DNA of 64,000 nucleotides from Geobacteraceae bacterium (lineage in GTDB: Bacteria > Desulfobacterota > Desulfuromonadia > Geobacterales > Pseudopelobacteraceae). This document shows positions 1 through 64,000 of the stretch, in pieces. The position numbers were made by a program, and so were the translations under genes. How positions within the stretch are numbered: position 1 is the stretch's first letter; each line of letters opens with the position of its first letter. The notes under the pieces are model-generated. The model did no database searches. It saw nothing but the letters and a program-made list of their open reading frames with translations, and was not told the origin of the DNA. The stretch is taken from assembly GCA_013336525.1 (NCBI GenBank), contig JAAXTM010000003.1, forward strand, positions 62,001 to 126,000. Reading direction: 5' to 3'.

Positions 1-933
1 AAACAGATAGCCGACCAGCGTTATTGCTATCGCGACTATTCCAAAAAAAACAGCCAATAGCCGGTTTTTCAGTACGTTCTTTAATATAATCGCTTCCGGG
101 AGAGACAGTGCCGTGACCGCCATCATAAATGCCAGCACGGTGCCAATAGCCATCCCTTTTTCCATCAAGGCGTGGACAATCGGAATTACACCGGCGGCGT
201 TTGAATAGAGTGGAACCCCAAGTGCAACGGCAATTGGAACAGCAAATGGATTGTCCCTTCCTGCCCAACGCGCCAGAAAATCTTGCGGTACAAAGCCGTG
301 GATAAAGGCTCCCAATCCGACCCCGACGATAACGTACGGCCAGATTTTTTTCAGGAGTTCATACGTATATTCCCGTGCATATTCAAGCTTCTGCCGGAAG
401 GTTTGTTTCACGATTTCTGTATTGCCAACCTGCATCTTCCAAACATAGTCCTGAACATACTTCTCCATCTTCAGCTTGCCGATGATGATACCGGCGATAA
501 TCGCCACCAGCAGGCCTGAACCGATATAGATCAGGGCGATCTTCCAACCGAACAGCCCCCAGAGCATGATCAGTGCAACTTCGTTTACCATCGGGGAGGA
601 GATCAAGAACGAAAAAGTTACTCCAAGCGGCACGCCGGACTCGACAAAGCCGATGAAGAGCGGCACCGCAGAGCAGGAGCAGAAGGGGGTTACGATGCCA
701 AGCAGGGCGGCCAGGACGTTGCCAACATATTCCCGTTTATGGGAAAGCAGGCGTTTGGTCTTTTCCGGCGGGAAGGAGGTGCGGATAATCGCCACAACGA
801 AGATAATTGTCGTCAGCAGCAGGAAAATCTTGGTCGTGTCATAGATGAAAAAATCCAGAGCTTCGCCAAGGCGGGTTCCTGGTGTGAGGCCAAGAAGATC
901 GAACGTTATATAATCAGCAGTTTGTTTTAGCAT
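1..933 (-). CDS. CSC-type permease (ArsP/SO_0444-like), C-terminus beyond window
   Basis: Reading down from an ATG at 933 there are 311 open codons to the window edge, so the C-terminus is missing. The protein starts MLKQTADYITF and has several hydrophobic helices. It carries a TPFCSCSAVP motif after about residue 90 and an SSPMVNEVA motif after it, both typical of the two-domain permease family (PF03773) that includes ArsP and SO_0444-type efflux permeases. It lies 32 bp downstream of an ArsR gene on the same strand, so it is probably the repressed efflux gene of a small metalloid-resistance operon. Substrate (trivalent organoarsenical, arsenite or another thiophilic ion) cannot be told from sequence. 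A weak GGAA precedes the start. Confidence 0.85.
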   Translation of the reverse strand, partial: MLKQTADYITFDLLGLTPGTRLGEALDFFIYDTTKIFLLLTTIIFVVAIIRTSFPPEKTKRLLSHKREYVGNVLAALLGIVTPFCSCSAVPLFIGFVESGVPLGVTFSFLISSPMVNEVALIMLWGLFGWKIALIYIGSGLLVAIIAGIIIGKLKMEKYVQDYVWKMQVGNTEIVKQTFRQKLEYAREYTYELLKKIWPYVIVGVGLGAFIHGFVPQDFLARWAGRDNPFAVPIAVALGVPLYSNAAGVIPIVHALMEKGMAIGTVLAFMMAVTALSLPEAIILKNVLKNRLLAVFFGIVAIAITLVGYLF

Positions 934-965
934 GTCAGTTCCATATTAATTTGTTTAGGCAGCAA

Positions 966-1277
966 TCATGCCGCGAGCAGCAGTTTGTGCCGACCGGTAA
1001 TCTCCTCGGTCATTATCATGGCTGCCAGATCGACTATTTCAAAAATTTCGTGGTGTTTTACGGCGTAGAAGATCTTGACCCCTTCTTTGCGACGAAACAG
1101 TATACCGGACGAGACCATCAGATTCAGATGGCGCGAAGTGTTGGACTGCTCCTCGGAGATTGCAGGGAATATTTCACAGACACAACGTTCACCGTTGCGC
1201 AGGAAGTCGATGATTTTGAGTCGGGTTGGTTGGCCGAGGGTTTTCAGGATTTCTGCCTGGAAATGATTTTTGTCCAT
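966..1277 (-). CDS. arsR: ArsR-family metalloregulator
   Basis: A 103-aa winged-helix protein with the ArsR core: LGQPTRLKIIDFL near the N-terminus, then ERCVCEIF, which holds the CVC metalloid-binding pair of classic ArsR sensors, then the recognition helix around SNTSRHLNLM. By family knowledge it represses until As(III)/Sb(III) binds the cysteines. The start is fixed by a GTGGGG ribosome site 5 nt upstream of ATG. That ribosome site lies inside a perfect palindrome (1283-1320) that also covers the -10 box. It is followed by the permease gene at 933, which it presumably controls along with itself. Confidence 0.93.
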   Translation of the reverse strand: MDKNHFQAEILKTLGQPTRLKIIDFLRNGERCVCEIFPAISEEQSNTSRHLNLMVSSGILFRRKEGVKIFYAVKHHEIFEIVDLAAMIMTEEITGRHKLLLAA

Positions 1278-1282
1278 GTATA

Positions 1283-1320
1283 TACCCCACTATATGATTA
1301 TGTAATCATATAGTGGGGTA
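1283..1320 (-). promoter_or_regulatory. ArsR operator: 18-bp perfect inverted repeat with 2-bp centre
   Basis: Positions 1283-1300 and 1303-1320 are exact reverse complements (arm starts TACCCCACTATATG), separated by TG. The palindrome ends 5 bp before the ATG of the ArsR gene on the minus strand and contains both the -10 box and the ribosome binding site. Confidence 0.85.
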
Positions 1321-1335
1321 AGTGAAGGATGTCAA
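1307..1335 (-). promoter_or_regulatory. Promoter of arsR-permease operon
   Basis: On the minus strand TTGACA (1335-1330) is followed after exactly 17 bp by TATATG (1312-1307). The -10 lies within the palindromic operator, so bound repressor would block RNA polymerase. Confidence 0.75.
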
Positions 1336-1370
1336 GCTGGAAAATTTATGGGTGGGTAGTCAGGCGATTG

Positions 1371-2291
1371 TCAGGCTTCGGGCAATCCAAACCGGGTTCT
1401 GATGATATCTATAAAAAAGTTGAGTGGTATGTTTATCTGCTGTTGGTTATCACCATGAATAATCATGGTTCGATTGCGACTATGGCTAAAACCATCAATG
1501 CGATGCTCAATGATCAGGCCACTCTCAAGTTGGTCCTGTACCAGTTCACGAGACAAAAAAGACACCCCGCTACCCTCACGAGTCAGTTGGAAGGTCATGT
1601 GAAGATCATCAAGGACTACGAAACTTTTGAAATTTGAAAGATCCCTGCCGATTGAACGCATATTCCCTTCCAGAAGTGTCCTTGAACAACAACCCTCTTT
1701 TCGGACAAAAATATTTTGTGCAAACAGAACTTCAGGGTCGATATTACCGGCAGGTATTTCAAGTGTCGGTGAACTGGCAAAGATTACGTCGTCACCTGGC
1801 AAAGAAATAGTCGTCAGATCAGAAAAATCAATAGAATCAAAGGAGTCACAATGTTCCACTACTGCCAGATCATACATGCCATCGCGCATTGCTTCGACTA
1901 TTTTTGCAGGATTATCGGACATGAAGGAGAGATCGGCCAGATTATTAAATTCCATCATGAATTCACGCATGATCGTTGGCAGGTGGACGACCCCAAAGGT
2001 GGGTGTACAGATAAATGAAACACTTTTGTTTTCCCGCATCGATTTTAGGCCGGAGACTAATTCCCGCTCGATATCCAGCAGTTTTAAGGCTTTCTCAAGT
2101 ACAAATTTACCCGGTTTTGTGGGTAGCAGTATTTGGCCGGAGCGGTCAAGAAGTGGATAGCTATAATGATCTTCGATGAATTTAATACGGCGGGAAACTG
2201 CGGGTTGTGAGACACCGAGCGTTTCGGCAGCCTTAGAAATACTTCCGGTTTTAACAACCTCAACAAATGTTCTTAGATATAAAGATTCCAT
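1371..2291 (-). CDS. LysR-family regulator, copy 1
   Basis: A 306-aa LysR protein: N-terminal helix-turn-helix (SISKAAETLGVSQPAVSRRI, about residues 17-36) and a C-terminal effector domain. The frame opens at 2321, but the start is placed at 2291 because GGGAGG lies 8 nt upstream and the paralogue at 2827-3738 begins at the same residue (MESLYLRT). The two copies are nearly collinear, about four residues in five identical by eye; this copy has a three-residue insertion (SID). Both keep a vicinal cysteine pair in RKEGCCSRTLLEGN. It lies downstream of copy 2 on the same strand, after a 535-bp non-coding gap. Its target is unknown; by proximity it may be the porin/reductase operon or itself. Confidence 0.9.
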   Translation of the reverse strand: MESLYLRTFVEVVKTGSISKAAETLGVSQPAVSRRIKFIEDHYSYPLLDRSGQILLPTKPGKFVLEKALKLLDIERELVSGLKSMRENKSVSFICTPTFGVVHLPTIMREFMMEFNNLADLSFMSDNPAKIVEAMRDGMYDLAVVEHCDSFDSIDFSDLTTISLPGDDVIFASSPTLEIPAGNIDPEVLFAQNIFVRKEGCCSRTLLEGNMRSIGRDLSNFKSFVVLDDLHMTFQLTREGSGVSFLSRELVQDQLESGLIIEHRIDGFSHSRNRTMIIHGDNQQQINIPLNFFIDIIRTRFGLPEA

Positions 2292-2826
2292 AACAGCTTC
2301 CTCCCAAATATCTTTATTCATTCATTCATACATCATCTTTTTACAGGGATGAAGTGGATAAAACCATTAGACCTTAAAGGCTTAAAATTTTAGTGTGAAG
2401 TAGAAACCCACGCCCTGTGGGAGTGGTAATGTGGACTGGCTACGCTGGTCCAGGATGGGTATGGCTGTATAAGCCACTCACTGCCATCCTTTGTTTCGAG
2501 TTGTTGCCGCAGCTCCGAGCGTAAGGAGGTCAAAGTGATCAGCAGGTTTCATAAGTTATCACATACGATATAGCATTGCGATATCACAATGTATGGGTTC
2601 CAAAGTTCCGGTATTGAATTTTGCATGGACCGGTTTAAGATGCAGCAGAGAACGGAATAATGGCTATCTGCGGGTATGCTGGTTGTGAGGTCATAGAGCT
2701 GAATGTGCAGCAAGATCATGCGCATCTATTGTGTTAATGATTCCGCCAAAACTGGCAATATCCGATTTACTTGGTCGGCTGAATGGGCAGACTCAATGAA
2801 CCTCTTTCAGCAGTTTTGCCATTTTG
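2292..2826. other. 535-bp intergenic stretch between LysR paralogues
   Basis: No intact gene seen. The minus strand carries a short open stretch without ATG, about 2400-2545 (residues ELRQQLETKDGSEW and WTSVASPHYHSHRAW), ending in a stop near 2396. The right part (about 2560-2826) is AT-rich and broken by stops. The stretch may be decayed mobile or coding DNA, but I could not assign it. The left end holds the upstream element of LysR copy 1 (2333-2352). Confidence 0.4.
2333..2352. promoter_or_regulatory. Candidate LysR operator upstream of copy 1
   Basis: TCATC and GATGA form a 5-bp inverted repeat 10 bp apart around CTTTTTACAGG, 42 bp upstream of the LysR copy 1 start. A near-identical core, CCTTTTACAGGAA, is found upstream of LysR copy 2. 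Confidence 0.4.
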
Positions 2827-3738
2827 TCAGGCGGCGGGTAATCCGAAACGGGCTCTGAGGATATCTATAAAAAAGTTGAGTGGTGTGCTCGTCTGATGCT
2901 GGCGATCACCATGAATAATCATGGTCCGGTTGCGACGATGCTTGAAGCCATCAATACGGTGTTCAAGCATCTGGCCGGCATCAACCTGCTCCTGCACCAG
3001 TTCACGAGACAAAAAGGACAACCCGCGGCCCTCACGCGTCAGTTGGATGATCATGTGGAGATCATCAAGGACTACAAAGCTTTTGAAGTCTGAAAGATCC
3101 CTGCCGATCGCCCGCAGATTACCTTCCAGAAGCGTTCTTGAACAACAACCCTCTTTTCGGACGAATATATTTTGAGCAAACAGAGCGTCAGGGGTGATGT
3201 TTCCGGCAGGCACTTCAAGAGTAGGTGAGCTGGCAAAGATCATCTCGTCACCTGGCAGGGCAACAGTTGACAGATCGGAAAAATCAAAAGTTTCGCAATG
3301 TTCAACTACAGCAAGGTCATACATGCCATCCCGAAATGCTTCGACAATTTTGCCGGGATTATCGAACATGAAGGAAAGATCAGCCAGGTCGTTATATTCC
3401 ATCATGAATTCACGCATGACTGTTGGCAGGTGGACGACTCCAAAGGTCGGTGTACAGATAAATGCAATACTTTTGTTTTCCCGCATCGATTTGAGTCCTG
3501 AGAGCAGTTCCCGCTCGATCTCCAGAAGTTTAACCGCTTTTTCAAATACAAGTTTGCCGGCATTAGTCGGGGTTAGCATCTGTCCGGAGCGGTCAAGAAG
3601 GGGATAGCCATATTGCTCTTCAATGAATTTAATGCGGCGGGAAACGGCAGGCTGGGTGACACAGAGCGTGTCAGCGGCCTTCGAAATACTTCCTGCTTTT
3701 ACAACCTCTACTAACGTCCTTAGATACAGAGATTCCAT
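2827..3738 (-). CDS. LysR-family regulator, copy 2, divergent from porin/reductase operon
   Basis: A 303-aa LysR protein with the helix-turn-helix at about residues 17-36 (SISKAADTLCVTQPAVSRRI) and a periplasmic-binding-like effector domain. It is transcribed divergently from the porin at 3888 with a 149-bp intergenic region, the usual arrangement for a LysR activator of the neighbouring operon. It shares the CCSRTLLEGN vicinal cysteine pair with copy 1, so the effector could be a thiophilic metalloid or a redox signal (inference only). Closest visible relative is copy 1, which suggests tandem duplication. Confidence 0.92.
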   Translation of the reverse strand: MESLYLRTLVEVVKAGSISKAADTLCVTQPAVSRRIKFIEEQYGYPLLDRSGQMLTPTNAGKLVFEKAVKLLEIERELLSGLKSMRENKSIAFICTPTFGVVHLPTVMREFMMEYNDLADLSFMFDNPGKIVEAFRDGMYDLAVVEHCETFDFSDLSTVALPGDEMIFASSPTLEVPAGNITPDALFAQNIFVRKEGCCSRTLLEGNLRAIGRDLSDFKSFVVLDDLHMIIQLTREGRGLSFLSRELVQEQVDAGQMLEHRIDGFKHRRNRTMIIHGDRQHQTSTPLNFFIDILRARFGLPAA

Positions 3739-3794
3739 ATATAGCAGTTTTCTCCTATTTCAATCTGTTATTTAATCATGACAAACAATCAATA

Positions 3795-3809
3795 TTCCTT
3801 TTACAGGAA
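3795..3809. promoter_or_regulatory. Candidate LysR operator in divergent region
   Basis: TTCC-N7-GGAA inverted repeat (centre TTTTACA) lies 57 bp upstream of LysR copy 2 and 79 bp upstream of the porin start. Its core matches the element upstream of LysR copy 1. Confidence 0.4.
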
Positions 3810-3851
3810 AAGCAGTACATAAGACAACAGATTCATTACCACTCTTGTTCA

Positions 3852-3870
3852 GTCGGGATGAAGACCCGAC
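3852..3870 (+). other. Leader hairpin upstream of porin
   Basis: GTCGGG and CCCGAC pair across a 7-nt loop, just before the AAGGAG ribosome site of the porin. It may stabilise the mRNA leader. No T-run follows, so it is not a terminator. Confidence 0.4.
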
Positions 3871-3887
3871 AAAAAGGAGAACTAAGT

Positions 3888-5321
3888 ATGCTGAAAAAAC
3901 CGGGATTTTCTAACAGTTGCAAGACGGTAGTGGCAGGTTCGGCTCTTTTGCTGGGTCTGGGGCTCGCGAGCCAGGCACAGGCAGGCCCACGCATTGAGTT
4001 CGGTGAGGATGGCGGATTCCTGCAGGTTGATCTGAAAGGGCAGCTCTATGTAGAAAATACCGAATATGGCGGCGGCCCCATGGGCGATAAAAACCGTACC
4101 GATATTCACTTTATGCGTAACCGTGTCGGCTTTACCGGTATGCTGGATGAAACCTGGGGATACAAGCTGCAGACCTGCGGTAATACCGGCACAACAAAAA
4201 TGCCGGTCATGTACGGTCTTTCCGCGCAGGACAATGACTGGAACGACCGCGATGTGAGGGTTATTGATGCCTATGTCATTGGTAATCTTAACGAGCATGT
4301 CAATCTAAAGATTGGTCTCACCAAAATCCCGCTGACCCGTGCCAACCTTGATGACTGTTTTGCTCCATTGTCACAGGACCGTTCAATGTTTGTCTACAGT
4401 GCCTATGGCACCTCACCGGCCAAGTTCAGTCGTGACCTTGGTGCCATGGCATCTGGCCGTTTTTTAGGTGATCGACTGACCTACTTTGCCGGAATCTTCC
4501 AAGGGCGTGAAGGGACAACTGCAGTTCAGGTACCGTTAGCTCCCGTTGCATCAAATATGGCAGGTGTGACTGCAACCTCCACCACCGCCCCCAAGACCAG
4601 CCTTGAATATGTTGGCCGCGTCACCTATGACTTTCTCGAATCGGAGGGTGGTTCCGGCTATCAGGGTACCTATTTCGGCGAGAAGAAGATACTCAACTTC
4701 GGCGTTGGCATGGCCTATCAGCCTGATGCCGCTTATCGTTATACAAGCAATACGGTAACTTACTCAGATGGGTCGAACGCTGCGGGCGCTGGTAAAGTGC
4801 CTGTCAAAATAGCATCTACAGTAGGGGCTGATAAAAGCACCGTTGATTACACCGCCTTTGCTGCCGATATGCTGTTTGAATACCCCACAGCCTTCGGTGT
4901 CCCGACTATTACTGCACAATATTTGAAAGTTGATTTTGAAGATGCCTACCTGACCAGTACTGCTTCTGCGGAACGTATTGGAGTTGTTAGTGGCATGAAC
5001 GGCCAGAAAGAAGGCTACTACATCAAGGCTGCTCATATCCTCCCGATGACAGTCGGAAAGGCAGGCAAGATTCAGCCTTATGTTCTGTATGAGGATTGGA
5101 AATTCGCCCACCTGCTTGGTGTTAACAGCCAGAAGATTATACAATCCGGCGGCGGTATTAACTATTATGTGACTGGTGACCAGCGGGTTCGTCTTACCGG
5201 TGAGTTTCTTAAAACCGATTTCGACAAACCTGCAAATCTGCCGGTGCCTGGAACACCCTCTACCGGTGTTGCTCTCAATGACTTTAACACGTTCCGCATG
5301 ATGGTACAGGTGGTATTCTAA
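3888..5321 (+). CDS. Outer-membrane porin, phosphate-selective (OprO/OprP-like)
   Basis: A 477-aa beta-barrel protein with signal peptide (hydrophobic VAGSALLLGLGLASQAQA, mature from about residue 33) and a C-terminal aromatic end (MMVQVVF) typical of outer-membrane barrels. Stretches such as FMRNRVGFTGMLDETWGYKL and NVNLKIG-type strands resemble the Porin_O_P family. An in-frame ATG at 3858 is rejected in favour of 3888, which has AAGGAG 8 nt upstream. It is the first gene of the operon that ends with a Mo reductase, so it probably admits the anionic substrate or releases product. A Geobacter ExtI-type porin (selenite/tellurite operon) is an alternative name I cannot confirm. Confidence 0.8.
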   Translation: MLKKPGFSNSCKTVVAGSALLLGLGLASQAQAGPRIEFGEDGGFLQVDLKGQLYVENTEYGGGPMGDKNRTDIHFMRNRVGFTGMLDETWGYKLQTCGNTGTTKMPVMYGLSAQDNDWNDRDVRVIDAYVIGNLNEHVNLKIGLTKIPLTRANLDDCFAPLSQDRSMFVYSAYGTSPAKFSRDLGAMASGRFLGDRLTYFAGIFQGREGTTAVQVPLAPVASNMAGVTATSTTAPKTSLEYVGRVTYDFLESEGGSGYQGTYFGEKKILNFGVGMAYQPDAAYRYTSNTVTYSDGSNAAGAGKVPVKIASTVGADKSTVDYTAFAADMLFEYPTAFGVPTITAQYLKVDFEDAYLTSTASAERIGVVSGMNGQKEGYYIKAAHILPMTVGKAGKIQPYVLYEDWKFAHLLGVNSQKIIQSGGGINYYVTGDQRVRLTGEFLKTDFDKPANLPVPGTPSTGVALNDFNTFRMMVQVVF

Positions 5322-5330
5322 GGGTCAATC

Positions 5331-5359
5331 CGGGTGCCGGGAGTTTACCCCGGCACCCG
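5331..5359 (+). other. Intra-operon hairpin after porin
   Basis: CGGGTGCCGGG (5331-5341) pairs perfectly with CCCGGCACCCG (5349-5359) over a 7-nt loop. No T-run follows. It may protect the highly expressed porin message or attenuate downstream transcription. Confidence 0.6.
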
Positions 5360-5388
5360 ACTCTAACAAGTTAAGGAGAATGATCCCT

Positions 5389-5718
5389 ATGAACCGAATT
5401 TCCGCCCTTTCCGCTTTTGCACTGATTATGTTTACTACCGCTGTCTGTCAGGCCGATTCACTGGTGATAACCTACCGCTCCGGCAAAACCCAGACAGTTG
5501 TTCTGGACGAACCGAGCGTGGGGATAAATTCCTGGCAGTTTGTTGGCGGAACAGCACCGCAGCAGCAGTCAAAAAAGATGGATGAAGCAGTGGCACCACC
5601 GGCACAGGAACAGGTTCAAAAAGAACAACAAAAATATGACAAGAGATTGACTGAAAAGGCACCAGATAAAAAACCATCTATCCGCGTTAAGATGAACGCC
5701 AAGCCGATTCCTGACTGA
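5389..5718 (+). CDS. Small secreted protein of unknown function
   Basis: A 109-aa protein with an N-terminal signal peptide (ISALSAFALIMFTTAVCQA), then a short ordered part (SLVITYRSGKTQTVVLDEP, NSWQFVGG) and a charged Gln/Lys/Pro-rich tail. ATG at 5389 is chosen over 5380 because AAGGAG lies 11 nt upstream of it and only 2 nt from the other. I do not recognise the family. It sits between the porin and another small secreted protein in the same orientation, so it is likely periplasmic and part of the same system. Confidence 0.65.
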   Translation: MNRISALSAFALIMFTTAVCQADSLVITYRSGKTQTVVLDEPSVGINSWQFVGGTAPQQQSKKMDEAVAPPAQEQVQKEQQKYDKRLTEKAPDKKPSIRVKMNAKPIPD

Positions 5719-5869
5719 CAAAAAACTCCCATACCTTATGACCAGTAGCATCTATGCTAATTTGTTGTTTGTATTTGACAAACATTCATTTTACTTTCAA
5801 ACGGATAAACTGATAATATACGTCAACAATGATCTTACGATTGATCACATCTAAAGGAGAACACAATCT

Positions 5870-6151
5870 ATGAAAAAAATCATCATCATGTTGGCCCTGT
5901 CTGTGTTTGCTGCCACGGCTGCATTTGCTGCCGAAGGCAAAGTTGTTTCTGTAGCTGACGGCGCAGCGGTTGTTGAAATGGGTGCTGATGCCGGCCTGAA
6001 AAAGGGTGCTGGCGTCAAGCTGAACGGCAAAGCCGGTAAGGTTACTGCTGTTGAAGGCACCAAAGTCACCATCAAGGCTGGCAATGCTGCCGAACTGAAA
6101 GCCGGTGATAAAGTCAAGGTTGATAAAGCTGCCTCCATGCAGGGCTGCTAA
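5870..6151 (+). CDS. Small secreted KOW/OB-like protein with C-terminal cysteine
   Basis: A 93-aa protein with a clear signal peptide (MKKIIIMLALSVFAATAAFAA). The mature part is made of short valine-rich strands with repeated KVV/KVT/KVK and Gly-Lys turns (GKVVSVADGAAVVEM, GKAGKVTAVEGTKVTI), suggesting a small beta-barrel. The last residue is Cys (SMQGC). AAAGGAGAA precedes the start. A 151-bp gap and a possible promoter (TTTACT 5790-5795, TAATAT 5814-5819) suggest separate expression from the porin. A similar pairing of porin and small Cys-terminated secreted protein recurs at 37566-39945. It may correspond to ExtJ of Geobacter, but this is not certain. Confidence 0.7.
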   Translation: MKKIIIMLALSVFAATAAFAAEGKVVSVADGAAVVEMGADAGLKKGAGVKLNGKAGKVTAVEGTKVTIKAGNAAELKAGDKVKVDKAASMQGC

Positions 6152-6160
6152 TTAAGTAAT

Positions 6161-6188
6161 GGCCGGGGTCGAGTGATCGGCCCCGGCC
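6161..6188 (+). other. Strong GC hairpin
   Basis: GGCCGGGG pairs with CCCCGGCC, extended inward by CGA/TCG over a 4-nt loop. No T-run follows. It lies between the small secreted protein and the TorD chaperone and could limit transcription or protect the upstream message. Confidence 0.5.
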
Positions 6189-6226
6189 ACCCACCGAGCA
6201 AGACAGTCTTTTACTAAATTATACCT

Positions 6227-6802
6227 ATGGTACCGATGACTAACTCAAAAACAAGAACTCCTGCAGCACTCTATTACTTTTTAGCACAGTCGTTTCGTTA
6301 CCCCGAGCAGGCATGGCTCTGTGAACCCTATTTTGATCTGCTTGACAGCATTGTACAGAATCTTGACCTTAACAACGATGCCCTTTGGTTGCGCCAGAGT
6401 TACTGTGCCAACCAGGAAGGGCTTGAAATATTACAGATTGAGCATACCAGGCTGTTTATAAACGCCCACCCTGCAGTGATTGCCCCCCCATACAGTTCGG
6501 TTTATCTGGATCAGGAAGGGAACCTGTTCGGCCCATCAGCTGTCTGGGTACGGAAGTTCTATCAGCAACATGGGTTTGAATTGTCAGGAGAAGGAGATAT
6601 CCCCGACCATCTCGTGCTTGAACTTGATTTTATTGCGCTATTGCTTGATGAGGGCCTGTACGACGAAGCAGAACAGTTTTTAAACGAACATTTCCGGAAG
6701 TGGTTTCCGCTTTTCAAGAAACGGGTTCTTAGCGGATCGACAAACAAGTTTTATTACACATTGCTGACATTGGTAGATTTTTTTACCCAGGAGGAACCGT
6801 AG
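6227..6802 (+). CDS. TorD-family molybdoenzyme chaperone
   Basis: A 191-aa, mostly helical protein of the TorD/DmsD/NarJ type. It contains the family-type stretches EHTRLFINAHP, PYSSVYLDQEGNLFG and DIPDHLVLELDFIALLL. Such proteins bind the Tat signal peptide of a molybdopterin enzyme and assist cofactor insertion in the cytoplasm. It lies 1 bp upstream of the reductase at 6804, which is surely its client. The start is uncertain (6227 or 6236); neither has a good ribosome site. Confidence 0.88.
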   Translation: MVPMTNSKTRTPAALYYFLAQSFRYPEQAWLCEPYFDLLDSIVQNLDLNNDALWLRQSYCANQEGLEILQIEHTRLFINAHPAVIAPPYSSVYLDQEGNLFGPSAVWVRKFYQQHGFELSGEGDIPDHLVLELDFIALLLDEGLYDEAEQFLNEHFRKWFPLFKKRVLSGSTNKFYYTLLTLVDFFTQEEP

Positions 6803-6803
6803 C

Positions 6804-9056
6804 ATGGCATTTCAGATGACCCGAAGAAGTTTCCTGCAGGCATCAGCCACTGCAGCGTTAACCACTGCGCTGTCAGGTTGGTTGGCGTCAGGGGCAAAGG
6901 CCCAGTCCGGATTCGTTAAAAAACCTTTTACCGCCCCCGGCAGTTTTGGCAACACTACCACTGTTACCGGAGGCATTTGCGAAATGTGCTTCTGGCGCTG
7001 CCAGCTTGTCGGTAAGCTGCGTGACGGCAAGCTGGTGAAGCTCGAAGGTAACCCAAAGAGCGTTGACAATGGCGCAAGTCTCTGTGCGCGCGGCAATGCC
7101 GGGGTTAAGCTGCTGTACGATCAGGATCGACTCAAATTTCCGCTGAAAAACGTCGGTAAACGTGGCGCACCGGTATGGAAAAAAATTTCATGGGATGAAG
7201 CCCTTGATGAGTGTGCAGCTCGTCTGCAGGGGGTTATTAAAAATAATGGGCCACAGGGTATTGCAATATTTCCCCACGGCGCCTCAGCTACCTATCCGAT
7301 GCATTACTTCGAACATGTTGTTGGCACACCAAACAACTCTGAAGCTTCTTTTTTTCAATGTCGTGGGCCTCGCGACATCGCCTACATAAACACCTTTGGC
7401 GTTGAAGCCGGCGAAAGCGTGGATATGCCGAATGCAAAGGCAATTTTGCTGATTGGTACTCACATTGGTGAAAATATTCATGTTTCCCAAGTGAAGCAAT
7501 ATCTGAAGGGGCTTGAAAACGGCGCCAAGCTGATTGTCGTTGATCCCCGTTTTTCAGCCTCGGCCGCAAAGGCGGATATCTGGGTGCAGATCAAGCCGGG
7601 TACTGATAGTGCCTTTCTGCTGGCCATTATGAACTATCTTGTCAAGAAAGGCGCTTACGATAAAGCGTATGTACAAAAGAATGGTGAGGGGTTTGATAAG
7701 TTTGCCAAAGCCATTGCACATGCCGAACTGGAGTGGGCGGCTAAAATCTGTGATGTTTCTGCTGCTCAGATCAAGGAGGTTGCCGATCTTCTTGCCAAAA
7801 GCGCCCCGCATGTTTCTGTCCATCCCGGTCGTCACGTCACCTGGTACGGCAATGATTTTCAGCGCGAGCGTGCACTGGCCTGTCTGACCGGACTGCTCGG
7901 GGCTATTGGTGTCAAGGGCGGTTTTGTAAAGGCGAAGGGACCCAAGCTCGGAAAAGTGGCCTGGCCGGATATCGGTGTTGAGCATGCCGAACAGTTTGCC
8001 CTGCATAAAATGGCCGAAAAACACAAGTTTTCGCCTCCCGGTACACCGACCGAGATGCTGAGGAATACAGCTATTTCCGGCAAACCGTATTCAATCAAGG
8101 CGTGCGTCATCTGGGGACAAAACCCGATCCAGACTATTCCAGGTCAGCAGGAAACCATAAAGATGCTGCAGCAGATGGATTTTGTACTGGTGGTTGATCT
8201 TATGCCGACGGACATTACCATGTATGCCGATATTCTGCTGCCGGAGCTTTCCTATCTGGAACGGTATGATATCGTGAAAACCGGCGTTCAGTGGGACTTT
8301 AACGATAAGCATCAGCAGTACATAGCTCCGAGGATGCCACTGGTATCTCAGGTGTCAGCAGATCATCAGCGCAAAGATTCGGTCTGGATAACTAACGAGC
8401 TTGCAAAGCGGTTGGGGCACGCGAAACATATTCCTGCTCCATCTGCAGAAGCGATGGTAGACAAGATCCTGGCCGCAGCAAATCTTACCCTGGCACAAAT
8501 AAAGAAGGAAGACGGCATTCATCTTCAGCCCGGCTCAAACCCTTATGGTGCGGTCTATCCGATCAAGTTTTTCAACGAAGACCTTGCTGAGGCCGGATAC
8601 TCCGGCGCACCGAACTATACACCGGTCCCGGAACCGCCACAGGGTTTTGCCCGTCTGGTGTACGGAAGAGTCCCGGTTCATACATTTAATCGTACGATGA
8701 ACAATGTCTGGTTGAACGCAGAGATTCCAGAAAATCCGATCTGGTTGAGCGAGGAGACTGCGCATAAACTTGGTCTGAAAAGCGGTGACAAGGTGAATCT
8801 GGTCAATCAGGATGGCGTCGTCTCTGCAAATGCAGTTACCCTCAAGGTTACTCAGGGGATCCGTAAAGACACAATCTTTACAGCCCACGGCTATGGCACA
8901 AAAAATCCGGCCATGACAAATGCTGTGAACAAAGGGTTTGATGAACAGTCCTTGATAACTAATCCAGCGGTTGATCCGGAAACCGGCGCGCATGGTATGC
9001 GTACCAGCTTTGTGCGGATCATGAAAGATGGCAAAATACTCAATATTCCGAGCTGA
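6804..9056 (+). CDS. Tat-exported molybdopterin oxidoreductase (DMSO reductase family), unknown substrate
   Basis: A 750-aa catalytic subunit. Residues 6-12 (TRRSFLQ) plus a hydrophobic stretch form a Tat signal. Cys59, Cys62, Cys66 and Cys94 (CEMCFWRC ... LCARG) bind the proximal 4Fe-4S cluster. The Mo ligand is probably Cys186 in SFFQCRGPRDIAY. The rest shows bis-MGD binding features (VVDPRFSASAAKADIW, IWGQNPIQT, near-C-terminal AHGYGT). Size and motifs are closest to the polysulfide/thiosulfate reductase branch rather than ArrA. AGGAGG lies 9 nt upstream. It is encoded with a chaperone and an FeS subunit but no NrfD-type anchor, so it is probably a soluble periplasmic AB enzyme. Porin and LysR neighbours suggest an oxyanion substrate (selenium, antimony, sulfur or arsenic species). 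Confidence 0.88.
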   Translation: MAFQMTRRSFLQASATAALTTALSGWLASGAKAQSGFVKKPFTAPGSFGNTTTVTGGICEMCFWRCQLVGKLRDGKLVKLEGNPKSVDNGASLCARGNAGVKLLYDQDRLKFPLKNVGKRGAPVWKKISWDEALDECAARLQGVIKNNGPQGIAIFPHGASATYPMHYFEHVVGTPNNSEASFFQCRGPRDIAYINTFGVEAGESVDMPNAKAILLIGTHIGENIHVSQVKQYLKGLENGAKLIVVDPRFSASAAKADIWVQIKPGTDSAFLLAIMNYLVKKGAYDKAYVQKNGEGFDKFAKAIAHAELEWAAKICDVSAAQIKEVADLLAKSAPHVSVHPGRHVTWYGNDFQRERALACLTGLLGAIGVKGGFVKAKGPKLGKVAWPDIGVEHAEQFALHKMAEKHKFSPPGTPTEMLRNTAISGKPYSIKACVIWGQNPIQTIPGQQETIKMLQQMDFVLVVDLMPTDITMYADILLPELSYLERYDIVKTGVQWDFNDKHQQYIAPRMPLVSQVSADHQRKDSVWITNELAKRLGHAKHIPAPSAEAMVDKILAAANLTLAQIKKEDGIHLQPGSNPYGAVYPIKFFNEDLAEAGYSGAPNYTPVPEPPQGFARLVYGRVPVHTFNRTMNNVWLNAEIPENPIWLSEETAHKLGLKSGDKVNLVNQDGVVSANAVTLKVTQGIRKDTIFTAHGYGTKNPAMTNAVNKGFDEQSLITNPAVDPETGAHGMRTSFVRIMKDGKILNIPS

Positions 9057-9110
9057 CAGCATGGACAACATTGCCATAATAAATTCTGAACGAACGATGG
9101 AGAGATAATT

Positions 9111-9917
9111 ATGAGTCAATACGGCATGGTCATAGATCTGAACAGGTGTGTCGGCTGTCACGCCTGCAGTGTCGCTTGCAGGGCCGAATGGGATGTCCCT
9201 GTCGGTGTAGACAGTTCAAAACGGAAACAGCGCAGAAACTGGGTCGAGCGACTTGGACCTGATGCCACTCCGCATGGCTTGGCTGCGACCTATTATGTCG
9301 GTCTCTGCAACCATTGTGATAACCCGGTTTGTGTGGAAAGTTGCCCGGCAGACAAAGTGTCGGCAACCTTTAGCGACCCCAAAACAGGTCTGAAAAAAAC
9401 TGTGAGTGTTGCGGCAACCTGGAAAGACCCGTTTAACGGTACGGTACAAATTGACAAGGAACGCTGCATTGGCTGTGGCGCTTGCGCTGACAGCTGCCCC
9501 TATACGGCGCGATATGTTATTGAAGAAAGCGGCACGCCAAAGGCGGACAAGTGCACGCTCTGTGTTGAGCGGACCGCTGTTGGTCTGGAACCTGCCTGCG
9601 TCCATACCTGTCTTGCCAGTGCTCGAATTTATGGCGATCTGAACGATAAAAAAACAGAGATAGCACAATACGTTGGCAAAGGGGCCATCAGGCTAGAGAG
9701 CGCCAAGGTGAAGATTGGGCCCAATGTCCGTTATTACGGCAATAAGAAGGATATCAGTCTCCTTACCAAAAACTCAACACCTGAAAAAATGGCCGAGATC
9801 AATCATCGTCGTATCTTCATGGCGAGGATGTTGCGGCCGTCACTGAAAGCGTTTAACAGCAATAGCCTTATTGGTTTATTAGGAACAATCGCTACTGAAA
9901 AGGGTGACAACGCGTAA
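9111..9917 (+). CDS. Four-cluster ferredoxin subunit of Mo reductase
   Basis: A 268-aa protein of the DmsB/PsrB/NrfC type. Four cysteine groups are visible: CVGCHACSVAC, CNHCDNPVCVESCP, CIGCGACADSCP and CTLCVERT...CVHTC, together binding four [4Fe-4S] clusters. It relays electrons to the Mo subunit encoded 54 bp upstream. It has no signal peptide, so it would be exported with its partner by the Tat pathway. The C-terminal 60 residues after the last cluster are longer than minimal family members and contain a mildly hydrophobic segment (SLIGLLGTIA) that might aid docking. Confidence 0.92.
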   Translation: MSQYGMVIDLNRCVGCHACSVACRAEWDVPVGVDSSKRKQRRNWVERLGPDATPHGLAATYYVGLCNHCDNPVCVESCPADKVSATFSDPKTGLKKTVSVAATWKDPFNGTVQIDKERCIGCGACADSCPYTARYVIEESGTPKADKCTLCVERTAVGLEPACVHTCLASARIYGDLNDKKTEIAQYVGKGAIRLESAKVKIGPNVRYYGNKKDISLLTKNSTPEKMAEINHRRIFMARMLRPSLKAFNSNSLIGLLGTIATEKGDNA

Positions 9918-9947
9918 AAAAGTTAAACCTTAAAGGACGTTGATCTA

Positions 9948-10042
9948 CAGATGTCGCAGATTAACGCAGATAAAACCATTATTATTAGATTCAAGCCTTA
10001 GAATTGTCTGTGAATATTGGAGTTAATCTGCGGACAACTGTT
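9948..10042. repeat. Palindromic intergenic repeat R1
   Basis: Left arm CGCAGATTAACGCAGATAA (from 9955) and right arm GTTAATCTGCGGAC (10022-10035) are imperfect inverted copies. The same arms flank elements at 10691, 35944 and 43927. Non-coding. Confidence 0.75.
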
Positions 10043-10137
10043 TTTTTAAAGGTTTTATAAATGGTATTGAGCGCCGGAGATGGCAGCTCTGAAACATGTA
10101 ACAAAGGATATCTTCATGTATCCTTCCTCCATGTGAT

Positions 10138-10167
10138 GCCGGCGGATGGCCTCCGCCGGCCTTTTTT
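10138..10167 (+). terminator. Rho-independent terminator
   Basis: GCCGGCGGA (10138-10146) pairs with TCCGCCGGC (10152-10160) over a 5-nt loop, followed by CTTTTTT. It closes the porin-reductase operon or an intervening transcript. A weaker hairpin (AAGGATA/TATCCTT) lies just upstream at about 10105-10126. The rest of 10043-10282 shows no gene. Confidence 0.85.
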
Positions 10168-10282
10168 GTGCGCTGTATTTTGTATAGCCATACCCCTTGG
10201 TTGTCAGACCTTTGTAATCGTGATAAAGGTGGACAGCACCGTCCCAAATATATACGCATTTTAAAAAGGCTTACGAGTAACA

Positions 10283-10675
10283 ATGAAAACGATTCATCAC
10301 TCCCGTCGCAGCTTCATTACCATGCTGGTTGCCCTGCCGCTTCTGCTGGCCGGGCTATGGCGGTTTCTGACACCCAAAGGGGTAAAAAAACCGACGTTGC
10401 TGCAGGTGGCGCAGGCTGACATCCCGGTCGGGGCAGCTCTTGTTTTTCGTCAGGAGCGTGTGGCGATTATGCGTGAAGGTAGTTCATTCATCGCGCTGAG
10501 CCTGGTTTGTACCCACCTTGGCTGCACCGTTTCGGTTACCCCGGAGGGGATGGTCTGCCCTTGTCACGGCAGCCGCTTCGACAAGTTGGGCAAGGTGCTG
10601 ACCGGTCCGGCTGAAAAGTCTCTGGTGCGGCTGGCAGTCGAACAAAATGGTGTAGATCTGGTCGTGCGTGGATAA
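10283..10675 (+). CDS. extO: Rieske 2Fe-2S protein (ExtO-like)
   Basis: A 130-aa protein with an N-terminal Tat-type anchor (HSRRSFITMLVALPLLLAG) and a Rieske domain whose ligands are visible in CTHLGC and CPCHGS. It would sit on the periplasmic face as the high-potential arm of a quinol-oxidising complex. Followed by split cytochrome b genes and a tetraheme cytochrome, the order matches the ExtO-P-Q-S genes of the Geobacter selenite/tellurite (Ext) operon; this name is by recollection of gene order and is tentative. Confidence 0.85.
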   Translation: MKTIHHSRRSFITMLVALPLLLAGLWRFLTPKGVKKPTLLQVAQADIPVGAALVFRQERVAIMREGSSFIALSLVCTHLGCTVSVTPEGMVCPCHGSRFDKLGKVLTGPAEKSLVRLAVEQNGVDLVVRG

Positions 10676-10690
10676 CGAACCTGAAAATCA

Positions 10691-10846
10691 GTTATCCGCA
10701 GATTAACGCAGATATACGCAGATAAAACCAAACATTTCTGCAAAAAAACGATTAACCAATTGGTTAAACCGAGATTTGTTCTAAGTCTATGCTTTTTCGG
10801 TGTGTATCTGCGTAAATCTGTGTAATCTGCGGATTTGATACAGTTT
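10691..10846. repeat. Palindromic intergenic repeat R2
   Basis: Left arm TATCCGCAGATTAACGCAGA and right arm TAATCTGCGGATTTGATA are inverted copies. The interior contains GGTTAAACCGAGATTTG, related to modules in R4 and R5. It separates the Rieske gene from cytochrome b. Confidence 0.8.
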
Positions 10847-10866
10847 TATTGGATGAAGGAGCATTG

Positions 10867-11487
10867 GTGTTCAAAGACTTTCTAAAACATCTCTTCCCCC
10901 GAGTGGTGCTGCAGCGGAATCTGCGCATCAGCTATACATTCTGCCTGGGGGGGCTGGCCTTCACGGCACTGTTGTTGTTGGCCCTGTCGGGGCTGCTGCT
11001 GATGTTCTACTATCGTCCCGGCGCTACCGAGGCCTACAACTCGATCATCTTTCTGGAAGCTTCAGTACATGGCGGCAAGTATCTGCGCAGTCTGCACCGG
11101 ATGGCTTCTCACGCACTGTTGATCCTGATTATGCTGCATACTTTACGAGTGGTACTAACAGGTGCTTTCGCTCCGCCGCGGCAGCGCAACTGGATCATCG
11201 GTGCCTGTCTGCTGGGGTTGGCCGCTTTTGAGGCTTATACCGGTTATCTGCTGCCGATGGACCAGCTGGCGCTCTGGGCCACACAGACCGGTATGACACT
11301 GCTTGAAGCGGCACCACTTGGAGAGTTTTTTCGTGATATTCTTGTGCCTGACAGTGTTGGTGGGCCGCTGTCGCTGATCCGCTTTTATGTACTGCATATT
11401 GTGCTGTTGCCGGCCGTTACGTTCTGCTTCTGTCTTCTTCATTTTTACCTGGTGCGCAAGCAGAAGGGGCTGCTCCCTTACCTATGA
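10867..11487 (+). CDS. extP: Cytochrome b N-terminal subunit (ExtP-like)
   Basis: A 206-aa membrane protein with four likely helices. Paired histidines lie in helices around SLHRMASHALLILIMLHTLR and further on near FYVLHIVLLPAV, as in cytochrome b6-type bis-heme proteins; TGYLLPMDQLALWATQ resembles the quinol-site region. A frame start TTG at 10849 exists, but GTG at 10867 is preferred because AAGGAG lies 5 nt upstream. It overlaps the next gene by 4 bp, so translation is coupled. With the Rieske protein it would oxidise quinol and pass electrons to cytochrome c. Confidence 0.85.
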   Translation: MFKDFLKHLFPRVVLQRNLRISYTFCLGGLAFTALLLLALSGLLLMFYYRPGATEAYNSIIFLEASVHGGKYLRSLHRMASHALLILIMLHTLRVVLTGAFAPPRQRNWIIGACLLGLAAFEAYTGYLLPMDQLALWATQTGMTLLEAAPLGEFFRDILVPDSVGGPLSLIRFYVLHIVLLPAVTFCFCLLHFYLVRKQKGLLPYL

Positions 11488-11894
11488 AAACCTACCTGAA
11501 AAGCTCACCGCATTTTTTTCGCCTCATCAAACGATCATTATTGCTTTGCATGGCCTTTTTGCTGCTGCTTGCTGCGCTGATACCGGCTCCTCTGCAGGAA
11601 CCGGCCAAGCTTTCAGTCGTGCCGAATCCGGTCAAGTCGGCCTGGTTTCTGCTCTGGATTCAGGAGCTGGTCAGCTATCGAGTCTGGCTGATCTATCCGG
11701 TTATGCTGGGCGGAATTCTCTTTGTCGCTATGCCGTGGCTGATTGGCAGGGCGCCTGAAAGGGCGGTCTGGTTCGGTCCCAGGCATCGCACAATTGCGGT
11801 CTTGGTATTGGTTCTGTCTATGGGGATACTGCTGCTGACACTGATCGGACTATTTTTCAGGGGGGAAAATTGGGCTTTAGTCATGCCGTTCTGA
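11484..11894 (+). CDS. extQ: Cytochrome b C-terminal subunit (ExtQ-like)
   Basis: A 136-aa protein with three predicted membrane segments (LLLCMAFLLLLAALIPAP, VWLIYPVMLGGILFVAM, IAVLVLVLSMGILLLTLIG). VPNPVKSAWFLLWIQELVSY matches the start of subunit-IV-like domains of cytochrome bc/b6f complexes. ATG overlaps the stop of the preceding gene (ATGA). It completes a split cytochrome b. Confidence 0.8.
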   Translation: MKTYLKSSPHFFRLIKRSLLLCMAFLLLLAALIPAPLQEPAKLSVVPNPVKSAWFLLWIQELVSYRVWLIYPVMLGGILFVAMPWLIGRAPERAVWFGPRHRTIAVLVLVLSMGILLLTLIGLFFRGENWALVMPF

Positions 11895-12664
11895 TAGCTG
11901 CCATTCTGCTTGCCTCTGCACTTCCAGCATGGGCTGCATCCGGAAATAGTTGTCTGGAGTGTCATCAAGTACACTATGCCGGTCAGGGTAGCTGCAGTTA
12001 TTGCCACCGCGGCAACCAGCGCACCAATCGTAAGGAACTGGCACACAGCGACTTGATCAGGGGGCGTTACGCCGGTTTTGCCAACAGCCGCTCAGTTGAG
12101 CTGTTATCAGGTAACAAACTTGCGGAAAAAGCTGCCTGCCGCCGCTGTCACGTTTTGAACGGTACCGGTAACCGCCTGGCAACAAACCTTGACAGCCTGC
12201 TCTGGACGACTCAGCCGGAGGCAATCCGCTCAGCGCTGGTTAATCCGGCACTGTATATGCCCAATTTTCATTTTTCGGAGAAGGATCTTGACCGCCTGGT
12301 GACGACGGTCCTTGCCGGTGGGCTAAAGGGGGGAAAGACTCTCAGAGAACCTCCTCTGGTGGTTCATTTCAGTAATACTGAATCAGTGAAGCAGAACATC
12401 TTTGTCAAAAACTGCGGCAGCTGTCATAAACTGCTGTCGAAGCGGGATGGAGGCTTGGGGGATGGAATCATTGGGCCAAACCTGTCAGGTCTGCTGAGCC
12501 GGTTTTATCCGCAGACATTTGAAGACAATAAACCTTGGGACGAGGAACGGTTGAAACGCTGGCTAAAAAACCCTCGTGCCATCAGGAAGAATGCGGTTAT
12601 GCGACCGATAGCCCTGAAGCCTGAAGAGTGGGACCAACTCTTGAAAACTCTCGCCACATCATAA
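11870..12664 (+). CDS. extS: Tetraheme c-type cytochrome (ExtS-like)
   Basis: A 264-aa secreted cytochrome: signal peptide (AVLIAAILLASALPAWAAS) and four CxxCH heme sites, CLECH, CSYCH, CRRCH and CGSCH. The C-terminal half (CGSCHKLL ... GPNLSGLLSRF ... NAVMRPI) resembles a mono-heme cytochrome c domain fused to a multiheme N-terminal part. The likely start is TTG at 11870 after GGGGGGAAAA, overlapping the previous gene by 25 bp. No lipobox is seen. It is the probable electron acceptor of the Rieske/b module. It ends 5 bp from the convergent Acr3 gene, with no terminator between. Confidence 0.85.
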   Translation: MGFSHAVLIAAILLASALPAWAASGNSCLECHQVHYAGQGSCSYCHRGNQRTNRKELAHSDLIRGRYAGFANSRSVELLSGNKLAEKAACRRCHVLNGTGNRLATNLDSLLWTTQPEAIRSALVNPALYMPNFHFSEKDLDRLVTTVLAGGLKGGKTLREPPLVVHFSNTESVKQNIFVKNCGSCHKLLSKRDGGLGDGIIGPNLSGLLSRFYPQTFEDNKPWDEERLKRWLKNPRAIRKNAVMRPIALKPEEWDQLLKTLATS

Positions 12665-12669
12665 AACCT

Positions 12670-14088
12670 TTACGCCAGCACCGCCTCAATTCCTCGTCGG
12701 ATAAGCTCCGGCGACAACTCTTCATAAACCTCACCATCACACTTTACCGTGCGACAGCTGGTTTCCTCGCCGGTCAGGCAGCCGCATGACGGACATTCCG
12801 ACTCACCAGCGGCACCATCAGCCAGCAACTCTTCCAGAGGCACGCCGTTAATCAGCACAAGATTTGATTCGCTGATCCGGTCCGTCGACAGAAGTGTCTC
12901 CTGCAGTTCAATTACGACACCGCGCCCGGCAAATTCCTTGACCACCGCAGCAAGGTTGGCCCCGGTCCCGCTACAGCGGTCACAGGTAGACCCTTCCTTG
13001 TCGTAATGCCGCCATTCCACGCTGATGCTCTTCTGCTGGTTTTTAATATTAAACCAGTGTCGCTGGAACCAGAATGCCACATGTACCAGTCCGATCATTA
13101 CCGGCACTTCTACCAGCGGTCCGATGACTGCAGCAAAAGCTGCGCCGGAATTGAGGCCGAAGACAGCGATCGCCACGGCAATGGCAAGCTCGAAGTTGTT
13201 GCTGGCTGCGGTAAACGCCAGCGTAGTGGTCTTGCTGTAGTCAGCGCCCATCTTTTTACCCATCCAGAACGAAACCAGAAACATAACGATAAAGTAGATG
13301 CAGAGCGGGATGGCGATGCGCACTACGTCAAAAGGAAGTTGGACAATCAGGTTGCCCTTGAGACTGAACATGACAATTATCGTGAAAAGTAATGCGATCA
13401 AAGTCAATGGGCTGATTTTTGGAACGAACTCTCGGTGATACCGTTCCTTGCCCATAACCTTTATGCCGATCAAGCGGGTCAAAGCGCCGGCGATACAGGG
13501 GATACCCAGGTAGATAAAGACGCTCTCGGCAATCTGACGGATGCTGACGTCAACTACCATCCCTTTTAACCCGACCAGCGGCGGCAGCACGGTGATGAAG
13601 AACCATGCATAGACGCTGTAGAACAGTACCTGAAAGATACTGTTAAACGCCACCAGGCCGGCGGCGTACTCGGTGTTTCCCTTGGCCAGCTCATTCCAGA
13701 CAATTACCATGGCTATGCAGCGCGCCAGACCGATCATGATCAATCCCACCAGATACTCCGGCTTGTCCGGCAGCAGCAGCGCCGCCAGCACGAACATCAG
13801 CACCGGCCCGATCAACCAGTTCTGCGCCAGCGAGATGCCGAGGATCTTCTTGTTCTGAAATACTTCCGGCATATCCTCATACTTCACCTTGGCAAAAGGT
13901 GGGTACATCATCAGGATCAGACCAACAGCGATCGGGATGTTGGTTGTACCGACCTGGAAACGGTTGATGAAGGATTCCGTGCCGGGTACGAAGTAGCCGA
14001 GACCGACACCCAAAGCCATGGCAGCGAAGATCCAGAGGGTCAGCCAGCGGTCGAGGAAGGAAAGTTTTCGGGCCAGATGTTCACTCAT
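12670..14088 (-). CDS. acr3: Acr3 arsenite efflux permease fused to DUF2703
   Basis: A 472-aa protein. Residues 1 to about 350 form the ten-helix Acr3 carrier, beginning with [19 protein letters not shown] and containing [16 protein letters not shown] with the functional cysteine, and [12 protein letters not shown]. After about residue 355 comes a cytoplasmic domain with [25 protein letters not shown] and [16 protein letters not shown], matching the cysteine-rich DUF2703 domain usually encoded as a separate arsenic-associated protein. The domain may deliver or sense As(III). ATG overlaps the ArsC stop by 4 bp. Confidence 0.93.
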
Positions 14089-14501
14089 TTTGTCCCTCCA
14101 AAATAGTCAATGATCCAGCTTTTTATTTCATCCCGCACCCGACGGAATTCGGGGAGAACTTCATCTTCGCTCCCTGTCAATCGTGACGGATCTTCAAAAC
14201 CATGATGGATGCGTTCTACTCCCCCGAAAAAGAGCGGGCATTTTTCATTGGCATCACCGCAAAGGGTAACAACATGATCAAAGGTTTGTCCGGCAAATTC
14301 ATCCATTGACTTGGAATACAGGTGCGAGGTGTTGATGCCCAGTTCGGTCAGCACATGAATTGCCAGCGGGTTGACCCGCGTGGATTCGGTGCCGGCGGAA
14401 AAAGCCTGACAGTGATCGCCCAGATAGTGGTTGACCAATGCTTCGGCCATCTGGGAGCGGCAGGAGTTGTGGGTGCAGAGAAAGAGGATTTGTTTTTTCA
14501 T
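14085..14501 (-). CDS. arsC: Arsenate reductase, low-molecular-weight phosphatase type
   Basis: A 138-aa protein beginning [20 protein letters not shown], which carries the CX5R phosphatase loop (Cys10) of thioredoxin-coupled ArsC. A second pair of cysteines ([12 protein letters not shown]) fits the redox relay used by this class. It reduces arsenate to arsenite in the cytoplasm, and the arsenite is exported by the Acr3 protein encoded next. The frame extends to 14564, but homology and the promoter favour 14501. The -10 (TATAAT) ends only 7 nt before this ATG, so the mRNA may be leaderless. Confidence 0.92.
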
Positions 14502-14508
14502 AAAAGTC

Positions 14509-14536
14509 ATTATATCTGCCAAGACGGATATAGCAA
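14509..14536 (-). promoter_or_regulatory. arsC-acr3 promoter
   Basis: On the minus strand TTGCTA (14536-14531), a 16-bp spacer and TATAAT (14514-14509), immediately upstream of arsC. Confidence 0.6.
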
Positions 14537-14537
14537 G

Positions 14538-14566
14538 TTGAAATCTGATAATTGTACGATACAATT
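14538..14566 (+). promoter_or_regulatory. Promoter/operator of lipoyl-DGC-OsmC operon
   Basis: TTGAAA (14538-14543), 16 bp, TACAAT (14560-14565). The -10 is overlapped by a perfect inverted repeat, AATTGTA-CGA-TACAATT (14550-14566), a plausible repressor site that could also affect the divergent arsC promoter. Confidence 0.5.
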
Positions 14567-14598
14567 CATATCATCACATTCAATCAAGGAGGCCACTT

Positions 14599-15039
14599 AT
14601 GGATGGATTTCTGGAAGTAACCATTGACAAGTTTACGTTCCGGGTGGACCAAAGCTGCCTTTATTCCAGCGAAGGCTTATGGGTAAGGTTTGACGGCGGT
14701 GTGGCAAAACTTGGGCTTTCTGATTTTTTACAGCAACGGAGTGGTGATATTGCCTTCATAGATATAAAGCCGGTAGGAACGATTCTGGCTCTTGACGATG
14801 AGTTTGCCTCCATTGAAACGGTCAAAGTAAATGTCATGCTTGCATCACCGGTTGCAGGAAAGATCGTGCGCGTGAACCCCGCCTTGGATATGAAACCGGA
14901 ACTGATAAATCAGGCCCCATTCGGTGATGGGTGGGTGTGCGAGGTTGAAGCTGACAATCCGGACGCTGCAAAGGGGCTGTTACTGGATGCTGATGCCTAC
15001 TTCATAAAAATGAAGAGCGATGCAGAGGAGGCCCTATAA
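14599..15039 (+). CDS. Lipoyl-carrier, glycine-cleavage H-like protein
   Basis: A 146-aa protein of the GcvH fold. The lipoyl lysine lies in ETVKVNVMLASPVAG (family usual ESVKA...SPVSG), followed by NPALDMKPELINQAPFGDGWVCEVE, matching the H-protein C-terminal half. No other glycine-cleavage genes are nearby, so it probably carries a lipoyl arm for another reaction, as H-like proteins do in sulfur-oxidising heterodisulfide-type systems. AAGGAGG precedes ATG. It heads a four-gene operon with two DGC proteins and OsmC; the next start overlaps its stop. Confidence 0.85.
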   Translation: MDGFLEVTIDKFTFRVDQSCLYSSEGLWVRFDGGVAKLGLSDFLQQRSGDIAFIDIKPVGTILALDDEFASIETVKVNVMLASPVAGKIVRVNPALDMKPELINQAPFGDGWVCEVEADNPDAAKGLLLDADAYFIKMKSDAEEAL

Positions 15040-15470
15040 TGATGAACGGCGTACAAAAAAAAATTGCGATTGTACCGTGCAGTGGAATTGGAAAACCGTA
15101 CGGAACGGTCAGTCGAGTAGCCTCCTATATGGTGACGGAGGACTATCGTTCAGAGTTTACCAAACTCGTCCCATTGGCTTTGCTTGTAATGGGTGACGAA
15201 GGGTATGGAAGGATCATAGCAGAAAGTCCGGCAATCACAATTGACGGCTGTCCGCAGGCCTGTGCCACAAAGATGGTGCTGCAATGCGGTGGTACGGTTC
15301 TTCGAGAATGCTCGGTGCTGGGAACAAATCGAAACCATCGGGATTTAAAGCCGCAGGGGATAGCGGAACTTAACGAGGATGGCGAGAAACTGGCCAGTGA
15401 ACTGGCACAGGAAATTATTGCAGTGATCGACGCATGTGGGCAACCTTCAAAAGGAGGGGACCATGCCTGA
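15039..15470 (+). CDS. DGC-motif putative zinc-binding protein 1
   Basis: A 143-aa protein with VPCSGIGKPYG at the N-terminus, TIDGCPQACATK in the middle and CGG further on, the conserved cysteine set of the DGC family (PF08859, putative zinc binding). GGAGG lies 7 nt upstream of ATG, and its first base overlaps the previous stop. It is a clear paralogue of the next gene. Function is not known; the cysteines and lipoyl partner point to thiol or metalloid chemistry (inference). Confidence 0.8.
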   Translation: MMNGVQKKIAIVPCSGIGKPYGTVSRVASYMVTEDYRSEFTKLVPLALLVMGDEGYGRIIAESPAITIDGCPQACATKMVLQCGGTVLRECSVLGTNRNHRDLKPQGIAELNEDGEKLASELAQEIIAVIDACGQPSKGGDHA

Positions 15471-15882
15471 ACTGCCTCGCAAAAAGGTTGGCATCATTGC
15501 CTGTTCCGGCGAAGAGCTTCCGGAAGGAACCATTACCCGACTGGCTGCGTTAAGAGTACTGCATGAGCTGCGTCCGGAAGATACGGTAACAATCTGCCTG
15601 CCGCTTTTCCTGGCCGGTGGTGAAGCTGACCGGAATTTTGCACGGTTTTATCCGACCATTGCCTTGGACGGATGCGATAAACAGTGCGCCTTCCGTGGAA
15701 CTGAAAAATATTCCAGTCGCCCCGCCGCAGCTATTGTGGTGACCGATCTGATTGCACGGCACGGTCTGGATAAACCTCACGGGTGCCGGAAGCTGGATGC
15801 TGCCGGAATGAAGGCAGTCGAGCTTGCTGCTCAGGAGGTCGCTGACACGGTGGAAAAACTGCTGGAGAAAGGTGAAAGGTAA
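15463..15882 (+). CDS. DGC-motif putative zinc-binding protein 2
   Basis: A 139-aa paralogue of the preceding protein: IIACSGEELPEGTITRLA, then ALDGCDKQCAF. ATG at 15463 follows AAGGAGGGGACC and overlaps the upstream gene by 8 bp; an earlier in-frame ATG at 15436 lacks a ribosome site. Having two DGC copies side by side suggests a hetero-oligomer. Confidence 0.8.
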   Translation: MPELPRKKVGIIACSGEELPEGTITRLAALRVLHELRPEDTVTICLPLFLAGGEADRNFARFYPTIALDGCDKQCAFRGTEKYSSRPAAAIVVTDLIARHGLDKPHGCRKLDAAGMKAVELAAQEVADTVEKLLEKGER

Positions 15883-15886
15883 AGGC

Positions 15887-16339
15887 ATGGGACAAACCAC
15901 GACCTATCATACCGAAGTGTCCTGGAAGGGTGACCATTGGGGCCGCATTATCATGGGGAACGGCCCTGAAATGGATTTTTCGGCCCCGCCCGACGCGCAG
16001 GGGCATGCTGGTGTGCTGACTCCCGAAGACGCGTTTGTTGCCGCCGCAAACAGCTGCATCATGATGATGTTTATCTGGGCGACGGAACGCTTCAAGCTCA
16101 AACTGATTTCCTATAGCTGCAGGGCAGAGGGTACCAAGCTGATCGAGCTGGACCGGACCGAGACCTTTACCCATCTCCGTTTCTGGCCGGCGATCAGGAT
16201 TGCGGTCGGTAATGAGACTGCTGAGGTTATTCGCGCTCGGACGGAACGGGCTCTGCAGTCTGCCCGCAAATACAGTCTGGTAGCCAATTCGGTTAAGTCA
16301 GAGATCATTATTGAACCACAGATTGAGATTGTTTATTAG
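15887..16339 (+). CDS. OsmC/Ohr-family protein
   Basis: A 150-aa protein of the OsmC fold: TPEDAFVAAANSCIMMMFIWATER contains the first conserved cysteine region, and the C-terminal part (IEVIRARTERALQSARKYSLVANSVKSE-like) matches the family, although a Cys at the usual second position is replaced (RKYSLVANS rather than a C-containing helix). OsmC proteins are thiol peroxidases using dihydrolipoyl carriers as electron donors, which makes the nearby lipoyl protein a plausible partner. Loss of the second cysteine may mean a different role. ATG lies 4 bp after the previous stop. Confidence 0.85.
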   Translation: MGQTTTYHTEVSWKGDHWGRIIMGNGPEMDFSAPPDAQGHAGVLTPEDAFVAAANSCIMMMFIWATERFKLKLISYSCRAEGTKLIELDRTETFTHLRFWPAIRIAVGNETAEVIRARTERALQSARKYSLVANSVKSEIIIEPQIEIVY

Positions 16340-16367
16340 AATCTGAAACGGGCACGATGATATTTAG

Positions 16368-18182
<1,815 letters not shown>

Positions 18183-18190
<8 letters not shown>

Positions 18191-18452
18191 CGACAACAAT
18201 CTCAAAAAGCAGGTGGAACAGCGGGTCAAGCGTCTTGTCAGAGCTCAGAGGGAAAAGTCCTCAGTATTGGGGCAGTCACTTTACATGGGAACACTGGGGC
18301 TGCTGCTGATCTTACCAGTGTTAGGCGGGGCTTATCTGGGGCTTTGGCTCGACGGAATGTCTTCCGGCTATTCCGTCCGCTGGACATTCTCAGGGCTGTT
18401 TCTGGGGGTCGTAATCGGCGGATTTAATGTGTATCTACTGCTAAAGGAGTAA
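18183..18452 (+). CDS. atpQ: AtpQ, AtpI/AtpZ-like membrane protein
   Basis: An 89-aa protein with two predicted membrane helices (GTLGLLLILPVLGGAYLGLW and FSGLFLGVVIGGFNVYLLL) after a basic N-terminus. Such proteins help assemble the c-ring. ATG at 18183 follows GAGGAACCC and overlaps atpC by 8 bp. The AtpR gene that usually follows in N-ATPase operons is absent: atpB starts 4 bp after this stop. Confidence 0.82.
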
Positions 18453-18455
18453 GCC

Positions 18456-19142
18456 ATGCTGGACGGCACACACGCATTATTTTATTTGGGCCCCTTGGCA
18501 GTCAGTACGACGGTTGTTACCACATGGGGCATCATGGTTATCCTGATTCTGCTTTCGTGGGTTTTTACCTGTCGGCTCTGTATCGATCCCGGTCCTCTTC
18601 AGATTGCCGTGGAGGGAGTCATAGAGGCTATTCAAGTCGCCGTGAGTGAGGTCTTGCCACAACGGGGCGACACCGTATTTCCATTTGTGGCAACAGTGTG
18701 GATTTTTATCGGAGTGGCCAATCTCTCCAGTCTGGTTCCCGGCATTCATTCCCCCACTGGAGATATCTCCGCTACAATGGCCCTGGCGCTACTGGTCTTT
18801 AGTTCTGTTCATTGGTTTGGCATAAAAATTGTGGGACTGCGCCACTATCTGAAGCATTACATCTCGCCGAGTCCGATACTTCTGCCGTTTCATATTATCG
18901 GGGAGGTTACACGAACCCTGGCCCTTGCTGTCCGTTTGTTCGGCAATATGATGAGCCTGGAGATGGCGGCACTTCTTGTACTGCTTGTAGCCGGCCTATT
19001 CGCACCGATCCCCCTGCTTATGCTCCATATTGTCGAGGCGTTGGTGCAGGCTTACATTTTTGGCATGTTGGCACTGATTTATATCGCAGGCGCCATCCAG
19101 ACACTGGAGGCCCGGCACCCCTTGAAGGAGGAAGAGTCATGA
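18456..19142 (+). CDS. atpB: N-type ATPase Fo subunit a
   Basis: A 228-aa protein with five to six helices. The conserved ion-channel arginine lies in GEVTRTLALAVRLFGNMMSLEM. AAGGAGTAAGCC precedes the start and the stop overlaps atpE (ATGA). Confidence 0.93.
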   Translation: MLDGTHALFYLGPLAVSTTVVTTWGIMVILILLSWVFTCRLCIDPGPLQIAVEGVIEAIQVAVSEVLPQRGDTVFPFVATVWIFIGVANLSSLVPGIHSPTGDISATMALALLVFSSVHWFGIKIVGLRHYLKHYISPSPILLPFHIIGEVTRTLALAVRLFGNMMSLEMAALLVLLVAGLFAPIPLLMLHIVEALVQAYIFGMLALIYIAGAIQTLEARHPLKEEES

Positions 19143-19405
19143 CCCCTATATCCTGGTTTGTACTCGCATCGACGATAGTGGCGTTGTTCGCAATGGCAGT
19201 AGGAATCATCGCCCCTGCAAACGCCATGGGCAAGGCCATTTGTACGGCCCTGGAATCTCTGGCCAGGCAGCCGGAAGCCGAGAAGTCACTCAGCAGAACC
19301 CTCTTCATCGGCCTCGCCATGATTGAGTCTCTGGCTATCTACTGTCTCGTTGTTGTACTGATAGTCCTGTTCCGAAATCCGCTTCTCGAATACCTCCTGA
19401 AATAA
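19139..19405 (+). CDS. atpE: N-type ATPase Fo subunit c
   Basis: An 88-aa two-helix protein. Loop RQPEA is conserved. The ion-binding glutamate is in helix 2 (GLAMIESLAIYC), with Ser at +1 and Tyr at +5. The helix 1 position that is Gln in sodium-binding c-rings aligns with Met here (PANAMGKA), so proton use is more likely than sodium (inference). ATG overlaps the atpB stop. Confidence 0.92.
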   Translation: MTPISWFVLASTIVALFAMAVGIIAPANAMGKAICTALESLARQPEAEKSLSRTLFIGLAMIESLAIYCLVVVLIVLFRNPLLEYLLK

Positions 19406-19417
19406 CGGGGGCATCCA

Positions 19418-20164
19418 ATGGAACTCGATCTGACCACATTTCTAATGGAAATTGCCAACTTCTTGATCCTTGTTTGGATCATGAACCGTCTACTCTATAA
19501 ACCGGTACGCACAATCATCGCTAAACGGCAGACAGCAATGGCATTTATACGTTCTGAAGCAGAGCGAGTGCACGCCGAAGCGGCTGAGCTGGGGCAAACA
19601 TACCAAGGGCGTCTGGCTTCCTGGGACGCAGAAAAAGCGGAGCTTCGGCGCCAGTTACTGGCGGAAATTACCGATGAGCGCCAACGCCTGATGGAAGGCC
19701 TGGATTTGGAACTTACTGATATGCGCGATAAAGCCCGCGTTACGGAAGAACGTCAAGCCGAGGAACGGGTTCGACTCTGTGAAGAGCGTGCGATCGCAAA
19801 AGCCGGCCAGTTTGCTGCACGGCTGCTGACTCGCCTCGCTACTCCGGAACTGGGGAAACAGCTTGCCGAAATGCTTCTTGAAGACTTGACCGGACTCCCC
19901 GATGAACAGAGACGGGCCATTATCCAATCACTTAGCAGGGAAGGAGCTATGGTTCGGGTAGTGAGCGCTCATCCTCTTGCAGAAGTTGTATCCGAAGAGT
20001 TTGAACAACGGTTTCGTGAGATTTTTCCGGAGGCCAGGCTTTTCAGTTTCAGCGTCAATGAAGATCTGTTAGCCGGAATCCGCGTGAATACCGGCCCTTG
20101 GAACCTGTCTGCCAATCTCAAAGAGGAACTTGCCTTTTTCAGGGGTGGGATCAATGGAGAGTGA
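19418..20164 (+). CDS. atpF: N-type ATPase fused b-delta subunit
   Basis: A 248-aa protein: one N-terminal membrane helix ([16 protein letters not shown]), a long coiled coil to about residue 150, then a C-terminal region ([28 protein letters not shown]) that resembles the C-terminal part of the delta subunit. The operon has no separate delta gene, consistent with this fusion. Confidence 0.88.
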
Positions 20165-21674
20165 AGTCCAGTCATTATCACCCTCCCAAATGTTCTCATC
20201 TCCTCTTGCAAGTTTGGAAATGAGGCTGACAGGGTACCGGCCGATGACCCGCTTCATGGAACTGGGATGTGTGGTTGCCGTTGGAGATGGTGTTGCCTGG
20301 ATTCGCTGCCTCCCCTCAGCTGCCCTTGATGACATTATCGCACTGGAAGATGGCAGCCGGGCGCTTGTATTTCACCTTGGGCAAGAGTTGGTGGGCGCCA
20401 TTCTTCTCCAGCAGACCGATCGTCTCACCGCCGGAACCGGGGCGCTGCTTGCCGGGTCCAGGCCTGTCGTGCCTGTGGGAGATACCCTCCTGGGAAGAGT
20501 TGTCGATCCGTTGGGACATCCGCTTGATGGCTTACCGCCTCCACGAAACTGCATGCACCGGGAAATTTTCGGGCCGTCCCCGTCGATTTTGGCGCGCACC
20601 TTTGTCAATGAACCGCTCTACAGCGGCACAACCATTGTCGATACCATGATTCCAATCGGGAAGGGCCAGCGTCAGCTGATTATCGGCGGGTCATCCACCG
20701 GAAAAAGTTCTCTGGCTCTTGATGCTGTTATTAGCCAGAAGGGAAGTGGTGTTCTCTGCATCTACGTCTTGATCGGACAGAAACGTTCCAAGGCGGTAAC
20801 CATTGTAGAAACCCTTCGTGCAGCCGGGGCGCTTGACCATACAACCGTCGTGGTGGCTGAAGCCTTTGAGCTCCCGGGGCTAAAATACCTGGCACCTTTT
20901 GCCGGTTGTGCCATTGCCGAGGAATGGATGCACAAAGGTCTGGATACTTTGATTGTTTATGACGATCTATCCCTCCACGCCCAAACTTACCGTGAGATAT
21001 CATTGCTGCTCCGTCGACCGCCGGGCCGTGAAGCTTATCCCGGCGACATCTTTTATCTGCATGCTCGTCTGCTGGAACGCTCCACTGTTATGGCTGCAAG
21101 CCATGGGGGGGGCAGTATGACTGCGTTGCCGATAATTGAAATCCAGCAGGGTGAACTGGCCGCCTATATTCCAACCAATCTGATCTCAATCACCGATGGT
21201 CAGATCTATCTTGACCAGGAACTTTTCGCCGCCGGTTTCCTGCCGGCAATCGACATCACTCGCTCCGTTTCCCGCATCGGAGGCAAAGCACAACATCAAC
21301 GGGTAAAGGAAGAGGTAGGGCGAATGAAGCTCGACTACCTTCAGTTTTTGGAGTTAGAAGTTTTCACCCGTTTCGGTGCACGTCTGGAGGCTTCGGTCGA
21401 AGCCCGTATAAGGCGTGGCAAGGTTCTGAGGGAGTTGCTCAGGCAGGAACGTCGTGAGCCGTTGCCGGTTGAGTACCAACTTGCCTGGCTCATGGTCTTC
21501 AATGGAGGGATGCTGGATGGAAAGCTGCCGGAAGAAATCCCGGAGATTATGAAACGGTTAGAAATGGCTGTAAAGTGGGGGGACTGTACGCTGGAAAACA
21601 GCCGCGAGGCTTGGCACGAAATCGTTACTGCTGCATTGACAGAACATGGTGGGGCAGATGGCCGGCAGGCGTGA
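20154..21674 (+). CDS. atpA: N-type ATPase F1 alpha subunit
   Basis: A 506-aa nucleotide-binding subunit with a Walker A variant [31 protein letters not shown] and [17 protein letters not shown] at 20154 (GGGTGGGATCA upstream) is preferred to the in-frame ATG at 20130; it overlaps atpF by 11 bp. Confidence 0.94.
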
Positions 21675-22542
21675 ACTTGAGCGGCGACTGCGTGCCCTGG
21701 GTGATATCGACACCATCCTCGGAGTCATGAAGAACCTTGCCTTGATGGAAACCGGCAAACTTTCCCGCATCCTTGTTGCACAACGGGAGATGGTAAAAAG
21801 TCTGGAGGCAACCGCCGCTGATTTTTTGACATTTTATCCCCAGCCGCAACGGCCTGCTGTAGAAACGAGCGTAATTTTGATGTTTGGTTCACAGCGAGGA
21901 CTCTGTGGTGATTTCAACGATCTCCTGATCGCTGCGCTACCACTGATTGAGCATGAAGGCTCAACCTCGCTCAAAGTTGCGATAGGCGCCAAACTTGTCG
22001 GGCGGCTGCAGGCTGATGTTCATCTGAATGGGCCCCATGCGGTCGAGGAAATCGGTCCGGTTATTCATACGGTCATGGAGACAATCAACACACTGCTTGC
22101 CAGAACCGATGACGGCCATCCTCTTGAATTATCTGCTCTCTGTCATGATCCGGATAGTGGTGTGGTAGTCAGGCCCTTAGCTCCCCTTTCCGGTCAAATA
22201 AAGCAGTCCGAGTTCCCTGAAGATTTTCCTCCTCATCTGAATATTACTCCGGCGGCATTTTTTGCTCATCTGACGGAGCAGCACCTCCTGGCCGCTATTA
22301 CCGAAGTATTCCACCGTTCACTCATGTCTGAAAACCACTTCCGGCTCAATCATATAGAGGGAGCATCACGGCGTATGGAGCGCCGCACCGGTGAACTGAA
22401 AAGAAAACAGACTCTTGCCCGACAAGAGGAAATTATTGAAGAGATTGAGGCGATTTTGTCTGGAGTTGGAATTGATGAGGCAGAAGCAGGCGGTGTGAAG
22501 ACGGTCTTTGCCCCTGGAGAGAAATCATGTTCAGCCGATTGA
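21658..22542 (+). CDS. atpG: N-type ATPase F1 gamma subunit
   Basis: A 294-aa protein beginning [20 protein letters not shown], with [15 protein letters not shown] and a C-terminal helix ([20 protein letters not shown]) that matches the rotor helix. The start could be 21646 (four residues longer); 21658 is closer to a GGTGGGG. It overlaps atpA by 17 bp. No terminator is visible before the convergent ArsR gene. Confidence 0.88.
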
Positions 22543-22578
22543 AGAAACTGTGGTTGCCGGCATTTTATAATAGCGTCA

Positions 22579-22926
22579 TCAGGAGCAGGTTGATGGTTTG
22601 TCTTTAAGGAATGCCGCCAGGGCAGTGCGGTCTGAAATTACTTCAGGAAGGTTACTGGCATGCTGTTTAAGGATTTGGAGTATCTCTTTGCAGATGGTGC
22701 AGCTTTCCAGACTCAGCGAATAATACATCCATACCTTGTCACGGCGGATATCTACCCAGCAGCTGCGTTTAAGGTAGGCCAAGTGACGTGAAACTGTGGA
22801 TTGGGGCAGTCCTAGTACTTCCATCAGGTCGCAGACGCACAGTTCACCTTCTGCCTGCAGCAGGAGGACGATGCGCAGGCGGATCGGGTCGGAAAGGGCT
22901 TTGAGGGTTTGGGCGAGATGTTGCAT
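22579..22926 (-). CDS. ArsR-family regulator, divergent from arr operon
   Basis: A 115-aa winged-helix repressor: LKALSDPIRLRIVLLL, metalloid-type GELCVCDLMEVL, recognition helix PQSTVSRHLAYLKRS. A second cysteine pair (CTICK) and a C-terminal CS add further thiols. It is divergent from the cytochrome c7-arrA-arrB genes and very likely controls them. A perfect promoter (TTGACC-17 bp-TATAAA) ends 8 nt before the ATG, so the transcript would have almost no leader. Confidence 0.92.
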   Translation of the reverse strand: MQHLAQTLKALSDPIRLRIVLLLQAEGELCVCDLMEVLGLPQSTVSRHLAYLKRSCWVDIRRDKVWMYYSLSLESCTICKEILQILKQHASNLPEVISDRTALAAFLKDKPSTCS

Positions 22927-22934
22927 CGGTCTAG

Positions 22935-22963
22935 TTTATAATGCAGTTGCCATCTGTGGTCAA
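22935..22963 (-). promoter_or_regulatory. Promoter of divergent ArsR gene
   Basis: Minus strand TTGACC (22963-22958), 17 bp, TATAAA (22940-22935). The ATG is at 22926, so the predicted start site lies within about 2 nt of it. Confidence 0.7.
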
Positions 22964-22985
22964 GCAAAGCATAAAATCCGTATGG

Positions 22986-23000
22986 GCGGATATATTCCGC
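22986..23000. promoter_or_regulatory. Inverted repeat between divergent promoters
   Basis: GCGGA-TATAT-TCCGC, perfect 5-bp arms, abuts the -35 of the cytochrome/arr promoter. Candidate regulator site. Confidence 0.45.
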
Positions 23001-23028
23001 TTGATAAATAAGTAAACGAAGATATAAT
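23001..23028 (+). promoter_or_regulatory. Promoter of cytochrome-arrAB operon
   Basis: TTGATA (23001-23006), 16 bp, TATAAT (23023-23028), 35 bp upstream of the cytochrome start. Confidence 0.65.
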
Positions 23029-23063
23029 CCCCAAAATTCCTAATCTCAATTGAGGAGGTCGTG

Positions 23064-23363
23064 ATGAGAAACATATTTGTTATTGCTCTACTGCTGTTTG
23101 CAACGCCTGTTATGGCAACTGTCGGCGGAGGCGACATCATTCTGAAAAACAAGGGGGGCGATGTGGTGTTTAGTCACGGCACTCATGTCGAGGGAATGGC
23201 TTTGGCTTGTACCGATTGCCATGACAAACTTTATCTAAGCAAGGGGCAGCACAAAACGGTCACCATGAAGCAGATGCAAAAGGGAAAATCCTGCGGAACC
23301 TGTCACAATGGTAAAAAAGCATTTTCGGTAAAAGGCGATTGCGCCAAGTGTCATAAAAAATAG
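23064..23363 (+). CDS. Triheme c7-type cytochrome linked to ArrA
   Basis: A 99-aa periplasmic cytochrome: signal peptide (MRNIFVIALLLFATPVMA) and three heme sites CTDCH, CGTCH and CAKCH, with axial histidines in FSHGTHV. The start is ATG at 23064 after GAGGAGGTC; a GTG lies 3 bp earlier. It lies 12 bp upstream of the reductase gene, so it is probably the immediate electron donor, replacing the membrane anchor found in other reductase operons. Confidence 0.9.
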   Translation: MRNIFVIALLLFATPVMATVGGGDIILKNKGGDVVFSHGTHVEGMALACTDCHDKLYLSKGQHKTVTMKQMQKGKSCGTCHNGKKAFSVKGDCAKCHKK

Positions 23364-23375
23364 GGGGGAACGTAC

Positions 23376-25979
23376 ATGGAAATCAAACGTCGGGATTTTC
23401 TTAAATTGACTGCTGCTGCCGGTGCCGTGGCAACCATCGGTCTGCCGAAGCTGAATGCATTTGCATCGCATCATATGCCAAAACCGGGAGACGCTCCAAA
23501 AGGTGAGTGGATTCCCTCTACCTGCCAAGGGTGCACCGCCTGGTGTCCGGTGGAGTTTTATGTGCAGGAAGGGCGCATCGTCAAGGTGCGCGGCAACCAG
23601 CTTTCAAAAGCCAACAACGGCTACTGCTGCCCCCGTGGTCACCTGATGGTCCAGCAGACCTATGATCCGGATCGGATCAAGATGCCGATGAAGCGGACCA
23701 ATCCCCTGAAGGGGCGCGGTGTCGATCCAAAGTTCGTTCCTATCTCCTGGGATGAAGCGCTGGATCTGGTGGCCGACAAGATGATCGAACTGCGCAAGAC
23801 CGGTCATCCGGAAAAGCTGACCTATATGAGGGGGCGCTACTCTTCAACCGCTACTGAGCTGCTGTACGGCACACTGCCCAAAATTTACGGCACATCCAAC
23901 TACTTCTCTCACAGCGCTATCTGTGCTGAAGCCGAGAAGATGGGCCCCGGCTATACCCAGGGCTTCTTCGGCTACCGTGACTACGATCTGGCCAAGACCA
24001 AATGCCTGGTAATTTGGGGCTGCGACCCGCTCTCTTCCAACCGGCAGGTGCCGAATGCCATCAACAAATTTGGCGATATCATGGATAGAGGCACCGTAAT
24101 AGCTGTTGATCCACGTTTTTCCACCTCGGCTGCCAAGGCCAATGAGTGGTTGCCGCTCAAACCGGGCGAAGATGGTGCTCTTGCCTCTGCCATTGCCCAT
24201 GTGCTGCTGACTGAAGGGCTCTGGAGCAAAGAGTTTGTCGGCGACTTCAAAGATGGCAAAAATCTGTTCAATTCCGGTGCAGCTGTTGACGAAGCGGCCT
24301 TTATTGAAAAGCAGACTCACGGCATCGTCAAATATTGGAATATTGAACTGAAAGATAAAACACCAGTCTGGGCCGCCAAAAAGACGCTGATCCCGGTCGC
24401 ACAGATCCTCAAAGTTGCGCGTGCCATGGGTAAGGCCGGGTCCGCCTGTGCCGTCTGGATGGGGCCTGGCGTGGCGATGACCCCTCGTGGAACCTATGCA
24501 TCAATGGCGGTCTACGCCCTGAACGGCATTCTCGGTTCCATTGAAACAGAAGGGGGTGTTTTCCAGAGTTCCAGCACGCCAGGCACAAAATTTCCGGAGA
24601 TCACGGACCTCTTCGTTGACGACATTGCGAAAAAAGGGAGCAAAGGCAAAAAACTTGACGGTCGCGGTGCCAAGGATATGCCTGCAATCATGGGTGGCTA
24701 CGACAAAAAAACGGACAAAGACGGCAAGGTGACCGAGAGCGCCAAGGCCAATGTGGTTACCAACGCTGTGGCCGACGGCATCCTGAAAGACCCGGCAGCC
24801 TGCCAGATATTTATCAGTTCCTGGAGTAACTTCAACTTCTCGGCCACCGGCGCGCAGCGCTGGGATCAAGCAATGGCCAAAGTTCCTTTCTTTGTCCATA
24901 TGGTGACCAATGCCTCGGAGATGACCCAGTTTGCCGATGTCGTGCTGCCGGCCACCTTTGCGCCAACCGAGAAGCTTTCCATTATCACCAATATGGCAAA
25001 CCTGCATGGGCACGTATCGATTCAGCAGCCGGTCGTAAAGCCGCTCTGGAACGTGAAATCGGAAGAGACCGAGGTGGTCTGGCTGCTGGCAGAGAGGCTG
25101 AAGGCCAAGGGATTCCCAAACCTGTTTGACTACTATGCCTCTTTCGAAGATCCTGAGACCAAAAAGAAACCGACAAACGCCGCCGAATTCGAAGAGATCG
25201 CCGCCAAGATCTCCAGCCAGAAGGTTTGGGACGGCAAGGAGAAGATGAAAGGCGACAAGGTTTCCGGTTGGGCCGAGTTCAGGAAAAAGGGTATCTACAA
25301 TACCGAAGCCTACGCCTACAAAAAAAATTGGGGCAAGGTAGATCCGGTGACCGGCAAGTTCGTGGGCAAGTTCAAAACCGAGACCGGCAAATTTGAGTTC
25401 TACAGCGAAACTTTGAAGAAGACTCTGACCCTTTTTGCCTCCAAGCATAAGACCAGCATTGACGACGTTCTGAAATCAAGCGGGTACGAGGCTCAGGGCG
25501 AACTGGTATTTGTGCCTCACTACGAGTCGCCCAAGCGTCATGGCAGCCTGAAGGAGTATCCTTTTACCTTTATCGACCATAAATCTCGCCTTAACCGCGA
25601 AGGACGCAGCCAGAATACCGTCTGGTACCAAGAGTTCAAAAAAGTGGACATAGGCGACAAGAGCTGGGATGACGTGGCCAAACTCAACCCGGTAGATGCC
25701 AGGAAACTCGGAATCAAGGACGGCGACAAAATCCGTCTTACTTCCACCAGTGGCTCCATTACCTGCAATGCCCGTCTCTGGGAAGGTGTTCGCCAGGGAA
25801 CAGTGGCAAAGTGCTACGGCCAAGGTCACTGGGCTTATGGTCGTGTTGCAGCCAAGGAATACGGCAAGACAGCGCGCGGCGGTAATAACAATGAACTCAT
25901 GCCGTCCGACTTTGATCGTCTGAGCGGGGCTACTGCCCGTAACGGCGGTTTCACCGGTGTCAAGATTGAGAAAGCTTAG
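23376..25979 (+). CDS. arrA: ArrA-type respiratory reductase catalytic subunit
   Basis: An 867-aa Tat-exported enzyme (KRRDFLK at residues 4-10). Cys50, Cys53, Cys57 and Cys84 or Cys85 bind 4Fe-4S. The active site follows ArrA: RGRYS at 152-156, HSAICAEAEK at 179-188 with Cys183 as Mo ligand, Lys188, and Tyr200 in FGYRDYDL; DPLSSNRQVP and ISWDEALD also match. By family knowledge ArrA reduces arsenate to arsenite in respiration. Closely related clades act on antimonate or selenite, so the substrate is not certain. The ArsR, ArsC and Acr3 neighbours favour arsenic. GGGGGGAACGTAC precedes ATG. Confidence 0.85.
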   Translation: MEIKRRDFLKLTAAAGAVATIGLPKLNAFASHHMPKPGDAPKGEWIPSTCQGCTAWCPVEFYVQEGRIVKVRGNQLSKANNGYCCPRGHLMVQQTYDPDRIKMPMKRTNPLKGRGVDPKFVPISWDEALDLVADKMIELRKTGHPEKLTYMRGRYSSTATELLYGTLPKIYGTSNYFSHSAICAEAEKMGPGYTQGFFGYRDYDLAKTKCLVIWGCDPLSSNRQVPNAINKFGDIMDRGTVIAVDPRFSTSAAKANEWLPLKPGEDGALASAIAHVLLTEGLWSKEFVGDFKDGKNLFNSGAAVDEAAFIEKQTHGIVKYWNIELKDKTPVWAAKKTLIPVAQILKVARAMGKAGSACAVWMGPGVAMTPRGTYASMAVYALNGILGSIETEGGVFQSSSTPGTKFPEITDLFVDDIAKKGSKGKKLDGRGAKDMPAIMGGYDKKTDKDGKVTESAKANVVTNAVADGILKDPAACQIFISSWSNFNFSATGAQRWDQAMAKVPFFVHMVTNASEMTQFADVVLPATFAPTEKLSIITNMANLHGHVSIQQPVVKPLWNVKSEETEVVWLLAERLKAKGFPNLFDYYASFEDPETKKKPTNAAEFEEIAAKISSQKVWDGKEKMKGDKVSGWAEFRKKGIYNTEAYAYKKNWGKVDPVTGKFVGKFKTETGKFEFYSETLKKTLTLFASKHKTSIDDVLKSSGYEAQGELVFVPHYESPKRHGSLKEYPFTFIDHKSRLNREGRSQNTVWYQEFKKVDIGDKSWDDVAKLNPVDARKLGIKDGDKIRLTSTSGSITCNARLWEGVRQGTVAKCYGQGHWAYGRVAAKEYGKTARGGNNNELMPSDFDRLSGATARNGGFTGVKIEKA

Positions 25980-25998
25980 GAAAGGGGGGATATCATAA

Positions 25999-26769
25999 AT
26001 GGCAAAACAATACGGAATGGTTATTGACCTGCAAAAATGTGTCGGCTGCGGCGCCTGTGCTCTGGCCTGTAAAACCGAGAATAATACCCAGGCACGGGCA
26101 AATGGACAGACATTTAACTGGGCCGATTTCATCTACAAGGAAGAGGGGAAATTCCCCAACCCGAGTTTCAGCGCCATACCGGTGCTTTGTAATCACTGCA
26201 CCGACGCGCCCTGTGTTAAAGCCTGTCCGGTCAAGGACAAGGCGATGTATAAGACCGCAGACGGTATTACTATGCACAACGACGAGCGTTGTATCGGCTG
26301 CCGCCGCTGTCAGAAAGCCTGCCCTTACAGTGCCACGGATGTGGTGAAGGACAAGGCTGCGTACTCCGTCATCAGTGCTAATGAAGGAAAAGCTCCTCCT
26401 CATGCGGCATCACGCGATACAAGTGAAATGATCATAGGATGCACCGCTTCCGGCGCCGAAACAGCGAAAATGGCCGGGGGAGTCATCCCGAACCACCATA
26501 AGTTCAGTCATTCGGATTATGAAAGCATCCGCAAGCAGGGTATGGTTGAGAAATGCATCTTCTGTGATCATCGTGTAAAAAAAGGCGAAATGCCCAATTG
26601 CGTGGTGGCCTGCCCGGCCAAAGCACGCATTTTTGGCGATGTTAATGATGCCGCCAGCGAACCGGCCAAGTTGCTGAAGAAGTATAAGCCGATGCGCCTA
26701 AAGGAAGAAAAAGGCACAAAACCGAATGTAGCTTATATCCGCGCCTTCAAGGCAGGGAATAAAGTTTGA
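25999..26769 (+). CDS. arrB: ArrB-type four-cluster ferredoxin subunit
   Basis: A 256-aa protein with four cysteine groups: CVGCGACALAC, CNHCTDAPCVKACP, CIGCRRCQKACP and CIFCDHRVKK...CVVACP. HSDYESIRKQGMVEKC is typical of ArrB. It has no signal peptide and would be exported with the A subunit. It lies 19 bp after arrA and is followed by a terminator. Confidence 0.88.
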   Translation: MAKQYGMVIDLQKCVGCGACALACKTENNTQARANGQTFNWADFIYKEEGKFPNPSFSAIPVLCNHCTDAPCVKACPVKDKAMYKTADGITMHNDERCIGCRRCQKACPYSATDVVKDKAAYSVISANEGKAPPHAASRDTSEMIIGCTASGAETAKMAGGVIPNHHKFSHSDYESIRKQGMVEKCIFCDHRVKKGEMPNCVVACPAKARIFGDVNDAASEPAKLLKKYKPMRLKEEKGTKPNVAYIRAFKAGNKV

Positions 26770-26802
26770 TAGCCTACGGGTTTGTGCTGATATAAACTTT
26801 TC

Positions 26803-26836
26803 GGGATGGGGCGCACGTCCCATCCCTCTTTTTTTT
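26803..26836 (+). terminator. Terminator between arrB and chaperone
   Basis: GGGATGGG (26803-26810) and CCCATCCC (26819-26826) form an 8-bp stem with an 8-nt loop, followed by TCTTTTTTTT. The chaperone start is only 16 bp beyond, so its expression depends on read-through or a promoter not seen. Confidence 0.88.
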
Positions 26837-26851
26837 ATGAGGACTCATAGT

Positions 26852-27493
26852 ATGACCGAAAAACCGAGTGTCGCCGCAACACGGGAAGATATCTACCGAC
26901 TGCTGGCAGCCTGTTACTACCCGCCGACCGCCGCGCTGCTGAAAGAGCTGAGCTGCGCCGGGCTGGCCGAGATGCTGAACTCTGCCGCTCCGGATGCTGT
27001 TGAGCCTGCCCGGCAGATGGCATCATATTGCAGTGCGTCCATGCCGGAAGAGCAACTTGTGGAGTACAGTCGCCTGTTTCTGGGGCCGTTCAAGCTGGTG
27101 GCCCCTCCCTACGGCTCGGTCTGGCTTGATGCATCAAAGATCGTGATGGGGGCTTCGACCGCCAGGGTTGCCGCATTTTATGACAACTGCGGTCTGCGTC
27201 TGGCTGATGACTTTCATGAGTTGCCGGATCATATTGCGGTTGAGCTGGAGTTTATGTCGTTTCTGGCCTTCAAAGGGCGCGAAGCGGCAATGGCTGGTGA
27301 CAATATCGAGGCCGGTCGACTGTCAGCTGTTCAGCAGGAGTTTCTGGATAATTTCCTGCTGCCATGGCTGGGACAGTTCACTGCCAGCATTGTTGAGGAT
27401 GGCGAATCTCCTCTTTATCAAGCAATCGCTCACTGCACATCAGCCTTTGTCACGGAAGATATGGCAAGGTTGCTTTCTCTCTCCCATGTCTGA
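26852..27493 (+). CDS. TorD-family chaperone (ArrD-like)
   Basis: A 213-aa helical protein with VEYSRLFLGPFKLVAPPYGSVW and ELPDHIAVELEFMSFLAF, matching the NarJ/TorD group. It probably matures ArrA. The start at 26852 has GAGG 9 nt upstream; an in-frame ATG at 26837 lies inside the terminator T-run and lacks a site. Confidence 0.87.
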   Translation: MTEKPSVAATREDIYRLLAACYYPPTAALLKELSCAGLAEMLNSAAPDAVEPARQMASYCSASMPEEQLVEYSRLFLGPFKLVAPPYGSVWLDASKIVMGASTARVAAFYDNCGLRLADDFHELPDHIAVELEFMSFLAFKGREAAMAGDNIEAGRLSAVQQEFLDNFLLPWLGQFTASIVEDGESPLYQAIAHCTSAFVTEDMARLLSLSHV

Positions 27494-28403
27494 CAGCACC
27501 GGAAGCCGTGACAATCTGAGAATTGAGTCTTCCCGCTGTCTGCCGATCCGCTTCAACGAAAGCAGCTGCAGCCGCTGTGTCGATAGCTGTCCTCACAACG
27601 CCATTTTTCTGGAAGATAGGCTGATTGTTGATCGGGAACTTTGCACAGGTTGTCTGCTCTGCACTACGGTCTGTCCATCCGGTGCTCTGGAAATGGATCA
27701 GGACTTTGATGTCTGTTTGGCAAAACTTGCGAAGGCAACAGATCCTGTATTTGGGTGTGTCCGCAGCGCCGATTCTGCCAACACGGTCTTGCCCTGCCTG
27801 GGAGGGCTCGCCAGCGAGCATCTGCTGGCTCTGTATCACTCGCTATCGCTATCCGGAATCGTGACGACCCTAAATATCAGCATGTGCGGGGAATGTCCCA
27901 ACGGGGCCATACTAAAAACCTTGAAAGAGCGGCTGCAAAATATTTCAGATGCCGGTATGGACAGGGGAGGGTGCAGGATCCTGCAGATTGATTCAGTGGG
28001 CAAAATAACTGTCCACCATGAGTCTATTGGTCGGCGCAGTTTCTTCAAGTCACTCCGCAGCACCCTCTTTCAGAGTGCAGCGATAGTCATTTCCGGCACG
28101 ACTGAACATGCCGGGCAACGCAGTGACTACGCTGAAAAACGGGTGCCGCTGCGGAGGATGCTGCTGAACCGGACCATCAACGGGATGACTCCTGATTTGC
28201 AGGGGGTGGTTCGCAGCCATTATGACAGTTATATCAGTTTCAGCGAAGCCTGCACCGCTTGTCAGGGGTGCGCCGCTATCTGTCCAACCGGCGCACTGCT
28301 GACGGAAAATCCGGGAAATCATCCGCTATTTATACCGGAACGCTGCACCGGTTGTGGTCTCTGTAGAGAGTTCTGTCTGGATGATGCTTTAGAAATTGTA
28401 TAG
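27486..28403 (+). CDS. Polyferredoxin with four 4Fe-4S motifs
   Basis: A 305-aa cytoplasmic protein (no signal peptide). Cysteine groups: CSRCVDSCP and CTGCLLCTTVCP near the N-terminus, CTACQGCAAICP and CTGCGLCREFC near the C-terminus. The middle part has more cysteines (PCLGGLASEHLLALY, MCGECPNGAIL), resembling 4Fe-4S proteins encoded with NarJ-like chaperones. It overlaps the chaperone by 8 bp and lacks its own ribosome site, so it is translationally coupled. Role in reductase maturation or electron supply is inferred from context. Confidence 0.82.
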   Translation: MSDSTGSRDNLRIESSRCLPIRFNESSCSRCVDSCPHNAIFLEDRLIVDRELCTGCLLCTTVCPSGALEMDQDFDVCLAKLAKATDPVFGCVRSADSANTVLPCLGGLASEHLLALYHSLSLSGIVTTLNISMCGECPNGAILKTLKERLQNISDAGMDRGGCRILQIDSVGKITVHHESIGRRSFFKSLRSTLFQSAAIVISGTTEHAGQRSDYAEKRVPLRRMLLNRTINGMTPDLQGVVRSHYDSYISFSEACTACQGCAAICPTGALLTENPGNHPLFIPERCTGCGLCREFCLDDALEIV

Positions 28404-28607
28404 TTGCCAAATGCCATAATCAATTCCACGGTTGACCACATTAAATCTCATCAAGCCACTCTAAATTGCTTTGACGACCGCTCTTTCCAGATGGTATGTT
28501 GCGTGCCGTTAAAAAACTGGTATCCTTGCTTAAACGTTACTTTTGGGGTAAACGGCGTGTCTAATATTCCATCTTATATTGAAAATTGTCTGATAGGTGA
28601 CTTTTGC

Positions 28608-29456
28608 ATGAGCGACCTGATGACTGTGCTGTTGGTGACAGCACTGTGCCTTCTGGTCATATCTGTTACCATTGTACGCAAGCTGACTAAAGAACTGCCA
28701 AAGGGGGTAACCCGCCGCCGCTGGTTTATTTTGGGCGGACTGATCCTGCTCTTTTTCTTCGGTTATCTGGGGTTCTTTGTCCCTAAATATGGGACATTAT
28801 ACACTGCGGTTGAAATTCTGGTTACGGGGATTCTGTTTTTTGGAGCTGTTTTCGTTCTGTTGGTTTGCCTGCTGGCCTACCGTACCACCCAGGAACTGAA
28901 GCGTATTTATGTTCTGGAAGTGGAAACCATAACTGATCCGCTGTTGGGAATTTTCAACCGCCGCTACCTCGATCGCAGACTGGAGGAAGAGGTGCTTCGA
29001 GCCAAGCGCCACAAACTTCAACTGTCTCTGCTGATGGTGGATATTGATAATTTTAAGATGGTTAACGATACCTGGGGACACCAGATTGGTGACCTTGTTC
29101 TGAAGCATCTGACCCAGTTGCTGGTGGAAACTTTACGACATACTGATATTATTGCCCGCTTTGGCGGTGAAGAATTTGTTGTGCTGCTTCCTCATACTCC
29201 TGAATCAGAGGCGCTCAAACTGGCTGAGAAACTGCGTATTGCCGTGGAAAAAACCCCTCTGCACCAGATCCCTGAATTGAGCATGACTGTCAGTATTGGC
29301 AGTTCATGTCTGTTGCCGAATGGCGATAACGCATACTCTCTGCTGGAACGGGCCGACAAGGCGATGTACTGGGCCAAGCGCGAAGGGCGCAACCAGGCGG
29401 TCAGTTTTTCCGATTGTGAGCATGCTGAAAATCCAGGTAGTCACCCTCTGATTTAA
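28608..29456 (+). CDS. Membrane diguanylate cyclase
   Basis: A 282-aa protein: three hydrophobic segments in the first 110 residues, then a GGDEF domain. The active-site loop reads RFGGEEF and an RHTD inhibitory site lies five residues before GGEEF, so it is likely active and subject to product inhibition. The frame is open from 28404, but the start at 28608 has AGGTGA upstream and gives a sensible membrane N-terminus. Makes c-di-GMP or, in some Geobacter enzymes, cGAMP. Confidence 0.88.
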   Translation: MSDLMTVLLVTALCLLVISVTIVRKLTKELPKGVTRRRWFILGGLILLFFFGYLGFFVPKYGTLYTAVEILVTGILFFGAVFVLLVCLLAYRTTQELKRIYVLEVETITDPLLGIFNRRYLDRRLEEEVLRAKRHKLQLSLLMVDIDNFKMVNDTWGHQIGDLVLKHLTQLLVETLRHTDIIARFGGEEFVVLLPHTPESEALKLAEKLRIAVEKTPLHQIPELSMTVSIGSSCLLPNGDNAYSLLERADKAMYWAKREGRNQAVSFSDCEHAENPGSHPLI

Positions 29457-29479
29457 ATTGACATTCAGGTTGAATTAAG

Positions 29480-29517
29480 ACCTTCGAGGTTTCTCACGCT
29501 TCGAAGGTTTTGTTTTC
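29480..29517 (+). terminator. Terminator after GGDEF gene
   Basis: ACCTTCGA (29480-29487) pairs with TCGAAGGT (29501-29508), followed by TTTGTTTTC. Confidence 0.8.
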
Positions 29518-29529
29518 TTAAATTAATTT

Positions 29530-29564
29530 ATGTGTTGACACATATGATTTTTTATATATATAAA
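29530..29564 (+). promoter_or_regulatory. Promoter/operator of RND efflux operon
   Basis: TTGACA (29535-29540) with an AT-rich -10 (TATAAA, 29559-29564, 18-bp spacer). A perfect palindrome ATGTGT-TG-ACACAT (29530-29543) overlaps the -35. Confidence 0.6.
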
Positions 29565-29588
29565 TGTATAAAAATGTGGGAGGCTATT

Positions 29589-30929
29589 ATGCACCGTTTA
29601 TTAATTACATCTGCGGTTTTGCTGTTTTCTGTTGCCGCTGTTGGTGCCGAGACACTCAAGCTATCGCTTAAGGATGCAATTAACATGGGCCTTGAAAACA
29701 ACAATCAGTTAAAGGCTGCCAGGTTTAATTCCAACGCTGCACGGCAGGGCGTTGAAACTGTTCATTCGCGATTTTTACCGGCTGTTTCACTTGAGGAAAC
29801 TCTGGTCGCTTCCAACTCTCCGGTTAATACGTTTATGATGAAGCTTGATGAGGGGCGATTTACCAATAATGATTTTCTGATTAGCAACCTCAACAATCCT
29901 TCTGCTCAACATGACTTTAAAACTGTCCTTTCGATTCAGCAGCCGCTCTTTGTGCCCTCTCTCTTTCCGCTTAAGGAGTTGGCTGTCAAGGATGCCCGGA
30001 AATCAGAGCTTGGTCTGGAAGCGGCTCGTCAGGGTACCGCCTTCCAGGTTTTTTACACCTATCTTGAAGTACAGAAAGCCGGTGCCCAGGTGAATGCGGC
30101 TGATAAAGCCGTTGCCGATGCCAGAGAGAACATGAGGCTGGCAACAGTCAGGACATCAGCAGGAGTTGGTCTCAAATCTGATGAACTGCGCTCCCGTACT
30201 CACCTGTCGATGATTGAACAGCAGCATATATCCGCCCGCAACAACCTGACTCTTGCCAGGATGAAACTGGCGATGCTGATCGGCCTGTCAGAAGACAGCC
30301 TGTATGAGATTTCCGGGTTTCAGGAGAACATTGCGGTTCCAGCCATAAATGATAAAGTTATCAGTGAAGCTCTCGAAAACCGGGTTGAGCTCAAACAGTC
30401 CCAAGCTGATCTAGAAAAATCAGCTGCGGCGCTCAGGCTTGCCAATAGCGAATATCTGCCAACGGTAGGAGCTTTTGCTTCATATCAGCTGAATGCCAAG
30501 GATGCCCCCTTTACTGCGGATAATGAAGCCTGGACTGCAGGTGTTTCGCTTAAGTGGCAGTTATTTGACGGTTTTCGTACCAACAGCGAACGTAAACGGG
30601 CACTTTCCGGTCAATCGGCTGCCCGCGAGATGCTGGAATCGGCAACAAAGGATGTCAGATATCAGCTAAAGGAAAGTTATATCCGGCGTGATGAGGCGGG
30701 AAAACGTCTTGAGGTGTCCAGGCATGCGTTGCTTGATGCCGAGGAAACGGTCCGGCTTCTCACCAAACGGTATGAAAATTCATTGGCAACATTGGTTGAA
30801 TTGCTTGACGCCCAGACGGCACTTAACCAGTCCAGGGCTAATCTGGTTGAAACCGAGGCAGGATATGCCCTGGCAGGTGGTCAGGTTTATTATATGACGG
30901 GAACATTTGTGAAGGAGATGTTTAAATGA
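29589..30929 (+). CDS. TolC-family outer-membrane efflux protein
   Basis: A 446-aa protein: signal peptide (LLITSAVLLFSVAAVGA) and two outer-membrane-efflux repeats rich in coiled coil, with LSLKDAINMGLENNNQLKAA and SLKWQLFDGFRTNSER typical of TolC. Frame opens at 29532; ATG at 29589 has GGGAGG 5 nt upstream. It overlaps the adaptor gene by 4 bp. Confidence 0.92.
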   Translation: MHRLLITSAVLLFSVAAVGAETLKLSLKDAINMGLENNNQLKAARFNSNAARQGVETVHSRFLPAVSLEETLVASNSPVNTFMMKLDEGRFTNNDFLISNLNNPSAQHDFKTVLSIQQPLFVPSLFPLKELAVKDARKSELGLEAARQGTAFQVFYTYLEVQKAGAQVNAADKAVADARENMRLATVRTSAGVGLKSDELRSRTHLSMIEQQHISARNNLTLARMKLAMLIGLSEDSLYEISGFQENIAVPAINDKVISEALENRVELKQSQADLEKSAAALRLANSEYLPTVGAFASYQLNAKDAPFTADNEAWTAGVSLKWQLFDGFRTNSERKRALSGQSAAREMLESATKDVRYQLKESYIRRDEAGKRLEVSRHALLDAEETVRLLTKRYENSLATLVELLDAQTALNQSRANLVETEAGYALAGGQVYYMTGTFVKEMFK

Positions 30930-32041
30930 ATAATTATGGGTCGTTTGTAACGATATTGCTGATTACCGCACTTTCTGCTGCCGGATGCTCAAAGAAACAT
31001 GATGCGGGAAAAGCTGAAAACGCTCCTGTTGCCGTTGTGAAGGGCGTAACGCTGGAAACCGTTAAGAACGTTGCCATGCCGGAACTGCTGGATGTGGTAG
31101 GAAGCGTGCGTGCGCGTACCAGTGCGGTCGTATCAACGCGTATCCCCGGCAGTATCAATGTGCTCCGTGTCCGCGAAGGTGACCGGGTGAAAAAAGGGCA
31201 GGTACTGGCACAGCTGGATGCCCAGGAAAATCAGGCAAATGCTGCTGTGGCAAGCGCCGCTATTGACGAGGCTCACCGTGGCCTGGACGAAGCGCTATCC
31301 CGTAAAAAACTGGCCGACACGACCTTTGATCGCTATCAGAAACTCTACAATGAGCAGGCGATCAGCCGTCAGGAATTTGATGTCAAGCAGGCCGAAAAAG
31401 ATATGGCTGGCCAGGGTGCAGCCCGTGCAGAATCAAGATTGCGGCAGGCTAAAGAGGGGGCCAAAGCGGCCAGTGCAATGTCGGACTATACTAGAATAAT
31501 CGCCCCGATCTCCGGGATTATTGCCAGCAAACAGGCCGATCTGGGGGCTACCGTTTTCCCCGGCCAGCCGCTGATGACTATTGAGGATGAAGGAACCTAT
31601 CAGTTGGAACTGGCGCTGCCTGAGGGTTTTGCGACTAAGGTCAAGCCGGGTTCACCGCTGCAGGTGACTCTTGATGCCGTCGGCAGTACCTTCGCTGCCA
31701 GTATCGCCGAGATAGTACCGACCGCCGATCCGGCCAGCCGTACCTTTACCGCCAAGATCGCCCTGAAAAAGGGCGGCCTGAAATCGGGAATGTTCGGCCG
31801 TGGTTCGATCAGCCTCGGGACAACGGTTAACGGTATTACCGTGCCGAAGAAAGCCGCTGTTGAGCGCGGTGCATTGACCTACGTCTGGGTGCTTGACAAA
31901 GAAAACATCGCCCGGATGCGAATCGTCAAGGTCGGCAGAGTGACAGGCGAAAGGGTGGAGATTCTCTCCGGTCTGTCGGACGGTGAACGTGTTGTTGTCG
32001 CTGGTGTAGAGAAGGTTACTGAAGGCGCAAAGGTAGAATAA
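30926..32041 (+). CDS. RND periplasmic adaptor (membrane-fusion lipoprotein)
   Basis: A 371-aa protein with a lipoprotein-type signal ending at Cys21 (LSAAGC). Contains the lipoyl/barrel-sandwich halves (VREGDRVKKGQVLAQLDAQE and GATVFPGQPLMTIED) around a helical hairpin. Links the RND pump to TolC. Confidence 0.92.
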   Translation: MNNYGSFVTILLITALSAAGCSKKHDAGKAENAPVAVVKGVTLETVKNVAMPELLDVVGSVRARTSAVVSTRIPGSINVLRVREGDRVKKGQVLAQLDAQENQANAAVASAAIDEAHRGLDEALSRKKLADTTFDRYQKLYNEQAISRQEFDVKQAEKDMAGQGAARAESRLRQAKEGAKAASAMSDYTRIIAPISGIIASKQADLGATVFPGQPLMTIEDEGTYQLELALPEGFATKVKPGSPLQVTLDAVGSTFAASIAEIVPTADPASRTFTAKIALKKGGLKSGMFGRGSISLGTTVNGITVPKKAAVERGALTYVWVLDKENIARMRIVKVGRVTGERVEILSGLSDGERVVVAGVEKVTEGAKVE

Positions 32042-32060
32042 ATTCAAATCAAAGTCATCT

Positions 32061-32230
32061 CTCGCAAAGACGCAACCAAAAGTAGGCGCTTCTAAGCGAG
32101 ACGCAAAGTAAACCAGGATTTAAAACGTATAGTCTTTTTGGGTTAAACCAAGATTTCAAGCTTATAGTTTTTTCGGGTTAAACCAGGATTGGTTTTGGTT
32201 TTCTTAGCGCCTTTGCGGCTTTGCGTGAGC
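32061..32230. repeat. Mosaic palindromic repeat R5
   Basis: Ends CTCGCAAAGACGCAA and GCGGCTTTGCGTGAG are inverted. The interior has GGTTAAACCAAGATTT and GGTTAAACCAGGATT. Positions 32072-32099 match R4 44029-44056 in reverse complement at 27 of 28 bases. It separates adaptor and pump genes. Confidence 0.75.
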
Positions 32231-32283
32231 GTTTTCAGGTTTTTTTCTGTGTTTCTGTGTCTCTATGTTGAAAGGTTTCTTAC

Positions 32284-35505
<3,222 letters not shown>

Positions 35506-35931
35506 GTGTTCTGGTCAAAAAAAGCAAAGCCTTCACTGGAAGGGATGGAACTGGCAGAGTTATGTCAGATAGAAGCAGAGGGGCTTTACCGCTCAGGCAG
35601 ATATCATTGTGCGGAAGCGGTGCTTGAAACTGTGCGGAGGCATTTTGCCGCAGAGATGCCTGAATCAATAGTCGGCACCGTATCGGGGTTTGGTTTTGGA
35701 TCCAACTCAGGGTGTGTCTGCGGAGCTGTTTCAGGTGGTACCGTCGCCCTTGGTCTGGCGCTTAAGGACAAAAAAGAAACGGCTCACCTGACCAAGGAGC
35801 TGCACACCTGGTTCAGTGAAAAATACGGTGTAACCTGCTGCAAGTCAATCCGTAAGACCCACAAAGGTGCCTGCCCGGTTCTGACCGGCGAAGTAGCGGG
35901 GAAAATTGCGGAAATGCTGGGCAGGAAATAA
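35506..35931 (+). CDS. C_GCAxxG_C_C-type putative redox protein
   Basis: A 141-aa cytoplasmic protein with cysteines in RYHCAEAVL, SNSGCVCGAVSGG, GVTCCKSI and GACPVLTG, matching the C_GCAxxG_C_C family (putative redox-active). Start is GTG at 35506, right after the pump stop, with GAGGAG upstream. Probably co-transcribed with the pump. Confidence 0.8.
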   Translation: MFWSKKAKPSLEGMELAELCQIEAEGLYRSGRYHCAEAVLETVRRHFAAEMPESIVGTVSGFGFGSNSGCVCGAVSGGTVALGLALKDKKETAHLTKELHTWFSEKYGVTCCKSIRKTHKGACPVLTGEVAGKIAEMLGRK

Positions 35932-35943
35932 ACCTGAAAAACC

Positions 35944-36115
35944 GTCATCCGCAGATTTACACAGATAAACCAGAAGCTTTAAGTCTGTAAAATATAAACT
36001 TTAAACCGGTAAATGAAAATCTAACTGAAACCGTTTAACAAAAAAAATAAAGCGTACTATCTTGAATTATTCTTGGTTCCATCTGCGTTAATCGGCGTAA
36101 TCTGCGGATAAACTG
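35944..36115. repeat. Palindromic intergenic repeat R3
   Basis: Left arm TCATCCGCAGATTTACACAG and right arm GTAATCTGCGGATAAAC are inverted. Interior is AT-rich. Same arms as R1, R2 and R4. Confidence 0.78.
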
Positions 36116-36163
36116 CATTGTACTTAAATTAAATCTACATTGACACCTTACAGGAGCAAAGCC

Positions 36164-36388
36164 ATGAAAGAAGAATATTACATCGAACGCATTGTTCGTA
36201 TAATCGCCGGGACTTTCATTATGATAACACTGCTGCTGGCGCATTTTCACTCCCCCAACTGGCTCTGGTTTACCGGTTTTGTCGGCTTGAACCTGTTCCA
36301 ATCCGGTTTCACCCAGTTCTGCCCGCTCTTCAGTATCCTTGCCAAGATGGGTGTGCCGCGCTTCCCGAAGACCACCTGCTGTAAATGA
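36164..36388 (+). CDS. DUF2892 membrane protein
   Basis: A 74-aa protein with two hydrophobic stretches ([16 protein letters not shown] and [15 protein letters not shown]), the FCPLFSIL motif of DUF2892, and a cysteine-rich end (TTCCK). AGGAG precedes ATG at 36164. DUF2892 domains occur fused to membrane rhodaneses (YgaP). The stop overlaps the next start. Confidence 0.85.
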
Positions 36389-37218
36389 AGGCCCGCATAA
36401 CTATCCTCTGCGAAAACTCGGTCGGATCAATCTCCGGCACGATCGGGGAACATGGGTTTTCAGCACTGATCGAACCGGCTGTTGGTGATCCACTGTTGTT
36501 TGACACCGGCCAGGGATTGACCCTGCTGCATAACGCCCGGCGCATGAACAAGGATCTTTCCCTGGTCAAGCAGGTGATTATATCACACGGTCACTATGAC
36601 CACGCCGGCGGTTTGAAACCTTTACTGGAAGAGTGCGGGCCAAAACTGGTTTATGGCCATCCATCTGTTTTTAAGCCGCGCTATCGGGTCAAGGACACAG
36701 ATGAATGTTATTCGATCGGGATACCGGTCAGTCGAGAAGAGTTGGAGACGGCAGGAGCAGCCTTCGATCTGTCGAATGAATTTCGCGCCATAGCCCCGGG
36801 AGTCTATCTGACCGGAGAGGTGCCGCGCGTAACTGGCTTCGAGACCGGCGATCAAGGACTGTACTGTGATTGCAACGGTCATGAGTCTGACCATACGATT
36901 GATGATCAATCACTGCTGCTGGAAACTGAAAGAGGGCTTGTTCTGCTGCTGGGATGCTGTCATGCCGGTCTGATAAATACGTTGGAGCATATTGCCAAGA
37001 TGACCGGCAGACGCGATGTCTATGCCGTCATCGGTGGCACTCACCTCGGTTTTTGTGGACAGGAGCAGTTGACAAGTACTATCGCTGCGCTCCGCAATAT
37101 GGGGATAAAAAAACTGGCTGCCAGCCACTGCACCGGTTTTGCCGCTTCAGCGCGTTTGCTGCGGGAATTTCCGAAGGAGTTTCAGCTGGCGATGGTTGGT
37201 TATACGCTGGAAGTTTGA
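36385..37218 (+). CDS. Metallo-beta-lactamase-fold hydrolase
   Basis: A 277-aa protein with the zinc motif [12 protein letters not shown] and later metal-ligand regions ([26 protein letters not shown]). It resembles the dihydropterin-type MBL subfamily. It overlaps the DUF2892 gene by 4 bp, so the two are coupled. True substrate unknown. Confidence 0.86.
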
Positions 37219-37565
37219 TCTTTATGTGATCTCACGGGTTTTAGTGACTCTTGGACGACACATTCCCACCCCTTTACGTAATAAAACCACTCACCTCATT
37301 TCATGCCCAATTCCTCATTAAAATATCTACCGGAATCACTGTTAAATACCTATATACATAGATATGGATATTTAGAATACTCTACTTTTTTATAGACAAT
37401 AATTATTTACTTGCAGTATAAAAGCTATTGTTTGCGATTGTTAAACACAAATTCTAATGTGTAAATCTCTGCAAGGGAGGTGGGTTACTGAGTTTTTTTC
37501 AGGCTCGGATCGTTTTGTTTGGGATGTTTTCACAGGCCGCAACAAACTATAACCATGGAGGTAGT
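37219..37565. other. 347-bp AT-rich intergenic region with promoter
   Basis: No gene seen. A candidate promoter for the porin lies at 37393-37422: TAGACA, 18 bp, TATAAA. No recognised riboswitch consensus was found in the about 140-nt leader. Confidence 0.45.
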
Positions 37566-39494
37566 ATGAAACAGAAGATGGCGAAGAAGTTACTTTGTAT
37601 CGCAGCTGTTGGCATGATGTTCCCCCTGGCCGCTCAGGCAGCTGAAGCTGATCTGCAGCTGAAGCTTGATTCGTTGACCAAAGAGGTTAATGACCTTAAA
37701 GGGACTGTCAAGAAAAACGAAGACAAGTCCCTCAGTAAATGGTTGTCCATTGGCGGCGAATATCGCTTCCGTATTGATAATCTGCATGGTGAGACGGTAA
37801 CTTATACTGATGCAATTGGTACAATGCAGACTCTGGTTGGTGGTTTTGCAGTTGGACCTAATGCTGTAGCTGGGACAACTGTTGGTGCAAATGCTACTAT
37901 AGCAAACCCTTCTGCAGCAGCTTTCATTTTTCAGGGCGCAGCAGGCACACTCTTTACTCCGGAGCAATTCAACACAATCCTTACTCAGTATATGCCGTCT
38001 GCCATGTATAATGGCTTCACTGCAGTTATTATGCCTGCACTTGGTGGGATGACATCTCCCCAAGTCGATGGGTATCTGCAAGCCAATGCTCTAACAGCTC
38101 AACAAGCTGCTATTTTGTCAACCTTGACTAACAAAGGGCTGATGAACACGGTTATGAGTATGATGTCACCAGCAGATCAAGCTGCTTTTGGAAGCCTGCC
38201 AGCAAATTATCAGCAAGCAGCTATGGTAATGGCGATACAGGGTTTCCTTGGAGCACCCAGTGGGAATCTTGCAACTGTTCAAGCCTACAAGCCTAAAAAC
38301 GAGACCCTCTACACCAACAAGTTCGGTATCGACCTGAAAGCAAAGGCTGCACAGGACCTTACTGTTAACGTAAAACTTGGTATGTACAAGACCTTCGGTT
38401 CACAGAGCGATTCTGCTACTATGGGTGGCTACTTTGCTGATCGTGTTGGCGTTTTCGATGGTACTCTTGCTCATGTTCCATCCAGCGGTCTGCTAACTGT
38501 TGACCGTGCCTATGCAACCTGGAGCAACATTGCTGAAGAACCAATCTGGCTCTCAATCGGTCGTCGTCCTGCTACTGATGGCGCGCCTACCAACCTGAAA
38601 AGCAACACTGAGCGCCCCGGTAATGGCGGTACACCTGCGTTGCTGGTTAATTATGCCTTTGACGGAATGACCATCGGCTATGCGCCTGATATCGAGTTCC
38701 TTCCCGGCTTCTACACCAAGCTTTGCTACGGTCGCGGCTTTGAAAGCGGCCTCAAAACTGCTTCCAACAGCATTAAAGATACTGATATGCTTGGTCTCGC
38801 CATCATTCCTGTTGATACCGATCCGCTGCGCGTTTGGATGCAGTGGAACCGTGGTTTCAATATTTTCGATTTCCCGGTCATGAACAACACCCTGTTCGGT
38901 AATACCGCGCCTGCTACCAATCTTGGCAGCATCGACTGGTATGGCATTGGAGCTATGTCTACCCTGAAAGAAGTTGGTCCGGGTAACCTGAACTTCTTCG
39001 GTGACGTTGGCATGAGCATCTCTCATCCTAACACCAACGTTTCTGATAACGCTGGATTCCAGGGCCTTATGACTGGCGCATTTTTTGCCCAGGATTTTGC
39101 TCCTAAAGACAAAACCGGTTGGGCTGCATTTGCCGGCGTTCGTTATGACCTTCCTTCCAAAACAAAAATCGGTTTCGAATTCAACCACGGTTCGAAAGAC
39201 TGGATCACCTTTGCTCCAGCAGCTGACGATATGTGGACCAGCAAAGTCGGTACACGTGGTAATGTCTATGAGCCTTACATCATTCAGGAACTTGACCTCA
39301 AGCCGATTTCTTCATACGTGAGCAAGGGCTTCTTTAAGATTGGCTACCAGTATTATGACTTTGAGTACACCGGCAGCAACAACTGGGTTGGTGCACCGGT
39401 TAAAATCTCTGAAATCAAGCCAACTGACCTGTTGCTGATGGCACCTGTTAAAACAGCACATGACATCTATGCAACATTCGAAGTAAAGTTCTAG
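37566..39494 (+). CDS. Large outer-membrane porin (DUF3373-like)
   Basis: A 642-aa protein: signal peptide (LLCIAAVGMMFPLAAQA), a short coiled coil (LKLDSLTKEVNDLKGTVKK), then a beta-barrel ending ATFEVKF. Barrel strands resemble the DUF3373 family common in Geobacter. Between about residues 80 and 240 there is an Ala/Met/Gln-rich insert lacking barrel strands. GGAGG lies 4 nt before ATG at 37566. Followed by a small secreted protein and a heme-rhodanese protein, so it may be the channel of an Ext-type system. Confidence 0.82.
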   Translation: MKQKMAKKLLCIAAVGMMFPLAAQAAEADLQLKLDSLTKEVNDLKGTVKKNEDKSLSKWLSIGGEYRFRIDNLHGETVTYTDAIGTMQTLVGGFAVGPNAVAGTTVGANATIANPSAAAFIFQGAAGTLFTPEQFNTILTQYMPSAMYNGFTAVIMPALGGMTSPQVDGYLQANALTAQQAAILSTLTNKGLMNTVMSMMSPADQAAFGSLPANYQQAAMVMAIQGFLGAPSGNLATVQAYKPKNETLYTNKFGIDLKAKAAQDLTVNVKLGMYKTFGSQSDSATMGGYFADRVGVFDGTLAHVPSSGLLTVDRAYATWSNIAEEPIWLSIGRRPATDGAPTNLKSNTERPGNGGTPALLVNYAFDGMTIGYAPDIEFLPGFYTKLCYGRGFESGLKTASNSIKDTDMLGLAIIPVDTDPLRVWMQWNRGFNIFDFPVMNNTLFGNTAPATNLGSIDWYGIGAMSTLKEVGPGNLNFFGDVGMSISHPNTNVSDNAGFQGLMTGAFFAQDFAPKDKTGWAAFAGVRYDLPSKTKIGFEFNHGSKDWITFAPAADDMWTSKVGTRGNVYEPYIIQELDLKPISSYVSKGFFKIGYQYYDFEYTGSNNWVGAPVKISEIKPTDLLLMAPVKTAHDIYATFEVKF

Positions 39495-39505
39495 TATTCA
39501 TCGTG

Positions 39506-39549
39506 TAGACCTCCGGGGTTTATTAATCCCCGGAGGTCTATTTTTTTGT
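39506..39549 (+). terminator. Terminator after porin
   Basis: 13-bp perfect stem: TAGACCTCCGGGG (39506-39518) with CCCCGGAGGTCTA (39528-39540), 9-nt loop, then TTTTTTT. Confidence 0.95.
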
Positions 39550-39621
39550 AAAAAAGCTTTGCGGATTTTTTTATAGTCTGTTACTATATATGAAAATCCA
39601 TATCTATTTAGGAGTCGTATC

Positions 39622-39945
39622 ATGAAAAAATTTGCATCCGTAGTTGCCATGTTGGTATTAACCGCTGTTTCCCTTGTAGCTTTTTCAACCCCCGCCAGTG
39701 CAGAAGAAGTAAAGATGGTTGGTGTTATCACTAAGGCAGTGGTAGCAGCCGATAAAAAATCAGTAACAGTAACCCTGAAAGACTCAAAAACCGCTGCAGA
39801 AGTAGTAGTTGTTGTAACTGACGAACTGACTATAGACAAGTTCGGTGACAAGCGAATTGTTGAAGGCGATGAAATCCGTGTCAAGTATGAAGCTGTAGAT
39901 GGTAAGAACATGACTAAACTATTCAAGAAAACAGCTGGCTGTTAA
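39622..39945 (+). CDS. Small secreted protein with C-terminal cysteine
   Basis: A 107-aa protein with signal peptide (VVAMLVLTAVSLVAFSTPASA). The mature part consists of alternating valine-rich strands (MVGVITKAVV, SVTVTLKD, EVVVVVTDEL, EIRVKYEAVDG), an OB-like pattern, and it ends KKTAGC. Its own terminators on both sides make it monocistronic. Function unknown; compare the protein at 5870. Confidence 0.75.
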   Translation: MKKFASVVAMLVLTAVSLVAFSTPASAEEVKMVGVITKAVVAADKKSVTVTLKDSKTAAEVVVVVTDELTIDKFGDKRIVEGDEIRVKYEAVDGKNMTKLFKKTAGC

Positions 39946-39980
39946 TGATTTATAAACGCCATTTAAATTGATGTCTTTAT

Positions 39981-40024
39981 ACCCCCAATTTCTTCTGAGA
40001 TGAAGAGATTGGGGGTGTTTTTTT
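39981..40024 (+). terminator. Terminator after small secreted protein
   Basis: ACCCCCAATTTCTTC (39981-39995) pairs with the arm at 40002-40016 (one G-U), followed by GTTTTTTT. Confidence 0.92.
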
Positions 40025-40073
40025 ATCAGTCATTTTGTTAGTATACGAACAATATTATTCAGGGGGAAATATC

Positions 40074-41459
40074 ATGATCAAGAAAACAGTTCTGTTCACA
40101 ACGCTGGTCAGTACAGCCTTTGCCGTTGCAGCTTTTGCCGCTGATCCTGCTCCCGCAGCCAAGCCAAGCATCGCCAAGATCTGTACCAACTGTCACAAAG
40201 CCGAAGCCGGCGCACTCCGCGGTTATTTTGACAACGTTGCTTTCAAGTCTAAAACTATTTCGCTGAAAATCGACGAATCGACCGAACTTGTAAAATTTGA
40301 TGAGGACGAGATCAAGGTTGTAAATGGTGAAGGTAAAACAGGTGACGGAGAATTTCTCCGCAAGATCAAAAAAGCTCACGAAATCAAGATCGAATTTATC
40401 GAAAAAGACGGTGTCAAGAGCGCTGTAAAGGTTGTTGAGAAACCCCCTGTCAAAGTTTCCAAAGAGATGCTTATGACAACTGCTGATGTTGAAAAGCTGG
40501 TTGCCATGGGCCCAGAAAAAGGGAAGTATTTCCTGTTTGACTCACGCCCGCTGCCACGTTTTCAGGAAGGATTCATTCCTACAGCAGTCAACCTGCCTTT
40601 CCCCGCTTTCGATAAGATGGTGGACAAGCTGCCTAAGGATAAAAACGCCCTGATAATTTTCTACTGTGCAGGTCCTGCTTGCAACATGAGTCCCGGTTCG
40701 GCTGCTAAGGCCCAGAAGCTTGGTTATACCAACCTCAAGGTTTATGTGGACGGGATGCCGGCGTGGCTGGAGAAGAATTACGGCCTGCTTTCTACGCAGT
40801 TCCTGAAAGAAGCCTGGATTGATAAAGATATCCCGCATGTACTGCTTGATGTTCGCGCTGAGAAAGAAACTGCCAAAGGCTTCATTAAGGGCGCTGTCGC
40901 TTTCCCGGCTAAAGATTCTGAAAAATTGATCAAGGCATTGGAAATCAAGAAAAATGCACCTGTTATGGTCTATGACCAGAGTGGTGGCCAGGACGCTAAA
41001 TCGGTTGCATCTGCCCTTGTTGCGGCCGGGTTCAAAAGAGTTGTTGTGCTGAATGCCGGTTTTGATGCCTGGCAAGCTCAAAAATATGATGTTATCTACG
41101 GTGATCTTGCTCCAAAAGCAACCTATACCCCCAAGCCGCGCCCAGGCGAGATCAATATTGCCGAGTTTGAGAAGTACGCCGCCAATCTGCCAGCTAATGT
41201 CATGATCATCGACGTGCGTAATCCTGATGAAGGTAACTCCGGCATGCTGAAAACTGCCAAGCTCATTCCTGAGGAAGAGTTTAAGGGGCGTCTATCCGAG
41301 ATACCAAAGGATAAGCTGATTATTACCCTTTGCTCTACCGGTGTGCGTGCCGAGATGGCATATCACGCTCTGAAGGCACTCGGTTATACAAATGTCAAGT
41401 TTGTGAATGCCAAAATAGATTTTGCGAAAGATGGCAGTTACAAGATGACTAAAGAATAA
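40074..41459 (+). CDS. extH: Heme-binding triple-rhodanese protein (ExtH-like)
   Basis: A 461-aa secreted protein: signal peptide (LFTTLVSTAFAVAAFA), one heme site CTNCH near residue 40, a short linker domain, then three rhodanese domains. Domain 1 has a Cys loop (FYCAGPACNMS), domain 2 has lost the Cys (VYDQSGGQDA) and domain 3 has one (LCSTGVRAEMA). Rhodaneses transfer sulfane sulfur or bind selenium/tellurium through Cys. Matches the rhodanese-cytochrome ExtH named from Geobacter, tentatively. AGGGGG lies 7 nt before ATG. Confidence 0.85.
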   Translation: MIKKTVLFTTLVSTAFAVAAFAADPAPAAKPSIAKICTNCHKAEAGALRGYFDNVAFKSKTISLKIDESTELVKFDEDEIKVVNGEGKTGDGEFLRKIKKAHEIKIEFIEKDGVKSAVKVVEKPPVKVSKEMLMTTADVEKLVAMGPEKGKYFLFDSRPLPRFQEGFIPTAVNLPFPAFDKMVDKLPKDKNALIIFYCAGPACNMSPGSAAKAQKLGYTNLKVYVDGMPAWLEKNYGLLSTQFLKEAWIDKDIPHVLLDVRAEKETAKGFIKGAVAFPAKDSEKLIKALEIKKNAPVMVYDQSGGQDAKSVASALVAAGFKRVVVLNAGFDAWQAQKYDVIYGDLAPKATYTPKPRPGEINIAEFEKYAANLPANVMIIDVRNPDEGNSGMLKTAKLIPEEEFKGRLSEIPKDKLIITLCSTGVRAEMAYHALKALGYTNVKFVNAKIDFAKDGSYKMTKE

Positions 41460-41483
41460 TATATTTGTTTATATGAGGTGTTA

Positions 41484-41538
41484 ATCCTCCCGCTCTAAGT
41501 CCTGGTTGACAGGATGAAGGAGCGGGAGGATTTTTTTT
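41484..41538 (+). terminator. Terminator after extH-like gene
   Basis: ATCCTCCCGCTC (41484-41495) pairs with GAGCGGGAGGAT (41520-41531), with a small inner CCTG/CAGG hairpin, then a T-run. Confidence 0.9.
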
Positions 41539-41612
41539 GGTGAGGACCTTTCTGAACCATTTGGTAAATTTTAGTTTAATGCATTTACAAGGAGTTCAGG
41601 TTTGCTTATTAT

Positions 41613-42119
41613 ATGCCGCTTATGAATTTATTGCCGCTGGTACATGTTCGACCGATGACTGAGGATGATATTGATGCCGTTATGGCAATTGAGGTCTCCT
41701 CTTATCCTGTCCCATGGAAATATGAGCATTTCAGCGATGAGATTACTGCCCGCTATTCGTGGCCGTTAGTAGCCGTTGAAGAGGGAAGTGTGGTTGGCTA
41801 CCTCTGTCTGATGTCACTGTTTGAAGAGGCGCAGATTTTGAACGTTGCTGTGTCGCCGAGCCAGCAGGGGAGAGGCATTGCGCGGATGTTGTTGGAGCAT
41901 GCGTTCAGCCTGTCGATCGAAAAGGGTGCGGAAGCCATGTCGTTGGAAGTACGTGCGTCCAACATTGCGGCCATTTCGCTTTACGAAAAGTTTGGCTTTA
42001 TACGCGTCGGTATTCGTCGCGGATATTATGAATCTGTAGAAGATGCAATTTTGATGGAAAAACCACTTTTGATGGAAAAACCACTTAAGGAGAACCGTAC
42101 ATGCAGTTTACCGCAATGA
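41613..42119 (+). CDS. rimI: Ribosomal-protein-alanine N-acetyltransferase
   Basis: A 165- to 168-aa GNAT enzyme with the acetyl-CoA loop VSPSQQGRGIARMLLEHAF and ASNIAAISLYEKFGFIRVGIRRGYY, matching RimI. Starts at 41613 and 41622 are both possible; neither has a good ribosome site. The C-terminus contains an exact 18-bp tandem repeat (42049-42084) giving LLMEKP twice. It overlaps pyrK by 19 bp. Confidence 0.88.
   Translation: MPLMNLLPLVHVRPMTEDDIDAVMAIEVSSYPVPWKYEHFSDEITARYSWPLVAVEEGSVVGYLCLMSLFEEAQILNVAVSPSQQGRGIARMLLEHAFSLSIEKGAEAMSLEVRASNIAAISLYEKFGFIRVGIRRGYYESVEDAILMEKPLLMEKPLKENRTCSLPQ
42049..42084 (+). repeat. 18-bp exact tandem duplication in rimI 3' end
   Basis: TTTTGATGGAAAAACCAC occurs twice head to tail (42049-42066, 42067-42084), in frame. 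Confidence 0.95.
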
Positions 42120-42919
42120 TTCTTTCCAACGTGGAGGTCTCGCCCGGCTATTGGCGGATGCGCATGACCGCACCACCTGAATGTGCAGCGGCACGCCCCG
42201 GCCAGTTTGTGATGGTGCGGGTTAACGGTGCGATAGATCCGCTACTGCGCCGTCCATTCGGCATTTTTGATGTCGGCACATATATTCCCGCCCAGAGCGG
42301 CGCAATTCCGCAGCCGTATATGGAAATGCTCTACCGTGTCGTCGGGAAAGGGACCGCCATGTTGTCAACGCTGCATGGTTCCGATCTGCTAGATGTTTTG
42401 GGGCCGCTCGGCAAGGGTTTTGATCTTGGTGCGGCGGACGAGGAGAAGCTGATCGTCGGCGGCGGGGTAGGATTGGCGCCGCTTTATCTGCTGGCCAAAG
42501 AACTGGTAAAGGGTTCGAAGGTCAGGCTTTTTGCCGGTGGACGTACCAGGGATGATATTCTCTGTATCACAGAATTCGAGCGGCTGGGGGTTGAGTGTTA
42601 TACCGCTACCGAAGATGGTTCGCTGGGAGAGTGCGGCCTGGTGACGGAGGCGCTGCTACGGCGGCTGGACCAGTTGAAGGGTAGGGCGACTGTCTACGCC
42701 TGTGGCCCGCACGGGATGCTGAATGCTGTTGCCGGGATCGCGGCAGAGCGTAATATTCCCTGTCAGGTTTCTCTGGAAGGGTATATGGCGTGTGGCGTTG
42801 GTGCCTGCCTCGGCTGTGTTGCACCGGGGCACTCGCATTCTGCTGAAAACCCGGACTATCGCTGTGTCTGTACCGAAGGGCCGGTCTTTGAGTCGGGCGA
42901 ACTGAAGTGGAGGGATTAA
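42101..42919 (+). CDS. pyrK: Dihydroorotate dehydrogenase electron-transfer subunit
   Basis: A 272-aa iron-sulfur flavoprotein: FAD domain ([17 protein letters not shown]), NAD-binding part ([16 protein letters not shown]) and a 2Fe-2S site CGVGACLGC...C. Partners with PyrD to oxidise dihydroorotate with NAD. AAGGAG lies 9 nt upstream. Confidence 0.95.
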
Positions 42920-42923
42920 ACCA

Positions 42924-43850
42924 ATGAAACCAGACAATAGACCTGATATGACCGTCAATCTGGCCGGTCTTCCGCTCCGTAACCCGGTTATGACCGCCTC
43001 CGGCACTTTTGGCTATGGCGAGGAATTTGCTGAATATGTTGATATGGAATCGATCGGCGCCTTTGTAACCAAGGGGCTTTCCCTTAAGCCACGTGCCGGT
43101 AACCCGACGCCGCGAATTGTGGAAACCCCTGGCGGGATGTTGAATGCCATCGGATTGCAGAATGTCGGAATAGATGCCTTTATAACCAAGAAGGTTCCTT
43201 ACCTCCGCACAGTTAATACACCGGCAATCGCCAATTTCTTTGGCAATACCGTTGATGAATACGCCGAAATGGCTCGCCGTCTCGATGATATCCCCGAAGT
43301 AGCCGCTCTGGAAGTAAATATATCCTGCCCGAATGTCAAGCTGGGGGGGATAGTTTTCGGCACCGATCCGGATTGTGCCGCCTCGGTAGTTGCTGCCTGT
43401 CGTGCTGCTACGAACAAACCGCTGATTATCAAGCTCTCCCCCAACGTGACCGATGTGGTGCTCATGGCCCGTGCATGCGAAGATGCAGGTGCTGACGCGT
43501 TATCGATGATCAACACCTTGATCGGTATGGCGATTGACCTGAATAAACGCCGTCCTGTGCTGGCTAATGTCACCGGCGGTTTTTCCGGACCGGCTATCAA
43601 GCCGGTTGCGCTGCGCATGGTCTGGCAGGTGGCAAAAGCGGTTAAGGTGCCGATTATCGGTATCGGCGGGATTATGAATGCGGTCGATGCGCTTGAATTC
43701 ATGCTGGCCGGAGCGACCGCCGTCCAGGTCGGTACCGCCAGTTTTATCAACCCTGGTGCTGCTCAGAAGATTGCCGAGGATATGGAAACCTGGCTGATTG
43801 AAAACGGAGTTGCCGACATCAAGTCTCTGATCGGCGCACTGGAATCCTAG
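42924..43850 (+). CDS. pyrD: Dihydroorotate dehydrogenase B catalytic subunit
   Basis: A 308-aa FMN barrel with [24 protein letters not shown] (catalytic Cys of class 1B) and [20 protein letters not shown]. Starts 4 bp after pyrK. Confidence 0.96.
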
Positions 43851-43926
43851 GCATGAACGTGTTGGCTCAGAACGTCGCTGGCGCGCCGTTTTAGAGAGGC
43901 ACTTTCAATCTATAAACGGCTGTTGG

Positions 43927-44087
43927 TCCGCAGATACCGCAGATTAACGCAGATAAAACCAATAGTTATTTAAAAAAACATGATCTCCTTTTTGGTTAAA
44001 CCAGTATTTATTTCAAGTCTTTGATTTGTCGCTTAGAAGCGCCTACTTTTGGCTGCATATATCTGCGTTAATCTGCGGATAACTGCT
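43927..44087. repeat. Palindromic mosaic repeat R4
   Basis: Left arm TCCGCAGATACCGCAGATTA and right arm GCGTTAATCTGCGGATAAC are inverted. The interior holds a 28-bp module (44029-44056) shared with R5 in the opposite orientation and a GGTTAAACCAGTATTT module. Confidence 0.82.
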
Positions 44088-44131
44088 TTTCTAAGGTTCA
44101 ATTTTTTAAATTCAATCTGTCAGGAACTGTC

Positions 44132-46480
44132 ATGAAAGATCCACAGCAGTCACTCGGTCTACGCACATTGGAAGATATTAGTACGATCATCCTGCATTCA
44201 CATGACCTGCAGGATACACTCGACAATATTGTTACATTGGTTGCCAAAAGGATGATGAGTGATGTCTGCTCAATCTATCTGCTTGAAAAAGACGGCGAAA
44301 CCCTGACGCTGAAGGCTACCAAGGGTCTTTCCAAGGCGTCGGTTAACCGCGTCTCCATGAAAGTCCATGAAGGTCTGACCGGTCTTGCTGTTGAAACCCG
44401 TGCGATGGTCATGACTGATAACGCCCCGGATCATCCGCGCTATAAATATTTCAAGGAGGCGAAGGAGGAACGGTTTATCTCTTTCCTTGGATTGCCGCTG
44501 TTTGAGCACAAGGCACCGATTGGCGTCATAGTCGTACAAAACAGGGAAACAAGGGCTTTCAGCGATGATGAAATCAGTATCCTGCGTACCATAACTTTCC
44601 AGATCGGCAGCATTATTCATACGGCCAGGCTACTTGATTCGATTCAGTACAAGGAGCGTGAAAGGGCCTGGTTCGAGAAGGAACTTGCAAAGGCAAAAAA
44701 CGGACTGGGGGATGAAGCTAAATCTTCCGGTTCCAGGCGTACGAAGCGTGCCCCGGTTTCCCGGACATTGGGCGGCACCGCCGTGTCGGCCGGTTTCGGC
44801 TGTGGGAGTATTTATATCCTTGATCGCTTCAACGACAAAGTCATCAAGCTGTCAAAAGTTGGCACTGTTGCCGAAGAACAGTCCAAGTTTTACCATGCCC
44901 TTGAAAAGGCCAAAATCCAGACACTTTATATGGAAAAGCAGGTTAGTGAGACGTTATCGGCCGATGATGCAGCCATTTTTCATACTCATCTGATGATATT
45001 GGAAGACCGGAGCTTTTCCTCAAAAATCACAGATTTTATCGATCAGGGTATGGGTGCTACCCGTGCTGTGCATGATATTGTTCAACACTATATCCAGGCT
45101 TTTTCGGCTATGGAAGATCCGTATCTGCGCGAGCGTTCAGCCGATATGGAGGATATCGGACGACGAATCATCGATGCAATAGAAGGGAACGACCCCTGCG
45201 AGATGAAGATGGAGGAAAAGCGGGTACTCGTAGCGGACGAGATATTCCCCTCAAACCTTGCCATGCTTGATCCGAGCAAGATTCTCGGGATTGTTACCGA
45301 AAAAGGCAATGTTTATTCCCATGCCGCCATCATGGCAAAGTCGCTTGGCATACCGGCTGTTCTGGGTGTCCGCGGAATAATGGCAGCGGCCAATGTCAGG
45401 GATGAGATCATCGTTGACGGCACCTCCGGGAATGTCTATATCAACCCGAATGCATCCATTAAAAAAGAATACGTACGACTCGAACAGGAGTATACCTGCC
45501 GGATGAAGGAGCTGGAAGGTCTGCGCGACCTGCCGGCGGTTACGACTGATGGCGTCGCGATTACTCTGAGTGCCAATATCGGATTGATTTCTGATGTCCG
45601 GGTTGCCAACCTCCATGGTGCCGAGGGTGTCGGGCTGTATCGCACTGAGTTCCCCTACATGGCGCGTTGCTCATTTCCCAGTCGTGACGAGCAGGCTGCT
45701 ATCTATCGGAAAATCCTGGAAGGTTTTCCCGGCCAGGCTGTCAATATTCGCACCCTTGATATAGGCGGTGACAAAGGACTTTCTTACTTTCCGTATCCTC
45801 AAGAAGACAATCCTTTCCTGGGGTGGCGTTCGATTCGCGTCTCTCTGGAACGGCAGGATATCTTCAAGGAGCAGTTAGCCGGTATTCTGCTCGCAGCACA
45901 TGCCGGAAACCCGACTATCATGTTCCCGCTGATCAGCAGCCTGGATGAAATCAGCCGGATCAGGGAAATTCTGACATCGGTCAGAAATGAGTTGCTGCGT
46001 GAAGGATTTGATGTGCCAGGCTATATTCCGTTCGGGATTATGATCGAGGTGCCGGCAGCGGTGCAGATAATTGATTATCTTATTAAGGAAGTTGATTATG
46101 TCAGTATCGGCACCAACGACCTGATCCAGTACACGCTGGCTGCCGACCGCAATAACGCCAGCGTCAGGCAGTATTATGATCCCTACCACCCGGCGATTCT
46201 GCATTCGATTAAACGTGTCGCCGATGCCGCCAATAAAGCCGGCAAGAAAGCGTCTGTTTGCGGGGAGATGGCTGCCGATCCTTTGTGCGCGCTGCTCTTG
46301 ACAGGGATGGGTATTCGGGAATTCAGTCTTTCGGCTCCAAGTATACCGGTGGTTAAGCAGGCGATTCGCAGCAACAGCTTCGAAGCGTGCAGGCGTCTGG
46401 CTCGGGAGGCACTGGCATGTCGCAATAGTGCTGATATGGCACGTTGTTTGGCAACTGCGCGGAAAAAGCTGATTCTGTAA
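44132..46480 (+). CDS. ptsP: PtsP: GAF-domain PEP-protein phosphotransferase
   Basis: A 782-aa protein. N-terminal GAF domain (about residues 15-165), then enzyme I: phospho-histidine in KGNVYSHAAIMAKSLGIPAV, PEP-barrel motifs GVGLYRTEFPYM, IGTNDLIQYTLAADR and VCGEMAADP. It phosphorylates NPr of the nitrogen-related PTS. Alone here, without ptsN or ptsO. Confidence 0.95.
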   Translation: MKDPQQSLGLRTLEDISTIILHSHDLQDTLDNIVTLVAKRMMSDVCSIYLLEKDGETLTLKATKGLSKASVNRVSMKVHEGLTGLAVETRAMVMTDNAPDHPRYKYFKEAKEERFISFLGLPLFEHKAPIGVIVVQNRETRAFSDDEISILRTITFQIGSIIHTARLLDSIQYKERERAWFEKELAKAKNGLGDEAKSSGSRRTKRAPVSRTLGGTAVSAGFGCGSIYILDRFNDKVIKLSKVGTVAEEQSKFYHALEKAKIQTLYMEKQVSETLSADDAAIFHTHLMILEDRSFSSKITDFIDQGMGATRAVHDIVQHYIQAFSAMEDPYLRERSADMEDIGRRIIDAIEGNDPCEMKMEEKRVLVADEIFPSNLAMLDPSKILGIVTEKGNVYSHAAIMAKSLGIPAVLGVRGIMAAANVRDEIIVDGTSGNVYINPNASIKKEYVRLEQEYTCRMKELEGLRDLPAVTTDGVAITLSANIGLISDVRVANLHGAEGVGLYRTEFPYMARCSFPSRDEQAAIYRKILEGFPGQAVNIRTLDIGGDKGLSYFPYPQEDNPFLGWRSIRVSLERQDIFKEQLAGILLAAHAGNPTIMFPLISSLDEISRIREILTSVRNELLREGFDVPGYIPFGIMIEVPAAVQIIDYLIKEVDYVSIGTNDLIQYTLAADRNNASVRQYYDPYHPAILHSIKRVADAANKAGKKASVCGEMAADPLCALLLTGMGIREFSLSAPSIPVVKQAIRSNSFEACRRLAREALACRNSADMARCLATARKKLIL

Positions 46481-46545
46481 CATCGAAAAGCAATGATGAG
46501 TTTTGTATTTTGAATTATGAATATTCCTGAATACGAGGTGAAGGT

Positions 46546-47688
46546 ATTTTATACGATGGCCGCCCAACATACGCCGAGATAGATCTCTCCGCGCTGAAAT
46601 ATAATTATAAGTTGATCCGCTCGTCAATTCCGAAGCGAACCGAGATTCTGGCTGTTGTAAAAGCGGATGCCTACGGTCACGGTTTCATGGATATAAGCCG
46701 GGAACTGGAAAGCCTTGGGGTTAACGCTTTCGGCGTAGCTTTCCTGGCAGAAGGGATCCAGCTTCGTAAAAGCGGATGTGACAAGCCGATTCTGCTGCTG
46801 GGTGGTGTATATCCCGGACAGGAACGAAAATGTATCGGCTATAACCTGTCTACCGTTGTTTTTACCCTGGAACAGGCTCAGGCGCTCAATCAGGCGGCTT
46901 CTTCAGGAAAACTCTTCCGAAAAGCACAGATTCATCTCAAGGTTGACACCGGCATGGGGCGCTTGGGAGTCCCTTACAATGATGTTCCACAGTTACTTGT
47001 TGAGCTGAAAAAATTGCCGAATATTGTCCTGGAAGGGTTGATCTCTCATTTTGCCAGCGCTGATGAGCTGGATGAATCAGGGCAGTATTTTACCCGGCTT
47101 CAGGGTGAACGCTTTGCCTGGGCTCTGGCAGAAATCCGCAAGGCCGGTTTCTCTCCCCGCTATATTCATATCGCTAACAGTGCCGCAGCGTTACTGCGTG
47201 ACATCCCTGACTGCAACCTGATCAGGCCGGGGATCACCATGTATGGTGCCCTGCCGTCTGCCGATTTCCAGGGCAAGCTCGACCTTAAGCCGGTTATGCG
47301 TCTCAAAAGCCGTATAGCCATGCTTAAATGGGTAGAGCCTGGAACTACCATCAGCTATGCACGCCGTTTTACGGCTGACCAGCGCGCATTGATCGCCAGT
47401 GTACCGGTTGGATATGCCGACGGCTATCCGCGCGCTCTCACCAATCGGGGTGAGGTTCTGGTGCGCGGGAAAAGGGCCAAAGTTGCCGGGACCGTCTGCA
47501 TGGACTGGACAATGCTTGATGTGACCGGAATTGAAGGCGTTGCTGTGGGGGATACCGTGACCCTGATGGGACCGGACGGCTCTGGAGGCTGTATTCATGC
47601 CGAAGAGTTGGCGGCATGGGCCGATACCATACCTTATGTGATCTTCTGTGGCATCAGCAAGAGGGTGCCGAGGGTGTATCTGAAGTGA
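46546..47688 (+). CDS. alr: Alanine racemase, probably with ATT start
   Basis: A 380-aa PLP enzyme: [16 protein letters not shown], then [11 protein letters not shown] with the PLP lysine, and the C-terminal catalytic-tyrosine region around [12 protein letters not shown]. The first conventional start in frame is TTG at 46612, which would delete the conserved first strand. The frame is open upstream to a TGA at 46528, and ATT at 46546 has GAGG 7 nt upstream; it gives a normal full length. ATT is rare but known (infC). A sequencing error is the alternative. Provides D-alanine for the cell wall. Confidence 0.85.
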
Positions 47689-47699
47689 TTCAGGAAACC

Positions 47700-48941
47700 A
47701 TGTATGCACTTGCCATAGATCTTGGAACCACTACCCTGGCCGTTTCGCTGGTAGACTGCAGCAGTGGCGTGCGATGTGCCATCTCCGGTGCTCTGAACCC
47801 ACAGCGCCGCTTCGGCGCCGACGTTATTTCAAGGCTTGACGCTGCTGTTAACTCTGTCACGCTTCGGCAGGAGATGACAGCGCTGATTCGAGCAGAGCTG
47901 CGGCGGATAGGGGAAGAACTGTGCGATACTGCCGGTATCGCCTGGGATGATGTCCGAAGCGTCGCCATTGCCGGAAATCCGGCCATGCAGCATATTTTGA
48001 TGGGACTGGATCTCAAGTCATTAGCATTTCCGCCGTACCGGCCGCTCTACACGGCCGGCACAAAGCTGAAAGCCGCCGACCTGGAGTGGGCCGGCACTGC
48101 CGATGTTTACATTTTCCCCATGCCGGGTGGCTTTGTCGGTGGCGACACGGTGGCGTTTATTTACGGCGCTGAGCCGGATGAAGCCGTACTCTGCCTTGAT
48201 ATGGGCACCAACGGTGAGATAGCGCTGATTGCCGGCGAAACAGTTTGGGCAACGTCTGCTGCGGCCGGGCCGGCCTTTGAGGGGGGTAATCTTTCCTGTG
48301 GTATGGCCGCTTTACCCGGGGCTATCAGTTCTGTACGGATTGAAGGTGAACGTCTCCGTCTTCAGGTTATCGGCAATGGCAAGCCGTGTGGTATTTGCGG
48401 TTCGGCGGTAATTGAGGTGATCACAGAGTTGCTGCGCTGTAATATTCTGGAAGCCGGTGGCAGGCTGCGGGATGCCGTGGAGATCGAATCCAATCTGGCG
48501 GCGCGGGTGATCGAATATCATGGCTCAAACGCATTTGTCCTGTATCGGGATGCAGAGTGTTTGATTGTTCTGACTCAAAATGATATCCGGCAGCTGCAGC
48601 TTGCCAAGGGTGCTATACGAGCCGGAATCGATGTCCTTGCGGAACGTTCATGTATACATTGTCATGCCTTGAAACATTTGATTCTTACCGGTTCTTTTGG
48701 TGCCGTTATACGGGCGGAATGGCTGAAAACTATTGGAATTTTTGATGAAAGCATGATACAAACTACCCGCTTTACGCCTGAGGGTGCTTTGGCGGGTGTA
48801 GAAAAAGCGCTCATGTCCGGAGAGGGTTTCGGTGCGGTGGAAGAACTTGCACACCGTTTCAGGGTTGTACCTCTTTCCGGAACGCCGCTTTTTGAGACGC
48901 TGTTCATGAAGCATATTGATTTTCCCCCTTATAAAATTTAG
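47700..48941 (+). CDS. ASKHA-domain protein (DUF4445/RACo-like), no ferredoxin domain
   Basis: A 413-aa ATPase-fold protein: LAIDLGTTTLAVSLVD (phosphate 1), SVAIAGNPAMQHILMGLD, LCLDMGTNGEIALIAG and AAGPAFEGGNLSCGM match the C-terminal domain of corrinoid-protein reductive activators. The N-terminal 2Fe-2S domain usual in RACo/RamA is absent. ATG at 47700 follows CAGGAAACC; a GTG at 47685 overlapping the alr stop is an alternative. Confidence 0.85.
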   Translation: MYALAIDLGTTTLAVSLVDCSSGVRCAISGALNPQRRFGADVISRLDAAVNSVTLRQEMTALIRAELRRIGEELCDTAGIAWDDVRSVAIAGNPAMQHILMGLDLKSLAFPPYRPLYTAGTKLKAADLEWAGTADVYIFPMPGGFVGGDTVAFIYGAEPDEAVLCLDMGTNGEIALIAGETVWATSAAAGPAFEGGNLSCGMAALPGAISSVRIEGERLRLQVIGNGKPCGICGSAVIEVITELLRCNILEAGGRLRDAVEIESNLAARVIEYHGSNAFVLYRDAECLIVLTQNDIRQLQLAKGAIRAGIDVLAERSCIHCHALKHLILTGSFGAVIRAEWLKTIGIFDESMIQTTRFTPEGALAGVEKALMSGEGFGAVEELAHRFRVVPLSGTPLFETLFMKHIDFPPYKI

Positions 48942-48971
48942 ACAATCTAACCCGGAACAAGGAGTACGTGA

Positions 48972-50528
48972 ATGGCAAAGATAACCAGGGCGCTGATCAG
49001 TGTCTCTGACAAGTGCGGTATTATTGAATTTTCGCAGCAGCTGGCTGGATATGGTGTGGAGCTTCTCTCCACAGGCGGTACTGCAAAACTGTTGCGTGAA
49101 GCCGGCTTGAACGTTAAGGATGTTTCTGAGTTTACCGGTTTTCCGGAAATGCTTGATGGGCGTGTAAAAACACTGCACCCCAAGGTACATGGCGGTTTGC
49201 TCGGAATGCGTTCAAACCCTGAGCATGTTGCCAAGATGAAGGAGCATGGCATCGAGAACATCGACATGGTAGTGGTTAATCTGTATCCGTTTGAGGCTAC
49301 GACTGCCAAGGAAGGGTGCCACCTTGAAGATGCGATTGAAAATATCGATATCGGCGGACCGACGATGCTTCGCTCGGCAGCCAAGAACTATCCCGATGTA
49401 ACGGTGCTGGTTGACAGCGCGGACTATGCTCAGGTGCTTGAAGAGATGAAGGCTTCAGCTGGCGCGGTTTCAGCGGCCACTAACTTCGCTCTTGCGGTCA
49501 AGGTCTTTCAGCACACAGCCGCCTACGATGGAGCGATATCCAACTATCTCGGGTCACGACTGACGAGTGAAGTTCAGGAATATCCGCCCACATTTACTCT
49601 GCAGGTCAAAAAGGCTCAGGATCTCCGCTATGGCGAAAATCCTCATCAATCAGCTGCGTTTTATGTCGAAAAGCAGATCTCCGAGCCGTGTGTTTCCAAT
49701 GCTGTACAGCTTCAAGGTAAAGAGCTCTCCTTCAATAATATAATTGACCTGGACGCCGCCATTGAAACCGTCAAGGAATTTGGGCAGAGTGCGGCTGTTA
49801 TTATCAAACACACTAACCCATGCGGTGTTGCCCTGGCCGATTCGCCGCTGACCGCCTACCTCAAGGCGCGTGAATGTGACCCGGTGTCAGCCTTTGGCGG
49901 CATAGTCGGGTTCAATCGCACTGTCGATGCAGAGACCGCCAAAGAGCTGACCTCCACCTTTCTGGAAGCGGTCATCGCCCCCGGTTACAGTGAAGAGGCT
50001 CTGGCAATTTTTACTGCGAAAAAGAATGTTCGGGTCATGCAGGTCCCGCTTCTTGACAGTTACGTTGCAGGCGGTTTCGATCTGAAGCGCGTTACCGGCG
50101 GCATGCTGCTGCAAGCGCGTGACCTGGGAATGGTCAATGCTCTTGATTGCCGTGTGGTGACTGAGAGAACTCCTACCGCTTCAGAGTACGAGGCGCTTGA
50201 TTTTGCGTGGCGGGTCTGCAAACATGTCAAGTCGAATGCAATCGTATTCAGTAACCGCGACCAGACGGTCGGAATCGGTGCCGGACAGATGTCCCGTGTT
50301 GATTCATCCAAGATCGCCGTCCAGAAAGCGCTCCTTCCGACCCATGGAACGGTGCTGGCTTCGGATGCATTCTTTCCGTTTCGCGATGGGGTGGATGCTG
50401 CTGCAGAAGCGGGAGTAACGGCCATTATTCAGACCGGCGGCAGCGTTCGCGACGAAGAGGTTATCAAGGCTGCCAACGAACATGGGATTGCCATGATTTT
50501 TACGACCATGCGGCATTTCCGACATTGA
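48972..50528 (+). CDS. purH: AICAR transformylase/IMP cyclohydrolase
   Basis: A 518-aa bifunctional enzyme: MGS-like cyclohydrolase domain ([36 protein letters not shown]) and transformylase domain ([34 protein letters not shown]). Last two steps to IMP. Followed by purD and purE. Confidence 0.97.
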
Positions 50529-50562
50529 AATTCCAAGACAGAAAACATAAAGGGACAACATT

Positions 50563-51837
50563 ATGAAAATACTTGTAATCGGCGGCGGTGGCCGTGAACA
50601 TGCCCTGGTATGGAAAATTGCCCAATCGCCGCTTGTAACTAAGCTATACTGTGCGCCTGGTAACCCGGGGACGGCGGCACTTGCCGAAAATCTGCCGATT
50701 GCCGTTGACCAGCTGGATAAACTGCTGGCATTTGCCTATGAAAACAAGATTGACCTTACGGTTGTCGGACCCGAACAGCCTCTGTCACTCGGTATCACCG
50801 ATCTATTTGAGGCGCACGGATTAAAAGTATTTGGTCCGTCACAAAAAGCTGCTTTTATCGAAGGGAGCAAGGCTTTCTCAAAAGATCTGATGCAGAAATA
50901 CAATGTTCCGACCGCCGCCTACGGCGTATTTACCGATCAGGCTGAGGCGGAAGAATTCATCAACCGTACCGGCGCGCCAATCGTGGTTAAGGCTGATGGT
51001 CTGGCCGCTGGTAAAGGTGTAATTATTGCCCGGACATGCGAGGAAGCTATTGTGGCTGTCCGTGACATGCTCAGCGGCAACGCTTTTGGCAGTGCCGGTT
51101 CGCGTGTCGTTATCGAGGAGTTTCTGACCGGTGAAGAAGCCTCGTTCCTGGTCATTACTGATGGGAAAAACGTCATTCCGTTGGCCAGTGCCCAGGATCA
51201 CAAGGCGGTGTTTGACGGTGATCTGGGGCCAAATACCGGTGGAATGGGCGCTTATTCGCCTGCCCCGGTGGTAACGTCAGCAATACATGAAAAAGCGATG
51301 CAGCAGGTGATTCTTCCAACCGTTGCCGGAATGGCCGCCGAAGGTCGCGCGTATCGCGGGGTGCTGTATGCCGGTTTGATGGTGAAGGATGGCGAAGTTA
51401 AAACCCTGGAGTTTAATGCCCGTTTTGGTGACCCTGAGTGCCAGCCGCTGCTGATGCGCATGAAGTCGGATATTGTGCCGGTGTTGCTTGCCGTTGCCAA
51501 CGGTGATCTTGCGGATACAAAAATCGAGTGGCATGACAAAGCGGCTGTCTGTGTCGTGATGGCCTCGGAAGGGTACCCTGGCGATTATCGGAAGGGTGAT
51601 GTGATTCAAGGGTTAGAGCAGGTGGCAGAGCTTGATGACGTATATGTCTTTCACGCCGGCACAGCTGCAAAAGCCGATGAATGCGTCACAAGCGGCGGAC
51701 GGGTGCTGGGTGTGACTGCCCTTGGAACAACTGTCAAAGAGGCAATTGACAATGCCTACCGTGGTGTCGCCCGCATTACCTGGCCAGGTGCCCAGTTTCG
51801 CAGCGATATTGGCCGTAAAGCACTTGACCGCGATTAA
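50563..51837 (+). CDS. purD: Phosphoribosylamine-glycine ligase
   Basis: A 424-aa ATP-grasp enzyme: LVIGGGGREHALVWK, VVKADGLAAGKGVIIA, DHKAVFDGDLGPNTGGMGAY and FNARFGDPECQ are diagnostic. Confidence 0.97.
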   Translation: MKILVIGGGGREHALVWKIAQSPLVTKLYCAPGNPGTAALAENLPIAVDQLDKLLAFAYENKIDLTVVGPEQPLSLGITDLFEAHGLKVFGPSQKAAFIEGSKAFSKDLMQKYNVPTAAYGVFTDQAEAEEFINRTGAPIVVKADGLAAGKGVIIARTCEEAIVAVRDMLSGNAFGSAGSRVVIEEFLTGEEASFLVITDGKNVIPLASAQDHKAVFDGDLGPNTGGMGAYSPAPVVTSAIHEKAMQQVILPTVAGMAAEGRAYRGVLYAGLMVKDGEVKTLEFNARFGDPECQPLLMRMKSDIVPVLLAVANGDLADTKIEWHDKAAVCVVMASEGYPGDYRKGDVIQGLEQVAELDDVYVFHAGTAAKADECVTSGGRVLGVTALGTTVKEAIDNAYRGVARITWPGAQFRSDIGRKALDRD

Positions 51838-51872
51838 TTGTAAATAACTACTACATATATCCGAGGTGAATA

Positions 51873-52373
51873 ATGGCAACAAATCCGCAAGTGTTATTAA
51901 TTATGGGTAGTGATTCCGATCTTCCCGTGATGAGGGAAGCTGCAGATGTTCTCAGTAAATTCGGAATTGCCCATGAAATGCGAATTTCTTCGGCGCACCG
52001 CTCGCCGGAGCGAACAATGGCGCTTGCTACTGAAGCGGCAGGTCGTGGCGTTAAGATCATCATTGCTGGCGCTGGAATGGCAGCCCATCTGGCCGGAGTC
52101 GTTGCTTCAAAAACCATTTTACCTGTAATCGGCGTTCCAATGCCGGGCGGTGCCTTGAATGGTGTGGATGCTTTGTACTCGACCGTACAAATGCCGGCAG
52201 GAATCCCGGTGGCAACCATGGCAATCGGCAAGGCCGGTGCTAAAAATGCCGGACTGTTTGCTGTCCATATTCTGGCACTTGCTGATCATCAGCTTTCTAA
52301 AGCACTTTTGGATTACCGTGTCGAGATGGATGCAGAGGTTGCCGGTAAGGATTCAGTACTGCAGGCTTCCTAA
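51873..52373 (+). CDS. purE: N5-carboxyaminoimidazole ribonucleotide mutase
   Basis: A 166-aa class I PurE: MGSDSDLPVM, SAHRSPERT and GAGMAAHLAGVVAS motifs. CGAGGTG precedes the start. Confidence 0.97.
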   Translation: MATNPQVLLIMGSDSDLPVMREAADVLSKFGIAHEMRISSAHRSPERTMALATEAAGRGVKIIIAGAGMAAHLAGVVASKTILPVIGVPMPGGALNGVDALYSTVQMPAGIPVATMAIGKAGAKNAGLFAVHILALADHQLSKALLDYRVEMDAEVAGKDSVLQAS

Positions 52374-52452
52374 TGTATACAATTTTGGACTTGACACATA
52401 TGCGTTTTGTATAGTAATCAACTATAAATTTACTTAAGAAGGGGAGAAAAAA

Positions 52453-52713
52453 ATGAAAAAGATTATTGTTGTTCTTTCACTCGTTGCTTTTGCTGGAACT
52501 GCTTTTGCTGCTGATGTTATTGAAATGAAAAAAGGCGTGAAGTTTGCTCACAAGGCGCATCAGGAAAAAGTTGGCGACTGTAAAGTTTGCCATGAAAAAG
52601 GACCAGGTAAAATCGAAGGCTTCGGCAAAGATTTAGCTCATGGTAAATCCTGCAAAGGTTGCCACGCAGAAATGAAAAAAGGGCCTGTTGGCTGTAAAGA
52701 TTGCCACAAGTAG
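52453..52713 (+). CDS. ppcA: Periplasmic triheme cytochrome c7 (PpcA family)
   Basis: An 86-aa protein: signal peptide (IIVVLSLVAFAGTAFAA) and a mature 65-residue domain with CKVCH, CKGCH and CKDCH plus KFAHKAHQ and EKGPGKIEGFGK, closely matching Geobacter PpcA. It carries electrons across the periplasm between inner-membrane and outer-membrane cytochromes. AAGGGGAG precedes ATG. Confidence 0.93.
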   Translation: MKKIIVVLSLVAFAGTAFAADVIEMKKGVKFAHKAHQEKVGDCKVCHEKGPGKIEGFGKDLAHGKSCKGCHAEMKKGPVGCKDCHK

Positions 52714-52741
52714 TAATTATTTTTTAAATATTTAGCACCTG

Positions 52742-52776
52742 CAGGGACACAATCAAATTGTGTCCCTGTTTTTTTA
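52742..52776 (+). terminator. Terminator after ppcA
   Basis: CAGGGACACAAT (52742-52753) and ATTGTGTCCCTG (52757-52768) form a 12-bp stem with a 3-nt loop, then a T7 run. Confidence 0.95.
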
Positions 52777-53025
52777 GGAAATCAGGAGTTGGTTTCTGTT
52801 TCTTTCGGCTACAAAATAAAGCAGTTTATCCACTTGTCGTCTTTGCAGGGTTTATTGAAAAATTTATCGTTGTAGCTATTTCTAGTTGACTTTATCAGGA
52901 TCAATATGATATCAAACAGAACGCTTTTGGAACTGGGAAATATTGCTAAGCCAATTGCTAAGTAGACAAAATCATTCTGTTCCAATGTTACAATTCTGCA
53001 ATATTTACCTGTATTGTAGATTTAT

Positions 53026-53101
53026 TCCCCTTTAGCTCAGTTGGTAGAGCAGGTGACTGTTAATCACCTTGTCCGTGGTTCGAGTCCGCGAAGGGGAGCC
53101 A
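53026..53101 (+). tRNA. tRNA-Asn (GTT)
   Basis: 76-nt cloverleaf: acceptor TCCCCTT/AAGGGGA, D-arm TAGCTCAGTTGGTAGAGC, anticodon loop CTGTTAA, T-arm GTGGTTCGAGTCCGC, encoded CCA. The stretch 52777-53025 upstream has no gene; a weak promoter (TTACAA...TATTGT) lies just before. Confidence 0.97.
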
Positions 53102-53104
53102 ATC

Positions 53105-53152
53105 AAAACAAGTCTGATTACCTGAAAAGTTGGTGGTCAGACTTGTTTTTTA
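53105..53152 (+). terminator. Terminator between the tRNAs
   Basis: AACAAGTCTGA (53107-53117) pairs with TCAGACTTGTT (53137-53147), followed by TTTT. Confidence 0.88.
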
Positions 53153-53163
53153 TCAGACTAAAT

Positions 53164-53238
<75 letters not shown>

Positions 53239-53245
53239 TAAAATC

Positions 53246-53280
53246 AAGAGGTTATAGCTTAATTGCTGTAACCTCTTTTC
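53246..53280 (+). terminator. Terminator after tRNA-Gly
   Basis: GAGGTTATAGC (53248-53258) pairs with GCTGTAACCTC (53265-53275, one G-U), followed by TTTT. Confidence 0.85.
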
Positions 53281-53401
53281 TATTAATGCTGTTGTATAAT
53301 ATGCTATGCAGTTAACTTCCTCATTGCGTAAGGCAAGGCCGTGGCTCTCTTTGTTGTGTCCGAAATATATACCGGCATATGTCTCATGGTGGCCTTCACT
53401 T

Positions 53402-55777
53402 TTATAACTTTTCCATCTTCCTGATCACATCTTGCAGCGTAGATAGCTTGTACGGTTTCTGAATAAAACCGGCCAGCCCTTTGCCGGCAAATTTCTGTGT
53501 CACTTCGTGTTCGCTGAAGCCGCTGGACATAATCACCCGCACGTTCGGGTCGAACTGGCGCAGCTCTCTGAAGCACTGCTCACCATCCATGTGCGGCATG
53601 GTCAGGTCGAGGATCACAAAGCTGATTCCTGGAGTGCTTTTAAATATCGCGACGGCATCACGTCCGTCAGTAGCGGTCACTACGGTGAAGCCGAGTTCTT
53701 TCAACATCTCGCTGCTGATGCCGCGGATGGTTTCCTCGTCATCGACCAGCAGAACCAGGCCGCTGCCGCGCCAGCTCTCAATTTGTGCCGCGCCGTCGAA
53801 AATTTCAGCCGGACGCTCACCTGCCGGGAACAGTACCTTGAACGTGCTCCCCTTGTCCGGTTCACTGTAAACCTTGATCGCTCCCTTGTGCCCACGGACG
53901 ATTCCGAGGACCGCCGCCATTCCCAGGCCGCGACCGGTGAACTTTGTTGTGAAGAAGGGATCGAAAAGCTTTCTCAGGGTCTCCTTGTCCATGCCGCAGC
54001 CGGTGTCGGCAATTTCCATGAACACATAGAGCCCTTGCGGGAGAGGATCTGTCAGCCAGATATCCCTTAGGTATGCCTCATCGCACTCCACGCAACCGGT
54101 GGTAATAGCAATGACCCCGCTCCGGTCACCAATAGCCTCGGAGGCATTGATTACAAGGTTCATGATGATCTGGCGAATTTGGGTGACGTCGGCATCGATG
54201 CTCGGAAGCGGTTTGGTGAGATTGAAGCGGAGAATAGCTTTTTTAGAGATGGAAACCTCCAGCATATGCCCCATTTCCTCCACCATCCTGTTCAGGTCGA
54301 TCGCCTCGATAACAAACTTCCCCTTGCCAGAGTAGGCGAGCATCTGCCGGGCCAGGTCTGCAGCACTGGCGGCGGCTTGCTCTATTCTGTGGAGATTCTC
54401 CAGCACAGGTGATTCCGGATTCAGGCGCATCAGGGCCAGTTCTGCGTTACCGATGATGGCGGTGAGGATGTTGTTGAAGTCATGTGCAATGCCACCGGCC
54501 AGGACGCCGAGGCTCTCCAGTTTCTGGGCGTGGAGGAGCTGTTTCTCAAGGTGGAGACGTTCCTCTTCTGATTTTTTCCGATATTCAATGTTTCTTGATA
54601 TGGTAATAACACCATTAATATGAGGATTTGAAAGCTGATTGCTGGCGCTTGATTCCATCCATGTGTAGCTGCCATCTTTGTTTCTATAACGGAATTGGAC
54701 GTTAATTATCTGCAGTGGGTTAGTAATAACATCATGGAAGGCAATTCCTACGTTTTCCTGATCCTCTGGATGAATAAGATCAAATGTATTTAGGCCGTAC
54801 ATTTCTTCTTCCGTGTAGCCGTGAATATAAAGAGAAGCAGGTGAGTTATACATGAGGTTGCCATCTTTGCTGATAATACTAATGATGTCTGGAGAAAGTG
54901 CCATAATACTGCGAAATCGCTCTTCACTCTCGCGGATAGCCTCCTGAGTCTGTTTCAACTCGGTTATATCTGTGATATGTCCAACAAGTGAGACAAGCTT
55001 GCCGTCGACATTCACATGGCGGCGACCCGATAGATAACCCCAGAAGTCGCTTCCATCTTTGCGGATGTAGTGGCGCTCAAGGGCGACGTGGTCGATGTCA
55101 CCCGAAATAAGGCTGCTCATCCGGTTTTTGCCGTCTGTCTGTTGGTTGGGATGCACAAGGCTGGGATAATCGGAGCCTATCAGCTCCTCCATGCTGTAAC
55201 CGAACATTTCGGCCATGCGACAGTTGGCCATGGTGATTTTACCCGTAGGGTCGACCAGAATAATTCCGGCCTGGGAAGAATCTATCAGAACGCTGAGCTG
55301 TTCCTGCTGCTCTTGCAGCTCCTGTATAGCTTTCTTCTGTTCGCTGATGTCATACGCCGAGCCAACGATGCTTTCAATCTGTCCGTCTTCCGAACAGTAG
55401 ATGGTATTCTGGTCGCGAAGCCAGCAATAGGTGTCATCGGCCTTACGCAGGCGATATTCGACAAGCAGATAGGTCTTGTTCCCCGCTCGGCTATTAACTG
55501 CCCGAGCAAGCTCACCACGCTCGCCAAAGATCCTCTCCCGATCGTCCGGGTGGAAGTAGTTGGGAAGCTGCTGAAGCAATACTTGTTTGAATTCGGCCAG
55601 AGGGTGTCCGGTCAAATCCGCAAAATAGGGGCTAAGATAGTCGTACCCCCCCTTTTTAGCATTTAACCGATAGAGAATATGGCGGGCACTTTGTAGTATT
55701 TCCTCGAATCGTCCATTAGCATCATCGAGTGCTTCAACAAGCTGTTCCCGTGTCAGGCTTTCATATTTATTTTCCAT
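53402..55777 (-). CDS. PAS-containing hybrid sensor histidine kinase
   Basis: A 791-aa cytoplasmic protein without membrane segments. Three PAS domains (about residues 25-145, 150-275, 280-400), then a kinase core with phospho-His in GGIAHDFNNILTAIIGN and ATP-site GCGMDKETLRKLFDPFFTTKFTGRGLGMA, and a C-terminal receiver with Asp in FVILDLTMPHMDG. The frame opens at 55852; ATG at 55777 has GAGG 8 nt upstream. No response-regulator gene is adjacent. Confidence 0.92.
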   Translation of the reverse strand: MENKYESLTREQLVEALDDANGRFEEILQSARHILYRLNAKKGGYDYLSPYFADLTGHPLAEFKQVLLQQLPNYFHPDDRERIFGERGELARAVNSRAGNKTYLLVEYRLRKADDTYCWLRDQNTIYCSEDGQIESIVGSAYDISEQKKAIQELQEQQEQLSVLIDSSQAGIILVDPTGKITMANCRMAEMFGYSMEELIGSDYPSLVHPNQQTDGKNRMSSLISGDIDHVALERHYIRKDGSDFWGYLSGRRHVNVDGKLVSLVGHITDITELKQTQEAIRESEERFRSIMALSPDIISIISKDGNLMYNSPASLYIHGYTEEEMYGLNTFDLIHPEDQENVGIAFHDVITNPLQIINVQFRYRNKDGSYTWMESSASNQLSNPHINGVITISRNIEYRKKSEEERLHLEKQLLHAQKLESLGVLAGGIAHDFNNILTAIIGNAELALMRLNPESPVLENLHRIEQAAASAADLARQMLAYSGKGKFVIEAIDLNRMVEEMGHMLEVSISKKAILRFNLTKPLPSIDADVTQIRQIIMNLVINASEAIGDRSGVIAITTGCVECDEAYLRDIWLTDPLPQGLYVFMEIADTGCGMDKETLRKLFDPFFTTKFTGRGLGMAAVLGIVRGHKGAIKVYSEPDKGSTFKVLFPAGERPAEIFDGAAQIESWRGSGLVLLVDDEETIRGISSEMLKELGFTVVTATDGRDAVAIFKSTPGISFVILDLTMPHMDGEQCFRELRQFDPNVRVIMSSGFSEHEVTQKFAGKGLAGFIQKPYKLSTLQDVIRKMEKL

Positions 55778-56081
55778 GTTGGACCTCATCGGTAAAATAT
55801 GAAGCAAGTTTACACTGCCTCCGAGTTTTGTAAACAGGCCAAAATGACCCAAAAATTGCGCATCCAGATGATTTGTCTGTTTTAGAGGAATTGCGGAAAT
55901 AATTGCAATTGCAAAGGTACTGAACTTCCAGAAGCAAACAATAATAAAGCATCTATTGCTATATATTGTTTATTGATTGAATATTTAGTTCATAATGGTA
56001 TAGTTGCCCCAACGCTGTCCTGCCGAGTGCTGAACAAAACTGCTTTAACCAAAGAAGCTCAGTTCGCTGCAAGGAGATAGT

Positions 56082-56897
56082 ATGACTCTCAAAAACATTC
56101 TCATTCACCTGGATAATTCCTCTGGTTGCCCGGCAAGGCTTGATTTAGCGATCAATCTTGCACGTACACACGGTGCAAATCTCAAAGGCCTTTACGCCAT
56201 TGCCCACGAATATTACGCTCCCCGACATGGAGGCATAATGGAGTCCGGCGCCAAGGAAATGCAGACGCTTTTCACCGAAAAGACTGATTCTGCCGGGATT
56301 TTGTCTGAGTGGCTCTACGTTGATTGGTCCGTTGTTGGAGTCAGTATCACGGATATTATCACTTCTTACACTTATTACACAGACCTTGTCATTGTCGGCC
56401 AGTACGACAAAAACATCCCAAATAATATTACCCCTGCCGATTTTGTCGAGCGACTGGGACTTGCTTCAGGACGTCCGCTGTTGATAATCCCTTGTACGGG
56501 AACCTTTACCACTCTGGGAGAGAGGGTTATCGTCGCATGGAAAGCCGGGAGAGAGTCTGTTCGGGCGGTCAACGATGCTTTGCCGATCCTGAAAAAAACC
56601 AAGAAATTATGCATCGTTTCTGTCGGGTCATTCGGTCACCATGACCGGGCGGCCGAAGAGTCCGTTCACCAGCTCTGTGCCCACCTGGCTCACCATCAGG
56701 TAGCTGCCGAACATGAGCAGATACTCGCTACCGGGTTTCCTATTGCCGAGCTGCTCCTTAATAATGCCCGTAACCAGAAAATGGACCTCATTGTCATGGG
56801 TGGGTACGCCCAGACACGCCGCGGCGCCTATGTGATCGGGCCGGTTGCCACTTCCCTGTTGACCCGCATGACACTCCCGATCCTGCTTTCACACTAA
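56082..56897 (+). CDS. Universal stress protein (two-domain size)
   Basis: A 271-aa protein with a Usp fold: NILIHLDNSSGCPARLDLAINLA at the start and a second unit ending DLIVMGGYAQTRRGAYVIGPVATSLL, where the G-x-G-like nucleotide loop is partly kept. AAGGAGATAGT precedes ATG. Divergent from the hybrid kinase with a 304-bp gap that holds no other gene. Confidence 0.85.
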   Translation: MTLKNILIHLDNSSGCPARLDLAINLARTHGANLKGLYAIAHEYYAPRHGGIMESGAKEMQTLFTEKTDSAGILSEWLYVDWSVVGVSITDIITSYTYYTDLVIVGQYDKNIPNNITPADFVERLGLASGRPLLIIPCTGTFTTLGERVIVAWKAGRESVRAVNDALPILKKTKKLCIVSVGSFGHHDRAAEESVHQLCAHLAHHQVAAEHEQILATGFPIAELLLNNARNQKMDLIVMGGYAQTRRGAYVIGPVATSLLTRMTLPILLSH

Positions 56898-56993
56898 TTA
56901 TTTTTGGTTTGGCATTAGGAGAGCGTTTGATTTATCATTAACTGATGATATGATGTCGAACTGAAAATTAGTTTTTTTTATTTGGAGAAGTAT

Positions 56994-58502
56994 ATGAGCC
57001 CATTTAAAGAATTATTGTCAGATAAAATCCGTTTGCCATCACCGCCATTGATTGCCATGAAGATTCTTGAAACGGTTCGCAAGGATAGTTTTACCTTCGA
57101 GGAACTTGCCGGTGTCATAGAATTAGACCCCGCCTTGGTCGCGAGAGTGCTTAAGGCAGCGAATTCCCCCTATTACAACCTATCAAGTAAAGTAACAAGT
57201 ATTGAAAGGTCTTTGGCTGTTCTCGGATCTCATGCGATCAAGAATATCGCCCTCTCATTTGTTATCTGTTCTGAGTTTATGTGCGGCCGTTATAAAACCT
57301 TTGACGCCACTATATTCTGGCGACACGCTATTTCATCAGCAGTTGCTGCAGAATTGACCGCTACACTTGTTGGTGCTGCTTGCAATGACATCTTCATCAC
57401 TGCTTTGCTTCAGGATATCGGGATCATGGTAATGCACTGTTCCCGTCCACAAGATTACCAGCAGGTATTTGAGCATAAAAAAAACAGTCAACAGTCGTTG
57501 CTGGAAATTGAAAGATCAGTTTTTAAGTGTGATCACCAGGAGGTAGGGGCTAAGCTACTCAAAAGTTGGCATCTACCTAAAGAAATATACGAACCAATAC
57601 ATTATCACCATCGGGATAGCGCCATTCCAGAAAAATATCGAATTCCGGCATCTGTTTTGTTTATCGCAAAGGATCTGTCTTCCTTCTACAGTGGCTCGCA
57701 GGATGTTGAAAAAATCAGGCGGGCCAAACAGGCTCTAGATACTGAATTCGGAATTCAAGGAAGTGCGGTGGACGCTTTGGTTGAATCTGTCGCAATTAAA
57801 ACCCTCGAACTGTTCTCGATATTTGAAATTGATTCCGGCAATATTAGACCGTTCTCTCAGATATTGCAGGAAGCAAACAAAGAACTCAGCAAGTTGAACG
57901 ACTCATATGATCTTCAGATCATTGAGCTTAAGCAGGCTAAGGATAGGTTGGAAAAACAGTCCAAGGAACTAAATGAGGCAAATACAAAACTTCGTGAACT
58001 TGCATCACGCGATGGACTTACCGGGGTTTTCAATTATCGTGTGTTTCAGGAAACCATGGATCTAGAAATAGCCAGATCTCAAAGATATGGTCGAGAGTTT
58101 TCGTTGCTATCGTTTGATGTTGATAACCTAAAAAGGATCAATGATGAGTATGGTCACCCGGTTGGAGACCTTGTGCTCGTCAAAATATGCTTGGCCGCGT
58201 GTAAGGTCATACGGTCATCAGATACCTTTGTCAGATGTGGGGGAGATGAATTTTCCATCATAATACCGGAAACAAATAATGATAGGGCCATGGTTGTTGC
58301 CGAACATTTGAGACAGTGCGTGGAAGAGTTGGAGATTCAGGTTGAAAATGAGATTCTGAAGGTCAGGATAAGTATTGGATTGGCCAGTTATGATCCCTTC
58401 GATAAAACCATGGATAAGAAGCAAATAATAAACATGTCAGATAAGGCGTTATTACAGGCAAAGAGAAGTGGTAAAAACCTGATTAAATCGCTTGGTGTAT
58501 AA
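56994..58502 (+). CDS. HDOD-GGDEF protein
   Basis: A 502-aa protein: HDOD domain (PSPPLIAMKILETV, ELDPALVARVLKAANSPYYN, LLQDIGIMVMH; about residues 15-260), a coiled coil (SKLNDSYDLQIIELKQAKDRLEK), then a GGDEF domain with RCGGDEF and an RSSD inhibitory site. Probable active diguanylate cyclase. ATG at 56994 follows GGAG; the upstream TTG is rejected. Its 3' end overlaps the convergent kinase gene by 20 bp. Confidence 0.92.
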   Translation: MSPFKELLSDKIRLPSPPLIAMKILETVRKDSFTFEELAGVIELDPALVARVLKAANSPYYNLSSKVTSIERSLAVLGSHAIKNIALSFVICSEFMCGRYKTFDATIFWRHAISSAVAAELTATLVGAACNDIFITALLQDIGIMVMHCSRPQDYQQVFEHKKNSQQSLLEIERSVFKCDHQEVGAKLLKSWHLPKEIYEPIHYHHRDSAIPEKYRIPASVLFIAKDLSSFYSGSQDVEKIRRAKQALDTEFGIQGSAVDALVESVAIKTLELFSIFEIDSGNIRPFSQILQEANKELSKLNDSYDLQIIELKQAKDRLEKQSKELNEANTKLRELASRDGLTGVFNYRVFQETMDLEIARSQRYGREFSLLSFDVDNLKRINDEYGHPVGDLVLVKICLAACKVIRSSDTFVRCGGDEFSIIIPETNNDRAMVVAEHLRQCVEELEIQVENEILKVRISIGLASYDPFDKTMDKKQIINMSDKALLQAKRSGKNLIKSLGV

Positions 58503-61149
58503 TAGGTTTATTATCCACCACCACTTTCAGTACATCTCGCAACTGATCGAAGTTGTACGGCTTGCTGATTAACCCGGCTATCTCCTTAAGAGGTATCCGG
58601 GAGGTAATATCAGCTTTACCAAAACCGCTGGAGATAATAATTGGCAATTCGTAATTGAGTTTTTTAAGTTCACGAAACAACTCATAGCCATCCATGACCG
58701 GCATACCTATGTCAGTTACTACGAGGGTGATTTCAGCGGCGTTGTTTTGGTAAAACTCCAACGCTTCCTTGCCATTTGCCGCCTCAATGATCTTGAACCC
58801 CAGTGTCCTCAACATGGTTTTCGCGATGAGAATGACATGTTTTTCGTCCTCAACCAGCAGTATCGTGCCGCCTCCCTGCCACGGTGCTGAAGGTGCGGGG
58901 TTCAGGGTCTCATCTTCAGCTGTATTACTGTCTTCAATGGGCAGATAAACCTTGAAGATAGTCCCCTGTTCCGGTTGACTGGTGAGCTGCAACGCTCCCT
59001 TGTGAGCAGATAAGATTCCGAGTACTGCCGACATTCCCAGCCCACGCCCAGCAAATTTGGTCGTAAAGAATGGCTCGAAGATGCGCTGTTTTGTCTCATC
59101 ATCCATGCCGCAACCGCTGTCAGAAACTTCCAGACAGGCATAATTACCTGGTTTTATGGCCTTGCCAAGATGGTCTTTGTATACTTCTCCTGATCTGACA
59201 TCCTTCTGTCTCAGCGATACTCTAATCTCCCCCTGCGCTTCGCCGATGGCTTCCGAGGCATTGATTATGAGATTCATAACAATCTGTCTGAGCTGGCTTT
59301 CATCGCCAATAAAGAAGGGGATATTTGTTGACAGATCGGATTTGATAACTACATTTTGGTTGATGGTAGATTCCAACATCTTGACCATCTCATCCACCAA
59401 CATCCACATATTGACCTGATTCAGCTCTGCCTGCGCTTTACCTGCATAAGCCAACATCTGTCGGCATAGTCCTGCAGCACGTTCAGCAGCCTTTTCTATC
59501 TGTGGGATGCTCTTCTCAGCAGTTTCATAATCCATCTTTATCAGATAGCAATACCCAGTGATGACTGCCAGGATGTTATTGAAGTCGTGGGCGATGCCGC
59601 CTGCCAGGACTCCCAAACTATCCAGCTTCTGAGCCTGATGTAATTGTTGTTCAAGTGCCTGTTTCTCTTCTTCAGCCCTTTTCCTGTCAGTAACATCTGC
59701 AGCCATGCTCATTGCCGTACGACGACCGTCCGATATGAAATTGATTGGAACTGAGCTGAAATCCCATATTTTTTTGGAACCGTCTCGACAGTTTACGGTA
59801 AATTCTCCTTCATTTTTTCGGTGTTCAATATCGTAGAGCGTCTCCATTTCAATCAGAGCTGCCCGTTGATTTAATCCAAATGCTTTCTCTGCCCAGATGG
59901 CCGTGGTTGGAATGTCGGCAAGTGAATAACCGCTCAGTTCAGTCCACGTACGACTTAAAGCCAATACCTCACCATACTCGGCGTGGATCATAATTGGGAA
60001 CGGAGCTTCTTCAATTGCTTTGCGGAACCGCTCTTCACTGAACTTCAGTGCCTCTTCGCGATGTCTAATGGTATTCAGCATGGAATTGAAGCTACCGATC
60101 AATTGTCCTATTTCATCTTGTTTTACGATAGGCAGTAGTTTGGCAGGCTGATTTGAAGCTGACATGGCGGACAAAGTTTCAATGGTGTCAAATATCGGTG
60201 CTATTTGAATTTTTAAAACCCACCAGATAATACAACCTGTTAGCAGCGTTAAGAAGATTGTGGCAACCATTATCTGCTGTTGAGTTGCGTAGATAGGAGT
60301 AAAGGCTTCTGCAACAGGGATGCTGACGACAAGAAACCACCCTGCAATCGGAATTTGTTTCGACGCCGACAATACATCGACACCAAGAGCATTTATCGTT
60401 CGGTCGAAACCCTCGAATCCTTGCTTGTATCGGTCAAACAAAGGGTTAACGCCTGGAGCGGGCATTGGCTGCATATTGCGTTTTTTATCTGTTGCAGCAA
60501 CTATCAGTTTGTGTTGCGGTGCAGCGAGGAGATAGCCTCCTGTCTTGCCATAGCGACTGTCAAAGATCTTGCCCATGAAATTCGACTTGCTAAGGTTGAT
60601 AACTCCAATAAGCGCACCGATTATCCTGCCTTGAGCGTCTCGAACCGGCGTGCCCATGACAAGAACCGGAGCCTTTAGTCTCTTGCAGACAAACGGCTTG
60701 CCAACAGTCGACTTACCATCCTTGAGAGCTGCAACGACGGAGTCTCTATCCATGTAATTGATGCCACGACGATTGGTTGCTAACGGTATTGATGCCGTGG
60801 CTGTGCCGTCAGGTGTGACAACATAATAACCGCCATTGAATAACTCTTGAAGAAGGGGGCGATCTTCAAGAAGTGTCTGTAACTTTTCCGTATTGCTTAA
60901 TAACGCTGGAGTAATTTTATTGGTAAGTTTCTCCAGTGATTTTAAACGGTAGTCAAGCTCTTGATTGATCTCTGCTGATAACAGAGTTGCTACCGAGAAC
61001 TGTTGTTCCCCCAACTGCCGCTTCAACTCTTTTTGAAGTAACCGATTGGCATATAATGATAATGACCAGATGCTGATCACAAATACCGACAACATAACCA
61101 GGGTGATTCTGGTTTTAAGAGAGTTCCATTTAATCAAGTTTAAGTTCAT
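58483..61149 (-). CDS. Membrane hybrid sensor kinase (Cache-HAMP-PAS-HK-REC)
   Basis: An 888-aa protein: N-terminal membrane helix, a periplasmic double-Cache region (about 40-275; PDGTATASIPLATNRRGINYMDR), second helix (IFLTLLTGCIIWWVLK), HAMP, PAS, histidine kinase (GGIAHDFNNILAVITGY; GCGMDDETKQRIFEPFFTTKF) and a receiver with Asp in VVTDIGMPVMDG. AAGGAAAACCGT precedes ATG. Confidence 0.93.
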   Translation of the reverse strand: MNLNLIKWNSLKTRITLVMLSVFVISIWSLSLYANRLLQKELKRQLGEQQFSVATLLSAEINQELDYRLKSLEKLTNKITPALLSNTEKLQTLLEDRPLLQELFNGGYYVVTPDGTATASIPLATNRRGINYMDRDSVVAALKDGKSTVGKPFVCKRLKAPVLVMGTPVRDAQGRIIGALIGVINLSKSNFMGKIFDSRYGKTGGYLLAAPQHKLIVAATDKKRNMQPMPAPGVNPLFDRYKQGFEGFDRTINALGVDVLSASKQIPIAGWFLVVSIPVAEAFTPIYATQQQIMVATIFLTLLTGCIIWWVLKIQIAPIFDTIETLSAMSASNQPAKLLPIVKQDEIGQLIGSFNSMLNTIRHREEALKFSEERFRKAIEEAPFPIMIHAEYGEVLALSRTWTELSGYSLADIPTTAIWAEKAFGLNQRAALIEMETLYDIEHRKNEGEFTVNCRDGSKKIWDFSSVPINFISDGRRTAMSMAADVTDRKRAEEEKQALEQQLHQAQKLDSLGVLAGGIAHDFNNILAVITGYCYLIKMDYETAEKSIPQIEKAAERAAGLCRQMLAYAGKAQAELNQVNMWMLVDEMVKMLESTINQNVVIKSDLSTNIPFFIGDESQLRQIVMNLIINASEAIGEAQGEIRVSLRQKDVRSGEVYKDHLGKAIKPGNYACLEVSDSGCGMDDETKQRIFEPFFTTKFAGRGLGMSAVLGILSAHKGALQLTSQPEQGTIFKVYLPIEDSNTAEDETLNPAPSAPWQGGGTILLVEDEKHVILIAKTMLRTLGFKIIEAANGKEALEFYQNNAAEITLVVTDIGMPVMDGYELFRELKKLNYELPIIISSGFGKADITSRIPLKEIAGLISKPYNFDQLRDVLKVVVDNKPIIHQAI

Positions 61150-61588
61150 ACGGTTTTCCTTGGAAGAGTTGCCAATGATGGTCCGGGTCTTTTTGATAAA
61201 GACAAGAACATATGAGACCTTCCCGAAACAGTTTTAGTTGCGCCACTATACCGACGATTTCTTGTAAAGCAACTTTAAACCCAAAAAATCTGATAATTAT
61301 TGTTCCTGAAAGTAGGATAATTTAGTAAGAAGCATCGCCCTGAAAATATTTCCTAGATTTTAATCCCATCGGGTGAACTCCCCGCCGCTTGGAGCGATTC
61401 AAACATCATCTAAGGTTACAGATACCCCGATACTTGCGGCAGGGCGATTCATTGATTTGAACCGGGTATGCTTCTACAGCGTATGGTTGCATTATATAAA
61501 AAACTGATTGACCTCGCATAAATCACACTATACCTTATAACAATTGCAGACTTGAATGATCACAAACAATTTCCAGAAGGAAACGTTT
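61150..61588. other. Intergenic region with degenerate repeat
   Basis: No gene seen. CCCCGCCGC (about 61380) can pair with GCGGCAGGG (about 61437) with one mismatch, and ATACCCCGAT lies between them. It looks like the remnant of a REP or transposon-end palindrome; this is a weak call. Confidence 0.3.
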
Positions 61589-62704
61589 ATGAAGCTACGT
61601 ACATTACTGGCCATTGCTACGGTAGCTGTTCTGGCATTGGTTACTCTTGGCCCCGGCATGGTGTCAGCCAAGCCCACCCCGGACGTTCCAACACTTAAAG
61701 TTGGCTATGTTTTCACCACCCACCATTCGCCGCTGATTGCTGCCATGTCGAAAGGGGAGGCTTTTAGAAACAATGATATCTATTTGAAGCCGATAATTCC
61801 GAAAGAGAAGTACGAACTATACCAAAAGGGGAAAAAACTCGCCAATCTGGATGTTATGGTGACCAAGACCAGCGCCGAAAATTGCACTTTATTTGCTATG
61901 AACCGGCTTGATGTGGCCCTTACCTCTATTACGGCCATCATGTCAGGCGTTGACCAGGGGATCCCGATTAAGGTTCTCTGTCCTCTTCACACTGACGGAA
62001 TGGGGCTGGTTTTTCCCAAGGGGAGTACCATCAAGGGGTGGGATAGTTTTGCTGCCCACGTCAAGAAGAGCAAGCGGCCAGTGACAATCGGTTATCACGC
62101 ACCGACCAGTGCGCCGAAGATAATTTTTGAAGGAGCACTGAACAAAGCCGGCTTCAAGGTGACGGAAAACCCGAATGATCCTACTGCCCAAGTCGTAATG
62201 GTTGACCTGAGGGCAACTGCCAATCTGATCCCTGCTCTGGTTAGCAAGCAGGTTGATGGTTGGGTCGGCCCCAGCCCATTTCCTGAAGTCGCCGCAGTGC
62301 AGGGTGTGGGTACTATTGTCATGGACCTGAAGGAATTTCCCCCCAAAGGGCAGTGGAACAACTTCCCCTGCTGCGTCATGGCGGCGCGTGAAGAGGTCAT
62401 CACGAAGCAGGGGGCGGCTGTTAAGGCGCTGGTTGGCCTGATGACAGAAAGCGGTAAGTGGTGTAACGACCATAAGGAAGAGGCCAGCACCGTGACCGCC
62501 GCCTGGATCGGCATCCCTGCTGAAGCTGTCCGCCGTTCAACGATTGTCTACACCACAACCCCCTCCAAGAGCTGGCTACGGGGTGTGGATGTCTATCTGG
62601 AAACTCTGAATCTATTAAAGGATTTCATTGACAAGCTGGAAGGGAAAACCCTGAAGGAGATCAAGTCGCTGCTCTTCGATTTTCGCTATGTCACAAAAGG
62701 ATAA
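61589..62704 (+). CDS. ABC importer substrate-binding protein (NrtA/SsuA/TauA type)
   Basis: A 371-aa secreted protein: signal peptide (LLAIATVAVLALVTLGPGMVSA), then LKVGYVFTTHHSPLIAAMSKGEAF and NRLDVALTSITAIMSGVDQGIPIKV, typical of nitrate/sulfonate/taurine binding proteins. ATG at 61589 follows AAGGAAACGTTT. Ligand cannot be told. Confidence 0.87.
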   Translation: MKLRTLLAIATVAVLALVTLGPGMVSAKPTPDVPTLKVGYVFTTHHSPLIAAMSKGEAFRNNDIYLKPIIPKEKYELYQKGKKLANLDVMVTKTSAENCTLFAMNRLDVALTSITAIMSGVDQGIPIKVLCPLHTDGMGLVFPKGSTIKGWDSFAAHVKKSKRPVTIGYHAPTSAPKIIFEGALNKAGFKVTENPNDPTAQVVMVDLRATANLIPALVSKQVDGWVGPSPFPEVAAVQGVGTIVMDLKEFPPKGQWNNFPCCVMAAREEVITKQGAAVKALVGLMTESGKWCNDHKEEASTVTAAWIGIPAEAVRRSTIVYTTTPSKSWLRGVDVYLETLNLLKDFIDKLEGKTLKEIKSLLFDFRYVTKG

Positions 62705-62750
62705 CCCTGATGAAACCCGTGTCCGCTTATGACATGCGGAGCGTGAACCG

Positions 62751-63587
62751 GTGAAAAAACTGTTTCTCCGGGTCCTGCTTCCCGCCTTTGCACCGCTCCT
62801 GCTGCTTGCTGTCTGGCAAGTAGCAGCGGTGCGTGTTGACAACCGGATTATTTTGCCACCGATGATGGACGTGCTGCATCTCATTATCCATCCGACCGAA
62901 GACCTCCTCAGCATGGGGTCGCTGCTCAGTAATCTGGCAATCAGTCTTGCCCGGGTTATGGCTGGCTACCTGCTGGCTGTTGTACTCGCTGTATCCATCG
63001 GTATCACCATGGGATATTACCGCCCTTTGTTCAGAACATTCTCCCTTTTTTTCGCGTTGTTCAGACCTGTCCCTCCCCTTGCCTGGGTTCCTCTGGTGCT
63101 GGCCTGGTTCGGTGTGGCAAGCTTTGCCACCCTGGCCGGACTCGAGTATGGCCGGTGGTACATGTATCTGAATAACCTGAAAATTTCCATGGTCTTCATA
63201 ATCTTTATCGGCGGCTTTTATCCGGTTTTGACCAGTACAATCCAGGGGGTTCAGAGTGTCCGGACGACCCTCCTTGATTCGGCTCGAGTTCTTGGGGCCG
63301 GGGAGATGGCCATTTTTACCAAGGTGCTCCTTCCTGCAGCGTTGCCGACAATCGTTACCGGCATGCGGATTGGTCTTGGTGTTGCCTGGATGTGCCTTGT
63401 TTCCGCTGAAATGCTCCCCGGCAGCCTGTCAGGGATAGGTTACCTGATTACCCATGCCTTCACCGTTGCACGTACCGATGTAGTTATCGCCGGAATGATA
63501 AGTATCGGCGTGGTCGGCGCCTCTATTGATTTTATCTTTCGCCTTTTTGAGGAGCGCACCTTTTCCTGGCAAAGGCGGTCACGGTGA
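62751..63587 (+). CDS. ABC importer permease (SsuC/TauC type)
   Basis: A 278-aa membrane protein with about six helices and the EAA-type loop DSARVLGAGEMAIFTKVLLPAALPTIVTG. Start GTG at 62751 with GGAG 9 nt upstream. Its stop overlaps the ATPase start. Confidence 0.9.
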   Translation: MKKLFLRVLLPAFAPLLLLAVWQVAAVRVDNRIILPPMMDVLHLIIHPTEDLLSMGSLLSNLAISLARVMAGYLLAVVLAVSIGITMGYYRPLFRTFSLFFALFRPVPPLAWVPLVLAWFGVASFATLAGLEYGRWYMYLNNLKISMVFIIFIGGFYPVLTSTIQGVQSVRTTLLDSARVLGAGEMAIFTKVLLPAALPTIVTGMRIGLGVAWMCLVSAEMLPGSLSGIGYLITHAFTVARTDVVIAGMISIGVVGASIDFIFRLFEERTFSWQRRSR

Positions 63588-64000
63588 TGGTAATGAACAA
63601 CGGAAGCATTCTCGAAATTACCGATCTAACCAAAAACTATTGTGCTGAAAACGGCGCGATCGTTCATGCCCTGCAAGGTATTGATCTGGATATTGCCGCC
63701 AACGACTTTGTTTGCATTGTCGGGCCGTCGGGATGCGGCAAGTCGACCCTGTTGCGGATCATGGCCGGACTGGAGAAGCAAACCGGTGGTGTTGCCAGCT
63801 ATCTCGGCAAACCTATCGACCGGCCGACTCCGCAGATCGGCATGGTCTTTCAGGAATATTCGCTCCTCCCCTGGCGTACGGTTATTGACAATGTCGGTCT
63901 CGGACCTGAATTTGCCAATATGCCGAAACAACAGCGGCTGCTGCTGGCAACAGAGTACCTGCAACTAGTCGGTCTGGAAAGATTTGCCCAGGCTTATCCT
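63587..64000 (+). CDS. ABC importer ATP-binding protein, truncated by window
   Basis: 138 codons to the window edge. Walker A GPSGCGKST and Q-loop VFQEYSLLPW are present; the signature and Walker B lie beyond. ATG at 63587 overlaps the permease stop; ATG at 63593 is an alternative. Confidence 0.92.
   Translation, partial: MVMNNGSILEITDLTKNYCAENGAIVHALQGIDLDIAANDFVCIVGPSGCGKSTLLRIMAGLEKQTGGVASYLGKPIDRPTPQIGMVFQEYSLLPWRTVIDNVGLGPEFANMPKQQRLLLATEYLQLVGLERFAQAYP

Follow-up and report, generated by a model that had tools for sequence, protein, structure and literature searches.

A conserved gene cassette for a lipoyl carrier, two DGC proteins and an OsmC-like protein, candidate core of an arsenic-associated dithiol relay

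Related lipoyl-dependent and arsenic systems

Arsenite is a familiar poison of lipoate, and vicinal dithiols bind As(III) strongly; we know of no described ars function that uses protein-bound lipoate. The closest precedent for the locus studied here is the OsmC system of Trichomonas hydrogenosomes, where OsmC reportedly forms a reductive chain with the remaining glycine decarboxylase proteins, said to be the H and L proteins. The likeness lies in this coupling of OsmC to glycine decarboxylase proteins. To judge from the title of that report, however, it concerns peroxide detoxification in a eukaryotic organelle, with no DGC protein or arsenic operon, and the OsmC-like protein of the cassette differs from Trichomonas OsmC in its shifted second cysteine.

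Described roles of lipoate lie in 2-oxoacid dehydrogenases, in glycine cleavage and in defense against peroxide, to which sHdr sulfur oxidation was added in 2018 (PMC10332631). Like the carrier described here, the LbpA protein of the sHdr system is GcvH-like, does not serve glycine cleavage and has lipoylation genes of its own adjacent to it (PMC6067878 and PMC10332631); it has two strictly conserved cysteines near its N and C terminus (PMC6067878). The cassette carrier differs in lacking this pair, with no cysteine column above 25% in 79 rows, on which ground membership of LbpA was rejected; it also differs in its DGC and OsmC partners and its arsenic context, and the lipoyl synthase at one cassette locus (L125) differs from the sHdr-LbpA system in being LipA-type by cut-off and far below LipS2. 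As for Ohr, lipoylated proteins serve as its reductants, and the residues it employs are Cys61, Glu51 and Arg19 (PMC5962072). With Ohr/OsmC peroxidases, the cassette protein shares the OsmC fold and a cysteine, Cys57, with a glutamate ten residues before it, but it has a serine at the usual second-cysteine position, a conserved Cys78, a dedicated carrier and DGC partners.

Both DGC proteins of the cassette exceed the cut-off of their family (PF08859), and the arsenic link extends to further DGC genes of the phylum; compared with other members, the cassette proteins are paired, lower-scoring and accompanied by a lipoyl carrier. To our knowledge, DGC proteins are described only as being of unknown function. 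The ars operons (arsR, arsC, acr3, arsA, arsD, arsM) have genomic islands and CVC-type ArsR regulators in common with the cassette, and the genome paper of Geobacter sp. OR-1 lists, for the arsenic islands, uspA and unnamed ORFs alongside the ars and arr genes. In literature searches that covered few subscription papers, no published report of the four-gene set was noticed among the papers listed.

The cassette, its promoter and its distribution

In the window, i.e., the whole stretch of 64,000 nucleotides that was analyzed, four genes at 14599-16339 encode a GcvH-like carrier, DGC1, DGC2 and an OsmC-like protein and form a single compact unit that is transcribed divergently from arsC-acr3 (Table 1). 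The initial annotation, made from the letters alone, had reported this grouping, and Pfam matches over curated cut-offs confirmed all four families there. Its description of the genes as tightly overlapping was nearly right, with overlaps of 1 and 8 bases but a gap of 4 before the OsmC gene. The promoter does face arsC-acr3, which lies on the minus strand; as for the perfect operator said to sit on its -10, the promoter and the perfect dyad are real, but the operator is putative.

Table 1. Features of the cassette and its surroundings (window positions)
Feature	Position	Strand	Evidence
GcvH-like lipoyl carrier, 146 aa	14599..15039	+	Pfam GCV_H (PF01597) 105 bits, over curated cut-off
DGC1, DGC-domain protein	15039..15470	+	PF08859 44.4 bits vs cut-off 27
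DGC2, DGC-domain protein	15463..15882	+	PF08859 59.2 bits vs cut-off 27
OsmC-like protein	15887..16339	+	PF02566 39.3 bits, over curated cut-off
Sigma-70-like promoter, TTGAAA-16-TACAAT	14538..14565	+	Consensus match 10/12
Perfect 7-3-7 dyad over -10, possible operator	14550..14566	.	Sequence reading and pattern counts
arsC, thioredoxin-type arsenate reductase, start chosen by reading	14085..14510	-	NCBIfam arsC_pI258_fam 133 bits, below cut-off 174.3
acr3 arsenite efflux permease with C-terminal DUF2703 domain	12670..14088	-	TIGR00832 451 bits, above cut-off; PF10865
ArsR-type regulator, ELCVCDL motif	22579..22926	-	83% identity to the ArsR directly behind the L061 cassette
ArrA-like and ArrB-like respiratory arsenate reductase genes	23376..26769	+	NF041714 1005 bits over full length, NF041715 246 bits; neither reaches its curated cut-off

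The dyad, AATTGTA-CGA-TACAATT, has perfect arms and covers the -10 of the cassette promoter. The whole genome holds a single perfect copy, and with up to two mismatches there were nine genome sites vs. seven for a reversed control pattern; since copies were not in excess, a genome-wide regulon was rejected. The shorter pattern TTGTANNNTACAA, with at most one mismatch, matched twice in the window, including the cassette site, where 1.25 matches were expected. When the two closest relatives (L036 and L061) were compared by eye, the -10 half of the dyad was identical and the left arm differed, and we therefore regard the dyad as a possible operator.

We sampled the best 80 of 209 relatives of DGC2 in public genomes, using a query profile built from cassette loci; all counts out of 80 loci given below refer to these 80 best. 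Nearly all of them come from metagenome assemblies, 53/80 are from Chloroflexota, five assemblies contribute two loci each, and the archaeal record (L094) is one binned contig. All four genes were found in identical order at 73/80 loci, a further four were interrupted by contig ends, and true loss of one gene was seen at three, i.e., of GcvH at L044 and of OsmC at L072 and L105, with L072 carrying a DGC-GcvH fusion. One genome (G166; L011, L127) has a stop inside DGC1 and an OsmC gene split between frames, while the contig of another (G006; L013) stops before the DGC genes. The initial annotation had named a lack of co-occurrence elsewhere as evidence against its reading; the search for the four families showed the gene set to be shared across nine named phyla. 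In the window's phylum, Desulfobacterota, a sample of 297 genomes held eight cassette loci; a DGC match was present in 63 of these genomes, just one in 44, and 8 of the 63 were cassette genomes. The cassette was not found in the sole sampled genome of the same genus or in four others of the same family, and a plasmid search with DGC2 gave no match.

Conserved features of the four proteins

The carrier has a putative lipoyl lysine, Lys76, in the motif ETVKVN, which is kept in 78/78 readable carrier rows and on which we infer that the protein is lipoylated. It begins with a DKFxF extension and scores below the cut-offs of NCBIfam gcvH (93.8 vs. 115.85) and PRK01202 (99.8 vs. 117 bits), and in a tree from which L052 was omitted, the cassette carriers formed their own clade, apart from 26 other GcvH rows (99 SH-aLRT). 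Neither GcvP nor GcvT was found near the cassette carriers (0/80 loci and 0/8 same-phylum loci), compared with 12/20 and 9/20, respectively, for ordinary GcvH control loci, drawn from the window's phylum and not from matched genomes. The same genome has a separate gcvT-gcvH-gcvPA-gcvPB run, together with a lipoate ligase-like gene and lipA (gcvT and lipA were named by reading and query matches). The claim of an H-like protein lacking glycine-cleavage partners thus held, and a role in glycine cleavage was rejected on these two grounds.

Dihydrolipoyl dehydrogenase (Lpd) is encoded directly upstream of the cassette at 13/80 loci (14 in the cluster labeled LPD, from which L086, which reads as a different flavoprotein on the other strand, was dropped), its gene being split over two frames at L090, and directly behind OsmC at 4/8 same-phylum loci. 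The two examples tested, those of L062 and L125, exceed the TIGR01350 cut-off. Among the same-phylum Lpd loci, three genomes carry GcvH-DGC1-DGC2-OsmC-Lpd-LipA-LplA as one run; the lipoyl synthase of L125 is above the LipA cut-off, and its ligase falls well short of the NCBIfam LplA cut-offs. LipA and LplA queries matched 0/80 loci, and the control GcvH loci also had Lpd (5/20), LipA (3/20) or ligase (2/20) genes. A lipoate ligase catalytic domain was present in 29 of the 31 cassette genomes checked. Good support for the thiol-redox reading first proposed for the operon comes from the conserved lipoyl lysine, the abutting Lpd genes, and LipA and ligase in the run of the three genomes.

In the OsmC-like protein, Cys57, Glu47 and Cys78 are conserved. 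Glu47 lies ten residues before Cys57, both being present in 77/77 rows, while the usual second-cysteine position, Ser130, is serine in 75/75 rows and aligns to a cysteine of 2onf and 2d7v, which we take to be the resolving cysteine. The annotation had correctly noticed that the usual second cysteine is missing but had overlooked the different conserved cysteine, Cys78. The best structural model had a pLDDT of 91 (mean pLDDT 76-81 for the other four), and its best PDB match by Foldseek was 2onf (E 4.4e-9, TM 0.68, rmsd 9.7 over 143 columns); Ohr structures with dihydrolipoamide were also among the fold matches.

The two DGC proteins are paralogous, as had been proposed, each matching the other's orthologues at ~25-38% identity. 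Invariant or nearly invariant cysteines are C13, C70 and C74 in DGC1 (99, 100 and 100% of 80 rows) and C14, C45, C71 and C75 in DGC2 (99-100% of 81 rows); the DGC2 of the window is a short form that lacks the CxCG tail carried by most of the 80 relatives. The model of DGC2 places its cysteines at the C-terminal end of strands. When profiles were searched against the sequences of solved structures, DGC2 had no match below E 0.03 and DGC1 none up to E 1, and a fold search with the DGC2 model remained empty at a limit of E 0.001. All matches of a second fold search were of the widespread Rossmann/flavodoxin-like type, the best with Z 7.5 and rmsd 3.8 over 104 aligned positions; they covered mainly residues 4-138 and hardly any of the C-terminal tail, and we therefore claim no functional relative.

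Arsenic neighborhood and proposed function

Genes for arsenic resistance lie near 46/80 cassette loci and 0/20 ordinary GcvH loci (Fisher 1e-6), a rough comparison since the controls come from the window's phylum and not from matched genomes; within the phylum, the counts are 4/8 vs. 0/20 (Fisher 0.003). At 34/80 loci, no Acr3, ArsC, ArsA, ArsD or ArsM was found in the available flanks, some of which are short. Neighbor genes were named from one representative per cluster. We also looked at 30 DGC loci of the phylum that have no match to the cassette carrier, DGC1/DGC2 or OsmC: one of these five ars genes was present within ~1.5 kb at 13/30, and the count was 26/30 when ArsR and thioredoxin-like genes within this distance were included. 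The arsenic link that had been suggested for the operon is therefore supported by its neighbors, though it is not special to the cassette, being common to DGC genes outside it.

On the strength of gene content and conserved residues, we think it reasonably likely that the cassette encodes the core components of a protein dithiol relay associated with arsenic and running from NADH through Lpd and the lipoyl carrier to OsmC and DGC. Lys76 of the dedicated carrier would be lipoylated by a lipoyl synthase and a ligase, operon-encoded in some relatives and encoded elsewhere in the genome here, and Lpd, with NADH, would hold the swinging arm as a dithiol. From the arm, the OsmC-like protein would receive reducing equivalents at its C57/C78 pair, and so, probably, would both DGC proteins at their cysteine sites, with thioredoxin-like (MTH895/ArsE family), AhpD-like and ArsC proteins as likely further partners in many clusters. 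In the end, thiol sites for arsenic handling would be reduced or kept usable before Acr3 efflux. The electron flow, the partners and an induction of the relay by arsenic are what we infer from the sequences. If true, lipoate would have one more use, widespread among microbes and tied to arsenic, and the idea that arsenite poisons lipoate may be inverted, with a dedicated lipoyl protein serving arsenic handling in cells. DGC proteins would gain a functional context in their arsenic and thioredoxin-like neighbors, with and without a lipoyl carrier, and the gene set is small, signature-defined and testable.

The system may reduce a metalloid, as the initial annotation had suggested, or it could possibly reduce peroxides or carry As(III) instead. 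An unlikely alternative is a lipoyl-dependent peroxidase, in which the OsmC-like protein would reduce organic peroxides and be recycled, like Ohr, by the carrier and Lpd, with the DGC proteins as accessories; its location in arsenic islands would follow from the oxidative stress that arsenite causes. In its favor, lipoylated proteins reduce Ohr (PMC5962072), the Glu47-Cys57 spacing equals that of Glu51 and Cys61 in Ohr, Ohr-dihydrolipoamide structures are among the fold matches, and AhpD-like genes occur at 17/80 loci. However, such a peroxidase fits poorly with the invariant serine and the alternative Cys78, and leaves two conserved DGC proteins and the arsenic neighbors unexplained; nor did an unsystematic look at the OsmC-like protein identify an equivalent of Arg19. 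We consider it quite unlikely that arsenic itself is carried rather than electrons, i.e., that the dihydrolipoyl arm holds As(III) or methyl-As(III) in a dithiol chelate and ferries it among sites on DGC1, DGC2 and OsmC and the efflux or methylation enzymes, Lpd only maintaining the arm reduced and the carrier being to arsenic what an acyl carrier protein is to acyl groups, served by lipoylation and reducing enzymes of its own. Consistent with this are the affinity of vicinal dithiols for As(III), the three nearly invariant cysteines of DGC1, the modeled strand-end cysteines of DGC2, the arsenic link of DGC proteins outside the cassette, ArsM at 8/80 loci and 3/8 same-phylum cassette loci, and a genome (G215; L170) in which a cassette-type DGC1/DGC2 pair adjoins ArsM-like genes without the cassette carrier or OsmC. 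Yet ArsM is not in the flanks of 72/80 loci, and the four cysteines of DGC2 would be equally suited to zinc.

A sulfur-metabolism module of the sHdr-LbpA kind, acting on persulfide or thioarsenate and merely hitch-hiking with ars genes, is very unlikely. It would fit the TSUP and CcdA family genes (15/80 loci each) and the existence of LbpA as a GcvH-like carrier with its own lipoylation genes (PMC6067878), but the two LbpA cysteines are absent from the carrier, and, going by the names given to the conserved neighbors, no family resembling heterodisulfide reductase stood out among them. A chance grouping of unrelated small genes within an arsenic island, plausible from the view of a single locus only, is scarcely credible and was rejected given the gene order kept across phyla.

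CVC-type ArsR regulators occur in the window and near many cassette loci; in the list of nearest ArsR proteins, CxC[EDHGNQ][LI] was present in 39/54 rows, and 2/54 rows, from a mixed cluster, read as ArsC frames. Genome G215 has another DGC pair, which lies with GcvH-like genes in what appears by eye to be a corrinoid methyltransferase cluster.

The four-gene cassette and its arsenic island

A compact unit of a lipoyl carrier, two DGC genes and OsmC had been proposed by the initial annotation, and four plus-strand genes indeed occupy 14599-16339, the first three overlapping by 1 and then 8 bases, with a 4-base gap before the last. The promoter and the perfect operator-like dyad claimed for its -10 are likewise both present in the sequence. 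In a Pfam search, the products matched GCV_H, DGC, DGC and OsmC in gene order, each over the curated cut-off; the carrier lay under the NCBIfam GcvH cut-off (93.8 bits vs. 115.85) and the OsmC-like protein under that of a known NCBIfam OsmC subfamily (30.7 vs. 166.15).

Features of the window and of related loci (locus numbers denote loci of relatives)
Feature	Position	Remarks
ArsR-like gene	966-1277	further copy
LysR-like regulators	1371-2321, 2827-3738	tandem, near-alike pair (by eye)
PhsA-like molybdopterin oxidoreductase, iron-sulfur subunit	6227-11894	by eye: chaperone-like gene upstream; Rieske and cytochrome b-like genes
arsC and acr3 with DUF2703 tail		upstream of cassette, pointing away from it; Pfam/NCBIfam
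Acr3	12670-14088	C-terminal DUF2703 domain with several cysteines
Cassette promoter		TTGAAA-16-TACAAT; consensus match
Perfect 7-3-7 dyad		over promoter -10
GcvH-like carrier	14599-15039
DGC1	15039-15470
DGC2	15463-15882
OsmC-like	15887-16339
F1F0-type ATPase operon	16389-22542	behind cassette
ArsR with ELCVCDL	22579-22926	after ATPase operon
ArrA-like, ArrB-like, TorD-family chaperone genes	23376-27493	after ArsR
~116-residue CSCG-motif protein	L127 8028-8372; L197 4407-4763; L199 8093-8443	directly upstream of carrier
Long DGC2 tail	L042 8448-8735	~100 residues, CxCGSG
DGC1/DGC2-like pair by ArsM-like genes	L170 (genome G215) 4045-8027
Second DGC pair with GcvH-like genes	L170 (genome G215) 11898-15544

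Since arsC-acr3, ArsR and ArrA-like/ArrB-like genes lie near the cassette, its surroundings in the window are an arsenic island. The ArrA model gave 1005 bits across the whole protein, with the next best family at 270 and the cut-off of 1600 not reached; judged from homology, the ArrA-like, ArrB-like and TorD genes probably serve arsenate respiration, with scores under the NCBI cut-offs. The ATPase beta and alpha subunits scored over the ordinary ATP synthase cut-offs and under the alternate-type ones. This operon separates the cassette from its likely ArsR, which shares 83% identity with the one that immediately follows the cassette in a Geobacter MAG locus (L061).

Conservation of the cassette and its carrier clade

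We scanned public genomes with a DGC2 profile and kept the best 80 of 209 relatives. All four genes occurred in the same order, on one strand and within 3.5 kb in 73 of these 80 loci; contig ends truncated the cassette in four more (L052, L076, L102 and L113), and the real variants were one locus without GcvH (L044) and two without OsmC (L072 and L105). By record name, these best 80 of 209 comprised Chloroflexota (53), Acidobacteriota (11), Verrucomicrobiota (4), Myxococcota (3), Thermodesulfobacteriota and Kiritimatiellota (2 each), Omnitrophota, Bipolaricaulota and Methanobacteriota (1 each) and two unnamed records. Within the window's phylum, the carrier found matches at 1e-20 in 101 of 297 genomes. 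Apart from the window's own, the nine best places, spread over eight genomes with E up to 5e-31, aligned across the N-terminal extension; DGC1 and DGC2 adjoined the carrier in eight, the contig ending first in the ninth (G006). OsmC followed in six, among them G166, where its frame is broken, and the contig ended before OsmC in the other three. Neither the only other genome sampled from the genus nor any of the four further ones from the family carried the cassette.

In a quick 111-row tree without bootstrap, one branch (99 SH-aLRT) split 85 cassette carriers from 26 other GcvH rows. The window carrier clustered with L036 and L061, beside Chloroflexota rows and apart from the tree's other cassette rows of the phylum, seven in number; this placement suggests horizontal transfer.

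Lipoyl genes and conserved cysteines

A role in glycine cleavage was rejected, and the initially claimed absence of its partners was borne out: GcvP and GcvT queries from the window's genome matched none of the best 80 of 209 loci and none of the 8 same-phylum cassette loci, vs. 12/20 (GcvP) and 9/20 (GcvT) loci around ordinary GcvH genes. Carrier Lys76 and Glu73 were each kept in all 78 rows covering them. A gene for dihydrolipoyl dehydrogenase (Lpd) lay directly upstream of the cassette, at most 118 bases away, in 13 of the best 80 of 209 loci (L062: 509 vs. a TIGR01350 cut-off of 408.8). In the same phylum, Lpd directly followed OsmC in four of 8 cassette loci, five being long enough to show it (L125: 488, over the same cut-off); three genomes (L125, L176 and L199) carried GcvH-DGC1-DGC2-OsmC-Lpd-LipA-LplA on one strand, and in the fourth locus (L198) the sequence ends behind Lpd. 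In L125, LipA reached 374 (cut-off 310); the protein after it matched the Pfam LplA/B catalytic domain at 123 bits but lay far under the NCBIfam LplA cut-offs. LipA and ligase queries matched none of the best 80 of 209 loci, and 3/20 and 2/20 control loci, respectively. Among 31 cassette genomes examined, 29 encode the LplA/B catalytic domain somewhere. In the genome of the window itself, LipA and a ligase-like gene follow the gcv genes, and a full Lpd lies at another place. The CSCG protein of three same-phylum loci (table), whose best match, DUF1462, fell just under the cut-off, is possibly thiol- or arsenic-binding.

Three cysteines of DGC1 (80 rows) and four of DGC2 (81 rows) were nearly invariant (99-100%). 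Most DGC2 relatives carry a CxCG tail that the window's short DGC2 lacks; in most long DGC2 proteins of the best 80 of 209 loci, this tail is ~100 residues long and had no usable Pfam match. Rossmann-like folds have their active site at strand ends, and in the DGC2 model (pLDDT 88.9, pTM 0.60) the four cysteines, read from secondary structure, fall at or just past predicted strand ends, where such a site would be. OsmC had been described as lacking its usual second cysteine, and serine indeed stands there in 75/75 rows; the protein is not left with one cysteine, as Cys78 is kept together with Cys57 in 77/77. In the separate same-phylum branch, Cys57 was present in 4/4 aligned proteins and Cys78 in 3/4.

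Arsenic neighbors and a candidate dithiol relay

At least one of Acr3, ArsC, ArsA, ArsD and ArsM occurred in 46 of the best 80 of 209 loci (Fisher p 1e-6) and in 4/8 same-phylum loci (p 0.003) vs. 0/20 controls, which were unmatched by genome and had unequal flank lengths. Further neighbors among the best 80 of 209 were ArsR (49 and 23 loci with two query groups), MTH895/ArsE-family thioredoxin-like proteins (57 and 15, likewise), AhpD-like proteins (17), and CcdA, TSUP and radical SAM (15 each). We favor a dithiol relay that would support arsenic handling: Lpd would draw electrons from NADH and pass them via the lipoyl carrier to OsmC and the DGC sites. That the carrier is lipoylated, that electrons flow this way and that arsenic induces the cassette is what we infer. 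That the dihydrolipoyl arm itself carries arsenic seems unlikely to us, but, if true, this would be a new kind of system.

We also analyzed 30 other same-phylum DGC loci (L139-L168; ~3 kb each), in which neither the cassette carrier nor DGC1, DGC2 or OsmC found a match. Acr3, ArsC, ArsA, ArsD or ArsM occurred in 13/30, and 26/30 had a gene of the ars, ArsR or thioredoxin-like type vs. 0/21 same-size ordinary GcvH loci. Since these loci show the arsenic link too, DGC proteins in general may bring the arsenic setting with them, the lipoyl carrier and OsmC having been added onto it, and a role in arsenic or thiol stress may be common to the entire DGC family. A single 288-residue protein in L072, encoded near DGC1, DGC2 and Lpd, joins a third DGC domain to a cassette-type carrier, both over cut-off; this fusion adds to the evidence that the lipoyl carrier and DGC would act together. 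Against a strict rule of this kind counts G215, where a cassette-type DGC1/DGC2 pair lies beside ArsM-like genes but lacks both the cassette carrier and OsmC. The second DGC pair of L170, with its GcvH-like genes, reads by eye as lying inside a corrinoid methyltransferase cluster; lipoyl-type proteins and DGC may thus recur jointly in other chemistry.

OsmC reportedly accompanies an incomplete glycine decarboxylase in Trichomonas. Ohr is known to be reduced by lipoylated proteins (PMC5962072). The cassette differs from both in its paired DGC proteins, moved second cysteine, dedicated carrier clade and arsenic context. No description of the four-gene set was noticed in the literature searched, and "arsen" is absent from the main text of the LbpA paper in eLife 2018 (PMC6067878) and from that of the lipoate paper in PLoS Biology 2023 (PMC10332631); we rate the cassette as a variant of lipoyl-carrier redox systems not noticed as described.
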